From IMG/VR virus record IMGVR_UViG_3300048839_001249, positions 28,689 through 92,688 of that record: 64,000 nt of DNA, one strand, 5' to 3'. Source of the stretch: a virus. The notes below the pieces were generated by a model. It saw only the letters and a list, made by a program, of their open reading frames with translations. It was not told the origin of the DNA and made no database searches. How positions within the stretch are numbered: the stretch's first letter is position 1; the number at the start of each line of letters is the position of its first letter. Positions 1-64,000 of the stretch are shown in pieces. A program made the position numbers and the translations under genes.

Positions 1-1
1 A

Positions 2-3000
2 CTTTACTCTACTAACATTAAAGATGATACTACTAATGTATTTTTGACTGTTCCTCTTGCTGAATCTGATACTGTACTTGTTACAAGAAACGATACTATC
101 TTTAAGATGTACTTATCCATTGACAGTGTACTCTATGCAGACACAGCCGGATATGCACTAAATAGTTATTGGTATGAAGTTCCTGATGATACTATTAAAA
201 CTTACAATCATGTAGTTGTGGATTCAAGTTTTATGGTTAATTACAAGAATACTATATTTGGACATTATAATACTGGTTTATTTGGTAACGATTCTAATTT
301 AGTGTTTGGTATATTAGAAGATAGTGTATGGATGATAGACCATGTTTGGAGTGAAAGTGAAATGTTAGTGAGAACTATTATGGGAGTTAATTTACTTGAT
401 GGGACTACAAGTGGATTGAGTGCGTCTATGAATAAGACTGTTGGAGGAAGGCATTCTGTTGAACTATTTGCTGGAAATCATACTTCGGTAGCTATTAATA
501 GTAAAGAAAATGCTACGATAACTGCTGATACATTTAATCTTTATATAGAAAGTGCTATGAATACAGTGCTATCTATAACCGATAGTAATTATAAGTTTAC
601 TGGTATTCCCGAATCTACTGTTAAATATGTTGCAGGGTTTGATGAAAATGGGACTCTATATAAGGCAGATAGTTCTTTATTCAGTAACTCTACAATAATT
701 CCTTATACGGGAGATACTCTATGGAAATCAACATATAGTACGGAAGGTTATGATATTATATCTCTTGTAGATTCAGGTAATGTTGTTGCTATTGGTACTG
801 ATTATCCTAATGGTACATTAGATGTTAGAGGTTTTTTAAATGTTTCTTCTGATTTAATTAATCCAGCAGGTTTTGGTGTATATGATACTAACGGTGTGGG
901 ATTATCTTATATTCCAACCTTACAGTTTATAATAGATAGAAGTAATAGTGATGAAGCAGGCTATACTGCAATGTCTTTAGATTTATCTGAAGAAGGTAAT
1001 AATCCATTCTATTTGTTTAATGGCTCTTTAGAAAATCATTATAACTCATTTTATGCCACTAAGGATAGTCTTGGATATAAAGCTAATGATACTACTAAGG
1101 TATTTCATATTAATGCTACAGGGGAAGTATATGCTCCATTGATTAGTAATTTAGCTAAATCTAATATTCTATATTACGATACATTAACAGGAGAAATTAC
1201 GTATGATACTGCACAATCAGTAAATGAAACAGACCCTTACTTTACTGCTGATGTTCGAGATAGTGTACTTTCTATAAGCCAAGAACAATGGTTATTAACT
1301 TATACTGATACTTCCAGATATTCTTTTAATTATGCTAAAGATAGTAGTTATGTAAGCATGAATATAGATACCATATACTTATTTACTTTACCGGAACAAC
1401 ATATAGATTACATTTATGAAAATCCCGATAATGGTAGTGGATTAGCAACTCCGTGGACTACAAATGAGGTTTGGGTTGTTGCTGATGAAAGAGTACTTGG
1501 TAATATAGCAGACACAATTATTATTGAATGGAGTGAACCAGCAACAGATACTTGTATTATTACTAATGTGATATATGCTGTCCTTCCCTCTACTGACTCA
1601 GTAACAAAATTTATTCATACTCCTAATAACTCAATGTCGGTTTGGGATATTGTTAGCATTACTATAAAATCTCCAATATTACCTCCTCTCTATATATATC
1701 CTAATCTTCATGTATTAGGCAATCAAGTAATAGGAGATACAGCTAATTTTCAAACATATCTTAATTTACCTTCTCAGGATTCAGTAATCTATTCAGATAC
1801 TACATTTTATTATAATGAACAAGACCCTATATTCTTATCTAATGTTCGAGATTCTATTATAAGTGTTTCTCAGGAACAGTGGAATTTAATGTATGTAGAC
1901 ACGTCACGATATTCATTAACGAGTCTTCATTCAGATAGTGCTAACTATGCACCTATGCCCGATAGTGTTATTCATGCTATATATTCGGATACTGCATTAT
2001 ACTATGATGAAATAGACCCTCATTTTATTGATGATGCTAGAGATACTGTTATTGCTATCAGTCAAGAGCAATGGTCACTTAGGTATGCAGATACAGCAAG
2101 GTACGCTCTAAATGTTGTTCCTTTTCCTGAACCTAATTGGGATACTCTTGCTTACTATGCTAACCTTGATACATTAGATTATTACCAATTAATAACTGAT
2201 GATCATGATACATCATCTACTAACGAACTTCAATTACTTACTTATGATAAGTCAACTGGTATAATGAATATTAGTGATGGAACTGGCGATACAATAAATT
2301 TATTTGGTTCTGCTAATAGAGGATTAGTTCCTCAATCTGGAGGTGGAACATCTAACTATATGAGGGCAGATGGTACATGGGCAACTCCTCCGGGAACAGC
2401 AGTAGCAGATAACTTAGGTAATCATATAATGACCCAAAACCTATCAACAACTGATGATTATTTTATAGGGAATAATGGAGAAAATTGGACAGGATTTAAG
2501 TTTACAAGATATAAGAGTAAGGATAGTTATAAGTTAGCAGGTAATCAATATCAGTTTAGTAATATAATACTATCTAAATTATATGACGATAATACAGCAA
2601 GTTACATTGCTCCAATATGGATTCAGGGTGTTGCTGCAAACGATAACTTTGGAGTAACTGAGTATATTCCAAAAGGATTTACAATTCAGCCTGAAACACA
2701 ATATCCGATATTTTCTGATCTTGCTGATACTATTGATGCTGGATACATTATGCTATGGAATCACTATGATAGCGTAGTCAATAAGATTAACAGACATGAT
2801 TTTATCAATAGCATTACCTCTTTTCAGCTATATGATGATACCACTACCTACGATGCTACAAAATATTGGGTAGAACAGCAGGGTTATCTTACATCATTCA
2901 CAGAACAAGATTCTGTTATAGGTAATGAAGGAGATACTACAAAACATCATACTGTAGGATGGGGATTGGTAGGAGAGTTCTATAATCAAACAGATAATGT

Positions 3001-5578
3001 AGAGTGGGAAGCTGATAGTAGTAAAGTTGCTTCTTTATATGCTCTTAATGATACAGCAACAAATATTAGAGCAGATTTTCCAAATGTAAGTGGGTTTATA
3101 TCGTGGTCTGATACTAATGTTATTGCAACACAATACTGGGTTAACGATCAAGGTTATTTAACTACTGAGGTTGATGGTAGCATAACCAATGAATTACAGA
3201 ATTTAACATTTGCTCAGGCTACTGGAATAATGAATATTAGTTCAGGTACAGGAGATACTATTCATGAGTATGATGGTGAAACAAGAGGGTTAGTTCCTGA
3301 TGCCTTACCTGTATTTACAGGAAATGAGTTTCTCAATATTGACGGCACATGGGATGCTGTTGATATTCCTGTTGAACAAGATAGTGTGATAGGTAATGAG
3401 GGTGATACCAGTAAGTATATTATAGATGGCTTTGGGATTAAAGATTTTGCTTACAACCAGACTCAGGATGCTACTGTCGAAGTAGACACTACTTTAATTA
3501 CTACATGGAATGATGTGGATAGTTTAATAGCACTTGTTGACACAGGGTACTTTAAGAGAACAAACAACTTTACTACACTTAAAAATATAAATGACTCTGT
3601 TGGTATAGGAACAGATAATCCAAGAACTAAGTTTGATATAATAGGAGAATTATCTCTTACTGGACAATCTAATTCTATTATCTATGATGTAGATAGTAAT
3701 GAGTTGATTAGGATTAATCATGAAGGAGTTAATCCACCAAATTTAGGAAGTTATGTTGATATAGGATTGCATGGTGGAGAATCTTATGGATTAGGATCGT
3801 TAAATACATTCTCGTATAACGATAGTCAATTTTCACTTGCTAATTTTGGTTCAGTAAAAACAAACGGAAGACAATCAAATTATGGAAGTGATCTTCATAA
3901 TAATATTATGTGTTTTGATACAGTACCTTCATTATCATACATTATTTTTAAATCTTGGCCAGACGCAGGAGGAAATATTGGTACATTAGTAGTAACAGCA
4001 GCAAATGATATTGGTCTGATAAAAGTTAACTTCTCTGTGCAATACAGTGTCAATTATATTACTGTTATTGATAGTTCAACAACAGTAAGGACAGGAATGT
4101 TTTGGGATAGTTTATTCATTGCCTCACCGAGATTATCTTCTACTTATGATTCCATAATGATACCAGTTTATTCAAGAGTAATTGCATCTGCCGAAAATAA
4201 CAATAAGGTATCTGTTAAGGTTGAGTATTTCCATACTGAGAATAATGCTTTTGGAGTAGATATTACTACGACTACCTCTGCCGACATATTAACCTCTTGG
4301 GTAGATAAGGTTAATAAATATGGAATAGACACTGCAACAACAGCTTTTGGAATATACTATGATCCTATTACTGGGGTTACAAGTTATGATTCCGTATCAA
4401 GCGGGGGAGGGGCTGATGGCGATAGTCTTTGGAATCATGTAGTATTACAGGATATAGATATGACAGGATTTAATCTTATCAATCCCGATACATTATTTCA
4501 CACACCTTATTCAACAACATTTGTTCCTGCTGATGATGAATTACTTATTTGGGATGATACTGAAAATGCTATTGCAGGAGTTTCTTTAACTGATTTAACA
4601 TCTAATCTTCCATTGGATAACTACCAGTTAAAATCTGATACCTCTACTTATGATGCTACAAAGCATTATGTGGATAGTGTTAATATGTTTCATCAAGAAG
4701 ATGGAGCAGTGGAGATGAAAGATAATGACGTATTGAGAATTGATGCTGGTGATGTTTTGTCTTTTGTGAACAATACAGGAGATAGCACTAAAATATATCA
4801 GGCAGGAGAGAGTTTTGTTATCCAACCTCAAAGTACTGTTGAGTACACTCAAATATATAGTGATGTTTATATAGATGGAGATACTCTCATACTTAATGAA
4901 ATGACTAAGGCTAAGAAGGCTCACAATGTATTTTATGATGAGGTTTCAGGAGTGCTTACTTATGGAGATACTACTATTACAGCAGCAGAAGTAGATGGCT
5001 CGGTTACTAATGAAGGCTCATTAACAGTTGTTGATCCTGGGGCAAACAAAAGTGCAATAAGAAGTAATACAAGTGGAAGTACTGATGTTACGATAGAGGG
5101 TGGAGATAATATTACGGTAACTGAGAATACGGGCACTGGAACTATCACAGTAGCAACAAAACAGACGACTGCCATTAATACAACAATGGTTGCAACTGCC
5201 ACCTTTAGTTTTAATGATGCGACAACTTACTATTTTGGGGCTTCACAGGTTGGATTTAGCACAACAGAGACAATATCAAGAAGTATTATTATTCCCCATG
5301 ATGGCACAATAACATTAGGACAATTTGTTACAACAACTGTTGCCGCAGGATCATCTCAGGATTGGAGTGTATATTTAAGACTGAATAATACAACGGATTA
5401 CTTAATAGAAACAATACAATCAGGAGGTAATGTGGAAATTTGGAGAAATGATGGGTTAAGCATAGCTGTTTCTGAAGGAGATGCTCTTTGTTGGAAAATG
5501 GTTACTCCTACTTGGACTACAAATCCACAGATAAGAGGAAATACTGGATGTCATGGAACCATGATAATAACATATTAA
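2..5578 (+). CDS. Tail fibre / receptor-binding protein (5' end outside window)
   Basis: The reading frame is open right to the left edge of the window, so the true start lies upstream; the first possible internal start is a TTG at 44 and is probably not used. About 1858 residues are visible. They are Asp/Ser/Thr/Tyr-rich and low in Cys, and they hold internal repeats: three copies of a D-P-x-F...R-D-S-V...S-Q-E-Q-W module, two QDSVIGNEGDT modules, and two YWVxxQGYLT segments of a kind common in phage fibres. The C-terminal ~150 residues are free of these repeats, start at a Gly/Thr-rich hinge (GTGTITVATK) and look like a beta-sandwich tip. Phage tail fibres are built this way, with a repetitive shaft and a distal host-binding head. 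It opens the plus-strand block, followed one base later by a small gene. The fibre role is a strong inference; the receptor cannot be told. Confidence 0.8.
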   Translation, partial: LYSTNIKDDTTNVFLTVPLAESDTVLVTRNDTIFKMYLSIDSVLYADTAGYALNSYWYEVPDDTIKTYNHVVVDSSFMVNYKNTIFGHYNTGLFGNDSNLVFGILEDSVWMIDHVWSESEMLVRTIMGVNLLDGTTSGLSASMNKTVGGRHSVELFAGNHTSVAINSKENATITADTFNLYIESAMNTVLSITDSNYKFTGIPESTVKYVAGFDENGTLYKADSSLFSNSTIIPYTGDTLWKSTYSTEGYDIISLVDSGNVVAIGTDYPNGTLDVRGFLNVSSDLINPAGFGVYDTNGVGLSYIPTLQFIIDRSNSDEAGYTAMSLDLSEEGNNPFYLFNGSLENHYNSFYATKDSLGYKANDTTKVFHINATGEVYAPLISNLAKSNILYYDTLTGEITYDTAQSVNETDPYFTADVRDSVLSISQEQWLLTYTDTSRYSFNYAKDSSYVSMNIDTIYLFTLPEQHIDYIYENPDNGSGLATPWTTNEVWVVADERVLGNIADTIIIEWSEPATDTCIITNVIYAVLPSTDSVTKFIHTPNNSMSVWDIVSITIKSPILPPLYIYPNLHVLGNQVIGDTANFQTYLNLPSQDSVIYSDTTFYYNEQDPIFLSNVRDSIISVSQEQWNLMYVDTSRYSLTSLHSDSANYAPMPDSVIHAIYSDTALYYDEIDPHFIDDARDTVIAISQEQWSLRYADTARYALNVVPFPEPNWDTLAYYANLDTLDYYQLITDDHDTSSTNELQLLTYDKSTGIMNISDGTGDTINLFGSANRGLVPQSGGGTSNYMRADGTWATPPGTAVADNLGNHIMTQNLSTTDDYFIGNNGENWTGFKFTRYKSKDSYKLAGNQYQFSNIILSKLYDDNTASYIAPIWIQGVAANDNFGVTEYIPKGFTIQPETQYPIFSDLADTIDAGYIMLWNHYDSVVNKINRHDFINSITSFQLYDDTTTYDATKYWVEQQGYLTSFTEQDSVIGNEGDTTKHHTVGWGLVGEFYNQTDNVEWEADSSKVASLYALNDTATNIRADFPNVSGFISWSDTNVIATQYWVNDQGYLTTEVDGSITNELQNLTFAQATGIMNISSGTGDTIHEYDGETRGLVPDALPVFTGNEFLNIDGTWDAVDIPVEQDSVIGNEGDTSKYIIDGFGIKDFAYNQTQDATVEVDTTLITTWNDVDSLIALVDTGYFKRTNNFTTLKNINDSVGIGTDNPRTKFDIIGELSLTGQSNSIIYDVDSNELIRINHEGVNPPNLGSYVDIGLHGGESYGLGSLNTFSYNDSQFSLANFGSVKTNGRQSNYGSDLHNNIMCFDTVPSLSYIIFKSWPDAGGNIGTLVVTAANDIGLIKVNFSVQYSVNYITVIDSSTTVRTGMFWDSLFIASPRLSSTYDSIMIPVYSRVIASAENNNKVSVKVEYFHTENNAFGVDITTTTSADILTSWVDKVNKYGIDTATTAFGIYYDPITGVTSYDSVSSGGGADGDSLWNHVVLQDIDMTGFNLINPDTLFHTPYSTTFVPADDELLIWDDTENAIAGVSLTDLTSNLPLDNYQLKSDTSTYDATKHYVDSVNMFHQEDGAVEMKDNDVLRIDAGDVLSFVNNTGDSTKIYQAGESFVIQPQSTVEYTQIYSDVYIDGDTLILNEMTKAKKAHNVFYDEVSGVLTYGDTTITAAEVDGSVTNEGSLTVVDPGANKSAIRSNTSGSTDVTIEGGDNITVTENTGTGTITVATKQTTAINTTMVATATFSFNDATTYYFGASQVGFSTTETISRSIIIPHDGTITLGQFVTTTVAAGSSQDWSVYLRLNNTTDYLIETIQSGGNVEIWRNDGLSIAVSEGDALCWKMVTPTWTTNPQIRGNTGCHGTMIITY
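1232..2104 (+). repeat. Three-copy coding repeat in tail-fibre shaft
   Basis: Copies lie at about 1232-1320, 1823-1912 and 2015-2104. Each encodes about 30 residues starting D-P-x-F and containing RDS/TVxxISQEQW (or SVSQEQW), then a D-T-x-R-Y ending. The copies are similar in protein but differ at many third codon positions, so they are old duplications rather than recent ones. Confidence 0.8.
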
Positions 5579-5579
5579 T

Positions 5580-5768
5580 ATGACAATAGATTTATCCATA
5601 GGAGAGGTTGAATACCTACTCACATTGATCAATATGAATAATGAGTTTGGTGGTCATTACAATGATCCTAAGTATGATATACCTTTGAGGGACAAGTTAA
5701 GAGAGTTAAAGAAAAAGATTAATGAAAAGGTTACTACTGATACTATTAATGATGCCTGTAATTGTTAA
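5580..5768 (+). CDS. Small hypothetical protein
   Basis: A 62-residue protein starting one base after the fibre stop codon, so it is probably translationally coupled to it. The sequence is hydrophilic, with a central charged helix (LRDKLRELKKKINEK). It has no signal peptide and no known domain that I recognise. The 3' end overlaps the next gene by 47 bases in another frame, typical of packed phage genes. It could be a fibre chaperone by position, but nothing in the sequence proves that. Confidence 0.55.
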   Translation: MTIDLSIGEVEYLLTLINMNNEFGGHYNDPKYDIPLRDKLRELKKKINEKVTTDTINDACNC

Positions 5769-6165
5769 TGCTCAGGTGCTTACTAAAAAGGATATTATCC
5801 CATTGGTCTGTACATTTCAGGCAGGGATATATGAAGGCTTTGCTGAAGGATTGAAGTTTCACTATGAAAGCATTGACAGTAAACTTGGATTAAACGATAA
5901 TTACTGGAATCCTGCTATGAGTTGCAACAATAAATATAAGAATGGTGATCCTGCACAGGGAGAGGCATTTCCTATGAGTACCACAGTCTTTGTATGGACT
6001 ACTGATGGTTATCATCTTACAAGAGCTGCAAGAAATACCTGTCTTATGGCTGGACTCACATTCAAATTGGGAGAGAAACAAAAGTGGTATGAATACCTTT
6101 TGGAATTTATTGCTTACTATATTACTTTTACATTAGGATTTAACATAACTTATGAACTGCTATGA
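5722..6165 (+). CDS. Putative exported protein
   Basis: A 147-residue protein with an N-terminal signal-like segment (MKRLLLILLMMPVIVNAQ) ending in a plausible signal peptidase I site. The mature part contains three Cys, an aromatic-rich region (NDNYWNP) and a hydrophobic C-terminal stretch (FIAYYITFTLGFNITYELL) that could be a membrane helix. I do not recognise the family. It ends four bases inside the next gene (ATGA overlap), so it belongs to the same operon. An envelope role, such as lysis or receptor blocking, is possible but unproven. Confidence 0.6.
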   Translation: MKRLLLILLMMPVIVNAQVLTKKDIIPLVCTFQAGIYEGFAEGLKFHYESIDSKLGLNDNYWNPAMSCNNKYKNGDPAQGEAFPMSTTVFVWTTDGYHLTRAARNTCLMAGLTFKLGEKQKWYEYLLEFIAYYITFTLGFNITYELL

Positions 6166-6710
6166 AACTAATTATCTTTGGTAAAGGCGGTTTTGGTAGA
6201 GAAGTAGAAGCCGCTATTAAAAACTCCAGACTATCCAGATTTTACGATATTGTAATGATGGAAGAAGGAGAAGATTTACTACCTATTTATAATGAATGTA
6301 TTATAGCTATTGGCGATCCTAATGTAAGAAGTAGATTAGCTAATGAATTACGATATAGCTTTGGAAAGATTATATTAGGTACTTGTTATTCCTCTAATAT
6401 AGGGGGCGGTACAATTATTCAACCCGGAGCTATAATTACTGTTAATTGTAATATTGGTAAGCATGTTCAAGTAAATTTAAATGCTACTGTTGGACATGAT
6501 TGTAACATAGGAGATTGTACAACTATTGCTCCAGGGGCCCATATATCAGGAAATGTAACTATTGGAAAAAGATGTTATATAGGAACAGGAGCAGTAATTA
6601 AACAGAATATTAATATTTGTGATGATGTAACAATAGGTGCTGGTGGAGTAGTAGTAAAAGATATTACTGAATCAGGTATTTATGTTGGTTGTCCAGTTAA
6701 TAAAAAATAG
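6162..6710 (+). CDS. PglD/NeuD-like hexapeptide acyltransferase
   Basis: A 182-residue protein with the two parts of the PglD/NeuD family. The N-terminus has a nucleotide-binding-like motif GKGGFGREV (residues 6-14). The second half is a left-handed beta-helix of hexapeptide repeats (GGGTIIQPGAIITVNCNIG; VGHDCNIGDCTTIAPGAHIS). The conserved HD of VGHDCNIG is where these enzymes place the catalytic His. Cellular relatives acetylate amino-sugars or sialic acid with acetyl-CoA. Length matches the family, which is usually about 200 residues. In a phage, next to the fibre, it may modify a host surface glycan or a virion sugar; the substrate is unknown. Confidence 0.85.
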   Translation: MKLIIFGKGGFGREVEAAIKNSRLSRFYDIVMMEEGEDLLPIYNECIIAIGDPNVRSRLANELRYSFGKIILGTCYSSNIGGGTIIQPGAIITVNCNIGKHVQVNLNATVGHDCNIGDCTTIAPGAHISGNVTIGKRCYIGTGAVIKQNINICDDVTIGAGGVVVKDITESGIYVGCPVNKK

Positions 6711-6711
6711 T

Positions 6712-7044
6712 ATGAAGTACATTGTATTTTGGTTATTGGTTATTAATGTTAGCTTGTCTAACAAGCCTAAAATTGATGAGTTTGGTGCAAAAAGTCAATG
6801 GACTACTCTTGAATATAATATGGGTACTGAATATGAACAGTATTTTAAAATGTTTGATGATAGACAGGCTGCACTTGACTTTCTTAGTAGAGGACAAAAT
6901 CACTCAAAGGTATATGCTATTGCAATAGATAGTGTTAAGATTCCTACAACGGAAGAATATTTTAAGAATTATATTTTGGTATATGACTCGGTTAATTATT
7001 ATACCTTACCAATTTTACATGACACAATAATATTACGCCCATGA
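6712..7044 (+). CDS. Small protein with N-terminal hydrophobic signal
   Basis: I chose the ATG at 6712, one base after the acyltransferase stop, which gives 110 residues; an upstream in-frame ATG at 6682 would add ten residues read from inside the previous gene. The start MKYIVFWLLVINVSLS looks like a signal peptide or a membrane anchor. The rest is acidic and rich in Tyr and Asp, without a recognised domain. It overlaps the hydrolase gene by four bases. Function unknown. Confidence 0.55.
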   Translation: MKYIVFWLLVINVSLSNKPKIDEFGAKSQWTTLEYNMGTEYEQYFKMFDDRQAALDFLSRGQNHSKVYAIAIDSVKIPTTEEYFKNYILVYDSVNYYTLPILHDTIILRP

Positions 7045-7604
7045 CAAAACAATTTGTATTTAAGACAGGAGATATTGTATTAGTATCTGGACACTCTAAG
7101 AGGGCAGAGATTATACAAAAGTTTCAAGAAAAGTCTGATAAAGACTCAGGTAAATGGAATCATTCCATGCTTGTTACAGTAATTAATGGAATACCTTATG
7201 TATATGAAGCTGCTGAGATTGAAGAAAGAAAAGTCAAAGCTGCTGCTAAGTTTACTCACATTAGTGAATATAATGGATATGAACTATTAGTTCTTAGACC
7301 TAAGTTTGCTATCATTGAAAACGATGTTATTCAATGGTGTGTATTCTATAATGGTACTCCTTATGATTATTCTAGTTTACTTAGAGATCAAATAGTAAGA
7401 ACACTTACTGGTTGGTGGTTAGGTAAGAAAGGAGATAAAGCTGCTAGACGTATGGTATGTCACGAGCTTACTCAATTTATTATGAACCTATATAAACCAG
7501 ACTTATTTCCTGAATGGTTTAAAGGTGATGTAGCTAAGATATTTCATTCTGTTGATTATAATAAGGTACAATATATACCTAATTACAAATACATTAAACA
7601 ATAA
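7041..7604 (+). CDS. Permuted NlpC/P60-like (YiiX-type) hydrolase, candidate endolysin
   Basis: A 187-residue protein with the circularly permuted NlpC/P60 papain-like arrangement: the His comes first (KWNHSMLV, His41) and the nucleophile Cys comes late (RRMVCHEL, Cys140). The opening FKTGDIVLVSGH is typical of the YiiX/YaeF group, in which 'GDI' starts the first strand. Known members cleave amide bonds in peptidoglycan or lipids. It lies just before holin-like and spanin-like genes, which suggests host lysis or cell-wall entry. There is no signal peptide, so a holin would be needed for export. A third polar catalytic residue was not assigned. Confidence 0.7.
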   Translation: MTKQFVFKTGDIVLVSGHSKRAEIIQKFQEKSDKDSGKWNHSMLVTVINGIPYVYEAAEIEERKVKAAAKFTHISEYNGYELLVLRPKFAIIENDVIQWCVFYNGTPYDYSSLLRDQIVRTLTGWWLGKKGDKAARRMVCHELTQFIMNLYKPDLFPEWFKGDVAKIFHSVDYNKVQYIPNYKYIKQ

Positions 7605-7620
7605 TTTAAATTAGATTACT

Positions 7621-8514
7621 ATGAAGACAAAAATTTTAGTATTACTATTTAGTGTTGTAATGATCACAGCACTTGCACAAGAAACCTGTATTCGGTATTC
7701 AGTGAAAACATCACCCTCTTCTGGTTATTCTGGTGGATTTAGGGATGAGTTATGCTATGATGAATATGGTATGTTTCCTACTACTGCACATAACCCATAT
7801 CAATTAGGTATTGAGGTTAATGGTGAACTATTACTTAAGTGGAAAGCTTTAGTTGAATTAAGGAAGCCTATATGGGGTGAATTAGGTAATCAGAAGTTTA
7901 AAGATTTACTTCCTGAATATATTGAATCAGTAGATGAATATATCTATATTGAGCAGTTTCCTTGGTTCTCTTTTGATACATTACCCTCATTACCCAAAGG
8001 TCATGAATTAGTACCTTACGGATATGAGCTTAGAGTATCTTCTGGGGGTAGTGAATATATGTATGTTCAAGGAGCTACTTTAGAGATGGCTGAAATGTTA
8101 CTTGATCAAGGATACTTTGCAGAATGGAGGCCATGGAATAAAGTAGGTCTTCGTATTATGAAAGTAGTCAATCCTGAATATGCTATTGTAGAAGCACAAC
8201 GTACTCAGATGTATATTGATTATGAAAATATAATTAGTACATATCTTGTACAAAGTGCAATTTATAAGTTTCCTAAGTTCTACTATCCTAAGGAATATTA
8301 TACTTTAAGATGGTGGATTAAAACATCAGAAGATGCTAATTACGTAGAAGTTACACCTGATAAGGAACATCCTTTATATTCAGATACACGATCTGGTTAT
8401 ATAGATGAAAGAAAGATAGCTAGAGAGCAAGACAAGAAATCTTGGAATGCTTGGATTAATAGTACTATTTCTTATAGTGGAGATCAGAGAGTTAAAAAAT
8501 TACTTGGTTACTAA
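7621..8514 (+). CDS. Putative secreted protein of unknown function
   Basis: A 297-residue protein with a clear signal peptide (MKTKILVLLFSVVMITALAQ). The mature part is rich in Tyr, Trp and Glu. A middle stretch (GYELRVSSGGSEYMYVQG, then ATLEMAEMLLDQGYFAEWRP) resembles a compact alpha/beta binding module such as a SPOR-like fold, but this is only a visual impression. It sits 16 bases after the hydrolase gene. It probably acts in the periplasm during lysis or host envelope remodelling. Confidence 0.6.
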   Translation: MKTKILVLLFSVVMITALAQETCIRYSVKTSPSSGYSGGFRDELCYDEYGMFPTTAHNPYQLGIEVNGELLLKWKALVELRKPIWGELGNQKFKDLLPEYIESVDEYIYIEQFPWFSFDTLPSLPKGHELVPYGYELRVSSGGSEYMYVQGATLEMAEMLLDQGYFAEWRPWNKVGLRIMKVVNPEYAIVEAQRTQMYIDYENIISTYLVQSAIYKFPKFYYPKEYYTLRWWIKTSEDANYVEVTPDKEHPLYSDTRSGYIDERKIAREQDKKSWNAWINSTISYSGDQRVKKLLGY

Positions 8515-8567
8515 ATATTTTAATCTTAAATAATTCTTAAAATTATTTAATAACAATTAATACTACA

Positions 8568-8831
8568 ATGGCTAAAATACTCAATGAAAATTCCTTTTCG
8601 TGGCTTGATAAAATTGTAAGTATAATATTATCTGTAATCAGTGGTATAGCTGTAGTTATACTTTTTGTTGCAGATGTAAAAAATACTACTAAAACTAATG
8701 CTAATGACATTCAAAATGTCAAGGATAACTTTAGTGATTTTAAATCAGACATTAAGGATGATGTTAAGGAAATAAAAGAAGATATTGAATATGTTAGGAA
8801 ACTTATCGAAAACAAACACAGCAATGATTAG
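8568..8831 (+). CDS. Membrane-anchored coiled-coil protein (holin/spanin-like)
   Basis: An 87-residue protein with one transmembrane helix near residues 14-33 (IVSIILSVISGIAVVILFVA), followed by a long charged heptad-like helix (IQNVKDNFSDFKSDIKDDVK). One membrane span plus a coiled coil is typical of small phage lysis proteins, including some class III holins and i-spanins. It follows a 53-base A/T-rich gap and overlaps the next gene. Assignment to one lysis role is uncertain. Confidence 0.55.
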   Translation: MAKILNENSFSWLDKIVSIILSVISGIAVVILFVADVKNTTKTNANDIQNVKDNFSDFKSDIKDDVKEIKEDIEYVRKLIENKHSND

Positions 8832-9051
8832 AATTGTATGTATTTTAATTTTGTTGTCATTACTTTCATTACCAGTAATATATCTTACTACTCCTATGGA
8901 AAAGGAAAACACTGAACTAACACAATTTGTAACACGGGGTAGTAGCATAATGAAGATACAATATGAAAGTCAAGATTCATTAACACATTGTTTGGAAGAT
9001 TTAAAAAAACAAGTTGATAGTCTTGTAATGACTGTGGAAAAATATTATTAA
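8824..9051 (+). CDS. Small membrane-anchored protein, possible i-spanin
   Basis: I chose the ATG at 8824, which overlaps the end of the previous gene and places the hydrophobic segment (MIRIVCILILLSLLSLPVIY) at the N-terminus, giving 75 residues. An upstream in-frame ATG at 8785 lies within the previous coding region. After the helix the protein is a charged alpha-helical stretch (LTHCLEDLKKQVDSLVMTVE), as in inner-membrane spanins. A matching outer-membrane spanin lipoprotein was not found beside it, so the name is tentative. Confidence 0.5.
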   Translation: MIRIVCILILLSLLSLPVIYLTTPMEKENTELTQFVTRGSSIMKIQYESQDSLTHCLEDLKKQVDSLVMTVEKYY

Positions 9052-9067
9052 CTTAAAAATTATAATT

Positions 9068-9358
9068 ATGAACTACTTAGTATTTTTAATGGCCTTTGCT
9101 GGAATTGTACTTCACTTATTAGTGAAGTATCAAGATTCCAGAAGTAAAAAAGAAATGTTTGCATGGAAAGATCATCTTGTTTATGCAGCTATGTCAGCTA
9201 TTGCTATGGTTGCTATTATAGTAGGATGGGAACAAGCTAAAGTGTATTTGGGTATGGGAGATGAATTGTTTCCTTTTACTGCTTTTCTGCTTGGATATTT
9301 TTCTGACTCTATGATAAAGAATATCAGTAAATTTAATCCTATCAGGATTAAAAAGTAA
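9068..9358 (+). CDS. Holin-like protein
   Basis: A 96-residue protein with hydrophobic segments near residues 2-19 (NYLVFLMAFAGIVLHLLV), 38-54 (LVYAAMSAIAMVAIIVG) and 68-80, and a basic tail (KFNPIRIKK). Size, two to three membrane spans and a basic C-terminus fit a phage holin. It is the last gene of the lysis-like group before a promoter-like site. Holin families diverge too much for a firm call by eye. Confidence 0.55.
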   Translation: MNYLVFLMAFAGIVLHLLVKYQDSRSKKEMFAWKDHLVYAAMSAIAMVAIIVGWEQAKVYLGMGDELFPFTAFLLGYFSDSMIKNISKFNPIRIKK

Positions 9359-9365
9359 AATTTTT
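9332..9365 (+). terminator. Weak hairpin terminator candidate
   Basis: A perfect 9-bp stem (TTTAATCCT/AGGATTAAA) with a 3-base loop spans 9332-9352 at the end of the holin-like gene. The T-run comes only after about eight bases, so this is a poor rho-independent terminator. Its position just before a promoter-like element makes it worth listing. Confidence 0.3.
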
Positions 9366-9378
9366 AAGATGAATTTTG

Positions 9379-9387
9379 TATCTTTGT
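9379..9387 (+). promoter_or_regulatory. Bacteroidota-type -7 promoter element candidate
   Basis: TATCTTTGT at 9379-9387 matches the published Bacteroides -7 consensus TAnnTTTG followed by a pyrimidine. It lies 13 bases before the start of the nuclease gene, which opens the structural operon. I see no clear TTTG -33 element at the usual spacing, so this may be a partial or phage-specific promoter. Confidence 0.35.
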
Positions 9388-9400
9388 TAAAAGTTCATCA

Positions 9401-10105
9401 ATGAAAAATATATCAGATCATTTTAGCGAATTAGAGGTAAATGAAGAATTACATACCTATACACATCAAAGTAACAACCTCATTCCTGTAACAAAACTTT
9501 TACAAAACTTTGTACCAGAATTTGATAAAGAAGGAAAGTCAAAATCTGTAGCAAAAAAAAGAGGAGTAAGTCAGCAGGAAATACTTGATGAATGGGAAAA
9601 AACAGGTAGTGATGCAAGAAATTTTGGTCACTCAGTTCATCAATTTGCTTATGATTATGGACAATATTATGTAGGTACTGGATCATTACCAGTACCTACA
9701 TGTCCTGAAATGATTGCCATTGTAAAGTTTTTTAAAGAATTAAATCCTAGATTTTTACCAGTAGCATTTGAACAAAAGGTTTATTCCTTAAAATATCAGT
9801 ATGCTGGTACTGCAGATATTGTATTTTTTGATGGTAAGAAAGGTTTTATTATTTGTGACTATAAAACTGGAAAGAATATACACAAGAATTACATGGGACA
9901 AATGATGTTGTCACCATTTCACTATTTACTTGATACACCTTTTAACCATTATCAATTACAATTATCACTCTATCAAATTCCATTAGAAGAACATGGATAT
10001 TTTGTAAGTGAAAGATGGGTTGTATGGGCAAAATCTGATGGAACATATCAGAAACTTAATACTCACAATTTTACACAAATGTTAAAACAACATATATCAC
10101 AATGA
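9401..10105 (+). CDS. PD-(D/E)XK nuclease
   Basis: A 234-residue protein with the core of the PD-(D/E)XK fold: Glu124 (FEQKV), Asp139 (YAGTADIVFF), then Asp153-x-Lys155 (GFIICDYKTGK) and a downstream Gln helix (HYQLQLSLYQ). This layout is that of RecB/Cas4/lambda-exonuclease-like enzymes that cut DNA with Mg2+. crAss-like phages are known to keep a nuclease of this fold close to the tail genes. It starts the structural operon and overlaps the next gene by four bases. Whether it works in DNA packaging, host DNA degradation or recombination cannot be told. Confidence 0.8.
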   Translation: MKNISDHFSELEVNEELHTYTHQSNNLIPVTKLLQNFVPEFDKEGKSKSVAKKRGVSQQEILDEWEKTGSDARNFGHSVHQFAYDYGQYYVGTGSLPVPTCPEMIAIVKFFKELNPRFLPVAFEQKVYSLKYQYAGTADIVFFDGKKGFIICDYKTGKNIHKNYMGQMMLSPFHYLLDTPFNHYQLQLSLYQIPLEEHGYFVSERWVVWAKSDGTYQKLNTHNFTQMLKQHISQ

Positions 10106-10788
10106 GTACTGTAGGTGAAGTAACACAAAGAATTCATAGCTTGTATTCTAAAGGTGTAGAATCTGATGATACAAGAATGTCAATTAGACTTAGTTACAAT
10201 AAGTTTATTGGTACTCGAATGAAATTGATAATTCAAAGATTAGGTAAAGGAGAAGATAAAAACAATCTTACAGATTGGGATTATCAACCAATAGCTAATA
10301 TACAAATGGAGAATTATTCATTTACAAGTTTAAGCTGTCCAGTAAAAAGAAGTACTGTAAAAATCCCAAAAACAATTATTGATATTTCATCTACTCACAT
10401 GAGAGTAATTTCTGTAGATGGAAAAGTAATATATAATACAACAAGAATTGATCGTGCAAAATATATTAAAGGTGGAAAATATACATCAGAATTTCCATAT
10501 ACTTTTATATATGATGATTATTTGTTTATTATGAATTCACAAGCTAAGAATGTTACACTTTATTCAATATTCAGAAATCCAATTGAAGCATATTTAATGC
10601 ATCAAAATAATATAGGTGAAAATATACAATGTATAAAATACACAGATATTGATGTATTTACACCTGATGATGTCACTGATATTGCTATTGAAATGTGTGC
10701 ACAAGAACTAATACAGTTTTTTAATACAATGGGAGTTGAAGATACAAGAAATGATTCTGCTGATAATCCACCTGAAAAATCAAAATGA
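10102..10788 (+). CDS. Probable tail/ring structural protein
   Basis: A 228-residue protein with no recognised enzyme motif. It is mostly predicted beta-strand in the middle (MRVISVDGKVIYNTTRIDR), has an alpha-helical C-terminal part (DDVTDIAIEMCAQELIQFFN), and ends in a polar tail (NDSADNPPEKSK). It overlaps both neighbours by four bases, inside the block that leads to the ring-like and muzzle-like genes. By position it may be one of the ring or hub proteins of a crAss-like tail. The role comes from context only. Confidence 0.5.
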   Translation: MSTVGEVTQRIHSLYSKGVESDDTRMSIRLSYNKFIGTRMKLIIQRLGKGEDKNNLTDWDYQPIANIQMENYSFTSLSCPVKRSTVKIPKTIIDISSTHMRVISVDGKVIYNTTRIDRAKYIKGGKYTSEFPYTFIYDDYLFIMNSQAKNVTLYSIFRNPIEAYLMHQNNIGENIQCIKYTDIDVFTPDDVTDIAIEMCAQELIQFFNTMGVEDTRNDSADNPPEKSK

Positions 10789-11273
10789 ACCAGAAAAGAT
10801 CAATAGCAACAAGTTATAAAGATTGTACAGTAAGCATATCATATACTGATTATGCTAAAATTGTTAAAGGATTCATGAAATTTATCATGATGAAAGTATT
10901 TGATGGTGATACTGTAGAACTTCCTGCAAGAATGGGTGACTTATCAATAAAAGGAAAGAAAGTAACACCAAGATTTGATGAAAATGGTAACATTGTAAAT
11001 CTTGCACCTGATTGGGTTAAGACAAAACAATTATGGGAAAGAGATGAAGAGTCAAGAATAAACAAAACATTGGTCTATCATTTCAATGAGCATACTGGTG
11101 GTGTCAGATATAAGATTTGTTGGAACAAAGGAATGAGTGGTGCAGTAAATAAACTCTTATACATATTTAAACCATCAAGGGAAAACAAAAGAAAAACATG
11201 GAAGTCTGTAACTGCTGGAAAAGAATTTTATGTCAAACCTAAATTTCATTCAAATGTCAACAACAATATCTGA
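10785..11273 (+). CDS. Basic protein with HU/IHF-like segment
   Basis: A 162-residue Lys-rich protein. The segment IVKGFMKFIMMKVFDGDTVE, followed by LPARMGDLSIKGKKV, resembles the helix plus 'GD.V.LP..G.L.I..K' hairpin that starts the DNA-binding arms of HU/IHF proteins. crAss-like phages are known to carry IHF-like genes just before the tail-tube-like genes, so gene order supports this. The rest (GGVRYKICWNKGMSGAVN) does not match standard HU, which is about 90 residues, so it may only share the fold. It could equally be a structural protein. Confidence 0.45.
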   Translation: MNQKRSIATSYKDCTVSISYTDYAKIVKGFMKFIMMKVFDGDTVELPARMGDLSIKGKKVTPRFDENGNIVNLAPDWVKTKQLWERDEESRINKTLVYHFNEHTGGVRYKICWNKGMSGAVNKLLYIFKPSRENKRKTWKSVTAGKEFYVKPKFHSNVNNNI

Positions 11274-11463
11274 AATACGTAAAAGAGATGGTGATACAAG
11301 TAACACTATTACTGTCGAACAAATTGAAAATGGATTTTTAATTACAAAAAATAAAGAATGGAAAGATAAAAAATCAGAATGGCATTATGAATGTAAAAAA
11401 TACTATTCTGAAAAAAATCCATTAGAAGATGCATCCAAAGAACTTGCTGCATATTTTGATTAA
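11254..11463 (+). CDS. Small hypothetical protein
   Basis: I prefer the ATG at 11254 (69 residues), which overlaps the previous gene by 20 bases; an in-frame ATG at 11230 gives 77 residues. The protein is hydrophilic, with many Lys and Glu, and has a short repeat of Lys-Trp pairs (KEWKDKKSEWHYECKKYYSE). No domain was recognised. It sits 11 bases before the ring-like gene and is probably co-transcribed with it. Confidence 0.5.
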   Translation: MSTTISEIRKRDGDTSNTITVEQIENGFLITKNKEWKDKKSEWHYECKKYYSEKNPLEDASKELAAYFD

Positions 11464-11474
11464 TATTATTTACT

Positions 11475-12407
11475 ATGAAATACACATCTATTGATAGAAT
11501 TTATTCTAAGGTTATAAGAGACCTAGGAATAAATGCTGATGAAGCAGACCTCATTGAATGGACAGGTGAAGCATTAGAAGCTATTGATGCTCAACGATCT
11601 CATGAAGAAGCTGTTGCATTTTTACAAGTAAAGAATTATCATTGTGAAGTTCCATTTGGGTTACAGTATATTATACAAGTAGCTAAAAATACAAGAACAG
11701 ATACTTATGCACCAATAGAAAGTGATGCTATTGAAGAGAATGCAATTGTTGATCCAGAAGGAGTATGTCCTGTAAGAATTGATTGTAATGGTGCACCAAT
11801 AGATGATCATGAACTTTCTTATTACAGACCTTACTATGATCTTAGATATGAGTATGATTTATGGAGAGATAGTACTGTTGCTACAAGATATTATGAACCT
11901 GTAAGACTTGCTGTACATTCATTTTTTAACAGTATTGTATGTGGTAATGTAGAAAACAATGAACTGTATAAGACAACAAGAAATGAATATTCACTTACAG
12001 ATGAAGATTCTATCATGAGATTTAGTTTTTCTGATGGTCTTGTTGCATTAGCTTATGTTAGAACAGTACTTGATACAAATGGAATACCAAAAATTCCAGA
12101 CAATTATTCATTTGTAACTGCAGTTGTAAAGTATATTACTTACAAACTAATGGAAAGACAGTTTTATCTTGGTAAATCAGACTCAGATAAAAAAGTATAT
12201 AAAGCAGAAAAAGATTGGCAATGGTATTGTAAACAAGCAAAGAACTCAGCATTTATCATTCAAGGTATTGATGAGATGGAAAACTATCTTGATCAAAGAA
12301 CATACCTAATACCACGAAGAAATGTATATGACAGTTTCTTTGGAAATCTAGCAAAAAGAGAAAACAAAAACATTCTTAATACTTATCAAAGACATAATTC
12401 AGAATGA
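11475..12407 (+). CDS. Tail ring / tail-tube-like protein (P22 gp4-like)
   Basis: A 310-residue protein. The N-terminus (SIDRIYSKVIRDLGINADEA, then DLIEWTGEALEAI) matches the pattern of crAss-like proteins placed after the IHF-like genes and before the giant muzzle gene, described in the literature as gp4-like or ring proteins. It is mainly alpha-helical at both ends, with a beta-rich centre. Such proteins form rings below the portal. It overlaps the muzzle-like gene by four bases. The assignment rests on pattern and order, not on a search. Confidence 0.65.
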   Translation: MKYTSIDRIYSKVIRDLGINADEADLIEWTGEALEAIDAQRSHEEAVAFLQVKNYHCEVPFGLQYIIQVAKNTRTDTYAPIESDAIEENAIVDPEGVCPVRIDCNGAPIDDHELSYYRPYYDLRYEYDLWRDSTVATRYYEPVRLAVHSFFNSIVCGNVENNELYKTTRNEYSLTDEDSIMRFSFSDGLVALAYVRTVLDTNGIPKIPDNYSFVTAVVKYITYKLMERQFYLGKSDSDKKVYKAEKDWQWYCKQAKNSAFIIQGIDEMENYLDQRTYLIPRRNVYDSFFGNLAKRENKNILNTYQRHNSE

Positions 12408-15400
12408 TCACAGATAATGTAACCAGAATATCAAAAGGTCTTTTCAGAGATTCAAATGTACTTGACCAACCAAAAGGTACATACAGATATGCATTAAATA
12501 CTGTATTAGAAACCAGAGAAGGTGATGTGCAAATTATTTCCAATGAAGAAGGAAATCAAGCATATGCTATTACCAATCAGGGTACTACAGAAATGCATAT
12601 TATTGGTAGTGTTTATATTGGAGATAATGAACATATATTATTTATTGTTGGTAATTCAGTAAGTATTATTGCATTATTAAAAGAAGGTAATATAGAAAGT
12701 CCACTGGTTACAAATGATAATGTTGAGTTTCTAGTAATTGACAGTGAAGATGTACTTGCATTTTCAGAATTTTCACAAATTCAAGCAGAATACAAATTAA
12801 GAAGAGGATGTGAAAAGTGGATCTATTTTACTGATGAAACAAACAAAATAAGAAGTTTTAATTGTAGTGACCCTGAGAGTTTTAAAACAAATCCTAATGG
12901 AGATCCACCAGAGGGTAAAACTGTATGGAGTAAAGTAAAATTTGAACTACAAAAAGGATATAATAAAAGACCTGAATTTTTATCTGTTGAGATATTAAGT
13001 GGTGGTGAATTAAAATCAGGAACTTATAATTTTGCTATTCAATATGTTGATGAAAATAAAAATCCTACAGAATGGATTACCACATCAATGCCTGTATCTA
13101 TTTATAAAGATGGAACATCAGGTAGCTATGATGGTGTAATAGGTTCATCAAATCCACCAGTAGGAGAAACAACACCTTTATTTGGTCAACCACCAACATC
13201 AAAATCAATTAAACTTATATTAGGTAATCTTGATGATAGTTATAGTCATTATAGAATTGCAATAATTGAAGCTACAGCAGGTAGTGGTTCTCCAAATAGA
13301 GCATTAATGTCTCAGCCATTTTTCATTACAGATACAGAATTTATATATGATGGGAATCCACTGGCATTTACAGTAATTGATCTTAATGAAATTCTTGTAG
13401 CTAAAGCTGATCTTGGCATTCCAAAACATGTATGTCAGGCAGAAGATGTATTGCTTGTAGCTAATATTAATAATACAAGTAAAGATGTATGTTCATTACA
13501 ACAATATGCATCAAAAATAACAAGCAATTATGTAACAAAATTTGTATTTGCTTATGACTATAAAGAAAAAGGAAATCCTAAAACACCTGATACTTTATGG
13601 GATACAATGACAGCAATAGGTGGAGAAGTCTATGCCCATGGTATTGTTTATGTATTTGATGATGATACAGAATCACCAGCTTATCATATTCCGGGAAGAA
13701 ATGCTCATGATAGAAATGGAAATCCTATTCAATCTGTTGAAGCTATTCCATTAGCTGAATGGGATAATCATGAAGGAGATATAAAGGCAATAACAGGAAG
13801 TGATGCTAATGCAATAGTAGAAGGTGGAAATATTCAAAAATGGAGAGTATATGACACATCAGATGATGATGGAAAAATGTCTTTTTGGCAAGCTCAAAAT
13901 GCTGAGTATCCTATAAGAGAAAATTGTAATGGTGATGATTATTGGGGAGTTGATGCTGATGGATTTGGTCTCACTGGTAAGAAAATAAGACATCACAGGT
14001 TTCCGTCAAGGAATAAAATTGCTCATGTTATAACTGCTCCTAATGATCCATTAAACCCTAATGTTGGAACCTATTTAAGAATCATTTTAGATTCAATAAA
14101 ACAACCTAAAAATGTTGATCCAATAGATAAAGAATTATATTATAGACTTACATTTAATATTATATTTACTGATGGCTCAACAGAAACAAGATCAGAAAGT
14201 GGATTTTTTACTAGTCTTGATTTTGAGTACATAGCAAATAAAATATGGAATATCAATTACTTTGAAGAGGGAAAAGATATTGAAAGTATTGATAATATAG
14301 TACTTGAAGGATCATTACGTGATAACTCTGATATTGTATATGCAAATGATGTTGAATTGGAATCTCCGGGTGGTGATTTAGTTACTACTGAAATTACATG
14401 GATGGTACAATCTAAATCTACACTGGAAGGAAGAGAAGATTCAGAAGTAATTCAATTAATAGGTATTAAGTTTGATAATATAGAAATTCCAGAAGGATGT
14501 AAAGGTTATTATTTTGTAAGAGCAGAAAGAGACACTTTTAACAGAACAATTCTTGATAAAGGATACTCAGGTAGTTTGAGACAGAATGATGAATATATTG
14601 CTTTTACAAATATAACAGAAACAGTTTATGAAGGAAAAATAATGAATGACCATGGAGAAATATATGATCATAATACTAGGGTCAAGTATTTATTTTCACC
14701 ACTTAGTTTGTTTAGAAACAGAACAATAAATCCTGTATATATTACAGTAGAAAGAATATTTCATAAAATACAAGGTTCAAATCCAGTAGGAACTAAAACT
14801 GTAAAGAATATTGATGATGAAAAAGGTGGAATATTTGACAATGATGGCTTTGATTGGAAAGGTGCTTTTATTGTTGATTCATTTATAACTGATGGTCAAC
14901 CAGTTGCAGAACATAATTATCGTGTACTCCAAACAAAAACTCTTCCACCTGTAAATAAAGATATTGGATTTACAACAAATGATGAGGTAAAAAAAGTATT
15001 ATATAATTGCTCATTTGATAACAGAGTTCAATTTTTGGAACTGGATAGAGATTTTGAATTTGTTGAACCCAAATTAATGATTTCTAATGTACCTCTTGTA
15101 GCTGATCATCCATTTCAAGATGTGTATTATGTATCATTAAAAGTAGAAAGAGATGTTCATCCTGATATAGATAATATTAAATATTATAAGATGCATAACA
15201 ATATGCTTACTTATGATAGTACAGAAGATGATACAGGTGGTGTGGAAATCTATGGTTATGATGGATTTATTTCACATTTCCCTATAACAACATCTATGTT
15301 TCAAGGTGTTGCTGGTAAAGTAAGAATACTTGATTTTATTGTTTATGCAATAATTATTATAGCTTCTGCAGTTGTTACTTTCTTTACAGCAGGTGGTGGT

Positions 15401-17410
15401 ACACCAGTTCTTATTGCAGCAATAGCTCTTGCAGTAGCAGGATTAACAGTTGCAGCATTTCAAACATTTGCCAGTGATTTTGCTAATAAACCAGAATTTC
15501 GTAAATTGATGCGAAGTATCATGATGACAAAATCAGTGATGGGAGATTTGAATGATGATAGGTATGAAGCTGTAATGGAAAGAGCTACAGGTTTGTTTGT
15601 AGAAAGTGAAGTAAACATAGGATTAAGAGAAAATGTTAATTATGGTTGTTCTGGATTTTTAAAGAGTGATCAAGAAGCTGCTGTTGAAAATTACATGGTT
15701 GATAAGTTTACTTATTATGAAACAGGTAGTGATACAAGCAGACTTAAACTAATTCCATGTCCAGAAGTATATGTTTCAAATTTAGACTTTCAAAGAACAA
15801 ATAAAGAAAAAGTATTTTTTGCTTTAGCTTCTAGTTATGACTGTTGCTCTGATTGTAGAGAAAACTTTCCAAACAGAATACATTATTCTCAGAAGGCATT
15901 TTCAGAAGAACAAATTGATAGTTTTAGCAGATTTCTTCCATTGGATTATATTGACATCCCTGGTGAATATGGTGAGATTACAGACATCTTTATGGAAAAG
16001 TCATCTCTCTATGTCAGGACTGAAGGAGCATTGTGGCTATTGCCTCAAAATGTGCATGAGAGGGTACAAGGTGATGTTGTTAGTTTGATAGGTACAGGTG
16101 GATTTTTTGCTATTACACCTAAGAAATTATTTGATACAAAGACAGGTGCAGGTGGTGGTTATCAGAAATTTGCAACAATCAAAACACCATTTGGTTCTGT
16201 ATTTGTTGATGAAACACAAGGTACATTATATTTATTAAACTTTAGTGCACAGACAGGAACTCAGATAGAAGAACTCACTGCATTAAAATATGGAATGAGT
16301 AAGTGGACAAAACAGAACTTTAAGATACTATTATCAGAACAAATAAGAAAGACACTAAAAGAAAAATTTGAACATAGCTATAAACCAGCATCAAAATATG
16401 GTATAGGAATTCATACAGCCTATGATAACGAATATAAAAGATTAATTGTTACCAAAATAGATTATATTATTAAACAAGAAATCATTGATGAAGACAAACT
16501 CATATCATTTGATCAAGAACCTTATGCATTATATGGATGGAATAGAATTCTCATAGGTGATTATGATGAAAGTCTTGTAGGTGTATTAGGATTTAACATC
16601 TATAATAATACATTTTGGAAATACACAGAAGATTATATTCATGGTAGTCATGTAATAATGGCAGACCTTATTGAGTTTGATGATACTGATTATTTTGAAG
16701 ACAAATCTTTTACAATTAGTTTTTCATTTAGTACAATGTCATGGGTGAGTTGGCATAGTTATAAACCAAGAAAATATATATTTGATAACAATAATCTATA
16801 TAGTGCATTGGTTACAAAAGCTTTTGCTTACAATCCAGGAGACGATTATTTCTATACAGCTAAATTATTCAAACATAATATTGCAGGACAGTATCACAAA
16901 TACTATGATCAGAACTATGCATTCATTGTTGAGTATATAGTATTAAAAGAACCAATACTAGATGCAATATTTGATAATATCATGATTCAAACAGTTGCAA
17001 AAAAGGATGATGTAGAACAAAGATTTGTTACATTTAATAAAGCTTTATTTTATAATCATAGACAATTATCTGGTTTACTTAATCTTATTATTGTTGATGA
17101 AACAATGGATACTGATTATCTTCAACAGTATGTTGTAAATTTACCTGATTCAATCATTGTCAAGAGAAAAAATAAAAATTGGACAATTAATGATTTCAGG
17201 GATATTCGAGTAAATTATTCACTACCTTTGTTTATTGGTGATCTTTGTGGAGATGTAAATACGGATTCCATTGATACTCAGAAAGATTGGACTGAGCTTG
17301 AACCATTTATGGATAAGTTTCTAGGAGTAAGACTTATACTGGACAATAAGAATGATGTAAAATTACTCTTAAATTATATGCTTGAATCTATAAAACCTGT
17401 AATAGGATGA
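12404..17410 (+). CDS. Giant muzzle / tail stabilisation-like protein
   Basis: A 1668-residue protein. The start (GLFRDSNVLDQPKGTYRYAL) is typical of the crAss-like protein annotated as stabilisation protein (P22 gp10-like) and later assigned to the tail muzzle. It is mostly beta-strand with repeated 'I..G...' units. Near residues 975-1030 there is a long hydrophobic, Ala/Gly-rich segment (IIIIASAVVTFFTAGGGTPV and following AAIALAVAGL), unexpected in a beta-propeller and possibly a membrane-active element. A Cys cluster (YDCCSDCREN) lies near residue 1145. It follows the ring-like gene and precedes cargo-like genes, the order expected for a crAss-like tail. Confidence 0.7.
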   Translation: MITDNVTRISKGLFRDSNVLDQPKGTYRYALNTVLETREGDVQIISNEEGNQAYAITNQGTTEMHIIGSVYIGDNEHILFIVGNSVSIIALLKEGNIESPLVTNDNVEFLVIDSEDVLAFSEFSQIQAEYKLRRGCEKWIYFTDETNKIRSFNCSDPESFKTNPNGDPPEGKTVWSKVKFELQKGYNKRPEFLSVEILSGGELKSGTYNFAIQYVDENKNPTEWITTSMPVSIYKDGTSGSYDGVIGSSNPPVGETTPLFGQPPTSKSIKLILGNLDDSYSHYRIAIIEATAGSGSPNRALMSQPFFITDTEFIYDGNPLAFTVIDLNEILVAKADLGIPKHVCQAEDVLLVANINNTSKDVCSLQQYASKITSNYVTKFVFAYDYKEKGNPKTPDTLWDTMTAIGGEVYAHGIVYVFDDDTESPAYHIPGRNAHDRNGNPIQSVEAIPLAEWDNHEGDIKAITGSDANAIVEGGNIQKWRVYDTSDDDGKMSFWQAQNAEYPIRENCNGDDYWGVDADGFGLTGKKIRHHRFPSRNKIAHVITAPNDPLNPNVGTYLRIILDSIKQPKNVDPIDKELYYRLTFNIIFTDGSTETRSESGFFTSLDFEYIANKIWNINYFEEGKDIESIDNIVLEGSLRDNSDIVYANDVELESPGGDLVTTEITWMVQSKSTLEGREDSEVIQLIGIKFDNIEIPEGCKGYYFVRAERDTFNRTILDKGYSGSLRQNDEYIAFTNITETVYEGKIMNDHGEIYDHNTRVKYLFSPLSLFRNRTINPVYITVERIFHKIQGSNPVGTKTVKNIDDEKGGIFDNDGFDWKGAFIVDSFITDGQPVAEHNYRVLQTKTLPPVNKDIGFTTNDEVKKVLYNCSFDNRVQFLELDRDFEFVEPKLMISNVPLVADHPFQDVYYVSLKVERDVHPDIDNIKYYKMHNNMLTYDSTEDDTGGVEIYGYDGFISHFPITTSMFQGVAGKVRILDFIVYAIIIIASAVVTFFTAGGGTPVLIAAIALAVAGLTVAAFQTFASDFANKPEFRKLMRSIMMTKSVMGDLNDDRYEAVMERATGLFVESEVNIGLRENVNYGCSGFLKSDQEAAVENYMVDKFTYYETGSDTSRLKLIPCPEVYVSNLDFQRTNKEKVFFALASSYDCCSDCRENFPNRIHYSQKAFSEEQIDSFSRFLPLDYIDIPGEYGEITDIFMEKSSLYVRTEGALWLLPQNVHERVQGDVVSLIGTGGFFAITPKKLFDTKTGAGGGYQKFATIKTPFGSVFVDETQGTLYLLNFSAQTGTQIEELTALKYGMSKWTKQNFKILLSEQIRKTLKEKFEHSYKPASKYGIGIHTAYDNEYKRLIVTKIDYIIKQEIIDEDKLISFDQEPYALYGWNRILIGDYDESLVGVLGFNIYNNTFWKYTEDYIHGSHVIMADLIEFDDTDYFEDKSFTISFSFSTMSWVSWHSYKPRKYIFDNNNLYSALVTKAFAYNPGDDYFYTAKLFKHNIAGQYHKYYDQNYAFIVEYIVLKEPILDAIFDNIMIQTVAKKDDVEQRFVTFNKALFYNHRQLSGLLNLIIVDETMDTDYLQQYVVNLPDSIIVKRKNKNWTINDFRDIRVNYSLPLFIGDLCGDVNTDSIDTQKDWTELEPFMDKFLGVRLILDNKNDVKLLLNYMLESIKPVIG

Positions 17411-17727
17411 GAACTCTTAATACATATTTAGGTAAACCTCGTAAGGATAAAAAACCAAGAAGAAATAAACTTACAGAGGAAGAAAAGTATTATCGTAAAA
17501 AAGGCTATCCGAGAGATTATGTAAAAATGATGGAAAAAGAATCAGTAAACATGTCTCAGCAATCAGATAATGGTATATTTGAAATGCCTACTGATGAAGA
17601 AATCAATTTACAGAAAGCAAGAAAGTTTTATTCAAATACTACTATTCCAGACAATGTAGGTAAAAGGAATAAAAATGTTATTCAATATCTTGAAACAGGG
17701 AAGTGGCCTAAAAAATCTAAAAAGTAA
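17407..17727 (+). CDS. Small basic hypothetical protein
   Basis: A 106-residue protein with a strongly basic start (YLGKPRKDKKPRRNKLTEEE), a basic tail (KWPKKSKK) and an acidic centre. It overlaps the muzzle-like gene by four bases and is followed five bases later by a cargo-like gene. The Lys/Arg content could suit DNA or scaffold binding within the head. No known family was recognised. Confidence 0.55.
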   Translation: MRTLNTYLGKPRKDKKPRRNKLTEEEKYYRKKGYPRDYVKMMEKESVNMSQQSDNGIFEMPTDEEINLQKARKFYSNTTIPDNVGKRNKNVIQYLETGKWPKKSKK

Positions 17728-17732
17728 TCACT

Positions 17733-19022
17733 ATGGCATATAATATATTTGAGTGGCCTGATGGAGTTGATAATACATCAGTTCCTACTAAAAAAACCAA
17801 AGAAGAATGGAAAATTGAAGCTGGTAAACTGTTATATAAATATCAGAATTATCAAGATAAATATGTGGATGATATTCCATGGGATACAGAAGAAGCCATA
17901 TTTGTTGGGCCACCTGATGAAGGTGAGAGAAAAGTACAATTAGGAGAATTTGAAAAAATTGATAGACGGATTACTCCTAAAAGATTGATACCAAAAACTT
18001 CAAGTGGTATCAGTTCAGACAAAGTTATTCCAACAAAACATCCTGATTATTTAGGACAAAGACCTTATAATCCAACTCCAACAACACCTGTTATTCCTTT
18101 TTATGATTTTAATATTGAAGATGAAGATTATCCAACAGATGATAGTATTCCAGGATTAGGGGATTTAAAAACTAACAGAGAAAAAACTCCAAAACCTTAT
18201 AAAGCAAAAAAGGATAGAAGTGGTGGTAATGGTATGGGAATGGGAGACCTTACTACTGGTGATAAAATAGGACTTGCAAGTTCTGTATTGGGTACAGGAC
18301 TTAATGCTGCATTAACAATAGCAAACAGACTTGGTGACAGACCAAATGAAAATTCATTTCTTACTTATGCCGAAGATGCATTAAGAACAATGGATGAAAG
18401 TAAGAGATATGCTCAAAGCATGTTTGATTATGCATTAGAAGGTATTGATTTTGATGAGGGAACTGCAAGAAGAACTATCACACAAAATGCAAGAGGTATT
18501 AATCAACAAAGAGCATTGCAATTAGGATTACATGTACAAGGTCAATCTGCAAAGAGAAGTGCAAGAATGGATTATGCTAATAAAATGTTAGGTATTAACA
18601 GAGAAATTGCAGGATTACAAGAAAGACATGACAGATTTGCTATGAGTGCAGAAGAAAGAAGACTTGACAAAGATAAAGCTGATAGAGATGCATTCTATAC
18701 AAATATGTCAAAAAATGTAACTGATGCTACAATGTTAGGTCAGCATGTAGGTGCATCATTAAACAAGTCATTAGAAACACAGCAGAAATTAAAACTGTTA
18801 AATCAGTTTGGTAAATATGCTTATTTCGATGATGATTTTGATCTTGTTGGAAAAGGTGTAACTGATAATAGTACACCAGCTAAAGCAGCACCAGCAAGTA
18901 ATACATATTCATCTGGAATGTTTTCATTTAATAATTCAATTAATAGTCCATTTGATCCTGAACCAATGAGACTAGGTACTCGTTGGAATCCTGTTACAAA
19001 AAAACTTGAAACTGTAAGATAA
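17733..19022 (+). CDS. Cargo-like internal virion protein
   Basis: A 429-residue protein. Residues 1-165 are polar, Pro-rich and likely disordered. A Gly/Met-rich hinge leads to a small hydrophobic segment (KIGLASSVLGTGLNAALTIA) and then a long helical region rich in Arg, Gln and Ala (residues ~205-330). Helical, membrane-touching proteins just before the virion RNA polymerase gene are ejected 'cargo' proteins in crAss-like phages. The stop overlaps the next start (TAATG). The role is inferred from architecture and context. Confidence 0.55.
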   Translation: MAYNIFEWPDGVDNTSVPTKKTKEEWKIEAGKLLYKYQNYQDKYVDDIPWDTEEAIFVGPPDEGERKVQLGEFEKIDRRITPKRLIPKTSSGISSDKVIPTKHPDYLGQRPYNPTPTTPVIPFYDFNIEDEDYPTDDSIPGLGDLKTNREKTPKPYKAKKDRSGGNGMGMGDLTTGDKIGLASSVLGTGLNAALTIANRLGDRPNENSFLTYAEDALRTMDESKRYAQSMFDYALEGIDFDEGTARRTITQNARGINQQRALQLGLHVQGQSAKRSARMDYANKMLGINREIAGLQERHDRFAMSAEERRLDKDKADRDAFYTNMSKNVTDATMLGQHVGASLNKSLETQQKLKLLNQFGKYAYFDDDFDLVGKGVTDNSTPAKAAPASNTYSSGMFSFNNSINSPFDPEPMRLGTRWNPVTKKLETVR

Positions 19023-21148
19023 TGGGAAGGTATTTTAGATCATCGTCACCAAGATACATTGACTTTATGTATGATCTTCCTGAAAGTCAAATGTATAATC
19101 TTTTAATGTCAGTAGACAAAAATGTTGATCAAACATTGAATGATATTGAACAATTAAGATTTAATTATAAAGGAGATACTCAAAATGGATATAATGCTGA
19201 GTATCTTCCTGCTGATGAAGATGCAGCAAAGAAAAGAATAACTGAATTTGAAACAAGCATTGATGAAGTAGCTAAAAAAATACAAGCTAATCCACTAGAA
19301 TTCAGAAGATTAAACAGAGATATATCAAGATTGAGAACTGACATTAAATCTGATTTAGCATTTGGTGAACTAGGTACTTATTCAAAACAATTACAAGCAG
19401 TAAAAGAATGGAGAACAAGACAGAAAGATTCTAAGATTGATGCTAATGAAATAGCAAGAATGGAATCTGCAATGATGAGAGAATGGAATGAAAAAGGTGG
19501 AACAAACTATGATAGGGAAACTGGTAATCATATTCCTATTACTTCATTCTTAGAAGATATTGCTCCCGGAGATATTCGTAAATCAGCATTAACCTATGGT
19601 AAAGAGATAAAGAATAATACAGATAAAAATCATATTGCAAGTACAACATTAACTGCATTATTAACAGATGAAGATGTTGATAAGTATTTAAGACAGCAAT
19701 GGAAATATGGATTGTTATTAACATCAGTTACAGGAATAGATAAAAGTGGCAGTAAAGTAACAAGACAATTAACATTTGATGAAGCTAAGTTAATGGACTT
19801 GACAAGAGAAGCTGCTCTGGCTGCAGAAATTTATTATAAGAAACCTACAAGTAGTGGTAGAGGTGGTAGTGGAAGCAGCAAAGATAATGAGGGTTGGCCT
19901 CAAGCACCTTACTATGGTAACACAATTAATTTACCATCAGCAGCACAAAGCTTGATGAGTAGTGATTATAATCGAGATGGTAATGGTAATCTGATAGGTG
20001 ATGATTATGCTAGTTTTAAAGCTGCAAGAGATAAAAGAGAAAAGGAACTTAAAACTAAATATACTGATGATCAGCTTAAACTAATGGATGCAAGAGGTGA
20101 TCAATTATTTGATCTTACAGAAGAAAAAATAAATTCTCAAGTAATTGATGCTATATACAACGACATTGAATCATCATCAAGAAGAGCAGATGGTACTATT
20201 GATGAAAATCTTGCTAATAGTAAATTTAATGAACTGAAAAAAGGAAGAGATGTTAATATTGAAAGTACATGGTACAAGGAAGGTGTAAGTGAACAAGAAG
20301 CTAAAGATATGATTGCATCTGTATCTGATGCAGTTAATCAGTTTGATCAATGGAAAGAAGCATCTTTATTGTCAACAATTCCTAGCATGAATAATAGGAC
20401 ACTTGAAGACATGGTTAATAGAGGTGATCTTAAATACAAAGATAATAGTGCTACTCGTATCCAAAATATAAAAGATGCATTTCAGGGTAATATTACTAAA
20501 GATGCTAATGAAGCAGAGATAGTTAACATTGGACAAGATGGTACTGTATCATTTACAACATTAGATAATAGTCATGCGTTAATTGAAATAAAAAGAGATA
20601 ATGGTTATGTAAGATTATATAGAAATAAAAAAGAAGATACACAATCGGCATTGCAAATTACAGCAGACCCATCAAAAGGTTTTTCTAATTTGGAAATTGA
20701 AGCTGATAAAGTTGCACCTACAAATAATCCAAATCAATATGGTCAAATGATGTGGAGAGTACCAGTTAAATATAATGGTAAAAATGGTATTGAAACTGGT
20801 GCTGTTTTTATACCTTTTAATGATACTCCGGGATTTGGTATTTACAATGCTGCAGCCAGTGAGCTTTATGATCCAATGGCAATGAAGGTTAATTCATCAG
20901 TTAATTTATTATATACTAATAAAATACCAATAGGTACAGAAATTGAAATTGAAAGATCAAGTAACTTAGGTGTATGGTTTACTAAAATTGGAAAGAATCA
21001 ATCATTTACAGTAGATGGAAAAACACAACAAGCTAATGAAGACGGTGTTGTTATGTGGATTTCAGGTAATGGTACTGTAAAAGCTGTAACAGACAAGACA
21101 GAACAATTAGGATTAATGGAAACTTACTTCAAACAGAAAAATCAATGA
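19022..21148 (+). CDS. Large internal virion / cargo-like protein
   Basis: A 708-residue protein. The N-terminal third is predicted coiled coil (ITEFETSIDEVAKKIQANPL). A Gly/Ser-rich linker sits near residue 280 (SSGRGGSGSSKDN). The C-terminal third is beta-rich (NGYVRLYRNKKEDTQSALQI). There is no enzyme motif. It lies between the smaller cargo-like gene and the RNA polymerase polyprotein, with a four-base overlap into the latter, so it was probably kept as part of the ejected set. Function is by position only. Confidence 0.55.
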   Translation: MGRYFRSSSPRYIDFMYDLPESQMYNLLMSVDKNVDQTLNDIEQLRFNYKGDTQNGYNAEYLPADEDAAKKRITEFETSIDEVAKKIQANPLEFRRLNRDISRLRTDIKSDLAFGELGTYSKQLQAVKEWRTRQKDSKIDANEIARMESAMMREWNEKGGTNYDRETGNHIPITSFLEDIAPGDIRKSALTYGKEIKNNTDKNHIASTTLTALLTDEDVDKYLRQQWKYGLLLTSVTGIDKSGSKVTRQLTFDEAKLMDLTREAALAAEIYYKKPTSSGRGGSGSSKDNEGWPQAPYYGNTINLPSAAQSLMSSDYNRDGNGNLIGDDYASFKAARDKREKELKTKYTDDQLKLMDARGDQLFDLTEEKINSQVIDAIYNDIESSSRRADGTIDENLANSKFNELKKGRDVNIESTWYKEGVSEQEAKDMIASVSDAVNQFDQWKEASLLSTIPSMNNRTLEDMVNRGDLKYKDNSATRIQNIKDAFQGNITKDANEAEIVNIGQDGTVSFTTLDNSHALIEIKRDNGYVRLYRNKKEDTQSALQITADPSKGFSNLEIEADKVAPTNNPNQYGQMMWRVPVKYNGKNGIETGAVFIPFNDTPGFGIYNAAASELYDPMAMKVNSSVNLLYTNKIPIGTEIEIERSSNLGVWFTKIGKNQSFTVDGKTQQANEDGVVMWISGNGTVKAVTDKTEQLGLMETYFKQKNQ

Positions 21149-24100
21149 GACCAAACTTACATGATTTAATTAAAAATGCTCATGTAGCAAAGGAAGAAAA
21201 AAAGGAAGAGCCTAAACAGCCTTCCTTTATTGCCTCATCCAAAACATTAGATGCTGCAAGTGATACAGTATCAGATGAGTTAACAGAATATAGACAACTC
21301 AAAGATGATTTTTATAAGGCAATAAAAGAACAGCAAGCCATTAATACAGAAGAAAAAATAACTAGTGATATTTCTGCAGGGAAATATTTAGTAAAGGGAT
21401 GGTATAAAACAATGGTTAATGGTGGTCTGCTTTTACCACAAATGGTTTTAGGTAGTCCTGATGCATTTAAAGATTTTGCTCTTGGTGCATTATCAACAAC
21501 ACCAGAAGATATTGTAAATTATGCGTTTGAAGCATACAGATTTCTTCATGGTGTGGATGAAAAAGATGTACAGGAATTTGAAGCAAGAAAAAATACATTT
21601 GCTAGTTTAGCAAAAGCTACATCAGATAAGTTAAATCCTGTAAACATGATAGCTTCTTCACTTGATAGTCAAGGAAGTGAATCATTGTTTAGTTTGAAAG
21701 ATAGTGATCTTGATAAAGCAATTGAAAATATACCTGAGTTTCTTAAAAATGATTTTAGTATTAGCCCAATAGGTACAGTTGCTAATCTATTACTTCCAGA
21801 AGGACAAAGATGGGATAAAAATACAGTACAGCATCTTGCTGATATACAAGCAAATTTTAATGCAAGACAATATGAAGAAACTCCTATAGATTCAGTATTT
21901 GATAAATCTGTATGGGGAAATGAAAATCTTGGTATCATAGAAAAGTTAAGTCAGGGTATTGCATATAGTTCACTTGATCCTACAAAAAGAGAGTCATTGA
22001 TCTATCTATTAAATACAGCACCAGAAGGTGTAGCAAGTTTGGCTGCATCCATATCACAAATGGCACTTACTGGTAATGCATTAAAGCTTGCAGGAGTACC
22101 AGCAAATCTTATAAAAAAGATACAAGCAGTAAGTGGTTCAGTAGGTGAAGCAACTGTTATTGCAAAAGATGTTGAAAACAAAATTAAAGAACAAAAACTA
22201 GAAGAGCTTGTTGGTGAAGATTGGAAAAAGGCAAGTGAACAAGCATTTGAACAAGCATTTCAAGAAGCTAAAGCAAATGGTGAAAATGATAGATTTGCAG
22301 AAGAAGCTGGTAATCAAGCTAAAAGAGAATTAATTAATCAATTTCTTGCATCAGAAGATAATGCTGATATTCGTAGAAAAGTAGAAGATGCTGCATTTAG
22401 AGGAAGGAATATTACAGTAGGTATTAACTTACTTACTACTGGTACAAATTATATTCAGGTATCTACTACATTAAAAAATCTTGAAAGACTTGGTACTAAA
22501 GTAGGTATTAATGCAGCACAGGAAACAATAGAAGGTGGTACAAGAAATATCTTAGCAAAGCCTTTTGTAATTGGCACAAGTAATTTATATAATGCAAAAG
22601 CTACACTCAAAAATCTTGGTATAGGATTAGAAAACTTTGGAACAGAAGCAATTGAAGAAGGTCTTATTAATCCCATGGCTGAAAGGTTTGGTATAGAATT
22701 AGGCATGGATCGTGAATATAGAATGGGTGACTTTTGGAAAGAAGTAAAGGCAGGTGAATATCTTGATGATGCTTTTTGGGGTGGTATATTTGGACATGGT
22801 GCTTATCATGGTGGTGCTGCAGCTAATTCAATAAAAGGTGCATTTTCTTATAAAAGCAGAAAAAAAGCTTATGAAGCACAACAAGAAATTCTTAAACAGT
22901 GGGATAAGATAAGTAAAGCAGCAGGTACAGATTTACTTAGTGAACTTGTTAATCTTAATGATAATATACATACCATCGCTAAACTTGATAGAGCAGCAAA
23001 GAAAGCAGAACAAGAAGGAAACATTGAATTAGCAAAATCAATTGAAGAAAGAAAGATAACTGTACAAGCAGGTAAAGCATTTAAATCTGGTACTACTGAA
23101 AAATTACTTGAGGCATATCAGACAATTGCTGATAATACTGAGAATACACAAATCAGAGATCATGCTTTAAATGCTATTCAGAAAGTTAAGAAACTGGAAA
23201 AGTTATACACCAATGCTGCAAAGAAAGAATACTTGAATGTAGAAGAAGTATTCATGAATACTGCACAGAATGATCAGTTAAATAATAATCTTAATGAAAT
23301 GAATCTTATGTTGCGGCAGGCAAAAGCATCTGCTGAACAAGTACTTACAAGTATTCAAAAAGATTATAATGCTATATTTGCTATAACAGAGAATGGTATT
23401 GTATTCGATGGGGAACAGAAACAAGAATTTAAAGATGCTGTATTAAATGATGCAGCTATTTCTCAATTTCAAAAGATATTCATAGCAAAAGAAATACTTT
23501 CTGCAGCTATTACTAAAAACCTACAATCATTTGCTAAGATAACATCTAAAGGTTATCAACAAGAAATTCAAAGAATAAATGAAGTTGCAAGTTCTATCAG
23601 AAGAAATAAAAATCTTTTTACACTAGAAGATAAAAAAGATTTTATGAGAGAAGTTGAATTAGTCATGGCTCAGAAAAATCTGAAAGAAGTTAATAAAGAA
23701 CAGATAAGAAAAGTGTTTGCTAAAGAATATGATGTATTCAATGTACAAAAACAATTAGTAGAATCTCTTGCAGCCAGATCAAAAAACAAAGATGCAACAC
23801 CACCCAAGAAAGGTATTGCTAGTGTTTTTTCAAAGTTTAGAAATAGAATAGAAGCTAAACGCAAAAAGAAAAGTCATCTTTCAGTAGCTAAGAAAGAAAA
23901 GGTAGATATGTTACCTGCTGAACTTGATGAAGAAATGGATGATGCTACCAAACAAGTAATCAAAGAACAGATGGCAGAATTAATTTCAAATGAAGGAGAT
24001 AATCCAACATTTGAACAATTAATTAATACAGCCATACAATCATTGGAAGGTGAAACAGCAGAAGATACTAAAAAAACAATAGAAGAAGATTTTAATGTTT

Positions 24101-27100
24101 ATGTATTAGGATGGAGATTAAATAATAAAGAATTAACAGATGAAGAAGCTGTAAGAGTATATAACAAGTTTTTTACAAAGAGAACAAGATTATCTACTTC
24201 AATAACTAAAAAAGCTAAGAAGACACAACAAGAGAAGACAGAACCACCAATAGAACTAGAAAAAGTTATAGGACAAGAAATTGCTAATGAAGTTGTTACA
24301 GAACAAGAAATCAAAAAACCTGTTAATCCTGTTGCAGTACAAAGACTAGGTATTCCTACTGTTGCATGGATTACAGTTGATGATATTATTGAAGGAAAAG
24401 ATAGTAACGATATTATTAGTCATAGATTAGCTGATCCAACAAGAAATAATCCCGGTGATCCTGTAACTGTTGTTGCTTATAATGAACAAGAAGAAAAAGG
24501 TAATTACAAAGGGAAAATAACATTTCCTAATGGTAAGAAAGGAAATATATTTACATTTTGGGAAAACAAACTTTCACCAAGGACATCACATAGTGTAACT
24601 GGAACTGAAGATTCAAGTTCTACTACTACTGTTAAAGAAAGAGGTAATAAAATAACTTTTGAAGAAAAGCATAAAGTAAGCAATAATAAAAAAGTCATAA
24701 AGCTTTACAAGACTTATGATAATAAAAAAGACAAAATTACTGAACATTTTTTGGTAAAAGATGATCAGGATGTTGCTACACTCAATGCTGATAATATTCA
24801 AGAAGTACGTTTATATAGTATTAATTTATCTGATACAGGAGAAGCAGTTCTTAAATTAAAAATTATTCATAATGATGATACTACTGAAACTAAAGATATA
24901 GTTACATACAATGATAAAAATAATTATCAACCATTATTAATAAAAGACAGTGAAGGAAATAATCTTGCATGGGTAGCTTCACCTAAATATACAGCAATGG
25001 ATAGAGCTACAATGTTAAGAACTGCTGAGTTTCGTAGAAAAGTCATAAATGCAGGTGGAACTTTTCAAACTACAATTGCTAAGAAGATACCACAAAGTCA
25101 GGGTGGTGTAGTACATAGTCATACAATAAACAATACACCATTATCAGAAGTATGTCCTACTGCAATACCTACTGTATATAAAGATGGTGCATTTAGAATT
25201 GGTGAAGAAAGTTTTGAAAACGAAGAAAGAGTTATTACTAACCTTGATCGTATAAATCCTAGTAGTGGATATACTTATGATATGAGGTTAATAGGTTATA
25301 ATGAAAAAGGACAACAAGAATATATTGCTTGTGCTAACAAAATGATGCCAGAGTTAGCACCAGAAGCATTTTCTACAGTAATGTGGGTATTGAAAACTTA
25401 TCTATCAAAACATGATAAAAATCAATCATTAAGCTCAGAAATTACCAAAGAACAATCACAGAAAATAATAGATTTCTTTAAAAAGAATTTTAAGATTGAT
25501 GTTACATCACAGAATGGACTTGAACAAATACTTTCAATGTTTATTAATCTTGGAAGTGCTGCTACAAGAGAAAAAACACAACTGAGTGATGGTAATATTT
25601 CACCCAAAAGATTTGAAGAATATCTTAATTCTCAACCAAAAGGTAAGCCTGTATTACTTATGAGTAATACTAATTTGTTTTTTGGTGTTGCAGGTCAAAA
25701 AATAAATGGAGAAAATTATGTTATTCTTTCTACAGGTACAGCAGAAAAGGGATTAGACAGGGTTAGTGTAAATAGAATAAAAGCTGCAATGCAAGCATTA
25801 GTAGCTACAGGATCAAAATTACCTTTAAGTAATAATATAAAAATGGCAGGTAATGAAATGCCTATGCCAATAATTGATAATAATGGTAATCCTTCAACAA
25901 AAGGTAAATATTCTGATTGGTTAAAAACAAGACTTCTTACTACTACAAGAGCCACAAAACTTAAATGGAAAGATAAAGATGGTAATGATATTTATACATC
26001 AAGACATACTGCTGTTATTGAACTTAACGAGGAACAAGCAATACCAGTAAAACCAACAGAAAGAATTGAACCTAAACCTGATGATGAGTCTTTAATAGAA
26101 GAGAAAACACAAGATGAGATTACATTAATTAAGAAGCTACAGGTTGCATTTACAGAACTTGGCATAACTGATTTAAATTCGTTGCTTGATACAGTTGATT
26201 ATCTACCAGAAAGTCAAGAAGATGCATTTTTAAGAACTGTAAATCCTATTCCAGGAGTAAACTTACAGCAATTACATGAAATGGTTAATAACCTTTTCAA
26301 TAGAGTTGTATCAGAACATAACAATGAGAGATTTACAGATGAGCAGATCAGGTCATACACTAAAGGAAAAGAATTATTTGAAAAACATATACTTCCAACA
26401 AGGGAAAAATATATAAAGCTTATACAGGAAGTTACTCAATTATATGAAACTGATCCTGTTAAATATTCTAATTTTTCGTTTATATTAATGTCTATTCAAA
26501 ATAGACTTAATATATATGATGTTATTGAAGAACATTTTTCAGAAGTAGAAACAAGAGTTGCTGAAAGACTTCGTAAATATTCAGGTATCAAAATAGAAGG
26601 AGAAGATCAAACTGGTGATGAACAAGACAAAGTTTATTCTAAATCATCAGAAGAAAATCTATTAAAAGATAGTATTACATCAGAACTCAGAAGATTTTTT
26701 GCTGGTATAACAGATGTTAATGAAAAAGGTACTGTATATGGGTTTTTAGGTTTAGAAAATCATGTTAATTTTAATAAAGCTTTTGATACAGTAGCATCAA
26801 TACTTGGTACTGCTCCAACATCAAGTATGAATTTTACTGATGCAATTAATATCCTTTCAGAATATACTGACGCATATCCATGGATGGAAGGATTTATTAA
26901 TAAGATTAAAGATGCAGATGAACAAATGAAGAATATGTTCATCTACAATTGTGTTAACCAAAATCTCAATATGAAATTCTTAATGTATTATTGGGAAAAA
27001 GGTCAACTTCAAACAAGAGTATATGATACCAATTCCAGTGAGATCAGCAATATTATTAGAGATGGATGGGTATCTGGATTTATGAAATCTGATCTTGTCA

Positions 27101-30100
27101 AATATGAAAAATCAATTGATGAAAATGTAATTAATAAAGCAAAAGCTCAAGAACTAGTAGACAAGTTTAATACATGGAAAGACAAACATCCATCAAATGA
27201 TGAACTCATTCTTTGGCTTTCAGAAGTAGGTATTACACTTTCAGATCAAACAATCAATCAAATTAGAGAATATGGTTTAGATTTAAATGGTAGAGTACTA
27301 TCATTTAATGATATGTTTGGTGATAGTGAAAAAAGTGCTGGACTATTTGGTGGTATAGCTTATAAATTAAAATTACAAGCTAAACAAGAACGAACAATTA
27401 TAGATGAAAAAGGAAATGAAATTCCTTTCTCTAATATTAAAAACACTATAAAGGAAATTGCAAAAATAGAAGCTAAGTTTTCTAACAGAACTGTTACAAT
27501 TTCTTTCAGGGATGGTGATAAATCTATATCTGGTTTAATACCAATGAGGTTTGCATCAGATAAGATACAAGCATTAAAATGGAATATAGAAGAAAGGAAC
27601 AAAATGTTGAATGATCCTTTCTCCAGACATTCAATGTTACTTAATCTTATTAATAGAAGTAATGATGTAAGAGATGCAGTATATGTTAATCAGCTTGGAG
27701 TAACAGCAATGAAGACAAGAGGACAGTCTTCTGATAGTATATCCATTACTGATTTATCAGCAGAAGATCAGGAGTTTGTACAACTTGGATTCTTTTGGGA
27801 TAGAAGACAGGGAAAAGTACCAGTAAGTTACTGGACATCAGGAAGAAAAAATACATCTATTCCATTAAGAATGGCTAATATGTTTTTTCCTGTCATGAGT
27901 GATAAGTCACAAATGTTATCAATGTATATGCCTGTACTTGATCTCAATAGTGCACATTTTAAAACAACTGAAAATGGTAAAATAATTATTCATGATGATG
28001 TTCTTGCAATATTATTTGAACAATTAGTAAGACCTGAATTAGGAAGAATAATAGAAAATGCTAAAAAATTAAAATCAGGAAGTGAATCTAATTGTGCAGG
28101 TTATGATTTAGGTGCTCAAATATTTCAAATGATTCCAGAACTTAATAATGTAACTGTTACAGTAGAAGGAAGGGAAGTATCATTAGTAAAACTATTAAAT
28201 GAAAATCCAGAAGCATATCCTGAATCATGGGTATTAAATGATCCACAAGCAAAAGAAAGAATTAACAATGTATTACTTGATCTTATTGATAAGGAAGTTA
28301 ATAGTAAGTTAGAAGATTGGAAGAGAATAGGAATAACAAAAGAAAATAAACTGGATGGTAGTCAAGAAGTAGCAAAAATAAGTGGTGAATATTTATCAGA
28401 AACAGGATTTACTGATCTTAAACATATTGCTGCTGACTTTGTGATTAATAATCTAATATCCATGTCAAATATATTTCAGCTTGTTGCTGGTGATTTGGCT
28501 TTTTATTCTCAGGATAAACTATACAATGATTTTGGATATAATAAAGATTTAACAAGAGGCATTGTCGGATTTGAAAATATTAATTCTTATGCTGATCTTC
28601 AAGAAGCATTAAAGTCAGAAAGAGAAAGTCTTACTGATGAACAATACAATTATATAAAAAGTAATGCAAAGCCATTGGCTTATGAACCAACATCAAAAAA
28701 TGCCTATGTCAAGCTCTCAGAAAGCCTTGGAACTAACTTGGGTAAAAGGTTGGCATTGTTATTGACTCCGGGAAAAAGGATTGCCACATCAAAAAATAAT
28801 GCCTATATTCAGGTATTCCTGAATGATGTTGCTGTACCTGCAAGTAATTTCTCATTCCTAATTAAAACCTTTTATGGAAAAGATGCATTGACTGATGAAG
28901 TTAAAGAACTGATTTCTAATAATGATACAAAAGCAATTGTAAGTTTATTTCCAAAATTAAAAGCTTTTGAAAAAATTGACTCAACAGATGCACAAGAATA
29001 TACAACATTACTAGAGCATATTGATGTATTATATGGAAAAGGAAGATTAAGTACTGAGTTATATAACAGAGTAAAAGAAAAAGCATTAAGTCAAATGAAA
29101 GATGGACTTAATGATAACAACAGGATTGATGATGAAGATTTTAGGCTTATTCTTCAACCAATGAAACCTGTTGCTACTGGAAGCATAATGGATGAGAAAA
29201 ATAAAAATCAGAGAATGATCTATATTAAATCATCATCTTTTCCATTATGTGCTCAAATTACAGAAAATACTAACCTTGACAATCTTAGGAAAGTCATGGA
29301 AGAAACTCAGTTGCGTGAAGGAAAATCTGTAAGAGCATGTTACAAAACAGGTGTTAAAGTTGGTGCTACTGTTAGTGGTGTTGATATTTACAAACCTGAT
29401 CTTTCTGTTGACGATTTAATAGGTAGTTCAATTATCATACCTAGAGATAATTTTAAAGTTCAGCAAGATGTACCTGTACATTTTCTTTATGAAAATGAAG
29501 ACAAAATATTAATGGGTACTCAGTTAATGAAATTATTATTTGGTGATGGAGTAACAGAACTTGATATTGAATTTAATGGTAATCCAGTTAAAGGTAGAGA
29601 ACTATTAAATGTATATAATAACACATTTAAACAAATCATAGATACAATAAAGAATGATCTCTTTAAAGAACTTGGATTAAATAAGAATGGTATTCCTGTC
29701 AATCAGGAAGAGTTTATGAGAGCCATTTCTAAAATCTTAAAACGTGAGGCCAAAGAAAGAGGATATTCACAACAAAGTATTGATTCTCTTAGCATCAAAG
29801 CTCAGGTTGATGATTTTGGGATGATAACAGATTTTACTTTTGTGTCTCCATTATGGTCTTCTTCTGATAGTATGAGATTTGAATCATTACTTAATTCTAT
29901 AATTACTAAACGATTAATCAAACTTAAATTACCCGGATATAGTTATGTAGCTGGTAGTCAAACAGGATTTGAGAAAAAATCAGAAGAAGATATTACAAAT
30001 AAATCTGATATTATCTATACTAAATTCTATGATGGTAAAGGATTAAAACCAAAAGATGAAAATGGTAATGCACAAGTATTTTTACCATCAAGATTTAGAG

Positions 30101-33100
30101 ATACTACTGGTAAATTAATTGATCTTTTTGCACAGAATGAAGATGGATATATTTACATAGAAAAAGATGAAAATGGAAACTGGAAATTAAAAGATGGAAA
30201 GATTGCTGATGAACTTTTGAGTATTCCTACATTTCGTATTCCTACATCATCATTAGTATCATCATCTTTTGTTACAATAGCAGGATTTCTTCCTGTTACA
30301 TCAGGTGACTTGATGATTGTACCAAAAGAGCTTATTACTCAGAAAGGACTTGACTTTGATATTGATAAAGAATATGGTTATCATTTATGGCATTATACTG
30401 ATGAACAAGGAAATATAGCACCTATTGAACAGTTAACCACATTAGAAAATCTTGATGATTTTATCAGTAGTGGTCAAGAATGGTTAGGACAAGTAAAAAG
30501 AGCAGTGTCTAAAGATCAGTACATGCTAAAGAAAATTCAAGAAATGGAAGAAGAAAATTCTGTTCTTGATGAGTTAGATGAAGAAGAAATGTATGATGTA
30601 GAAGATATTATGGAAGAGTTTGATAACTTTCTCCATAAAAAATCAAATTACAGCATGCAAGACATAGAAAAAGGTATTAAAGATTTAAAGTACGCAAAGT
30701 CATTAAAAAGAAAGCTTCTCGAAAATCAAATAATCAGAATACATAATGCTGTAATATCAAGTAAAAATCCTGAAATAGAAAGAAAAGTTAATTCAGTTCT
30801 ATCAATGGAATTTGCTAAACAACAAGCAAGTATGCTTGAACAAGAAGATAAAGGATTTACAACTATACTTAGTGATAGATACCAAAGAAAAAAAATGAAT
30901 TTGGGAAGTGCTGGTAAAATGGGTATTGGTGTATATTCTAATGCAGTAACATTAAATTCACTTATTCAACAATCAGATTCACCTATTTCATTAATTGTAA
31001 ATACTGATGAAGGTAAATTACCATTAAGATTAAAAATAGGTAATCATGAATTTAATGGTAATCTTGGAAGATATATATCTATCATTCAGTCAGGTCAGTT
31101 AAATGAAATATTTAAATTAATAACTGATGAAAAGTTAAGACAAAGAATTAGAGATGGTAAAATATCATTAACTGAATTATCAAAAGTTATAGATAATGCT
31201 GGTGGAAATTCTACAATATTATTAAACGGTATAAGAACCATTACAGAAGTTTTTGCTGAACGTCAAAATACTGCTACTGATAATGAAAAAGAACAGATCA
31301 TGGGTCGTTGTCATGTTAATGATATGACAATTAATGTTGACTGTTTATTATCATTAATGGGATTTGATAAAGGAAATGATATTATTGACATAGATGGAAA
31401 TCAATTACCAGCATCAATATCTTATTTGATTTTATCACAACCTGTCATAAAAGAATATGTACAGGAAATGAAGAAAGCAAAATCAAGAACTGGTGCATAT
31501 GCTAGTGAGGAAGAAATTATAAATAAAATTTTTGAAAAATATCAGGTTAGTGATAAACAGGTTACTGTAACCAGTTTAGATACACAAACATTATATGATA
31601 ATATTTTCAAACAAACCGCCAGTGATGTTCAGGTTGCAGTATTTAACTTGTTTCTTAATCTTAATGCTACATCAAAAAAAATGGGTAATATCCAAAAGAT
31701 ACTTGGAATTACTGGTGGAGGCCCAAATGCAGGATTAGGTAAAAGCATATTTGATACTAATTCAAAATTTAAAAGAATCATTCAATTAGTATCAAATCAG
31801 AATGATAATGAAATACATATAGCTAATGTTAAAAAACTCATAGGTGATTTTATCCATATAAAAGATTTAGAAACATTTGGAGATGAAAAGTCTGATAATC
31901 CTATTGCAATAGCTAGAGCAGAAGGTTACATTGATTTTGGTGAATATATGATAAAACCAACAACAGCAATTGGTCACATGATTGTTAATAGTGTGCAAAT
32001 TGGATATGATACATGGAATCAATTCTTTCCTTTTGAACATCCAGTAATTAACAAAATCATGGATGAGATAATGAGATTGCAAAAAAGTGATACTACAAAA
32101 TGGGGAGATGCTAAAATTATCGAACTTAAAAGAAAGATTATTAAAGAAATACAGAAAATGCTATTCTCAAATCCTGATTATGGTGTTATATCAGGTAATT
32201 CAACAACAGAAAGGAGAAGGCTTTTTAAAGATACTGAGGATAAACCATCATTAGCAAGTTATTTACAGAAACTTGTTGATGATAAAAATCCTGAAATCAT
32301 AGCAAATGAACTTATTAAGAAAATGAAGTTTGACATTAAACCTAATAAGATAGCAGATGTATCAAGAATTATATTTGATAATACAGTAGAGAATGATTTT
32401 GATGAAGAGTATTTACATAATTCATTTTATGATTTACTTTATAATGAAAGACCACTTCCTGATAATATATCATTTGATCCCGGAATAAAACATGCTGAAA
32501 ATCCAATGACATTTGGAAAGAACAGTTCAGAATTAATTGTTGCAGGAAAAAAGAAGTTAGATATAAGAGAATCTCATAATGAAGAATTTGTACAAGGTGA
32601 ACCATTAATTCAGATTATTAATGGTCAAAGATATAAGATCACATATCTTGGAAATATTAATCAGAATGATCTGAATATACATTCAGGTAAATCTGTAAGT
32701 ATTAACAATGAACTTGGTAAATCACAATTAAATCCTATAGAAGCAAAATTTGCACAAGGAGAATCAAAACATGTATATAAGATTGAAGCTGTATATACTA
32801 CAACTCAATTAGCTAAAGACCTCATTGCATATTCTTATCTCAGTGGTGGTATTCAAGGAGCTATTGAATTTATAAAGTACATACCATTAAGTTATCTTGA
32901 AACATCAGGTTTATTATCCGCAATGAGAGAATTTGATATTAATGATGATAATACATTTGCTAATGAATTAGGAACAACAATTGATGGTATTTTGAGTAAA
33001 ATGACTGTTCAATATTATCAGCATAATCCAGAAGAACTTCCTACAATGTCATTGAAAGATGCTGGACTTAGTGCTGTACCAGTTGATGAAATATTCAGTT

Positions 33101-36100
33101 TTGCATCTAAAAAGGAAAATTCATCACCAATGATTGCTATACCTTTACAAAAAAGTGACTACATGGTATTTTTACTTGGTTCTGATAATGTTTATTATAG
33201 AATTCATGCTCTTGGTACTCATGGTATGAGTGAATACAATATTCAAAAGTATAATCCTAATTCAATACTTACTGATCGTGCTCAACCTCAGATGTTAACC
33301 AAACTTGAACCATCAAGAAGAAGATTATCAAATAAAAATGTAAATACATTTGGTATTGAAAATGGTGATTCCAGAGCAGTACTGGAAAGGATAGCAAAAG
33401 AAGGTAATGAATATGAAAAGAAGCTCGCTACTGAATTATTAAAATATGATAATGATGTTAAACTAACTGTTGAAAATATTTATGCAGCAGGAGTTTATAG
33501 TCATAATAATCATACTATCACTATCAGTACTAAAATTCTTTCACCTATAAGTAAGAAATGGTCATTAGGAAATAACAATAATCAAGATAAGATTGCTTCT
33601 GTGTTTTTGCATGAATATATACACAGTTTGACAGCAAGAGAACTTAATAATTATTTTGATGATGAAGGTAATCTTATTGTTGATAATCCTCCACAATATA
33701 TTGTAAATCTTCAAAAAATATTTTTACAAGCAAGAACAAAACTTAATGTTAACAGAAATAATGTTAATGATGTAAGAAATAAAATGAACAATAGTACTAT
33801 ACTTACAGAAGATGAGAGAGGAAGAATATATCCTTTTGTAAATGTAGGAGAATTTGTTGCACAATTAATGTCAACAGACACTCAGTTCAGAGAAAAGCTT
33901 GCTGAATTACAATATGAAGGTGAAGATAAATCATTACTTGATAAGTTTAGGGAATTCATTAATGATCTGTTAAATTCACTAGGTGTAAACACTGATGAAA
34001 ACATGTTAAAAGCTGCTCAGATTGCTACATTAGATTTTATAGCCAGTGAAAATGCACCTGTACAAGAATTACCTGAACTTACAGAAGAACCTTATTATCC
34101 TATTATGGGTGAAGAAGATGAACCTTTTGTTGATATTTTAAATCCAACACCTCCAACCAGACCTGAAATGAAATATCGTCTATTAGCACAGCAGCAATCA
34201 GATGATATGAATTATATTGAATTCTTGCATGATGCTACATCTGGATTTGTTTACAGACTTGTTACAACTCCTGATGGCAAATTACAAATGAATAAAGCAA
34301 ACTTAAATGATAAGAAGTTTTCTCCTGTAGTAGGTGATGAACTTAATGCACTTACCAGTGGATCAATTAAGGAATTTATAATCAAGGAATTTGGTAGTGA
34401 TGTATGGCAGAAATTAAAACCTGTTAAGAAAGAGGTTACAAGACCTAAGAAGATCATCTCTGGTGCACAAACTGGTGGTGATAGGGGTGCATTATTAGGT
34501 GCAAAAGAAATAGGTATTGAAACTGGTGGAAAAATGCCAAAAGGTTTTAAAACTGCAGAAGGTAGCAGACCTGATGTTGCTAAAGAATTTGGATTATCAG
34601 AAACAAATTCAGCAGATTATCCACAAAGAACAATGGAAAATGTAGATGATTCTGATGGAACAATGGCAGTTCTTTGGGGAAATAGTGTGGGTACTGGTAA
34701 AACAATTGGATATGCACAAAATCATACTTGGGGATATGGAAATAATAAATCCAAGGATGATGGATACAGACCCGTGTTAGTAATTACTACACATGATGTT
34801 AAAGAAGCTGCACAACAATTAAAAGATTTCATTAAACGTAATGGTATTGAAACTCTTAATGTAGCTGGACATAGAGAAGGTAGTCAGCCAGGTATTCAAG
34901 AGTTTACTCGTCAAGTAATTGTTGAAGCATTTAAAGAAGAAACTACAGAACAAGAAACTCAAACTAGAGAATACACACCTGATAATATAACTTCTTTAAA
35001 ACCTAATGAAATATTTGTATTTGGTAGTAATGAAGGAGATTCTAGAGGTGGTAAGCCTACACATGGTAGAGGTGCAGCTAAAACTGCAAGAGAAAAATTT
35101 GGTGCTATTCAAGGACAATCTAGGGGATTACAAGGACAGTCTTATGCTGTAGTAACAAAAAAATATTGGGATATTGAAAAATCTTCTACTCTTGATGAAA
35201 TAAAGAAAGAACTTACAGCTTTTGTTTACTTTGCACATGAACATCCTGAACTTAAATTTTATGTTACTAAGTTAGGTAGTAGTTTAGCTGGATATTCAAT
35301 AAATGAAATAAAGCAATTATTTGAAAATATACATCAATATTCAGGTCAAATCACTGATAATATTATTCTTCCTAGAGAATATGAATTTAGAGATGATGTA
35401 AAATCCACAGAACAACAAGAAGAGGAAACTCAAGAACCAGATATGGGAATAAATCCATCCAACCCTACAACTAATGGTAAAACATTACAGGGTGAACAAG
35501 TAGAAGCTGCACAGAAAGCTGACAGATGGTTTGCTAAGTTGAAAGAAAAGACCAATGATATTATGAATGCCAGATCATCAGGAATACTGGAAGATGATAT
35601 TATTAATAATTTCATGTTTCTGCTGAGTGGTAAAGGTGGTACTGGTAAAACATTCACTACAGAAGTTATCTTGAAGCAGCATGTTGAAGGAAGAAAAGTA
35701 ACCTATGTTGCACCAACACATCAAGCAAAGAATGTACTTACTGAAAATATGGAGTCAGGCTCAGCTAGTACTTTACAATCATTGTTAGGTTTGAAACCAT
35801 CAAAAGATCAGCGTAAAAATGAATTTTATGCATTATCAATGCATGAAGTTGCAAAAATTTACAATGCAGGTACAATGCAAATTCCATTTTTTGATACTGA
35901 TATTATTGTAATTGATGAAGCATCACAATTAGGTTATGGAAAATTATCATCTCCTGAGATGTTAAGAGATTGGACTGGCACATCTTATGAAAGTCAATCA
36001 GTACATTATGATCCTGCATTAGGTACTTACTTAATGGAAATGATAAAGCTTAAATATCAGCTTACTGGAAGATTAACAACAGTATTTATGATGGGTGATA

Positions 36101-37245
36101 TTGTACAAACTGTACCTATTAATACTGATAAATATCAAATAAGTGAATTATTGGAAAGAGTTATTAAATCTGATAATTTTGCAGAACTTGAAAAAGTAAG
36201 AAGAGTTGATGATAAAGACATTTTGAATTATAATCAACAATTCAGAGATGCATTCTTTGATATTTACAAATCAGAAGATAGGAAAAAGATTGTTCCTCCA
36301 TTGAAAAGATTATTACTTTCTGGTAATTTTAATAGTAAAAACTTAAAGAAACTGGATAATGCTAATCAAATGGTTGATACATTTGTAGAACATTATCAGG
36401 AAAATATAAGTAGTGAGACACCAAATCCAAATCATACTGTTATTATTAATTACAATGCTGCTCACAGGCCAGAAAGCATGCTGCTAACTAATAACATCAG
36501 AAAGAAATTATTTGGTGAAGAAGGTGCTCAAAATTATTATAACAAAAATGAGTTAATACTACATCAGGGAAGTTATGAATATACTTATGGTGGTAGAACA
36601 TTTAATATTGAAAATGATGATAAGTTAATTATTCAATCTGCTACAGAAGAAACTCAATCAATTGATGTTGGTAAGAATAAAATGTTTAATGTTGATGTAC
36701 TGTGGATGAGTGTAACTGTAAAAAATCCTGTACATGGATTAATTACTATTCAAGTTCCATATATGAAACCTGAAACAAAAGCTGAGATTAATAAATATTG
36801 GGAAGAAGCAAGAGCAAAAAAGGAAAACCCTGGTGCACAATCTACTACTCAATTCAGAAGTCTTAGAGCCAATGAAATGTTTACTGTCATGAGAGCATTA
36901 AACAAATTCAATTATGGTTATGTTGTTAATAACTATAAAATTCAGGGAAGTGGAATTGATTATCCTATTGTAGATGCTCAAAATATTCTCTCGGCAGGTA
37001 AACATACTGATCCACTGCATCTTACAACTTTTATTTATACTGCTGTTAGTAGAGTAAGAAAAAAGATGTATATTTACATTGAAGGAGCACCCACCATACC
37101 TATTATTAAAGATACTGATTCTCAAGACAATAAAGAAGGTATGGATGATATTTCCTCTGTAGAGTCAGAATTTGACTTTATGCTACTCGAAAACATTGCA
37201 AGAGCATTTCCAGAAAAATTTGAACAAAAAAAGTGTAACCTATGA
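21145..37245 (+). CDS. Giant polyprotein: virion RNA polymerase, zincin, SLOG, macro-like and SF1 helicase domains
   Basis: A 5366-residue protein in one open frame. Residues 1-1000 are mostly helical, with an Ala-rich amphipathic stretch near 290-330. The RNA polymerase core has the catalytic motif DFDID at 3070-3074 (KGLDFDIDKEYG), the signature described for the crAss-like phage phi14:2 RNA polymerase; the surrounding region (about 2700-3110) is the likely double-psi barrel. A metallopeptidase motif HEYIH lies at 4156-4160, with a possible third ligand Glu4236 (NVGEFVAQL). From about 4437 comes a SLOG/YpsA-like domain (IISGAQTGGDRGALLGA). From about 4620 comes a macro-like phage domain (FVFGSN...GRGAAKTAREKFGA). 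From about 4820 to 5345 comes an SF1 RecD/Dda-like helicase: Walker A GKGGTGKT (4829-4836), IDEAS, and AVSR near the end. It overlaps the neighbours at both ends by four bases. It is probably packaged, then injected to transcribe early genes; cleavage into parts is likely but unproven. Confidence 0.85.
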   Translation: MRPNLHDLIKNAHVAKEEKKEEPKQPSFIASSKTLDAASDTVSDELTEYRQLKDDFYKAIKEQQAINTEEKITSDISAGKYLVKGWYKTMVNGGLLLPQMVLGSPDAFKDFALGALSTTPEDIVNYAFEAYRFLHGVDEKDVQEFEARKNTFASLAKATSDKLNPVNMIASSLDSQGSESLFSLKDSDLDKAIENIPEFLKNDFSISPIGTVANLLLPEGQRWDKNTVQHLADIQANFNARQYEETPIDSVFDKSVWGNENLGIIEKLSQGIAYSSLDPTKRESLIYLLNTAPEGVASLAASISQMALTGNALKLAGVPANLIKKIQAVSGSVGEATVIAKDVENKIKEQKLEELVGEDWKKASEQAFEQAFQEAKANGENDRFAEEAGNQAKRELINQFLASEDNADIRRKVEDAAFRGRNITVGINLLTTGTNYIQVSTTLKNLERLGTKVGINAAQETIEGGTRNILAKPFVIGTSNLYNAKATLKNLGIGLENFGTEAIEEGLINPMAERFGIELGMDREYRMGDFWKEVKAGEYLDDAFWGGIFGHGAYHGGAAANSIKGAFSYKSRKKAYEAQQEILKQWDKISKAAGTDLLSELVNLNDNIHTIAKLDRAAKKAEQEGNIELAKSIEERKITVQAGKAFKSGTTEKLLEAYQTIADNTENTQIRDHALNAIQKVKKLEKLYTNAAKKEYLNVEEVFMNTAQNDQLNNNLNEMNLMLRQAKASAEQVLTSIQKDYNAIFAITENGIVFDGEQKQEFKDAVLNDAAISQFQKIFIAKEILSAAITKNLQSFAKITSKGYQQEIQRINEVASSIRRNKNLFTLEDKKDFMREVELVMAQKNLKEVNKEQIRKVFAKEYDVFNVQKQLVESLAARSKNKDATPPKKGIASVFSKFRNRIEAKRKKKSHLSVAKKEKVDMLPAELDEEMDDATKQVIKEQMAELISNEGDNPTFEQLINTAIQSLEGETAEDTKKTIEEDFNVYVLGWRLNNKELTDEEAVRVYNKFFTKRTRLSTSITKKAKKTQQEKTEPPIELEKVIGQEIANEVVTEQEIKKPVNPVAVQRLGIPTVAWITVDDIIEGKDSNDIISHRLADPTRNNPGDPVTVVAYNEQEEKGNYKGKITFPNGKKGNIFTFWENKLSPRTSHSVTGTEDSSSTTTVKERGNKITFEEKHKVSNNKKVIKLYKTYDNKKDKITEHFLVKDDQDVATLNADNIQEVRLYSINLSDTGEAVLKLKIIHNDDTTETKDIVTYNDKNNYQPLLIKDSEGNNLAWVASPKYTAMDRATMLRTAEFRRKVINAGGTFQTTIAKKIPQSQGGVVHSHTINNTPLSEVCPTAIPTVYKDGAFRIGEESFENEERVITNLDRINPSSGYTYDMRLIGYNEKGQQEYIACANKMMPELAPEAFSTVMWVLKTYLSKHDKNQSLSSEITKEQSQKIIDFFKKNFKIDVTSQNGLEQILSMFINLGSAATREKTQLSDGNISPKRFEEYLNSQPKGKPVLLMSNTNLFFGVAGQKINGENYVILSTGTAEKGLDRVSVNRIKAAMQALVATGSKLPLSNNIKMAGNEMPMPIIDNNGNPSTKGKYSDWLKTRLLTTTRATKLKWKDKDGNDIYTSRHTAVIELNEEQAIPVKPTERIEPKPDDESLIEEKTQDEITLIKKLQVAFTELGITDLNSLLDTVDYLPESQEDAFLRTVNPIPGVNLQQLHEMVNNLFNRVVSEHNNERFTDEQIRSYTKGKELFEKHILPTREKYIKLIQEVTQLYETDPVKYSNFSFILMSIQNRLNIYDVIEEHFSEVETRVAERLRKYSGIKIEGEDQTGDEQDKVYSKSSEENLLKDSITSELRRFFAGITDVNEKGTVYGFLGLENHVNFNKAFDTVASILGTAPTSSMNFTDAINILSEYTDAYPWMEGFINKIKDADEQMKNMFIYNCVNQNLNMKFLMYYWEKGQLQTRVYDTNSSEISNIIRDGWVSGFMKSDLVKYEKSIDENVINKAKAQELVDKFNTWKDKHPSNDELILWLSEVGITLSDQTINQIREYGLDLNGRVLSFNDMFGDSEKSAGLFGGIAYKLKLQAKQERTIIDEKGNEIPFSNIKNTIKEIAKIEAKFSNRTVTISFRDGDKSISGLIPMRFASDKIQALKWNIEERNKMLNDPFSRHSMLLNLINRSNDVRDAVYVNQLGVTAMKTRGQSSDSISITDLSAEDQEFVQLGFFWDRRQGKVPVSYWTSGRKNTSIPLRMANMFFPVMSDKSQMLSMYMPVLDLNSAHFKTTENGKIIIHDDVLAILFEQLVRPELGRIIENAKKLKSGSESNCAGYDLGAQIFQMIPELNNVTVTVEGREVSLVKLLNENPEAYPESWVLNDPQAKERINNVLLDLIDKEVNSKLEDWKRIGITKENKLDGSQEVAKISGEYLSETGFTDLKHIAADFVINNLISMSNIFQLVAGDLAFYSQDKLYNDFGYNKDLTRGIVGFENINSYADLQEALKSERESLTDEQYNYIKSNAKPLAYEPTSKNAYVKLSESLGTNLGKRLALLLTPGKRIATSKNNAYIQVFLNDVAVPASNFSFLIKTFYGKDALTDEVKELISNNDTKAIVSLFPKLKAFEKIDSTDAQEYTTLLEHIDVLYGKGRLSTELYNRVKEKALSQMKDGLNDNNRIDDEDFRLILQPMKPVATGSIMDEKNKNQRMIYIKSSSFPLCAQITENTNLDNLRKVMEETQLREGKSVRACYKTGVKVGATVSGVDIYKPDLSVDDLIGSSIIIPRDNFKVQQDVPVHFLYENEDKILMGTQLMKLLFGDGVTELDIEFNGNPVKGRELLNVYNNTFKQIIDTIKNDLFKELGLNKNGIPVNQEEFMRAISKILKREAKERGYSQQSIDSLSIKAQVDDFGMITDFTFVSPLWSSSDSMRFESLLNSIITKRLIKLKLPGYSYVAGSQTGFEKKSEEDITNKSDIIYTKFYDGKGLKPKDENGNAQVFLPSRFRDTTGKLIDLFAQNEDGYIYIEKDENGNWKLKDGKIADELLSIPTFRIPTSSLVSSSFVTIAGFLPVTSGDLMIVPKELITQKGLDFDIDKEYGYHLWHYTDEQGNIAPIEQLTTLENLDDFISSGQEWLGQVKRAVSKDQYMLKKIQEMEEENSVLDELDEEEMYDVEDIMEEFDNFLHKKSNYSMQDIEKGIKDLKYAKSLKRKLLENQIIRIHNAVISSKNPEIERKVNSVLSMEFAKQQASMLEQEDKGFTTILSDRYQRKKMNLGSAGKMGIGVYSNAVTLNSLIQQSDSPISLIVNTDEGKLPLRLKIGNHEFNGNLGRYISIIQSGQLNEIFKLITDEKLRQRIRDGKISLTELSKVIDNAGGNSTILLNGIRTITEVFAERQNTATDNEKEQIMGRCHVNDMTINVDCLLSLMGFDKGNDIIDIDGNQLPASISYLILSQPVIKEYVQEMKKAKSRTGAYASEEEIINKIFEKYQVSDKQVTVTSLDTQTLYDNIFKQTASDVQVAVFNLFLNLNATSKKMGNIQKILGITGGGPNAGLGKSIFDTNSKFKRIIQLVSNQNDNEIHIANVKKLIGDFIHIKDLETFGDEKSDNPIAIARAEGYIDFGEYMIKPTTAIGHMIVNSVQIGYDTWNQFFPFEHPVINKIMDEIMRLQKSDTTKWGDAKIIELKRKIIKEIQKMLFSNPDYGVISGNSTTERRRLFKDTEDKPSLASYLQKLVDDKNPEIIANELIKKMKFDIKPNKIADVSRIIFDNTVENDFDEEYLHNSFYDLLYNERPLPDNISFDPGIKHAENPMTFGKNSSELIVAGKKKLDIRESHNEEFVQGEPLIQIINGQRYKITYLGNINQNDLNIHSGKSVSINNELGKSQLNPIEAKFAQGESKHVYKIEAVYTTTQLAKDLIAYSYLSGGIQGAIEFIKYIPLSYLETSGLLSAMREFDINDDNTFANELGTTIDGILSKMTVQYYQHNPEELPTMSLKDAGLSAVPVDEIFSFASKKENSSPMIAIPLQKSDYMVFLLGSDNVYYRIHALGTHGMSEYNIQKYNPNSILTDRAQPQMLTKLEPSRRRLSNKNVNTFGIENGDSRAVLERIAKEGNEYEKKLATELLKYDNDVKLTVENIYAAGVYSHNNHTITISTKILSPISKKWSLGNNNNQDKIASVFLHEYIHSLTARELNNYFDDEGNLIVDNPPQYIVNLQKIFLQARTKLNVNRNNVNDVRNKMNNSTILTEDERGRIYPFVNVGEFVAQLMSTDTQFREKLAELQYEGEDKSLLDKFREFINDLLNSLGVNTDENMLKAAQIATLDFIASENAPVQELPELTEEPYYPIMGEEDEPFVDILNPTPPTRPEMKYRLLAQQQSDDMNYIEFLHDATSGFVYRLVTTPDGKLQMNKANLNDKKFSPVVGDELNALTSGSIKEFIIKEFGSDVWQKLKPVKKEVTRPKKIISGAQTGGDRGALLGAKEIGIETGGKMPKGFKTAEGSRPDVAKEFGLSETNSADYPQRTMENVDDSDGTMAVLWGNSVGTGKTIGYAQNHTWGYGNNKSKDDGYRPVLVITTHDVKEAAQQLKDFIKRNGIETLNVAGHREGSQPGIQEFTRQVIVEAFKEETTEQETQTREYTPDNITSLKPNEIFVFGSNEGDSRGGKPTHGRGAAKTAREKFGAIQGQSRGLQGQSYAVVTKKYWDIEKSSTLDEIKKELTAFVYFAHEHPELKFYVTKLGSSLAGYSINEIKQLFENIHQYSGQITDNIILPREYEFRDDVKSTEQQEEETQEPDMGINPSNPTTNGKTLQGEQVEAAQKADRWFAKLKEKTNDIMNARSSGILEDDIINNFMFLLSGKGGTGKTFTTEVILKQHVEGRKVTYVAPTHQAKNVLTENMESGSASTLQSLLGLKPSKDQRKNEFYALSMHEVAKIYNAGTMQIPFFDTDIIVIDEASQLGYGKLSSPEMLRDWTGTSYESQSVHYDPALGTYLMEMIKLKYQLTGRLTTVFMMGDIVQTVPINTDKYQISELLERVIKSDNFAELEKVRRVDDKDILNYNQQFRDAFFDIYKSEDRKKIVPPLKRLLLSGNFNSKNLKKLDNANQMVDTFVEHYQENISSETPNPNHTVIINYNAAHRPESMLLTNNIRKKLFGEEGAQNYYNKNELILHQGSYEYTYGGRTFNIENDDKLIIQSATEETQSIDVGKNKMFNVDVLWMSVTVKNPVHGLITIQVPYMKPETKAEINKYWEEARAKKENPGAQSTTQFRSLRANEMFTVMRALNKFNYGYVVNNYKIQGSGIDYPIVDAQNILSAGKHTDPLHLTTFIYTAVSRVRKKMYIYIEGAPTIPIIKDTDSQDNKEGMDDISSVESEFDFMLLENIARAFPEKFEQKKCNL

Positions 37246-40200
37246 TATGTCCTGATTTTAAAAACCCAATAGAAAAACAACAGTTTCTTGAAATTGAGTC
37301 TATATTTGGTAATAATGTATCTTCATGGTTATGGCATTTTAATAATGGACATCCATTAAATAAAACATCTTCTGGTGAAGATAGTGTGTTATTCAAAGAA
37401 ATCTATGATATTGTAGGTAATAAAAAAACTGCAATGTTATTAAAAGCTCAGATTTATCAAAAAGGATTTATTGCACAGGAGCCAACTTTAAAAGAATTTA
37501 CTGATCAGTTTATGCCTAAAAAGATCACTGTTTCTCACAGTGTTCATCCTAAGAAACTGGAATATGGAAGTGTTCATAGAGCAATGGTTGAAGAGGCCAT
37601 AGGTAATATGATTACTGGAAAAAAGATTAAGGCTGGTGATCATCGTAATGAAGTCAGATTTGAATTTGAAGATGAGCAACAAAATTACGAGGTAGCTAAA
37701 AGTAAAGCTCTTAAAATTAATGAGCAATATGGACAAGGTACAGCTACATTGGATACAAGAAATCCAAAAAGTATTACCATGTTTGTTAATTTTAAACCTG
37801 AAACAATTATAGAACAGCTTACACTAGAAACAGAACTTGCAAGACAAAGAATGATTGATCAGAATGAATCTGATATGTTTACCAGACAAATTGAAGGTAA
37901 TTGGCAAACAAATGATGAAGGTAATGTTATTCCATATACAGAATATGATACAAGAGATTATATGCCATTGAATGTATCAAATCAAACATTTTCTTTTCCT
38001 AATACATTTGATGAGTTTCTTGCTGAAAAACAGGCACAACTAAAACAACTTGAAGATACACAAAACAGATTAAGGAAAGAAGCAAAAGCATCAAAGAGAA
38101 ATCAGGAAATAATAAATAAACTTAATGATTTACGATTTAGAATAACAGCATTAAAAACTACAATTAACAATGTAAAACGTGATGGTTTATTTTCTGTTGC
38201 ATTTTCTGAAATGGTAAAAAGTGATTTTGAAAGAATAGAAAAACTATTACAGAATAATGATGGTGACTCCCTTCTGGAAGCTAAAAGAATGATTGATTAT
38301 TATATATCTGTAGGGATAATGGATAGAGATGGTAATTCAAATCCATTATTTGCAGCAGAAGGAATATCATTAGCTGATGCACCTGATGATATAAAAAATG
38401 CATTAGTTAAAGCTTCTACAAAAGCCGAAGAATACAATGATATTTATATTGAAAAACTTAAAGATGTAGCTTACCAAACATTAATCAATCATCCTAATTA
38501 TGCTAAATTATATCCTGATGATATATCAATGAGTCAACTTTTTGAAAAAGTTGACGATATTGATTATTTTTCTGAATATTTTCTTAGTGTTGATTTTACA
38601 TTTACTGGTAATGATTCTATTTTAGCACAGATCATAAAAGAACTTTTTGAAAGGAAATTACTGGAAAAGATTGCTGTAGCTAAAGGTATTATTGAAAATA
38701 TTGATGATCTGTTGCCTAGAGTAAACAGATTACTCATTGAGATGGGTGAATATAGAAGGGATTTTTTAACAGCAGGAAGAAAGATACCATTGTATAGTAT
38801 ATTTTATCAGAAAAATGATCTTGGTAATTTAACACCTGCATTAATTGATAAGTTTTCACAAGACTGGTACAATTTTGTATCAAGTATATCTTTTGCTGTA
38901 GATCAGGCATGGAAATCAGGTAAAACTTATGATGAAGTAAATAGTGCAAAATATAAGGAGATACATAAAAAAGGAAGATTATTTGATATAACAAAATTAC
39001 CTTCATTATTTAGTACTCATACAGCATTTAAAGGAAGTAAAGTTCCATGGGCAAACACAACAGATGAACAAGCTTATATTAATGAACTTGTATCAGAAAT
39101 GGGTCAAACAAAATTTGATGAAATTGTAGAACAGCAAATAATAAAGCTGGATGAATATAATTCTTATGTTGCCATGTTTCGTAATGATTTAATAAAGCAA
39201 TATGGAAGTTTTAATCAAAATGTTAAAGATGAATTAGAAAGAGAAGTATTTTCAAGATCACCATTACGTGCTTTATTTGCAAATAAAGATGGTATGGTAA
39301 CAGGTAATAGTGGTAATACATATTCTGTTACATTGGAATTTAGTATGTATATTCCAAAGAAAGGATTACAGAGAATGTATAATGATGATTTTTCTGTTAT
39401 TGAAAATAACCCATTGTTATTACAGTTTTGGGGTGTTATGCGTGAAGCTGTAAGAAACATAAATGAATCTGTACCTTTTAAAGCTAAGTATGCAACAAGT
39501 ATTCTTTCAATGAATCAGGGAATATTAGAAGCTGTCATTGATAAAAGAATAGGTCAAAAATCAAAATTAGTCTCATTAGCAGGAATTAAAGAAATCACAT
39601 ATAATGCATTGCATAATACATTCTCAACAAAAAATAATGATTTCGATGAAGATTTACTTGCAAAAGAAAATGATCAAAACAAAGTTAATGACAGTAAATT
39701 TAAAAGTGTAACAGATAGAATATCATCAAGAGTTGAGAAAGAAACAGAAGAAGCATCATCAATATTAAATTTAAAGCTTAATAATACAACAATGGTGGAC
39801 TTAAATACAGCAAGTCCAGAAATGATAGAGTATCTTGCAAGACTTTTTAATGTAAAAGCTACAAGATCAATGGTTATTAGTGCTGTAAATCGTGGAATTA
39901 CACCTTATGCTACTGATATATATATTGTACGTGCAATAAGAGCAGAAGTAGGAAGACAAGAAATGTTAAAAGAAACTCTTAATCTTCCTAAAGTATTAAA
40001 GTATTATTTAGCTCAAGCTGCACATTATGATGCAGCAAATGAGATTATTCCTATGCTAGGAGGGTTGAAAAATTTATATAATCAAATTAAAACAAAATCA
40101 GGCTCAAAAAGAGTAAGAGCAGAAAAAAGAATGAATGAGTGGTTTGATCGAGTGATCAGAGGATATAGAGTAAGAGAGAATCCACAAAAAGGAATATTAG

Positions 40201-42185
40201 TGCTAAGCACAGAAGAAAAAAAAGAAAGGGCAAGGTTGTTGAGAATGATTAAAAGATCATCATCACAACAAGAAATAGATAAGTATAATGAAGAAATTGA
40301 AAAGCTTGGTAGTCATATCAATGTAAATAGTATTTGGAATGTTATTAATTCACTTATCGTTTTCAATGGTTTGACTTATAATATACGATCAAGTATGTTT
40401 AACTATACTTATGGTTATTTACAAAGTATGTTTATTGATCAGTTAGGTGATCACTGGACACCGGGTAATTTTCAAGCAGCATTTAACTTTGTACTAGGTA
40501 AAGGTAGAAAAAATCTTTACAAGACAGGTGGAAAACTTTTTCCGGGATGGAAAGAACATGCTAAACAAATAGAAATTGCACAATTGTTTATTAACAAATC
40601 TTATATCATTAATGATATGAGAAATGAAAAACAAAAGGCATCAACAAATTTAGGAAAAAAAGAATTTGGCGGTGGAGCAAAAAACATATTAAAACCTTAT
40701 TATATTTCTGTTACAGCAGTAGAATGGAGAAACCAGACTGCAAACATTCTTTCAGTATTAATGGATGCTGAAATTGAAGACATTCACGGAAATAAACATA
40801 AAGTATTTGATGGTAATAAGTTTACTTGTTATGAACATACTAGTGGAAAATTAAAATTAAAAGCTGAATTTGCCAAACCTGAAAACATTGAGAATTGGGA
40901 AAATATGAATGGTGATCAGTTTAAAACATTTCATATTTCAGCATCATCAGCTATCAGAAAAGTACAAGGAGATTATTCACCTATTGGCGGAATGATGGTA
41001 AAGTCAGGTAGAATAGGAAAAACAGCTATGATATTTCAAACATGGCTACCTATGGTATTGTGGACAAGATATGGAAAAGGTAAGAATTTAGCTTCTGGTA
41101 CTAATAGAAAAAGACCAATATATAGAAGACATAATCCTTTTACATTAGCAATGTTGGCTGGTGTAGTCACTACTGCTTTTGTAGCTACAAATTTACCAAT
41201 GGTAGCAGGTGCAACTATTGGTACTCTTATTGCAGCAACAATTGTTAGAAGATTTGCAAAAAATATTTCTGTAAAACCAGATATAAATTATGCAATGGAA
41301 TTGGTAATGACAATGAAAGCATTAACAATGAAAACTTTAGGAATTCCTACAAATCTTATATTAAGATCATTACCAATCAATATTAAATCTAGGAAAGAAT
41401 TACTTAAACCTAATATAGAGAAAGATTTTGGTTTAAAACTAGAAGATGCAAAAGCTATGCAATTTATATTAACAGAGATTGCGGTTGTACTTAATGCTAT
41501 TATGATGAAAATGGCTGTTGTTGCAGCATTAAATTGTGATGAGAAAACAATATCATGTGAAAGAAGAATGAAAATCAAAAACTTTCTTGATAATACATTC
41601 ACAAGAATTATTGCAGAAACAGCATTTTATCTTAATCCATTAAAGATTATTCAGAACTTTAGAGATGGATCATTTTTAATGTATCTTGATAAAGTAGGTG
41701 GATTTCTTCCTGCTGTGAATAAGTTTCTCGAAGGTGAGGATATTATAATGAGTGGTGAATATACAGGTGAAAGTAGGTTATTAAGACTAGCCGATAAAAC
41801 ACTTGTACCTTCTATATTGAGTATTAATCATTTGTCTCCCATATTTGATAGTTCTGTTAGGAAAAAAATAAGTGATGATCCCGGATATTTATTAGATGTT
41901 GCAATGCCACATCAAATAGATTATACAGCTAATGATTTCTTTGATGTAACATTTTCAACAGATAGACAAAAAGCTGACAGAAATATTGAAAATAAAAGAG
42001 CAAAGCTTAAAAGAAAATTAAAAAGACAAGGATATAGTGATGAGTATATTAATAGAATGAAAAATCAAAATCATCCTACAGTAGCTCAATATATAGCTGA
42101 CGTAAAAAGAAAAGTTGATAAAGGTGAATTACCACAATCATTAGCCAATCAACAAATACAAAACTTTATTAACAACAATAAATAA
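37242..42185 (+). CDS. Second giant virion protein, RNA polymerase companion
   Basis: A 1647-residue protein that overlaps the polyprotein by four bases. It is mostly helical and Lys/Asn-rich, with long coiled-coil-like stretches (residues ~260-310). Hydrophobic segments lie near 1295-1330 (LAMLAGVVTTAFVATNLPMV and following GATIGTLIAATIV) and near 1410-1430 (AVVLNAIMMKMAVVAALNCD). The C-terminus is very basic. In crAss-like phages a second large protein follows the RNA polymerase gene and is packaged with it. The hydrophobic helices suggest that it helps form or line the ejection channel across the host membrane. No catalytic motif was found. Confidence 0.65.
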   Translation: MICPDFKNPIEKQQFLEIESIFGNNVSSWLWHFNNGHPLNKTSSGEDSVLFKEIYDIVGNKKTAMLLKAQIYQKGFIAQEPTLKEFTDQFMPKKITVSHSVHPKKLEYGSVHRAMVEEAIGNMITGKKIKAGDHRNEVRFEFEDEQQNYEVAKSKALKINEQYGQGTATLDTRNPKSITMFVNFKPETIIEQLTLETELARQRMIDQNESDMFTRQIEGNWQTNDEGNVIPYTEYDTRDYMPLNVSNQTFSFPNTFDEFLAEKQAQLKQLEDTQNRLRKEAKASKRNQEIINKLNDLRFRITALKTTINNVKRDGLFSVAFSEMVKSDFERIEKLLQNNDGDSLLEAKRMIDYYISVGIMDRDGNSNPLFAAEGISLADAPDDIKNALVKASTKAEEYNDIYIEKLKDVAYQTLINHPNYAKLYPDDISMSQLFEKVDDIDYFSEYFLSVDFTFTGNDSILAQIIKELFERKLLEKIAVAKGIIENIDDLLPRVNRLLIEMGEYRRDFLTAGRKIPLYSIFYQKNDLGNLTPALIDKFSQDWYNFVSSISFAVDQAWKSGKTYDEVNSAKYKEIHKKGRLFDITKLPSLFSTHTAFKGSKVPWANTTDEQAYINELVSEMGQTKFDEIVEQQIIKLDEYNSYVAMFRNDLIKQYGSFNQNVKDELEREVFSRSPLRALFANKDGMVTGNSGNTYSVTLEFSMYIPKKGLQRMYNDDFSVIENNPLLLQFWGVMREAVRNINESVPFKAKYATSILSMNQGILEAVIDKRIGQKSKLVSLAGIKEITYNALHNTFSTKNNDFDEDLLAKENDQNKVNDSKFKSVTDRISSRVEKETEEASSILNLKLNNTTMVDLNTASPEMIEYLARLFNVKATRSMVISAVNRGITPYATDIYIVRAIRAEVGRQEMLKETLNLPKVLKYYLAQAAHYDAANEIIPMLGGLKNLYNQIKTKSGSKRVRAEKRMNEWFDRVIRGYRVRENPQKGILVLSTEEKKERARLLRMIKRSSSQQEIDKYNEEIEKLGSHINVNSIWNVINSLIVFNGLTYNIRSSMFNYTYGYLQSMFIDQLGDHWTPGNFQAAFNFVLGKGRKNLYKTGGKLFPGWKEHAKQIEIAQLFINKSYIINDMRNEKQKASTNLGKKEFGGGAKNILKPYYISVTAVEWRNQTANILSVLMDAEIEDIHGNKHKVFDGNKFTCYEHTSGKLKLKAEFAKPENIENWENMNGDQFKTFHISASSAIRKVQGDYSPIGGMMVKSGRIGKTAMIFQTWLPMVLWTRYGKGKNLASGTNRKRPIYRRHNPFTLAMLAGVVTTAFVATNLPMVAGATIGTLIAATIVRRFAKNISVKPDINYAMELVMTMKALTMKTLGIPTNLILRSLPINIKSRKELLKPNIEKDFGLKLEDAKAMQFILTEIAVVLNAIMMKMAVVAALNCDEKTISCERRMKIKNFLDNTFTRIIAETAFYLNPLKIIQNFRDGSFLMYLDKVGGFLPAVNKFLEGEDIIMSGEYTGESRLLRLADKTLVPSILSINHLSPIFDSSVRKKISDDPGYLLDVAMPHQIDYTANDFFDVTFSTDRQKADRNIENKRAKLKRKLKRQGYSDEYINRMKNQNHPTVAQYIADVKRKVDKGELPQSLANQQIQNFINNNK

Positions 42186-42188
42186 AAA

Positions 42189-42220
42189 AAGTGCCTGCTC
42201 GTAACAGGCACTTAGTTTTT
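42189..42220. terminator. Bidirectional rho-independent terminator
   Basis: A perfect 9-bp stem (AAGTGCCTG/CAGGCACTT) with a 7-base loop is followed on the plus strand by AGTTTTT and flanked on the other side by an A-run, so it gives a T-run on the minus strand too. It lies four bases after the last virion gene and between the convergent blocks, and would stop transcription from both sides. Confidence 0.85.
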
Positions 42221-42240
42221 AACCCTTAAATCAGTTTTTA

Positions 42241-42420
42241 ATGAATATTTTATCAGATCAAGTTGTAAGAATTATCAGAGTTCATGTTCGTAATGGTCAA
42301 TGGAAAACATTTAATCATGATAAACTGTGCAAATATAAACAATTAATTGAAGAAGAGCAAATTTTTCGTGATAAATATCATGCTGACATAGTTAATATTG
42401 TATATATGATGCCTAACTAA
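42241..42420 (+). CDS. Small hypothetical protein beyond the terminator
   Basis: A 59-residue frame starting MNILSDQVVRIIRVHVRNGQ and ending VYMMPN. It sits on the plus strand just past the terminator and overlaps the end of the last minus-strand gene by eight bases. The helix-like charged centre (CKYKQLIEEEQIFRDKYHAD) looks protein-like and not like a chance frame. It would need its own promoter or read-through. No function was recognised; a chance frame cannot be excluded. Confidence 0.45.
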   Translation: MNILSDQVVRIIRVHVRNGQWKTFNHDKLCKYKQLIEEEQIFRDKYHADIVNIVYMMPN

Positions 42421-42682
42421 AATAGTCTATAATTCTGATTACTAGTTCATAAGATAGTTCTGTATCACGTAAACAAAATCTTTTTTCTGTTCTTCGTTTA
42501 TCATTTCCTAATATATTTTTGAATTCAATAATTTCTGAAAATTCTTTTACAGTAATTGTTTCTACTATTTCATTGAATGTCATGTAAATGGTAGGAGTAG
42601 CTATTAGTTCTTTTGGTATAGTTATTCCTGTTAGTGGTTTTTCATTCAATATGTTCGATATAGTAGTTGCATTCTCCCTCAT
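42413..42682 (-). CDS. Small hypothetical protein, last of minus operon
   Basis: The start is uncertain. I use the ATG at 42682 (about 89 residues); an upstream ATG at 42730 would make it 105 residues but overlap the previous gene by 89 bases, and a TTG near 42650 would remove almost all overlap. The downstream part (GITIPKELIATPTIYMTFNE) is a plausible beta-rich domain followed by a helix. No family was recognised. It ends at the converging plus-strand frame. Confidence 0.45.
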   Translation of the reverse strand: MRENATTISNILNEKPLTGITIPKELIATPTIYMTFNEIVETITVKEFSEIIEFKNILGNDKRRTEKRFCLRDTELSYELVIRIIDYFS

Positions 42683-42824
42683 CTGTTGATTCAAAAAGAG
42701 CAATTTGGATACCTTCTTCTGGTATTTCATATTCTGATTTTCCCTTCTCAGTGTATTTTAAATACTCTTGATTTCTTAGACATGCATTAGCAATAACACA
42801 GTCATTGTTTTTACATAGTATCAT
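42642..42824 (-). CDS. Small Cys-rich hypothetical protein
   Basis: A 60-residue protein with Cys at 4, 9, 15 and 52 (LCKNNDCVIANACLR near the start; GECNYY near the end), spaced in a way that could bind one zinc. The C-terminal half is acidic. The ATGA overlap with the 30-residue membrane gene upstream marks it as part of the operon. Function unknown. Confidence 0.55.
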   Translation of the reverse strand: MILCKNNDCVIANACLRNQEYLKYTEKGKSEYEIPEEGIQIALFESTDEGECNYYIEHIE

Positions 42825-42913
42825 TTCTTGTTTTTTATTATTGTTCTTATTAGAATAGCAAATGTAATAATTATCAAAGCTACTCCTATTGCAATGTATA
42901 AATCATTTTCCAT
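42821..42913 (-). CDS. 30-residue single-span membrane protein
   Basis: Translation gives MENDLYIAIGVALIIITFAI followed by a short basic tail (LIRTIIKNKK), a typical one-helix membrane microprotein with the basic side probably in the cytoplasm. Its start overlaps the stop of the gene upstream and its stop overlaps the next start (ATGA), exactly filling what would otherwise be a gap between two coupled genes. That tight fit is the main support. Function unknown; small phage membrane proteins often act in superinfection exclusion or lysis control. Confidence 0.55.
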   Translation of the reverse strand: MENDLYIAIGVALIIITFAILIRTIIKNKK

Positions 42914-43337
42914 TTTTGTAAACTGTATTCATTTGTGATTCATTTAAAATTTCAATTGTACTTTTTCCATCATTTTTATCAACAGTTAATTGTTCTTCTG
43001 TTTCTGAAATAATTCCTGTAAAAGTACTTTCTGGTTCATCATATACATTTGTTAGTTGAGCAGAACTGTACAATTCACCTGATTTAATTTTGTCAATAAT
43101 TGTGTGTGCTCTTGTACTAGTTACTCTTACTCGTTCCCATGCAGTAATTTTAAAGTCAATAAAAATAGTTACTGGTTTTACATCACTAACATTTAATGAT
43201 ACATTTGTTGGTATAGGAATAGCTTCTGGATGTTCTCTTCTATCAACAATATTACCATTAGATAATATTCCAGCATAACCTTCTTGAGTAAATTTGAGTA
43301 TCTTTTCTAGTAATTCTACTTTTTCTTTATTATTCAT
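42903..43337 (-). CDS. Hypothetical protein
   Basis: A 144-residue protein. The first third holds a helix (KVELLEKILKFTQEGYAGIL) and then the segment IVDRREHPEAIPIP. The middle is beta-rich (VTIFIDFKITAWERVRVTST) and the rest is acidic. There are no membrane segments and no catalytic motif that I recognise. It lies in a tight operon of small minus-strand genes downstream of the nuclease genes. Function unknown. Confidence 0.55.
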   Translation of the reverse strand: MNNKEKVELLEKILKFTQEGYAGILSNGNIVDRREHPEAIPIPTNVSLNVSDVKPVTIFIDFKITAWERVRVTSTRAHTIIDKIKSGELYSSAQLTNVYDEPESTFTGIISETEEQLTVDKNDGKSTIEILNESQMNTVYKNGK

Positions 43338-43341
43338 AACT

Positions 43342-43872
43342 TTAATTGTAGGTTTCTCTTGCTTCTATAGCTTTGTATTTGGTTTCCCAACAAGTTTTAC
43401 AATAAATACCAGCAAAGTATCTTCCTGCTATTTCTTCTTTTTTTATTTCAGTTTTACATGCACTACATTTAACAACACCTTGCACATATTTTCTGCAAAC
43501 ATCAATAATTACTTCAAGGTCTTTATATTCAAGCTTGTCAGTTTCTTTGTTGATAGACTTTATTTTAAAGTTTCCTAATGTTGTACCACCAGTTTCATTC
43601 CATACAGTAATATCCCAATAATAAAATTTCTCTGGCCTCTCTTGTGTATGATAACTTACCATGAAAGCAAATAAATGTCCACCATAAGTTATCTTTAACA
43701 ATTTATGTGAATTTGCATACTTATATCCAATAGCAATTTTCATTGCATCTTCATAAAATCTTATACTGTTATCTCCACGATTATTATTATCAAATGTCCA
43801 TAATGGAAAATCTAATAATAATTGTTGATGAATAATTATAGCAGGTACTAATTTTGCTTTTAAATTGTTCAT
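43342..43872 (-). CDS. Hypothetical protein with C-terminal zinc ribbon
   Basis: A 176-residue protein. The C-terminus carries two CxxC knuckles (VKCSACKTEI and IYCKTCWETK) spaced about 20 residues apart, a treble-clef or ribbon-like zinc site. The N-terminal part is mixed alpha/beta, with many aromatic residues (HTQERPEKFYYWDITVWNE). Treble-clef fingers near Ubl systems sometimes act as E3-like adaptors, but this gene is 3.4 kb away from the cassette, so the link is only speculation. It overlaps its upstream neighbour by four bases. Confidence 0.6.
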   Translation of the reverse strand: MNNLKAKLVPAIIIHQQLLLDFPLWTFDNNNRGDNSIRFYEDAMKIAIGYKYANSHKLLKITYGGHLFAFMVSYHTQERPEKFYYWDITVWNETGGTTLGNFKIKSINKETDKLEYKDLEVIIDVCRKYVQGVVKCSACKTEIKKEEIAGRYFAGIYCKTCWETKYKAIEARETYN

Positions 43873-44153
43873 GATTTTAGTTTAAGTTCACAATTTAGTC
43901 CTTTTCTTTTATTTTCAATGAATGTAAGAAATTCTTCTAGCATTTGTTCTTCTTCCAGTGTTTTGAATTTTAGAATTTCTCTTAGGGGATTTTCGGTAAG
44001 CTTTTTACGAAGTAAATCTGTAGCTTTCATATAGTAAATTTCATGATCATGTTCCATTGCATCAATTAATTTTTCAATAACATGATCAATATCTACTTTT
44101 ACTTCACTTTTAAAATGTAATGGATGTACCCACATTGTTTTTTCAGCACTCAT
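43869..44153 (-). CDS. Small acidic helical protein
   Basis: A 94-residue, mostly alpha-helical protein with a charged centre (VDIDHVIEKLIDAMEHDHEI) and a Glu-rich second helix (LEEEQMLEEFLTFIENKRKG). It overlaps both neighbours by four bases. No family was recognised. It could bind another phage protein, but no direct evidence exists in the sequence. Confidence 0.5.
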   Translation of the reverse strand: MSAEKTMWVHPLHFKSEVKVDIDHVIEKLIDAMEHDHEIYYMKATDLLRKKLTENPLREILKFKTLEEEQMLEEFLTFIENKRKGLNCELKLKS

Positions 44154-44539
44154 AAAATATATTTTTTAATTGATATAAAATCAATATGTGACCAACCTTC
44201 ATTTGTATTAGCTTTGACTTCATTATTTTCAATATCAAATTCAAAGCTGGCTATAATAGCTTCTCTGGCAATCTTATCATCATGTATAACAGTATCACCA
44301 ATTGAAAAGTATTCTCCATAAGAATTTCTAGCAACTTTTTTATCAGGAGACAAAAAGTTTCTTCTTTTTCTTACTGTTATTTCAGATTGTAATTTTTTAG
44401 TACAATAATCATTTAACTTTTCACCTAGAGTAATTAGACCAACACCAATGATGCCATTAACTTCTATTGCACAGTCAATGACATCAGTGATTGTTAGTCC
44501 TTCATTAAGCATAAGTTCTTTAATCTTCGTCTTCTTCAT
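44150..44539 (-). CDS. Hypothetical protein
   Basis: A 129-residue protein. The N-terminal half is helical and Thr/Ile-rich (LTITDVIDCAIEVNGIIGVG). A short basic loop (RKRRNFLSPDKK) precedes a small beta barrel-like domain (YGEYFSIGDTVIHDDKIARE) of the kind often used for nucleic-acid or ligand binding. Its start overlaps the upstream stop (ATGA). Function unknown. Confidence 0.5.
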   Translation of the reverse strand: MKKTKIKELMLNEGLTITDVIDCAIEVNGIIGVGLITLGEKLNDYCTKKLQSEITVRKRRNFLSPDKKVARNSYGEYFSIGDTVIHDDKIAREAIIASFEFDIENNEVKANTNEGWSHIDFISIKKYIL

Positions 44540-45093
44540 TGTTTTTTAAAATTAAAAATTTCTTCTTCTTTTACAGGTGGAAATTCAACTTCTCCTTGCC
44601 ATGTTCTATAATCAATACGAACATCATACATTTTGTTAACTGTACTAATAAAACTAATTAATTTCTCTTTGTCTCTTACTAGTACATCCATGTATCTATT
44701 ATTAAATACATGGTTTATTTGCTCTTGAGTGTACATTTTACTATACTTTCCTTCAACAAACTCTGGTTTTGCATCTTCATAATTTTCTGGTATTTGCAGA
44801 ACAATCATGTGTTGATAGCCAGATAGTATATCATCAAATGGATAATCATTTACATAAAATGATTGTGTTTTAATCCATTTAAGTATTTGAGTAAAATTTT
44901 TACAATCAATATCTACAAGTAAAAAAATATGATTTTTATGAACACTGCCAGTAATAAATTGATCTCCTGTTCCTACAGCTAGTTTTTTCAGGCCATTTAT
45001 AGCCTTCATTAGTGTTTTTCCATGGTCACAAAGACAAGGGAGTAAATATTCCCTTGTCTTATTCATGTAAAATTTTCCAATCTCTATTTTCAT
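44536..45093 (-). CDS. Hypothetical protein
   Basis: I chose the ATG at 45093, which overlaps the stop codon of the exonuclease gene as ATGA and gives 185 residues; an in-frame ATG at 45111 adds six. The protein is alpha/beta, with regular hydrophobic strands (HIFLLVDIDCKNFTQILKWI; HMIVLQIPENYE) and a conserved-looking C-terminal region (VRIDYRTWQGEVEFPP). I do not recognise a motif. Its position just after a recombination exonuclease may mean a DNA-related role. Confidence 0.55.
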   Translation of the reverse strand: MKIEIGKFYMNKTREYLLPCLCDHGKTLMKAINGLKKLAVGTGDQFITGSVHKNHIFLLVDIDCKNFTQILKWIKTQSFYVNDYPFDDILSGYQHMIVLQIPENYEDAKPEFVEGKYSKMYTQEQINHVFNNRYMDVLVRDKEKLISFISTVNKMYDVRIDYRTWQGEVEFPPVKEEEIFNFKKQ

Positions 45094-46241
45094 ATCATAT
45101 TGATTCCCCATTCAAGATTAAGATTGTTATTATTTTCTTTTATAATTCTGTCAATGTCAAATCCATTATTAAGATGCCATTGATATAGGTCAAGAAGATA
45201 TAAAAATCCTTGTACTGGAGAAAATGATAGTGTTCCTGTTAGTTCATTATCTTGATTTTTAAACATTAGATATTCTCTTCCATATTTACCCATATTTAAA
45301 AATGATTGATTGGCATGATAAATAACTGGATTACCAGTAAAGCTTTTACTTTCAACAATAAATCCAAAACCTTTAATTGCACCAACACTAATACTCATTG
45401 GTTCACTATCTTCACCAATATTAATGGTTAATTTCCAGTTGTTATTTTCCAAATGTCTGTTAATTACTGCAAGATAAAATGCTGCTTGTATGTCATACCT
45501 GAATCTTTTTGCCTGTTCTGGAAATTTTATTACAGGTTCTTCCATTGTTTTAATGTCAAATATTGTAAGATTTCCAACAGCATCAATAACAATTATATCT
45601 GGTAATGCCTTGCATTTTACATTGTTAATCATTGCATAAACAGGCTTTTGATAAATCACATAAAAGTTTTCTTCTACATTTTCAAAGAAATCTTTTGTTT
45701 CATCATGAGTTTTAAGTGATTTTACAATATTATCAATAATAACTTTTTCTTCCAGTGAAATTATCTGTTTACCGATAGATTTTATGGTTTCATCAAAATA
45801 GTTATTACCTTGCTCAAGAATGTTTCTTATTAATGCCTCATCACCATATTTAGGATTCCAGTTATGGTTTCTACAAGCTGAACAAATTAGTTCAGGAAAT
45901 AATGACAGGTTTCCCGGCATAAGTGCAATATCTTCTTCTGATCTTGTTTCAATCAATGTATCAGCAATTTGTTTGATAATTGACATTACTGTTGGAGATG
46001 GTTTTACATCAAGCATTGATACATAAAACTGTTCATTAAAGATTTCTTCTCCTTGTGTTAACATTGTATCCACAGCACTTCCAATAACAAAGCTGGTTAC
46101 TTCATCATAATGTGCTTGTTTTTCTCTTTCTTTGTTAAAGTAATCTACTCCACCAGAAAGTTTTTTTAGAAGACTCTGATTAATATGATCTTCATCATTG
46201 AAATAATTTTCAATCTCTTGTTTGTTTGTTCTGATTATCAT
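45090..46241 (-). CDS. PD-(D/E)XK exonuclease (RecB/Exo VIII-like)
   Basis: A 383-residue protein with the core of an Exo VIII/RecB-like nuclease: GSAVDTML near residues 54-61 where these enzymes have a short conserved helix, Asp215 (ALPDIIVIDA), then Asp229-x-Lys231 (LTIFDIKT) and the Gln helix motif (YDIQAAFYL) near 249. These enzymes digest double-stranded DNA from an end to give 3' single strands for annealing. Together with the SSB-like protein and AAA ATPase it could form a phage recombination set. It overlaps the next upstream nuclease by 32 bases. A Cas4 identity is less likely, since no four-Cys cluster is visible. Confidence 0.75.
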   Translation of the reverse strand: MIIRTNKQEIENYFNDEDHINQSLLKKLSGGVDYFNKEREKQAHYDEVTSFVIGSAVDTMLTQGEEIFNEQFYVSMLDVKPSPTVMSIIKQIADTLIETRSEEDIALMPGNLSLFPELICSACRNHNWNPKYGDEALIRNILEQGNNYFDETIKSIGKQIISLEEKVIIDNIVKSLKTHDETKDFFENVEENFYVIYQKPVYAMINNVKCKALPDIIVIDAVGNLTIFDIKTMEEPVIKFPEQAKRFRYDIQAAFYLAVINRHLENNNWKLTINIGEDSEPMSISVGAIKGFGFIVESKSFTGNPVIYHANQSFLNMGKYGREYLMFKNQDNELTGTLSFSPVQGFLYLLDLYQWHLNNGFDIDRIIKENNNNLNLEWGINMI

Positions 46242-46605
46242 GTGATATTAATTTTTTAAAGTCTTGAAATGTCATTGTAACAATTTCATCATACTCATTT
46301 CTTTTATTTCCACTTCCTACTTTTTTCTTGTGTATGATGATTTTAGGGTAGTCTGGATGATCTGGAATAAATTCCTTTAATGCATCATTCATTTCTTTTA
46401 GTATTTTAATAGGATTAAGACCTCTTTGTATTCCAGCTTTTGCTTGCACATAAAATGGAATATTCATTAAATCTACTTTACAGGAATCATATAATCTGCT
46501 TCCTTGTCTTGATGTAATGCATCTTTTAAATCCTAAATTTCTAAATTCTTGGGCATAGTACCTTTCAGCATTATGTCCAAGAGTTCTATTTTTAGCATTA
46601 CTCAT
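46210..46605 (-). CDS. Holliday-junction-resolvase-like nuclease
   Basis: A 131-residue protein with the spacing of small archaeal-type resolvases (Hjc/PD-(D/E)XK): GHNAERYYAQEFRNLGF with Glu14, a basic SRQGSR loop, Asp45 (KVDLM), and Gln54-x-Lys56 (FYVQAKAG). Such enzymes cut four-way junctions during recombination or before packaging. The length fits the Hjc family. It lies between the Ubl cassette and the exonuclease gene. VRR-NUC or restriction-like nucleases share this fold, so substrate is uncertain. Confidence 0.65.
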   Translation of the reverse strand: MSNAKNRTLGHNAERYYAQEFRNLGFKRCITSRQGSRLYDSCKVDLMNIPFYVQAKAGIQRGLNPIKILKEMNDALKEFIPDHPDYPKIIIHKKKVGSGNKRNEYDEIVTMTFQDFKKLISHDNQNKQTRD

Positions 46606-46622
46606 GTATTAAAATTATTATA

Positions 46623-47258
46623 TTAACTGTTTGTGAGACTTATTTCCATTAGATTATTCTTTATTCTTTGGTTTATCATTTCCAAATCATTTACAGTTTT
46701 AATTTTTATTTTAAACTGATATGGAATAAAGCAATAATTTTGAATTTTATTTGTCATAATTACATCATAATAATTTCTAACATCATAAAGCAAACCTTTA
46801 TTTATTATCCAACTAGTTAATTTTTTATATTCGAAAATTTCACTATTAACTAGTATTTTAATATGGTCAGAACTAATGAAAAAATTTTCACCTGACAATA
46901 ATTTTGCCATTATTATTGATGATGAGTTTATTGCTGCAAGTAAAACTATTTCATTATTAACTGATATATATCCATATCCATATTGAATTGTAATATTGTC
47001 CGGTGAATAAAAAATTGTGGTTGGACTACACCATTTATCATTATAATTCCTTAATGCTGATATTTTTTTTGTTGATGTTCTTATAGAATTAGCTATTATT
47101 TTAGATGAATAATATAACTTTTCATTTATTACCATTCCTTCATTTAATGCATATAATGGTATTAATTCATTATCACTTGAACAGCAGATATTACCAACAT
47201 CATAATGATATTTTATGGGATTAAATTGTATGGGATTAAATTGTATGTAATTTATCAT
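46623..47258 (-). CDS. Unknown protein tied to the Ubl cassette
   Basis: A 211-residue protein of unknown family. It is Ile/Asn-rich, alpha/beta, with a beta-rich middle (NITIQYGYGYISVNNEIVLL). It starts with the duplicated segment IQFNPIQFNP. The start overlaps the E1-like stop by four bases, so it is translated together with the conjugation genes. It could be a target, adaptor or E3-like partner; no zinc or RING pattern is seen. Codon usage looks like that of its neighbours. Confidence 0.6.
   Translation of the reverse strand: MINYIQFNPIQFNPIKYHYDVGNICCSSDNELIPLYALNEGMVINEKLYYSSKIIANSIRTSTKKISALRNYNDKWCSPTTIFYSPDNITIQYGYGYISVNNEIVLLAAINSSSIIMAKLLSGENFFISSDHIKILVNSEIFEYKKLTSWIINKGLLYDVRNYYDVIMTNKIQNYCFIPYQFKIKIKTVNDLEMINQRIKNNLMEISLTNS
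47217..47246 (-). repeat. 15-bp tandem duplication at a gene start
   Basis: GGGATTAAATTGTAT occurs twice in direct succession at 47217-47231 and 47232-47246. It encodes the repeated IQFNP pentapeptide at the start of the 211-residue protein and stays in frame. It looks like a slippage duplication. Confidence 0.85.
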
Positions 47259-47935
47259 AGTACAATATCAGTTTTTAATAATGGTACAAAATATTCATAG
47301 TAAAATGGTACAGTACGATATTTTTCTCCTGTTATGATATTAGCTGCATGATTTGTTAAAAATGCTGTCATTAAGCTTGCTATCATTGCTGCTGTATGTG
47401 ATGTTTGTGTTGTTGTGCAACTTAGATTTTCAACATCTTCATCACCAAATAAGAAATTTTCCTCATAGCGTTTCATTATTTCAGGATCAGTAGTAACACA
47501 AAATATTTGAATTTGCTCAAAAAGTAATCTTCCATCAATTAATAATGCATTTTGATCATTTTGATTATTTTCTTTCCATCTATGATACATTATTCTTCTT
47601 GCTTCCATATTATCAAATCCTGATAACATAATAGAAGATGTTATTGATGTTGTATCATACTTGGCATTTACTCCTTGTATATTAATTTTTGAAAAATCAG
47701 AAACATTGTTTTTTAATGCTACTATTTTTCTATCACCTACTTGTGACCATCTAACAAATTGTCCACCAACATTGTGTTCTTCAAAAATATCATCATCAAA
47801 TACTATACATACTATTCCTATTCTCGAAAGAAGTAATGTAAGCCATGATGAAATTCCACCTGCACCACCCACAATAATCTTTTTTCCTTTTAAATATGGA
47901 TACCATATTGCATCTTTAAATCTATCATTGTACAT
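47255..47935 (-). CDS. ThiF/E1-like Ubl-activating enzyme
   Basis: A 226-residue protein with the ThiF/E1 adenylation fold. Nucleotide loop GGAGGISSW lies at 23-31, acidic residues at 47-49 (FDDDIFEEHN) bind ATP ribose, NVGGQF at 55-60 takes the place of the N..RQ motif, Lys70 or Lys75 lies in the usual lysine position, GFDNMEARR at 106-114 is the conserved D-N..R motif, and Cys173 (LSCTTTQ) is the catalytic or crossover Cys. Known members adenylate the C-terminal Gly of ThiS, MoaD or ubiquitin-like proteins. It lacks the zinc-binding CxxC pairs of ThiF, so it resembles cassette E1s rather than housekeeping ThiF. It overlaps the JAB gene by 11 bases. Confidence 0.85.
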   Translation of the reverse strand: MYNDRFKDAIWYPYLKGKKIIVGGAGGISSWLTLLLSRIGIVCIVFDDDIFEEHNVGGQFVRWSQVGDRKIVALKNNVSDFSKINIQGVNAKYDTTSITSSIMLSGFDNMEARRIMYHRWKENNQNDQNALLIDGRLLFEQIQIFCVTTDPEIMKRYEENFLFGDEDVENLSCTTTQTSHTAAMIASLMTAFLTNHAANIITGEKYRTVPFYYEYFVPLLKTDIVL

Positions 47936-49007
47936 ACTTTTTCGTTTTAAAGTTAGCTTTTACAAAATCATTAATCAACTTTTCCATTATTTTTACTATT
48001 GGGTATTTTATGGATTTAAGTGCTTTTAAATATTCATTTATTACTTCAATTGGGTCAATTGGTTCTCCAGGAACATAGTAATTTAATATGTCTTCTGCAA
48101 GATTGTTAACAGCTAGAGTCATTAATTGAATGGCTTCTTCTCTATTATCATGATTTTGTAATATTGAAAATGCTTGATCTGCTGTATGAACCATAGCATC
48201 AATTTCCATAATACTTTCTGCTTCCAGATTATAACATATAAAGTCATCAATATTAAGTTTATCTGAATCTTTACTTGTAATTTTTTTGTTTTGATTTTTT
48301 GGAAATACAAATTCATCAGATACCGAAGAATTTTTTCCAAAACCTATTACATTATTGTGAGATGTTTGTACTGCAACAACTTTTGTCTTTTTATTTATTT
48401 TTTCATATCTATCTGAGAATTGTGATCCAACTTCATGTTGAATATCAGCGACAAACTTGCAGTCATAAGTACATACACTTAGTATTTGGTTTTTTATTTT
48501 AAGGTTGTAATATTCACCATTACCCTTTCTTGCTTTGATTGTAGACATTGGTTCTATCGTAAATGCAATTTTACCTTTCATTTCCAGAAATGTATTTACA
48601 ATTACTGAAAGATAAAAATTATGATGTTCAGCATTTTCTACAAGCTCATCTAAGTCTGTACCTGAAAAGAATACACTCATCAGATTGTGGCTATGAATAT
48701 GTCCCATTTTCCAACTCAGTGAGTCAGGATTATTCATTCTGAATTCAACAATAGATTTATCCAGTTTATAGTCTGTTGCTGCACCTGTTCCTATATCCAT
48801 TAAAAAGATATATTGTAATACTATTAACATATTTTTAGGTTTATCTATATCACCATCAACGGTGTAAAATAATATACCTGACCATTCTTTTTGTGGAACT
48901 TTTGAAACAAGATATTTTACTTGTTCTGAAAATCTCTTGGTTATAGAAACTTTTACCTGACTTTCAAGAGGGATTATTTTTAGATTTTTTTGTTGCATAA
49001 TATTCAA
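47925..49007 (-). CDS. JAB/JAMM metallopeptidase of the Ubl cassette
   Basis: A 360-residue protein. The N-terminal 160 residues are a JAB/MPN domain with a complete JAMM site: Glu41 (KEWSGIL), then His105-Ser-His107 followed seven residues later by Ser115 and Asp118 (HIHSHNLMSVFFSGTD). JAMM enzymes use zinc to cut isopeptide or peptide bonds after a Ubl Gly. The C-terminal ~190 residues are helical (EIDAMVHTADQAFSILQNHD) and have no known domain, perhaps a partner-binding region. The start overlaps the E2-like stop by 44 bases (an alternative ATG at 48998 gives 357 residues). Likely job: to mature the Ubl or remove it from targets. Confidence 0.85.
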   Translation of the reverse strand: MNIMQQKNLKIIPLESQVKVSITKRFSEQVKYLVSKVPQKEWSGILFYTVDGDIDKPKNMLIVLQYIFLMDIGTGAATDYKLDKSIVEFRMNNPDSLSWKMGHIHSHNLMSVFFSGTDLDELVENAEHHNFYLSVIVNTFLEMKGKIAFTIEPMSTIKARKGNGEYYNLKIKNQILSVCTYDCKFVADIQHEVGSQFSDRYEKINKKTKVVAVQTSHNNVIGFGKNSSVSDEFVFPKNQNKKITSKDSDKLNIDDFICYNLEAESIMEIDAMVHTADQAFSILQNHDNREEAIQLMTLAVNNLAEDILNYYVPGEPIDPIEVINEYLKALKSIKYPIVKIMEKLINDFVKANFKTKKYVQ

Positions 49008-50070
49008 GCATTTTAAAATTTAATATTCCGTTTAATGTTTCAATAATAATAGTTTTTACTAATGGATGTATAGTTAATACTGGATTTTCTATCAATTTTC
49101 CATATACAATTGTTTGCAATTCTTTATTGTTAAACATTATTTCATATTTATGAGTATATGTTTTGTCGTTGGTTATTACATTAATGTCATAGTATTTACC
49201 TTTACTTTCTAAGTATGAATAATCAGAAAAATGATAGCTTAAAAAATTAATAAGATATTCATCTTCTATAATTTCATATCTCATTTTTTCATAAGAAAAT
49301 TCAAAATTGATGTTTTCATCTGAGATTAAAGTAAATTTAAATAAATCTATACATTTAAGTTGTATATTTCTTTCATTTATAGAATTCAATATTACTTCGT
49401 TTCCATAATCTTTTATAGTCTCAATTTTTATATATGGAACTCCTTCAAGTGATTCCCATGATAAGTAAGGTTCAATTTGAAGTAAAAGTAATGTAAGCAA
49501 TTCATTACTAAATAAATTTGGAATTTTCAACTTGTTTACTAATGTTGAAAGTTCGTCATTACCAATACAAAAATTAGCAGAAAATAATGTTTGTATAATT
49601 GATAAACTTTGTACTGGTAAATGACTGTGTATATAACCATTTACAAATTCTCCATTACTAAATGTTGTTCTTATTCCTTTTATTTTTTGAATTGAAAGTC
49701 CGTTTTTATGTTCAAAATTTATTATTACATATAGGTCTTTTATTTCATTTTTATCATTATTTGTATTTGTTATAGTGATGTTATCATATTTAATGATTAG
49801 TCTTAATGAAAACTGTATGTGAAATTTCATATGATATTCATATACTATGTATTCATAAGCATCATGTAAATCATTATTCTTACAATTATGTGAATATAAT
49901 TGAATTTCAAATTGATTATCATCAAATACTTTACTTGCAATATTAAATATTGTTTCCCAATCATCAGCCATACTTTTTTCACATCTATTTTTCAAATATA
50001 AATATTCAATGGTTTGTCTGTTGATTATATTTTCCTTGTTTATTTTTTTAATAAATTCATATACATACAT
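48964..50070 (-). CDS. E2/UBC-like Ubl-conjugating protein
   Basis: A 368-residue protein. The centre reads as a ubiquitin-conjugating fold: beta-strands (FHIQFSLRLIIKYDNITITN), then GYIHSHLP at 145-152 in the place of the E2 HPN-type motif, then Cys168 in FCIG where prokaryotic E2s have C-[LIW]-G, followed by helices and LSWESLEG near 210. A ~150-residue C-terminal extension is beta-rich. It lies directly before the JAB gene, and the E1-like gene follows, which is the strongest support for the call. Sequence similarity to known E2s is low, so a structure prediction would decide. No RING-type E3 is visible nearby. Confidence 0.75.
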   Translation of the reverse strand: MYVYEFIKKINKENIINRQTIEYLYLKNRCEKSMADDWETIFNIASKVFDDNQFEIQLYSHNCKNNDLHDAYEYIVYEYHMKFHIQFSLRLIIKYDNITITNTNNDKNEIKDLYVIINFEHKNGLSIQKIKGIRTTFSNGEFVNGYIHSHLPVQSLSIIQTLFSANFCIGNDELSTLVNKLKIPNLFSNELLTLLLLQIEPYLSWESLEGVPYIKIETIKDYGNEVILNSINERNIQLKCIDLFKFTLISDENINFEFSYEKMRYEIIEDEYLINFLSYHFSDYSYLESKGKYYDINVITNDKTYTHKYEIMFNNKELQTIVYGKLIENPVLTIHPLVKTIIIETLNGILNFKMLEYYATKKSKNNPS

Positions 50071-50077
50071 AATATTT

Positions 50078-50115
50078 AAAAATTAAAAAAGGGGAAATGC
50101 AGTATCTCCCCCTTT
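50078..50115 (-). terminator. Terminator between Ubl and E2 genes
   Basis: A 7-bp stem (AAAGGGG at 50088-50094 with CCCCTTT at 50109-50115) is followed on the minus strand by a T-rich run (TTTTTTAATTTTT pattern). It lies 20 bases after the Ubl stop and just before the E2-like start. It would lower transcription of E2, JAB and E1 relative to Ubl. Confidence 0.65.
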
Positions 50116-50135
50116 ATTATGAATGAAATTATTTT

Positions 50136-50858
50136 TTACAGACCAAACTCTCTTTTGATTCTTTCAGCATCATCTTTGAGTTTCTTCTTTTGTTCAGCAG
50201 TAATAATTGCTGATTCTTGGATTGCTGGTTCACCGGGATGTTTTGCTATGAAATCATTGAGTAATTTTTCTGCATCATTTAAGAATGATATTGCAGTTTT
50301 GATTGGTTCAAGGTCAATTGGCTCTGCTGTTGTTTTTTCAACAGCTTTTTCAATAACTTCGTCAATAACCTCTTCAGTTACTTCCTCAGTTACTTCTTCT
50401 TTGACCTTTTTAGGTTTTTCAGTTTTCTTTGGCTTTTCTTCTGACTTTTTGGTTTCTGATTTACCAGTCATTTTGTTGAGCCATGCTTTGAGCAAATTTT
50501 TCATTTCATCTGTGGATTTGTTTGTGTAATTTTTGTCTTTATTGAAGTGCTCAGCAGCTTCTTTGTTTTCAGCAATAGTTTCTTTAATTGCACTTCTCAA
50601 ATCCTTGTAGCTCATTTTGTCGACATCCATTCCACTTTTTACCTTGATAGGCATCAAAAAAAGTGTAAATTTGTCACTTGGAAGTTCAGCATTTGCAACT
50701 TCAAGTGTATGTCTGTTTTCACCAATAACAGCTTTCATGTTCTTGTGACTTACTCCATTTTCAGTAAGTACACCTTGGAGTTCTCCCCATGTTTTAGCAT
50801 TGCTACTGATGATTTTACCATCTTGTCCTGATGTTGAATAAATTGTGATTGTTCTCAT
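50136..50858 (-). CDS. Ubiquitin-like (beta-grasp) modifier with C-terminal extension
   Basis: A 240-residue protein. Residues 1-76 fit a ubiquitin-like beta-grasp: strands RTITIYS and GKIISSN, helix WGELQGVLTENG, strands MKAVIGE and HTLEV, and a final strand KFTLFLMPIKVKSG ending at Gly76. It continues for about 164 residues: a helical part, a Lys/Glu-rich linker with repeats (EEVTEEVTEEV) and a final helix (KKKLKDDAERIKREFGL). No terminal Gly-Gly is present, so activation would need cleavage, for which the JAB peptidase is the obvious candidate, or the Ubl works as a fixed domain. It sits four bases after UDG and upstream of E2, JAB and E1. Confidence 0.75.
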   Translation of the reverse strand: MRTITIYSTSGQDGKIISSNAKTWGELQGVLTENGVSHKNMKAVIGENRHTLEVANAELPSDKFTLFLMPIKVKSGMDVDKMSYKDLRSAIKETIAENKEAAEHFNKDKNYTNKSTDEMKNLLKAWLNKMTGKSETKKSEEKPKKTEKPKKVKEEVTEEVTEEVIDEVIEKAVEKTTAEPIDLEPIKTAISFLNDAEKLLNDFIAKHPGEPAIQESAIITAEQKKKLKDDAERIKREFGL

Positions 50859-50861
50859 TTT

Positions 50862-51494
50862 TTACCAGTTAATTAATAATTTGTTATTTTCTTTTAAAAG
50901 TTCATTTACTTTAATGAAATGCCTACATCCTGTAAATTTGACAATATTTCCATATGCCTCTGCAGCAGGATGTGGTGCTGTTAGAATTGTATTTCCTTCT
51001 TTTTCTATTATTGGGATAAATGTTTGTGCATATTTTCCCCATAACATCCAAATACAAGGATTATTTGTTGCAATATAGGATATAATTTTTGTGGTGATAG
51101 GTTTCCATAATGATGTATGACTACCAGCATTTTTCTTTTCAACAGTTAGTGCTGTATTAAGTAGAAACACACCTTGATTTACCCAATCCTGTAATGTTTT
51201 GTCAATTGGATGTCCAATTTCCTTTTCAATAACTTTTAAGGAGAATGGTTTTTTTGTATCATGACTTACAGCAAAGGCATATCCTATGGCTTGTCCTTCT
51301 TGAGGATAAGGGTCTTGTCCTAGTATTACTACTCTTATTTGATTTACTGGCATCCTAAAAACATTAAATACATCTTTTGATAATGGATAAAAATTGTCGG
51401 GATTTAATTTATTGATTTTTATCCATTCTGGAAGCATTTTTATTTCTGCGAATAGCTCAGTCCAACTGTCATGAATGATGTCTACTAGCTTCAT
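50862..51494 (-). CDS. ung: Uracil-DNA glycosylase, family 1
   Basis: A 210-residue family 1 UDG. The water-activating motif is VVILGQDPYPQ at 56-65 (Asp61), where bacterial enzymes read GQDPYH; the leucine-intercalation loop is APHPAAEAYG instead of HPSPLS, followed by CRHFIKVNELL, the usual end. It removes uracil from DNA in repair. Length fits the family (about 220). It overlaps the primase gene by four bases. The Pro in place of His in GQDPY(H/P) and the changed HPSPLS loop are unusual and may alter speed or specificity. Confidence 0.9.
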   Translation of the reverse strand: MKLVDIIHDSWTELFAEIKMLPEWIKINKLNPDNFYPLSKDVFNVFRMPVNQIRVVILGQDPYPQEGQAIGYAFAVSHDTKKPFSLKVIEKEIGHPIDKTLQDWVNQGVFLLNTALTVEKKNAGSHTSLWKPITTKIISYIATNNPCIWMLWGKYAQTFIPIIEKEGNTILTAPHPAAEAYGNIVKFTGCRHFIKVNELLKENNKLLINW

Positions 51495-52495
51495 AATATA
51501 TTATTTTTTTTGAAAAATTCAATCAATGGTTTTTCACCTATGTTTTTTTGAATTTCTGCAGGATCATTAAAATGAGGTGTAATAAATCCTTTAGCCTTAT
51601 TTGGATTGTAACTATTAAAAGCTGCTACAACTCTTTCAACAGCTTTTTTTCCAGCATCATCATTATCAAACATTATTGATATATTTTCAAATCTTTTTGA
51701 TAATGATATAATAATAGGTATATCAGGTAATATTCCTTCATTTTGGAACCAAATAACATCTTTTTTACCTAAGTTTCTAATTACTCTACAGTCTTTATAG
51801 CTTTTGGTAATAAGCAAATTAGTTCCTCTAGAAGAAATATTCCTGATATTTCCTATATCATTTTTGTTACAATTTGTTATCCACTTATTGTTATAATTTA
51901 CTGTTGTAGGACAATAAATTTTCACCCTAGGATTAAATTCAAAAAGAGCATATGAAGGTTTTCTTGGTCTGACAGTAAATGAATTTTGATTTTTTGTTAG
52001 TTTATACCATCTTACAGCATACACATGATCTTCAATTAATTGAGATTTTTTAATATTATATTGAGACCAGTATTTACCATCTTCTTTGATATAGTTTCTT
52101 GGATGAAATATAATTTGTGTATTCTTCTCCTTGTTTTTTGTAATAATATTATTTTGTGCAATAACTGGTTTAACATTTGTTGATGAATAGCCGAGTCCAA
52201 GTGTAAAATGCTTATTTATCAATTCCAATGTTTCTTTAAAATTTGTACCATAATATGCACTAATAAAATTAAAACAATCCATTGGTGAATTTGAAAATCC
52301 AAAATCCACAAAATATAATTTTCCATTATACCTTTCAAAGTAACAACCAGCAGAAGAATCATTCTTCCTTAATGGTGAAAGGAAAAATTCTCCTTCTACT
52401 GGTTTTAATACCATGCTAAAAATATCCTCTTGAGATACTCTTAATAGTATTTGTTCTAATGTTAATGGTATAAATTCACAAAAACCATAGTTCAT
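51491..52495 (-). CDS. DnaG-like primase
   Basis: A 334-residue protein. The N-terminal part (YFERYNGKLYFVDFGFSNSP) resembles the CHC2 zinc-finger region of DnaG but without the zinc Cys/His set. The Toprim domain follows: LLITKSYKDCRVI (the Glu position is replaced by Lys-Ser) and FDNDDAGKKAVERV with the D-x-D metal motif. Primases of this type make RNA primers for lagging-strand synthesis. The normal Toprim Glu was not seen in the expected place, though ITKSYKD is common in phage primases. Next to it lie SSB-like and DnaB-like genes, which supports replication. Confidence 0.8.
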   Translation of the reverse strand: MNYGFCEFIPLTLEQILLRVSQEDIFSMVLKPVEGEFFLSPLRKNDSSAGCYFERYNGKLYFVDFGFSNSPMDCFNFISAYYGTNFKETLELINKHFTLGLGYSSTNVKPVIAQNNIITKNKEKNTQIIFHPRNYIKEDGKYWSQYNIKKSQLIEDHVYAVRWYKLTKNQNSFTVRPRKPSYALFEFNPRVKIYCPTTVNYNNKWITNCNKNDIGNIRNISSRGTNLLITKSYKDCRVIRNLGKKDVIWFQNEGILPDIPIIISLSKRFENISIMFDNDDAGKKAVERVVAAFNSYNPNKAKGFITPHFNDPAEIQKNIGEKPLIEFFKKNNIL

Positions 52496-53259
52496 TACGA
52501 TTCTTCCTCAGTCCAAGTTTCTGATGTTTCTGATGTTTCTGATTCTTTAAATCCCTCACCTGTAGGAATTGTATCTTCTTCAACTTGCTGTTTAGCAAAA
52601 TTTGATTCCATAAACCATTGAGTCCTTGTAAAAGGATGTACATTACCAGCACCATCTTTGTAAAATAAAGCTTTTGTTTTGTTAGTTGGATTGTGTATTT
52701 CTGTCCATACTTCAACAGGCTCAATTGATTTACATAACCATTTTCCTTGCTTCATGTTTTGTGGAAGTCTCAGATATGTTTTGTTATTATCTCCTGTAAT
52801 TTGCCATTGCCACTGAGCAAATATGTCCATCTTTTCAGTCTCAAACCCTTTTGGGAGAATGCTTTTTGCAATATCACAGAATTGTTTAAAACTTTTGATT
52901 GGTACTTGCATTGCTGTTTTAATAGCATCTTTTTCAACATAAGCATGGAGTATGTGAGTAATAATACTGTTAAAATCTCTCAATGCTTCAATCATCTTTG
53001 GATGTTTTGGGTCATTAACTTCATTCCCTTGTGCATCAAAGGCTTTTGTTACAGGAAATTTTCTGTAGCTGATTTCCTTACCATTTACAGTAAAGATAAT
53101 ATCAAGACATTCTTGTGCTGCACCATCTTTTCCACCATTAGGATTAAATTCAAATTTTGTCAGATATGCAACACCAGCATTTAATCCAAATTGTAATCCT
53201 GGGGCTATTTCTTGATTGTCATCGGTATATCCGTAGGTTTGTGTTTCTTCTTTACTCAT
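52495..53259 (-). CDS. SSB-like single-strand DNA-binding protein
   Basis: A 254-residue protein that is beta-rich in its N-terminal part (LNAGVAYLTKFEFNPNGG) and contains aromatic residues typical of OB-fold binding faces (FAQWQWQITGD). Its C-terminus is acidic, with a short SETSETSET repeat, like the acidic tails of phage SSBs (T4 gp32, T7 gp2.5), which recruit polymerase and helicase. It lies between the primase and AAA ATPase genes. No exact SSB motif exists to confirm, so this is a context-based call. Confidence 0.6.
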   Translation of the reverse strand: MSKEETQTYGYTDDNQEIAPGLQFGLNAGVAYLTKFEFNPNGGKDGAAQECLDIIFTVNGKEISYRKFPVTKAFDAQGNEVNDPKHPKMIEALRDFNSIITHILHAYVEKDAIKTAMQVPIKSFKQFCDIAKSILPKGFETEKMDIFAQWQWQITGDNNKTYLRLPQNMKQGKWLCKSIEPVEVWTEIHNPTNKTKALFYKDGAGNVHPFTRTQWFMESNFAKQQVEEDTIPTGEGFKESETSETSETWTEEES

Positions 53260-53301
53260 TTTGTAACTTTTAGTGGTTATTGAATTTTTTACATGCTGTT
53301 A

Positions 53302-53589
53302 TTACAGCTCAGGATCAAGGTTATTCTCTTCTTCAGCAGGTTCAGGATCATCTTCAGTGATTTCAATGTCTTCACCAGCATTGTTGTCGACTTCTTCTTC
53401 AACTGAGTTGACATCATCAACCAATTCAAAACTCAGACCTTTAATGGTCTTTTTATTTTTCAGTTTAGGATGTGAAAACAATACTCTTTGTTCCCTGAGT
53501 GAAAGGCCATATTTTTCCTTGATCTGTTTTCTTGTCATTCCATTTTGTAAGTCAGTAAGTATCTGACTTGTTGTGATTTGTTTTGCCAT
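53302..53589 (-). CDS. Small protein with helix-turn-helix-like N-terminus
   Basis: A 95-residue protein. Residues 5-40 (ITTSQILTDLQNGMTRKQIK, then EKYGLSLREQRVLFSHP) look like a helix-turn-helix of the kind used to bind DNA. The C-terminal 40 residues are strongly acidic (EEVDNNAGEDIEITEDDPEP), as in DNA mimics or regulators. It lies between the SSB-like and AAA ATPase genes. A role in transcription or replication control is plausible; nothing proves it. Confidence 0.55.
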   Translation of the reverse strand: MAKQITTSQILTDLQNGMTRKQIKEKYGLSLREQRVLFSHPKLKNKKTIKGLSFELVDDVNSVEEEVDNNAGEDIEITEDDPEPAEEENNLDPEL

Positions 53590-53601
53590 TTTTTTATTGT
53601 T

Positions 53602-54324
53602 TTATGTTATTACTTGGACTCCTGTATTATATGCATCTATGTGTTTTATTACATATCCCATGTCATTTGGAATATAAAGGTCATTAAACATTCCTATTGG
53701 ACTTTTTGCAGGATAATCACCGTCATAGTTTGTTACAAATACTTTTTCAACTGTTTTCTCCTGATCGTTAAATCTTTGAGTACCAAAGAGTACAATTTCA
53801 AATTTTCCTTCTGGTGTAATGTATTGATTTGTCATCTTTCCTACAGTTTTCATTCTGAAAGAAAGTTTACCAGCATTATCAATATTGTATTCTTCAAAGT
53901 GAGCCATCATGATGAAATGTTTTTCAATAGGAACTAAGTTTATAGCATCGAATATTGCTCCCATAAACAATCCTATCTTTTTAAAAACATCATATCCTGA
54001 TTTCATTGCATTGTTCATATAATAATCTTGCATAAGATAATTAGTATCATCAACTACAATGTTTCTTATTCTTTCACTTTTTGCAAGTACTTTAATACCA
54101 GTTGCAACAGTATTGGCATCATTTGTGTACCAGTAATTACCATCCATGGGTTCTTTACCTTTTTTGTAATTATTCATCCATCCTGCAAATGGTAATCCTT
54201 TATTTGCACATGCAATAATAAAAGTTTCTTTAGGGTCTAATCCCTCAATATTGAGTTCTGGTACATTACCCAATGATGTACTTTTACCCATTCCACTTTC
54301 TGCTAGTACTAATATTTTTGACAT
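53602..54324 (-). CDS. AAA_24/Sak4-like phage ATPase
   Basis: A 240-residue RecA-fold ATPase: Walker A AESGMGKST at residues 8-16, Walker B IVVDDTNYLMQ near 90-100, and a beta-rich C-terminus. This length and layout fit the AAA_24 phage family (Sak4-like), whose studied members help anneal or load single-stranded DNA. The neighbouring SSB-like protein and exonuclease support recombination. It is separated from the DnaB-like gene by nine bases. Confidence 0.75.
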   Translation of the reverse strand: MSKILVLAESGMGKSTSLGNVPELNIEGLDPKETFIIACANKGLPFAGWMNNYKKGKEPMDGNYWYTNDANTVATGIKVLAKSERIRNIVVDDTNYLMQDYYMNNAMKSGYDVFKKIGLFMGAIFDAINLVPIEKHFIMMAHFEEYNIDNAGKLSFRMKTVGKMTNQYITPEGKFEIVLFGTQRFNDQEKTVEKVFVTNYDGDYPAKSPIGMFNDLYIPNDMGYVIKHIDAYNTGVQVIT

Positions 54325-54333
54325 TTTATAGTT

Positions 54334-55455
54334 TTAAAGTGATTCAAAATATCCAATATTAAAAAAGGCATTTAGTTGCATATGTATTGGACATTCTGTA
54401 TCTCTTGACTGCACTAAATGAACACTTCTATAATTTGGATAATCTTTTATGTCTAATTGAAAATGACGAGATATATTGTATCTTTCATCATGAGGATTAA
54501 ACATTGTAATTAAGTAGTCAGCTTCTTCTGAAAGATTTCCTGAGTCTTTCAGATCACTGTCGTTAGGAAACAGATATTCATTATTGAACTTTATTCTTGC
54601 AATATCAGATATATTTCTGTTAAGATGTATAATATCAACAAATACAAATCTACATAAGTTTCTTAACATTACCTGATATTCGAGCATTTTATCAATGTTT
54701 TGTTTTAGGGTAAATCCTCTTTCCAATTTCATTTTTCTCAAATGATCAAGAATGATAATAGTTATTTTTTCAGTATTTTTAGGCTGATAACCAATCATTC
54801 TTTGCTTTTTCTGTGCTTTACCTTCTACAATAGTTTCATAAGGTTCATAAACAAAATCTCCGTTTTTCGCTGCATAATTTAGTATGTAATTTCTTATTCC
54901 AGTAGGATTAGAGTCATTTCTGTCTTCAATGACTTCTATCTTACCTTTTGCAAGTTTTCTACCATGCTCGTCATATTTACCAAACATAGGAATAATTCTT
55001 TTGGTATATATTTCTTGCAAAATTTTTACGTGTTCTGGTATTACTTTTATTACATCATTATTATCATCTCTTAACCTATGTAATAAATATCTTGATGATA
55101 TTGGAACCCTGTGAGTACCTCTGAGTGTTCCTTTATCATATTGAAAATCAGCAATACCATAATCTTTAAAAAAGAAAAAAGCTGCTGTTTTATACTCTAT
55201 TTTTATTCTTGACATTTCAAGTGAATAATAGATAAAGTCAACATCCAGATTATTTTCAATTACATGTAAATAAGGATTAATCATGAAGCAGAAATCAGTA
55301 AATGTTGATTTTCCTGTTTTAGGACTTCCTGCTATACCGTATATGCTTCCTTTTTGTACCCTGTCAATTGCCCTGTCAAGAACATCTAATCCAGTAGGTA
55401 ATCCAGCATTTTTTCCTTTTGTTCCATCTAAAAATGTTTTTTTGAAATTACTCAT
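54334..55455 (-). CDS. DnaB-like replicative helicase ATPase
   Basis: A 373-residue protein with a RecA-type core: Walker A GSPKTGKST at 43-51 and Walker B-like IIILDHLRKM near 240, where DnaB has a II(V)DYLQLM motif. The C-terminal region has SRDTECP with an Arg-type finger and fits a DnaB C-terminal motor. The usual N-terminal domain of DnaB is missing, as in T7-like or short phage versions. It probably unwinds the fork, working with the primase and PolB nearby. It overlaps the next upstream gene by four bases. Confidence 0.75.
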   Translation of the reverse strand: MSNFKKTFLDGTKGKNAGLPTGLDVLDRAIDRVQKGSIYGIAGSPKTGKSTFTDFCFMINPYLHVIENNLDVDFIYYSLEMSRIKIEYKTAAFFFFKDYGIADFQYDKGTLRGTHRVPISSRYLLHRLRDDNNDVIKVIPEHVKILQEIYTKRIIPMFGKYDEHGRKLAKGKIEVIEDRNDSNPTGIRNYILNYAAKNGDFVYEPYETIVEGKAQKKQRMIGYQPKNTEKITIIILDHLRKMKLERGFTLKQNIDKMLEYQVMLRNLCRFVFVDIIHLNRNISDIARIKFNNEYLFPNDSDLKDSGNLSEEADYLITMFNPHDERYNISRHFQLDIKDYPNYRSVHLVQSRDTECPIHMQLNAFFNIGYFESL

Positions 55456-55865
55456 CCTAATTGCTCTTCTTGTGATTCAGGTCTGTCTTCTGTTAGAGTT
55501 TGTTCTGTTGCATTATTTAATTCTGACATTAATTGTTCAAAATCAGAATGGTTTAATTCATTTTCTACTTGTTGTGTAGTATTTTCTTCTTGAACTAATT
55601 CTTTTTTAAATGTAATGTCTGAATTTAATCCTGTATAATTTGTACCTTTTATTCGTTTTCTGATCATTTCAATTTCATCTTCTGATGTGTCAATTACTCT
55701 TGCAAGACCTGTTAATTGTCTACCATTTACTAATTTATCATGCATATAACACAAAAATTCTTCTGTGTCAAATATTTGTAATTGCTTACAGTTTTTAATT
55801 GCTTGATCTTTTTCCATACTAGTATCAAGCCAATCTTCATTTTGAACATAAAATATTCTTTTCAT
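55452..55865 (-). CDS. Hypothetical replication-block protein
   Basis: A 137-residue protein. It has a helical start with Trp and Asp (YVQNEDWLDTSMEKDQAIKN), then KLVNGRQLTGLARVIDTSED, which may be a helix-turn-helix, and a C-terminal Gln/Glu-rich tail (TEDRPESQEEQLG). It lies just before the DnaB-like gene and overlaps both neighbours by four bases. A helicase-loader or adaptor role is possible from position only. Confidence 0.5.
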   Translation of the reverse strand: MKRIFYVQNEDWLDTSMEKDQAIKNCKQLQIFDTEEFLCYMHDKLVNGRQLTGLARVIDTSEDEIEMIRKRIKGTNYTGLNSDITFKKELVQEENTTQQVENELNHSDFEQLMSELNNATEQTLTEDRPESQEEQLG

Positions 55866-56422
55866 TTCATTATGTATTTAGTTTGTAATTCTGCTTTTTC
55901 TTTTTGCTTTTTTACGATTTCTAAATATTCTTCTAACCTACTTTCATGTGTTATTCCTCCTGCTCCTCTTTGTGTTTTTAATATAAAATAATCTGCTCTT
56001 TGCATATATTGAACATTTTGCTTTCCATTTTTAAATTGTTCAAGATACATTGCTGCTGATGATAAAACATCTTCAATTTTTGTATTTGGATTATTTTTAA
56101 AAAACAATTGCATTTTTTCAATGCATGATTTTTTATTACCACCACCATCTCCTCTTAATTGTGAAAACATGGTTCTGAATTTAGTAGTTACCCATTCCCA
56201 ATTATTACTATCATCATCTTTAAATAAGGGTACTATCCATGTAATAGTACCCTTACTATCTCCTCTGTTGATAATCCCATTTGCATATATTTTTCTTTTT
56301 AACTCCTCTGGTATATAACTAGGATTTAAATTGTTATATAATGCAATCAGATAAGTAATACCATCATCTCTACTAATTTCATTCTCTTCTAGGATGGTTA
56401 GAATTTTAGGATTTACGATCAT
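55862..56422 (-). CDS. Hypothetical replication-block protein
   Basis: A 186-residue, mostly helical protein. The part TWIVPLFKDDDSNNWEWVTT and a Gly/Lys loop (LRGDGGGNKKSCIEKMQLFF) resemble a winged-helix or replication-initiator-like segment, but I do not recognise the family. The C-terminal helix is charged (LEEYLEIVKKQKEKAELQTK). It overlaps both neighbours by four bases and lies between two helicase genes, so a helicase adaptor is possible. Confidence 0.5.
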   Translation of the reverse strand: MIVNPKILTILEENEISRDDGITYLIALYNNLNPSYIPEELKRKIYANGIINRGDSKGTITWIVPLFKDDDSNNWEWVTTKFRTMFSQLRGDGGGNKKSCIEKMQLFFKNNPNTKIEDVLSSAAMYLEQFKNGKQNVQYMQRADYFILKTQRGAGGITHESRLEEYLEIVKKQKEKAELQTKYIMK

Positions 56423-57573
56423 TTAATAGAATATTTTAGAATTTGTGTGTTTTCAAGATTTAAATTTTTTGTAGCTTGATCAACCCATTTTTCATCGACT
56501 GTGTTTTTGGCATAGATGATATAAATATTTGCTGTATGGTTCTCTCTGAATCTTACTGCTCTTCCTATTTTTTGTATCAGGTGTCTTTCTTTACTGTTAA
56601 CCTGTACAATTATAGCATTATCAATATCAGGAATATTCATACCTTCATTTAATGCTTTTACACATGATAACCGATTTATTTCTTTACGCATAAATAAATC
56701 AAGATAGTTATCACTAGATTTTGAGTGGAATGTATTAGGTTCCAATCTTTCAGCCATGTCAATTGTACCTGCAAAAATTAATGTCCTTTCATTTTCAGGA
56801 ATTGATTTTAAAACTGATTTTGCAACAGCCTCTTTACTTTTGAGACCATAAATAAATTGCATACGTTTTAAGTATTTAAATTTTAACTGTTTTCCTGTTA
56901 TGTTAGGATTTTGTTGTGCAGATTCAATATCTCTGCTAAGATAATCATAATTACTTTGTTCAGTAGTCATGAATCTGTTCTTAATTGTACCAGCTTCCAC
57001 ATTTTTATTAACATTATCTAATGAAAATTCTACTTTAATGATTTTGTATGGAGATACTAGTTGTTTTTCAACACTCTCATCCAATTTCATTGTATATACA
57101 ATTTTCATGTCAAGTTCGTCTAACAGTATTGATTTTTCTGTTTCTGTGGGAACTGTAGCTGACAATCCAATAACATCTTTTACTTTATTTTGAGTAAAGA
57201 ATTTGTAATTATTGGGTGTGATATTTTGTAACTCATCTAAAATAACAAGGTCAAAATCTTGATCTTTAATGGTATTTATTGATGCATAACATTCTCTTTG
57301 TAAAGAATTATATATATCATCACAATTCCATTTGCTGAATTCATCTGACCAGTTATTATCTCTGAGTTTTCTGGTAGGTACAACAAGTAGTATTTTTGAT
57401 TGTTGATAATCTTTTTTTATAAAATCAATAACAATCTTTGATTTACCACTTCCTGTAGCCATAGCAATTATACCTCTGATTAATCCTGTAAATGGATGTT
57501 TGGATAATTTGAGTGCATCTATGGCCTTATTTTGCACTTCTTGTTTTCTTTCATCAACATTCATTCTTTCCAT
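56419..57573 (-). CDS. SF2 DEAD/H-like DNA helicase
   Basis: A 384-residue protein with the motifs of a superfamily 2 helicase: motif I IAMATGSGKSK near 36-46, motif II LVILDELQNI (DELQ form) near 109, motif III GLSATVPTE near 135, motif V LNEGMNIPDIDNAII and motif VI QKIGRAVRFRE near 337. This suits a UvsW/RecG-like or type-III-restriction-like DNA translocase that reshapes forks. It overlaps the next gene by four bases and the small upstream gene by 20. Confidence 0.85.
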   Translation of the reverse strand: MERMNVDERKQEVQNKAIDALKLSKHPFTGLIRGIIAMATGSGKSKIVIDFIKKDYQQSKILLVVPTRKLRDNNWSDEFSKWNCDDIYNSLQRECYASINTIKDQDFDLVILDELQNITPNNYKFFTQNKVKDVIGLSATVPTETEKSILLDELDMKIVYTMKLDESVEKQLVSPYKIIKVEFSLDNVNKNVEAGTIKNRFMTTEQSNYDYLSRDIESAQQNPNITGKQLKFKYLKRMQFIYGLKSKEAVAKSVLKSIPENERTLIFAGTIDMAERLEPNTFHSKSSDNYLDLFMRKEINRLSCVKALNEGMNIPDIDNAIIVQVNSKERHLIQKIGRAVRFRENHTANIYIIYAKNTVDEKWVDQATKNLNLENTQILKYSIK

Positions 57574-57754
57574 ATGTTATGCTTAATATCATTATTGTTG
57601 TTAATAAATTCATTTGAATATTATTACTGTTAATAAATTCTTTAACGTAGTTACCTTTTATGATCATAATTGGAACAGTATTATTTATGAACGCCATATT
57701 CATAAATTCATTTACAGTAGATGAGTCTACCAAATGTACTATCATATGAGTCAT
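57554..57754 (-). CDS. Small hypothetical protein
   Basis: A 66-residue protein. Its ATG overlaps the DNA polymerase stop (ATGA) and its end overlaps the helicase start by 20 bases, so the frame fills the gap exactly. The sequence is hydrophobic and alternating (VNEFMNMAFINNTVPIMIIK), with no clear signal. It is probably real from its fit; the function is unknown. Confidence 0.5.
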   Translation of the reverse strand: MTHMIVHLVDSSTVNEFMNMAFINNTVPIMIIKGNYVKEFINSNNIQMNLLTTIMILSITYGKNEC

Positions 57755-59712
57755 AGTATTTGTATTTGTCTGATTACTTTATTTACTTGTTCAATATAAT
57801 AATCATAATTTATATTCTTTTTCATTTCAATGAGTTTTTTATCTGTAACATGATTCATTTCTTCACATGAAAATCCTGCTTCTACCATAAATTCCCTTTC
57901 ATTTTGCATACCTATCAATGGTGGCATTATTTTGACAAATGTATTTCCATTATTGGATACATAATATCTTGTAACATTTTGTAGTTGTTCTTCTCTTAAA
58001 ATATTACTTTCATTGTCATAATCTCTTCTTACAAGTTTTGTTGTTTTATCAAATTTTGTTCTCAGGAAGAAATCATATAAATCAGGATGAGATTTAATAA
58101 AATCTTCTGGTTTAGTTCCATGTAAATAATATGCTTCTAATGCTTTTGGTACAACTAACATACTAAAATCTTTATGGTATTCTTTATTTTTTGCATGATC
58201 ATATTCAAAAGCACCTTTTCTTTTGGTTTTACCATTTATATCTACTGCCAAATAAGAGTTTACATCACGTTGTACAAATAGGTTATATTCTTTTATATCA
58301 AGTTTTAGTTTTGTTAGTTTCATCCAATCATCAAGAATACTTTCTATTGTACTTTTAAAATTTCGTTTAGCCAGTATAAATATACCATCAGTATTTACTT
58401 GAATTATTTTTGATGCTCCCCACAACCATTCTGTTAACATACTTAGTAATAATTGTCCGTTGACACATATACTCATCATAAATTGTGGATCATACATTGG
58501 TGAGAATTGACTATTACTTTTACCATATAATGCACCATTTAAAGATAATTTTACAGCTTTTACTGTTTGTTCATCTCCTGTTTTCTTAGCTTCCATTCTC
58601 TGTCCATACAACATTCTAATTATACTAATAAATATTTCTTTAGGTATATGTGCTGGATGAAATCCATTTTCTGCAGCTAAATTTGGATAATAAGAACTTA
58701 CATCAATATGATAAATTGTATCTTTTTCATTGGATTTAAATAAATATCCTCCGCAATCACCATGTAACCCACCAGTACCAAAATTAACTTGAAAATCATC
58801 ATTAATCAAAATATTAAGATTTTTGAGCTTACCTTTAACTGTTTTATTATTACAATATGGTAATAGTGGCTCTACATCTTTCATGTTTAGATTAGTGAAT
58901 TGCCCTTTTGTCTGTGTGATTGTTTTATTTTTCCACCAATCTAGTAAAACATTAAATTCTTTTCGTTTAAAATTAATATAAGGCAAAATAATATCACTCA
59001 TTTTCATTTCTGATCTATGAGTCCTCATTTTCCTTACAGTAGCAATGTCAATATTAAGATTTTTTGCAATAGCATCAATAAGAATATATTCTCCTATTTT
59101 TACATCATTGTAGTTTGTAAAATCATGTCTATAAATCTTGGAAAATCTTCTTCTAAAATCAATAGCATCTGTATTTTCAAGAAAGAATTTATATGTGGCA
59201 TTTACATCATTTTTACAATACTCTTTTACAATCTCAACTTCTTCTTTTGTTAAAAAATGTTTTCCTTTAAATGGTAACTCTATGATGTTATCCATTTTCA
59301 TGTTAAATTCGAGAACTTTTAATGATGTAGCTTTTGCAAAATTATCATAATGATTGATGAGAAGAAGATCAATTTGTGGTACTAATGGATGTCTTACTGT
59401 ACTAGCATGTTTATTTTCATGGTTAATAATTTTCATCATTTCTACATTCAATTTTCTTACCATTTCTTTTGGTTTTTCTTTCTTTCTAACCATTTTTATA
59501 AGGAAATGTAGCAATGGATAATCAAATCTTACATTATTAAATCCTATCATTGCTTCCAATGTTGTCAAATGCATCATTAATTCATGAATATCAGTCTTAT
59601 AAGGTGATATTTCAAATACCTTATGTGGTTTTTCTGGATTTTGCACTGATTTACTCACCAGTAAAAATAAGTTATCGTATATTTCTGTATCATATACTAC
59701 TATTTCTTTCAT
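57751..59712 (-). CDS. DNA polymerase, family B
   Basis: A 653-residue family B polymerase. The N-terminal exonuclease begins with VVYDTEIYDN (ExoI Asp8, Glu10), then GFNNVRFDYPLL (ExoII). The polymerase has motif A DVSSYYPNL (Asp337), motif B KLSLNGALYGK near 387-398 and motif C VNTDGIF (Asp442; Asn440 stands where most enzymes have the first Asp). It is short and resembles phage or organelle-plasmid type B enzymes. Many crAss-like phages carry either family A or family B polymerase; this one has B. No terminal-protein gene was recognised, so protein priming is unproven; a primase is present. Confidence 0.92.
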   Translation of the reverse strand: MKEIVVYDTEIYDNLFLLVSKSVQNPEKPHKVFEISPYKTDIHELMMHLTTLEAMIGFNNVRFDYPLLHFLIKMVRKKEKPKEMVRKLNVEMMKIINHENKHASTVRHPLVPQIDLLLINHYDNFAKATSLKVLEFNMKMDNIIELPFKGKHFLTKEEVEIVKEYCKNDVNATYKFFLENTDAIDFRRRFSKIYRHDFTNYNDVKIGEYILIDAIAKNLNIDIATVRKMRTHRSEMKMSDIILPYINFKRKEFNVLLDWWKNKTITQTKGQFTNLNMKDVEPLLPYCNNKTVKGKLKNLNILINDDFQVNFGTGGLHGDCGGYLFKSNEKDTIYHIDVSSYYPNLAAENGFHPAHIPKEIFISIIRMLYGQRMEAKKTGDEQTVKAVKLSLNGALYGKSNSQFSPMYDPQFMMSICVNGQLLLSMLTEWLWGASKIIQVNTDGIFILAKRNFKSTIESILDDWMKLTKLKLDIKEYNLFVQRDVNSYLAVDINGKTKRKGAFEYDHAKNKEYHKDFSMLVVPKALEAYYLHGTKPEDFIKSHPDLYDFFLRTKFDKTTKLVRRDYDNESNILREEQLQNVTRYYVSNNGNTFVKIMPPLIGMQNEREFMVEAGFSCEEMNHVTDKKLIEMKKNINYDYYIEQVNKVIRQIQIL

Positions 59713-59803
59713 GAATGTACTTTTTAGTTAACAAGATTATTATATATTTTTCACCATGATAAGATGGGGTTTGAATTTTGGTTGGCGATTTGTCTGCTTA
59801 CTG

Positions 59804-59840
59804 AAAATAAAAAAGCAGGTAAACATGTCCATTTACCTGC
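59804..59840 (-). terminator. Rho-independent terminator
   Basis: A perfect 9-bp stem (GCAGGTAAA/TTTACCTGC, 59815-59823 and 59832-59840) with an 8-base loop is followed on the minus strand by TTTTTTATTTT. It ends the operon running from the VWA gene to the lipoprotein. The polymerase operon must then start from a promoter between 59713 and 59803; I see only the near-match TAATCTTGT to a Bacteroidota -7 element there. Confidence 0.85.
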
Positions 59841-59903
59841 CTTAATTAATTAACCAAAATTCTAAAGAATGAAAAAACAATCTTTAGCAAAGGTAATATT
59901 TTT

Positions 59904-60239
59904 TTAGTGTCGTGTCAAGTTTTCTTCAAAAAATTTTTCAGCATTATAATCATCATTATAGATCATATATTTATCTTTTGTGCTGATAATCAGTAAGTCA
60001 CCAGATAATTCTACCAGTCTGTTTTTTGAGTCATAGAAATAGTAACCATCTGAATTTTCAGAATCATTGAGTATTCCACTGAATTCAAAAACATTGATCA
60101 GTACACCACCTGAATATTGTTCAATGTGATAAAATCTGTCACTGGTTTGCATTTGCTTGTTGAGTCTTTCACAACTTCTTTGACAACTTGCAAGTGTAAC
60201 AAGTAATAGTAATCCGATAATAATTTTAACTGTTTTCAT
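59904..60239 (-). CDS. Putative lipoprotein
   Basis: A 111-residue protein with a lipoprotein signal: basic start, hydrophobic core and lipobox LASC with Cys19 (GLLLLVTLASCQRS). The mature part is acidic, aromatic-rich and carries a further Cys (CERLN). Phage lipoproteins often block receptors or DNA entry of competing phages. It is the last gene before the terminator. A spanin role is less likely, as it is far from the lysis genes. Confidence 0.7.
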   Translation of the reverse strand: MKTVKIIIGLLLLVTLASCQRSCERLNKQMQTSDRFYHIEQYSGGVLINVFEFSGILNDSENSDGYYFYDSKNRLVELSGDLLIISTKDKYMIYNDDYNAEKFFEENLTRH

Positions 60240-60240
60240 T

Positions 60241-60495
60241 TTATTCTATTATGGTTAGTGTTTTTACAATGTTTTTATTGACTTCTGTATTATTTTGAAG
60301 TATAAAACATTCTCTAAATAAAGAGTAGTTTGTTATCATAAGAGTATCATTATTAATGACAATCTTCTTTCCTACATAGCTTTTCATCTCTGTATCTGCA
60401 TTTGTTAGCTTGTTAGTTTTTGTAATTATAATATACATAAAAGATACTGCAAGTATGATAGCTAATATAATTAATACTTTTGTTATTGTACTCAT
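60241..60495 (-). CDS. Small membrane-anchored protein
   Basis: An 84-residue protein with one N-terminal membrane helix (VLIILAIILAVSFMYIII), followed by a polar beta-rich part (KIVINNDTLMITNYSLFREC) probably outside the inner membrane. It lies one base before the lipoprotein start and overlaps the upstream enzyme gene by four. The pair could form an envelope complex, such as superinfection exclusion; this is inference. Confidence 0.6.
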   Translation of the reverse strand: MSTITKVLIILAIILAVSFMYIIITKTNKLTNADTEMKSYVGKKIVINNDTLMITNYSLFRECFILQNNTEVNKNIVKTLTIIE

Positions 60496-61616
60496 ATTAT
60501 TGGTTTTATGTTACTAGATACTGGTGATTCACTTATATATGTTACTGGAATTTTCAATACTTTTGCAATGTATTTTACAAATTCCTCTTTTGTGGATAGT
60601 TTTACAACATTATTTTGATGTGATAGTAGATATTCTTTTAAATGATCTACACAAGTTACAACAAGTATCTTATTGATAAAATCATTTATAAGTCTTTCAG
60701 AATATAGTGCATATTTCAGTAAATCAACATCTAACATTGACTTTCTGAATTCTCCCTGATAATTGCTGACATTAGTTTCATCTGGATTGTCAATTATATG
60801 ATCTGAAAATTCTGTGGTCATTGGCCCGTTTCCATGTCTTGTTTGATAAGCTCTTGTAACAAGATAAATTTGAGTGTTATGTTGAGTAAATTTCATAATA
60901 TTACTTAATCCTGTATTTGATCTTGTTACATGTGGAAAAAAGCCAATATTCTGATCAAGCATAAGTCCTTGGCTACCTTCAAATATTACATTAGCTTCAT
61001 ATATTCCATCATTTATTTTGCTAATCTTTGATAATCCTTTGATTTGATTTTCAAATACTTTCCAGTTAATATTAATACCAATATTTGATATATCATAACC
61101 AAATTCTTTAATCATCTTAGCATTATAATAGTTATAAATGAGTTTGAATTTCTTTTTTGCTATATTTGGAAATAGTAAGTCTCCTGCCAATAAATGATAA
61201 TGGTCTTCTTCTCTTTGAATTGTTGTTCCTACACCAACACCAACACTACCATGACCCATACGATCATTATACATTTTATTGTATATTTTATCAAAGATTG
61301 TTGTTACAGGACAACTTTTGTCAATGAGTAATTTTGGTATATTACTCATTTTAGTTTGTAGTGAATAGTACTCATTGATTATGCTTACAGGATCAATTAC
61401 TATTTCTAACAAATATGTAGGTATTCTTCTTAGTGTTCCTGAACCATAGCTTGAGAATATATGTTTAGTATTATCATCTAATACCACAGTATGACCAGCT
61501 TGATGTCCACCAGAAAATCTGATTACAGTTTTATAGCTTCCTGTATTTGCAAGCCAATCTGTAACTAAACCTTTACCTTCATCTCCGAATCCTAATCCTA
61601 TTACTGCTGCTTTCAT
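60492..61616 (-). CDS. Divergent adenylosuccinate synthetase (PurA-like)
   Basis: A 374-residue protein of the PurA family, shorter than bacterial PurA (about 430) and similar in size to archaeal forms. GFGDEGKG (Asp12) and GGHQAGHT (His42) keep the catalytic Asp and His; FEGSQG and VTRSNT keep the Gln and Thr for IMP; RAYQTRHGNGPMTTEF matches the AYTTR.G.GPFPTE block. Changes: TTGRGIGP reads SVGVGVGT, the Arg reaching in from the partner subunit (Arg143 in E. coli) becomes His, and the Arg-rich aspartate loop (TGRRRR) is replaced by NYQGEFRK. Normal PurA joins IMP and aspartate with GTP; the altered pockets suggest a different nucleotide or acid. It is not typical PurZ, which has Ser for the catalytic Asp. 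Confidence 0.85.
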   Translation of the reverse strand: MKAAVIGLGFGDEGKGLVTDWLANTGSYKTVIRFSGGHQAGHTVVLDDNTKHIFSSYGSGTLRRIPTYLLEIVIDPVSIINEYYSLQTKMSNIPKLLIDKSCPVTTIFDKIYNKMYNDRMGHGSVGVGVGTTIQREEDHYHLLAGDLLFPNIAKKKFKLIYNYYNAKMIKEFGYDISNIGININWKVFENQIKGLSKISKINDGIYEANVIFEGSQGLMLDQNIGFFPHVTRSNTGLSNIMKFTQHNTQIYLVTRAYQTRHGNGPMTTEFSDHIIDNPDETNVSNYQGEFRKSMLDVDLLKYALYSERLINDFINKILVVTCVDHLKEYLLSHQNNVVKLSTKEEFVKYIAKVLKIPVTYISESPVSSNIKPII

Positions 61617-62425
61617 TTTGTTGAATTTTTAATTTTGTCAATTAATCTTTTATACTCATCAATTCTTGAGCCTCTCCATCTTTCTCCAACATAAGCACAT
61701 GCATTGTAAGCCAAATTATCATGTTTTATTTCATCGGCATACCAATTATCAAGTGCCTTCAATGAATTTGGAGTGATAAAGTAGATGTTTTTATTCAAGA
61801 AAAGATGGCAAAACTTATTGTTTAATTTCCATGATTCTTCCTGAGACAGTAAAATATATGGAATATCAAGAATTTCCTTACTTATTTCAGTTTCCTTGAA
61901 TTCTTTATCTTCATCAGAACCTGTCATTAACCATCTTATTTCTTTTATATCTAAAACACCATCAAGAACTTGTTTTGTTACGGTTTTTGCTAAGAACCAT
62001 ATATTATTAAATTCTTCAATTGATATGGTTTTATAGGTTGAAAAATCATAATAGTTATTGTTGTCTGTTAAGTATAATTTACCATTATAACCTTTGTAAT
62101 TAGTTTCAAGAGTTTCTATTGCATAATTTCTATAATATGTATCAGGAAATTCTTTAATAGAAATTCTTTTTGCATGGACACCAATATAGTACCTTCTTTC
62201 ACTAAACTCATTTTCAGAATTATCTTCTATCATTTCATAAGAAATATGATGTACTATATGAGCAAATCTTGATTTTTTACTTGATTTGATAATCCTTACC
62301 TCAACAGTTCCTTCAAGTTTTTTGAGTTCTTCATATCTTTTCAAAAGCTTTTCTTTATCAGATTCGACTTTAAGTCTTTTTTGCTTTAACTCAAGCTCTT
62401 TTATTTCTTGTTCAATTGTTGTCAT
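61613..62425 (-). CDS. Hypothetical protein with N-terminal coiled coil
   Basis: A 270-residue protein. Residues 4-37 form a charged coiled coil (EIKELELKQKRLKVESDKEK), followed by a mixed alpha/beta body with many Tyr, Trp and Asn (YNGKLYLTDNNNYYDFSTYK). The end CAYVGERWRGSRIDEYKRLI is conserved-looking. I do not recognise it. It overlaps both neighbours by four bases and so is co-expressed with the PurA-like enzyme. Confidence 0.55.
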   Translation of the reverse strand: MTTIEQEIKELELKQKRLKVESDKEKLLKRYEELKKLEGTVEVRIIKSSKKSRFAHIVHHISYEMIEDNSENEFSERRYYIGVHAKRISIKEFPDTYYRNYAIETLETNYKGYNGKLYLTDNNNYYDFSTYKTISIEEFNNIWFLAKTVTKQVLDGVLDIKEIRWLMTGSDEDKEFKETEISKEILDIPYILLSQEESWKLNNKFCHLFLNKNIYFITPNSLKALDNWYADEIKHDNLAYNACAYVGERWRGSRIDEYKRLIDKIKNSTK

Positions 62426-62673
62426 AATTCTTGGCTTTTAAAAATTCTGTAGTCTTTAACTTTTAAAAATGATATTAATCTTGTATTACAGAAGTTGTCG
62501 AATGCTTCTTTCATTGTCCATTCCTGCATGTTATATGTAACACTGTCTTTTTTTCCGTCTATAAATATTTCTCCCCCATCGTTAATTTTAATTTTTACTG
62601 GTAACTGCAGTATCAATCCTCTAAAAGTTTCAGCATAATAAATTTTGCGGTCTAAATAAATTGCTATATACAT
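62422..62673 (-). CDS. Small hypothetical protein
   Basis: An 83-residue protein, beta-rich (MYIAIYLDRKIYYAETFRGL) with a possible small barrel fold and an alpha-helical end. No domain was recognised. It follows the tRNA-like gene by 23 bases and overlaps the next gene by four. Confidence 0.5.
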   Translation of the reverse strand: MYIAIYLDRKIYYAETFRGLILQLPVKIKINDGGEIFIDGKKDSVTYNMQEWTMKEAFDNFCNTRLISFLKVKDYRIFKSQEL

Positions 62674-62695
62674 TGTTTGTTTGTTTTAAAGTTTG

Positions 62696-62796
62696 CTTCC
62701 GGGGCAGGACTTGAACCTGCATTTAAACTCCGAAGAGCCAGACTCAATTTGCTGTCTAATATTTCGCCTTGCGTCTACCAATTCCGCCACCCGGAA
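62696..62796 (-). tRNA. tRNA-like gene, Leu-type body, odd anticodon region
   Basis: On the minus strand the acceptor stem pairs perfectly (TTCCGGG with CCCGGAA), the D-arm is Leu-like (TGGCGGAATTGGTAGACGC), the T-arm is normal (GCAGG TTCAAGT CCTGC), and a variable-arm hairpin CTC-TTCG-GAG is present. Between the D-arm and T-arm are 50 bases, about 17 more than in a typical tRNA-Leu. I find no regular 5-bp/7-base anticodon arm there; the best is TAGAC/GTCTG around a 10-base loop, after a 12-base spacer. No CCA is encoded. I cannot assign an anticodon; it may be an altered, intron-bearing or decayed tRNA. Confidence 0.65.
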
Positions 62797-62806
62797 AACC
62801 ATTCAT

Positions 62807-62977
62807 TTATTCTTCTTCTCCTTCAAAGAGTTTGTCAGCTTCTTCAACACAGAAATCTGAAATTTCATTAAGGAATTCTTCCTTATCATCTACAGATTCT
62901 ATTGTTGCAAGTTTGCTGTTGATCAATTCTTTTACCTGATCAATTGGTTTTGCATCTGCATGTGCTGTGTTTCCCAT
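62807..62977 (-). CDS. Small acidic hypothetical protein
   Basis: A 56-residue protein starting MGNTAHADAKPIDQVKELIN and ending in an acidic tail (DKLFEGEEE). Its start overlaps the VWA stop by one base (TAATG), so it is translated with it, and it fills the space before the tRNA-like gene. Mostly helical; no known family. The tight coupling suggests that it acts with the VWA protein. Confidence 0.6.
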   Translation of the reverse strand: MGNTAHADAKPIDQVKELINSKLATIESVDDKEEFLNEISDFCVEEADKLFEGEEE

Positions 62978-63840
62978 TAAAGTAAATGTTTTTTAGGTTT
63001 GATACTTGAATTAATTGAACTGTGAATTTCTGTTTTGTGTTTGATGATAATTTCATTAATTGTAGTTGATATCTTACGATAGTCTTCTATGATAATTAGA
63101 TTCTCACCCATTAGTTCTCTCCATCCATTCATTACATCTTCTCTCTCACCTTGCCATCCTTCTTTTATGTGTAAATGATAAACATGGTATTTATCTTGTG
63201 CTGCTTTTAATAAATCTTTTGATGTTTGATCTGTCAATTGAGGATGAGCTGCTGATGATCCCATTATTTTTCTTAAGGTTCCATTGTCAATAGTAGGAAG
63301 TACAGGCTCATCTCCAATTGTAAACAAGAACCCTTTTTGATTTCTTTTTTCAAAGCAATCAATGGATGTATGATTTGCTGCAAAATACCATGCAAGCATG
63401 TAGCTTTCACCATTATTTCCTCCACCTTTACCTTCAAGATATACTTTTGTAAGCCATTTGTCAAGTAATTCATCACTTGTTTCAAACTGACTTATTTGTA
63501 AAGGTGCATTATCATAAACATGATCTCCTATACCTATAAAAAGTATTTGAGGATGTTCAATTCCTGTTTCCATGAGACCACTCATAATTGATGGTAAACC
63601 ATCTTTTATAAGTTCATGTGGAATTCGTTTCATTGAACCAGTTTCATCTAATGCTAAAATAATAGCCAATGATTCAGGATGTTCTTCTGAATCTCTTGAT
63701 TCTCTTATTTTAACATCATAAGGATTCATTAGATTATCAATGCTACGATTTGTGAATATTTCCTCTGTACTTTTTGTGTAGTATCCTTCTGCTGTACTTC
63801 TTAGTGTTCTGTTTTCTGTACTATAATTTCCAAATCCCAT
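62977..63840 (-). CDS. VWA-domain protein
   Basis: A 287-residue protein with a von Willebrand factor A fold. The metal site MIDAS reads ALDETGSM (Asp65, Thr67, Ser69, a D-x-T-x-S form), followed by alternating strands and helices (HPQILFIGIGDHVYDN; GFLFTIGDEPV with the later Asp) typical of VWA. Such domains bind partner proteins through a metal. There is no MoxR-type ATPase next to it, which often pairs with VWA. It opens the visible minus operon after a cut gene. Its role in the phage is unknown. Confidence 0.75.
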   Translation of the reverse strand: MGFGNYSTENRTLRSTAEGYYTKSTEEIFTNRSIDNLMNPYDVKIRESRDSEEHPESLAIILALDETGSMKRIPHELIKDGLPSIMSGLMETGIEHPQILFIGIGDHVYDNAPLQISQFETSDELLDKWLTKVYLEGKGGGNNGESYMLAWYFAANHTSIDCFEKRNQKGFLFTIGDEPVLPTIDNGTLRKIMGSSAAHPQLTDQTSKDLLKAAQDKYHVYHLHIKEGWQGEREDVMNGWRELMGENLIIIEDYRKISTTINEIIIKHKTEIHSSINSSIKPKKHLL

Positions 63841-63843
63841 GAT

Positions 63844-64000
63844 TTAAAGATTGAATGTTTCACCATAGAGTTCTTCGTACCTTGTTTTTGCAAGATTAAA
63901 TCTGATTTGAGCATCACGAATTTCAATGCCTAGTTCATCATCTATTTCCATAAATGAATTAGCATCAAAATCTTTTGCTGGTGTAAGGCTTCCAGCATGG
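63844..64000 (-). CDS. Partial gene at right edge (C-terminus only)
   Basis: The last 51 residues of a protein whose start lies beyond the window; the frame is open to the edge. The visible part (KDFDANSFMEIDDELGIEIR, then DAQIRFNLAKTRYEELYGET) is an acidic helix pair ending FNL. It ends three bases before the VWA start, so it is in the same operon. Function cannot be told. Confidence 0.6.
   Translation of the reverse strand, partial: HAGSLTPAKDFDANSFMEIDDELGIEIRDAQIRFNLAKTRYEELYGETFNL

What the first reader, a model, noticed from the sequence alone, without database searches (positions are those of the whole stretch)
47255..50858. Phage-encoded ubiquitin-like conjugation cassette (Ubl, E2, JAB, E1)
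Seen: four adjacent minus-strand genes carry the marks of a Ubl (beta-grasp core ending at Gly76), an E2-like protein (HSHLP plus FCIG, Cys168), a JAMM peptidase (Glu41, His105, His107, Ser115, Asp118) and a ThiF/E1-like enzyme (GGAGGISS loop, Cys173). E2, JAB and E1 overlap. Known: cassettes of these four parts exist in bacteria (PRTRC, Bil/Bub-type and multi-Ub operons). Inference: a full system sits inside a crAss-like replication block and may tag phage or host proteins during infection. I cannot say whether this particular form has been described.
Basis: partly seen in the sequence, partly recalled or inferred. Interest (0 to 1): 0.88.

Follow-up and report, generated by a model that had tools for sequence, protein, structure and literature searches.

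The report
Phage operon resembling ubiquitin tagging
A large group of gut and environmental phages, including the cultured phages crAss001 and DAC15, carries in its DNA-replication region a conserved operon that looks like a complete miniature ubiquitin-tagging machine (modifier, activating enzyme, probable conjugating enzyme and modifier-cutting protease), which would let a virus attach its own small protein to phage or host proteins during infection.

Summary
The same-strand order Ubl, E2-like, JAMM, E1 is found in 93 of 98 distinct viral genomes; the other five are cut by contig ends. It includes crAss001, DAC15 and Flavobacterium FpV4, where the genes are annotated 'thiamine biosynthesis', 'metalloprotease' or 'hypothetical'. 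A fifth gene follows E1 in 89 of 91.

Three parts are secure: the Ubl (AlphaFold plus Foldseek give the ubiquitin fold), JAMM (intact motif) and E1 (ThiF; UBA5 is nearest in the PDB). The E2 rests on an invariant Cys, a (H)SH...C-x-G motif, predicted topology and operon position; Foldseek against the PDB found no E2.

New evidence: (1) Gly76 of the Ubl is invariant (102/102) and never terminal. Nine Ubls stop 1-5 residues after it. In related plasmid PRTRC operons, Ubl tails occur only where the JAB gene is present. So JAMM probably matures the Ubl at ..KSG. (2) A terminator-like hairpin separates the Ubl gene from the enzyme genes in 76 of 94 genomes (about 1 expected).

Best reading: a phage-encoded, reversible Ubl-conjugation cascade expressed with replication genes. 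Targets are unknown. Related to PRTRC, not a member. No description found in the papers searched.

The parts
50136..50858 (-). Ubl precursor gene (240 aa)
   Evidence: Present in 93 of 98 distinct genomes, the rest cut by contig ends; AlphaFold pLDDT 84; Foldseek PDB matches to ubiquitin and Ubls at probability up to 1.00
50631..50858 (-). Beta-grasp core, residues 1-76, ending ..I-K-V-K-S-G76
   Evidence: Gly76 in 102/102 relatives, K74 0.95, S75 0.94; nine relatives stop 1-5 codons after this Gly
50139..50630 (-). C-terminal extension, residues 77-240, helical, predicted to be removed by the JAMM protease
   Evidence: Variable in length (1-252 residues), mean pairwise identity 18% against 38% in the core; cleavage is inferred
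50087..50115 (-). Intrinsic-terminator-like hairpin between the Ubl gene and the enzyme genes
   Evidence: such a hairpin at this place in 76 of 94 genomes against 1.0 expected from shuffles
48964..50070 (-). E2-like protein (368 aa), candidate catalytic Cys168 (codon 49567-49569), motif Y-x-H-S-H150
   Evidence: His150, Cys168, Gly170 conserved 0.99; predicted helix, four strands, Cys loop, helices; not confirmed by Foldseek PDB
47925..48998 (-). JAMM metalloprotease, 357 aa from ATG (TTG at 49007 possible); E38, H102, H104, S112, D115
   Evidence: PDB profile hit CSN5; homologous to PRTRC protein A, hhalign probability 93.5
47255..47935 (-). E1/ThiF-like enzyme (226 aa), Cys173 codon 47417-47419
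   Evidence: Pfam ThiF 7e-11, above its cut-off; PDB profile hit UBA5 6e-13; PRTRC ThiF hhalign probability 98.4
46623..47258 (-). Fifth gene X (211 aa), overlapping E1 by 4 bp; unknown function, fast evolving
   Evidence: An ORF of at least 140 aa starts at this position in 89 of 91 genomes; sequence similarity is weak, so equivalence in the window is positional

Best explanation
The operon encodes a self-contained, reversible ubiquitin-like conjugation cascade of the phage. Proposed steps: (1) the Ubl is made as a precursor and the phage JAMM protease cuts after Gly76 (..K-S-G); (2) the E1 adenylates the freed Gly76 and takes it as a thioester on Cys173; (3) it passes to Cys168 of the E2-like protein; (4) the E2-like protein, perhaps with the fifth protein as adaptor, attaches it to lysines of one or more targets; (5) JAMM may also remove it. 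A terminator after the Ubl gene would let modifier transcripts outnumber enzyme transcripts. Because the genes sit with DNA polymerase, helicase, primase, UDG and exonuclease genes, the most likely targets are phage or host proteins acting in genome replication, repair or takeover. Shown here: gene identities except the E2 fold, operon conservation, catalytic-residue conservation, ubiquitin fold of the modifier, terminator-like hairpins. Inferred: every enzymatic step, the E2 identity, the targets.
For: Order and strand kept in all loci; 93 of 98 distinct genomes have all four genes. Catalytic residues invariant. Ubiquitin fold of the Ubl. JAMM motif and CSN5 hit; E1 matches UBA5 and PRTRC ThiF. 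Gly76 102/102, never terminal, with nine Ubls stopping 1-5 codons after it. In PRTRC loci a Ubl tail occurs only with JAB: 4 of 6 against 0 of 9. The jumbo phage without JAB has a candidate Ubl ending SGG. Hairpin after the Ubl gene in 76 of 94 genomes. Replication context.
Against: No E2 match by sequence or by Foldseek PDB. No biochemical evidence. The E1 lacks a ubiquitin-fold domain for E2 binding (short, 226 aa). The target idea rests on position only. PRTRC loci compared are partly close relatives.
Confidence: 0.72

Rival explanations
1. Same conjugation chemistry, but the purpose is counter-defence: the phage tags host immune or housekeeping proteins, or interferes with a host Ubl defence system, rather than acting on replication proteins.
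For: Bacterial Ubl systems act in anti-phage defence (for example CBASS Cap2, PMC10097602, listed). The cassette is phage-only.
Against: It is fixed at one place in the replication module of very diverse genomes, whereas counter-defence genes usually come and go (general knowledge). PRTRC, the nearest relative, sits with ParB and in three loci near dnaN.
Confidence: 0.2
2. A sulfur-carrier pathway: the Ubl is thiolated at Gly76 by the E1 and delivers sulfur (as ThiS, MoaD or TtuB do), with JAMM trimming the carrier; no protein tagging.
For: The E1 also scores against ThiF and MoeB models; TtuB is among the Ubl fold hits; JAB-processed sulfur carriers exist (general knowledge).
Against: A conserved Cys-bearing E2-like gene always lies between Ubl and JAMM; no rhodanese or sulfur enzyme in the operon; order and E1/JAB homology point to PRTRC.
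Confidence: 0.1
3. The 368-aa protein is not an E2 but another protein of unknown fold, for example an adaptor or inactive JAMM-like domain (it shares an HSH motif with JAMM); the system would then be Ubl-JAMM-E1 only, possibly attaching Ubl directly from the E1.
For: No E2 found by Foldseek PDB or Pfam; low overall identity among members.
Against: Invariant H150, C168 and G170; predicted four-strand meander before the Cys loop; jumbo-phage counterpart before E1 with HPH..GSLCLG; position between Ubl and JAMM as PRTRC B.
Confidence: 0.2

Closest known systems
PRTRC operons of plasmids (C = Prok_Ub, B = Prok-E2_D, A = Prok-JAB, ThiF = E1; Iyer 2006 operon type 6d, PMC1779556)
   Same: Order Ubl, E2, JAB, E1 on mobile elements; E1 and JAB homologous by hhalign (98.4 and 93.5); C-terminal Gly of the Ubl; a terminator after the Ubl gene in three Burkholderiales loci.
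   Different: The E1 is below the PRTRC ThiF cut-off (35.3 against 144.75 bits); the phage Ubl and E2-like proteins do not match Prok_Ub or Prok-E2_D; no F gene between Ubl and E2; extra gene X; every phage Ubl has a tail.
Bacterial Bil/Bub-type and CBASS Cap2/Cap3 Ubl systems
   Same: Same four kinds of parts or a subset; the E1 shares the adenylation domain with PADLOC E1-E2 models and Cap2 structures.
   Different: Those are cellular defence operons (general knowledge; the Bil papers were not held); Cap2-type proteins fuse E2 and E1; this one is phage-only, separate genes, in a replication module.
Lambda and T1 tail-assembly module TAPI (Ubl) and TAPK (JAB plus NlpC/P60)
   Same: Phage-encoded Ubl and JAB, with cleavage at the last Gly of the Ubl domain proposed (PMC1779556).
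   Different: No E1 or E2 in the module described there; tail genes, not replication genes; JAB fused to NlpC/P60.
Jumbo phages PhiXhv-12/15/16 and Erwinia phage Ep032: candidate Ubl, E2-like and ThiF genes
   Same: E1 homologous to the crAss-type E1 (28-30% identity over about 70%), preceded by a protein with HPH..GSLCLG.
   Different: No JAB seen in the cassette; candidate Ubl ends directly in ASGG; the E2-like region lies in an 892-aa protein. Read in PhiXhv-15 only.

Membership tests
Ubiquitin-like (beta-grasp) modifiers | Ubiquitin fold in the N-terminal domain | tested here: met
   AlphaFold model, Foldseek PDB matches to ubiquitin and Ubls at probability up to 1.00, target TM about 0.55-0.69
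Ubiquitin-like (beta-grasp) modifiers | Conserved C-terminal Gly, exposed directly or after processing | tested here: met
   Gly76 102/102; nine Ubls end 1-5 residues after it. The processing itself is not tested
JAMM/JAB metalloproteases | E-xn-H-S-H-x7-S-x2-D metal and catalytic motif | tested here: met
   Conserved 0.99-1.00 in about 106 sequences; profile hit to CSN5 E 0.006; the window protein alone is below the Pfam Prok-JAB cut-off
E1/ThiF superfamily | ThiF adenylation domain with ATP-site residues | tested here: met
   Pfam ThiF 42.2 bits against cut-off 28.1; G24, G26, G27, D47, Q59, K70, D108 conserved
E1/ThiF superfamily | Catalytic Cys forming a Ubl thioester (conjugating E1s) | not testable with these tools
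   Cys173 present in all but truncated sequences; chemistry needs an assay
E2 (UBC) fold enzymes | UBC fold | tested here: inconclusive
   Predicted order helix, four strands, Cys loop, helices fits, but Foldseek PDB found no E2 and Pfam no E2 family
E2 (UBC) fold enzymes | Invariant catalytic Cys | tested here: met
   Cys168 in every sequence that reaches it
PRTRC system | ThiF protein above the TIGR03736 cut-off | tested here: not met
   35.3 against 144.75 bits
PRTRC system | Ubl of family Prok_Ub/PRTRC C and E2 of family Prok-E2_D/PRTRC B | tested here: not met
   No Pfam or NCBIfam match; hhalign probability 0.2 and 1.4
PRTRC system | Gene order Ubl, E2, JAB, E1 | tested here: met
   without PRTRC F
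PRTRC system | ParB-family gene at the head of the operon | not tested
   No ParB was named in the neighbourhoods read, but no dedicated search was made
Bil/Bub defence systems | Bil or Bub protein families | not testable with these tools
   No Bil-named model appeared among PADLOC hits, and the defining papers were not held
Phage tail-assembly TAPI/TAPK | JAB fused to NlpC/P60 within tail genes | tested here: not met
   No NlpC/P60 match in the JAMM protein; replication-module location

The most novel reading that the evidence does not exclude
A viral lineage that includes cultured gut phages carries, as core replication-module machinery, its own complete ubiquitin-like system: a precursor modifier trimmed to ..KSG by a dedicated JAMM protease, an E1, a new E2 family, and a conserved terminator that keeps modifier levels above enzyme levels. 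It reversibly tags replication or host proteins during infection, as a viral counterpart of SUMO and ubiquitin control of replication.
Probability: 0.45. Interest if true: 0.88.

Novelty: new variant of a known kind. Interest (0 to 1): 0.78.

Why it matters
Full Ubl-E2-JAB-E1 cassettes are known from bacterial operons and plasmids, several in anti-phage defence, and phage Ubls from tail assembly. A complete cascade fixed in the replication module of phages that infect gut Bacteroides would mean that viruses of bacteria themselves use ubiquitin-like tagging, and it would explain genes now labelled 'thiamine biosynthesis' and 'metalloprotease' in crAss001. It is directly testable: crAss001 and DAC15 grow in culture, and trypsin would leave a diagnostic Ser-Gly stub on modified lysines. 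The link between Ubl tail and JAB gene also gives a general, testable rule for Ubl maturation across PRTRC and phage systems.

Tried and rejected
Rejected: a chance pile-up of motifs (catalytic residues invariant over about 100 diverse genomes); a tail-assembly TAPI/TAPK module (wrong location, no NlpC, E1 present); a cellular gene cluster (a scan of one genome per species found only three phage-like contigs); simple PRTRC membership.

Led nowhere: Rfam (no hits); searches of the phage record with Prok-E2_B, PRTRC B and JAB families (the first two rang in no control genome either); PDB sequence search with the E2-like profile (only a zinc-finger chance match); hhalign of the phage Ubl or E2-like protein against PRTRC C or B or against the jumbo-phage proteins; tblastn of E1 in plasmids; a viral-contig scan for relatives of the jumbo-phage E1; literature searches for a description of the cassette, the 2021 crAss survey (no mention of ubiquitin, ThiF or JAB) and the two Bil papers (not held). 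p-crAssphage itself was not in the collection. L024 first seemed to lack a Ubl; reading its ORFs showed a diverged one with ..DTKGG plus a tail.
Full report
What is in the sequence. The window is part of a 92,688-base virus record. On its minus strand four ORFs run Ubl (50136-50858), E2-like (48964-50070), JAMM (47925-48998 from ATG) and E1 (47255-47935), followed with a 4-bp overlap by a fifth ORF (46623-47258). Around them lie DNA polymerase, SF2 helicase, DnaB-like helicase, Sak4-like annealing protein and primase, UDG and a PD-(D/E)XK protein. Of the four, only the E1 passes a general family cut-off (Pfam ThiF). All four match PHROG families of unknown function.

Conservation. Reference phages crAss001, DAC15, cr85, cr111, cr128, bajarodcaudo virus 1 and Dulem virus 41 carry primase, Ubl, E2-like, JAMM, E1, X, UDG in this order; Flavobacterium FpV4 has the window's order, with UDG before the Ubl. 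Deposited names are 'thiamine biosynthesis protein', 'metalloprotease' and 'hypothetical'; two records say 'E1 enzyme family' or 'ThiF family'. Scans of IMG/VR with the E1 and JAMM alignments found 233 and 376 relatives, of which the best 80 each were fetched. HMM searches over 171 loci plus the window found the parts on one strand and in one order in every case. After merging duplicates there are 98 distinct genomes, of which 92 have all four genes. Of the six others, five are cut by contig ends (L115, L135, L124, L052, L069), and L024 has a diverged Ubl with ..DTKGG plus a tail. An ORF follows E1 in 89 of 91 genomes. The cassette was not found in bacterial genomes except in three phage-like contigs, nor in crAss002 of the Intestiviridae. 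It is therefore a feature of some lineages (Steigviridae, Flavobacterium phages, environmental relatives), not of all crAss-like phages.

Catalytic anatomy. Across 102-107 distinct sequences per family, the only exceptions to E2 His150 and Cys168, E1 Cys173 and the JAMM residues are truncated sequences. JAMM is E-xn-H-S-H-x7-S-x2-D, with CSN5 as its PDB profile hit. The E1 profile's best PDB relative is UBA5. The E1 is short, like ThiF, MoeB and PRTRC ThiF. Its Cys173 sits in a C-[TS]-x-x-Q-T context that by eye resembles the S-C-S found in all nine PRTRC ThiF proteins examined.

Folds. AlphaFold with 64 sequences gives a confident N-terminal domain for the Ubl; Foldseek returns ubiquitin, ISG15, FAT10, SUMO, TtuB and the Caldiarchaeum ubiquitin at probabilities of about 0.97-1.00. 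The E2-like model (84 sequences, mean pLDDT 82) has helix 32-48, strands 54-62, 85-101, 107-121 and 125-138, then the HSH...Cys168 loop, then helices 173-182 and 189-203. This is the four-strand beta-meander with flanking helices by which prokaryotic E2s were first recognised (PMC1779556). But Foldseek against the PDB finds no E2, and 84 members give no Pfam E2 match. The E2 assignment is therefore probable, not shown.

Where the Ubl ends. The core shows 38% mean pairwise identity and the tail 18%, yet K-S-G at positions 74-76 is nearly fixed and Gly76 is 102/102. No phage Ubl ends at Gly76. The tail runs from 1 to 252 residues (median 132). Nine Ubls have a true stop codon 1-5 codons after the Gly (KSG-E, KSG-K, KSG-R, KSG-I, AAG-Y, AAG-H, KSG-NKN, KSG-EVV, KAG-KNVRL) while their JAMM gene is present. 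So the content of the tail is dispensable but some tail is always there, as in eukaryotic ubiquitin precursors (general knowledge). PRTRC plasmids give an independent test: nine loci without a JAB gene all have Ubls ending at ..[KRN]G, while four of six loci with JAB have tails (Fisher p 0.011). Several of those loci are close Pseudomonas relatives, so the p-value overstates the independence. Jumbo phage PhiXhv-15, with a homologous E1 and no JAB seen in the cassette, has a candidate Ubl ending ..ASGG. Together these point to JAMM as the protease that matures the Ubl.

Expression. Between the Ubl stop and the E2 start there is an intrinsic-terminator-like hairpin in 76 of 94 genomes, against 1.0 expected from dinucleotide shuffles and 0 in an equal-length stretch of the E2 gene. 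The hairpin sequences differ between genomes while position and form persist. The window's is at 50115-50087; crAss001, DAC15, FpV4, cr85, cr128 and bajarodcaudo virus have clear ones, and cr111 and Dulem virus 41 have no room for one. Three Burkholderiales PRTRC loci have a textbook terminator at the same place, after the Ubl gene. The simplest reading is attenuation: more modifier than enzymes. In crAss001, replication genes are switched on at 10-30 min (PMC8375218); that the cassette shares this timing is inferred from its position.

Comparison with known systems. hhalign of five phage families against six PRTRC families gives two clear matches, E1 with ThiF (98.4, 5e-15) and JAMM with protein A (93.5, 2e-7). 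For the E2-like protein the best of the six is B, but only over the Cys motif (E 0.04, probability 1.4); for the Ubl, C is not detectable. Order and the two matches argue for common ancestry with PRTRC, yet the cassette fails the PRTRC cut-offs and differs in F, X, Ubl tail and E2. It works like PRTRC and Bil-type systems in design, but is filed here as a separate phage variant.

Limits. No step of catalysis, no target and no transcript has been measured. Terminators are predictions. The literature check covered only the held open-access library; no description of this cassette was found there, which does not prove that there is none.

Noticed in passing
L186 (Xanthomonas phage PhiXhv-15) 4712-8591: A second kind of phage Ubl cassette: a candidate Ubl ending ..ASGG, an 892-aa protein with an HPH..GSLCLG motif, and a ThiF/E1; no JAB between them. 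Also in PhiXhv-12, PhiXhv-16 and Erwinia phage Ep032 by E1 match.
   Followed up: partly
window 60492-61616 (-): Adenylosuccinate-synthetase-like gene matching PHROG 1211, named 2-aminooxy adenylosuccinate synthetase: possibly PurZ-like, which would hint at a modified base in the phage DNA.
   Followed up: no
window 50475-50610 (-), Ubl residues about 84-131: A confidently predicted helical domain follows the KSG of the Ubl, with a recurrent K-N-[YFW]-T motif in many relatives; it is absent in the short Ubls. Its role, and why most relatives keep it, is unknown.
   Followed up: partly
L179, L184, L190 (PRTRC plasmids), gap after gene C: Textbook intrinsic terminators directly after the PRTRC Ubl gene C and before F in three Burkholderiales loci, the same place as in the phages.
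   Followed up: partly
L178, L185, L192 (PRTRC plasmids): A dnaN (sliding clamp) gene lies within about 10 kb of the PRTRC operon in three plasmids.
   Followed up: no
L172, L173, L174 (MAG contigs named Clostridium and Spirochaetia): Contigs binned as bacteria carry cassette genes (L172 and L174 all four; L173 only E1 and X, cut by its end) and are probably phage contigs placed in the wrong bin.
   Followed up: partly
window 21145-37245 (+): A single ORF of 5366 codons, followed by one of 1647; perhaps the giant polymerase-type proteins known from crAss-like phages, not checked.
   Followed up: no
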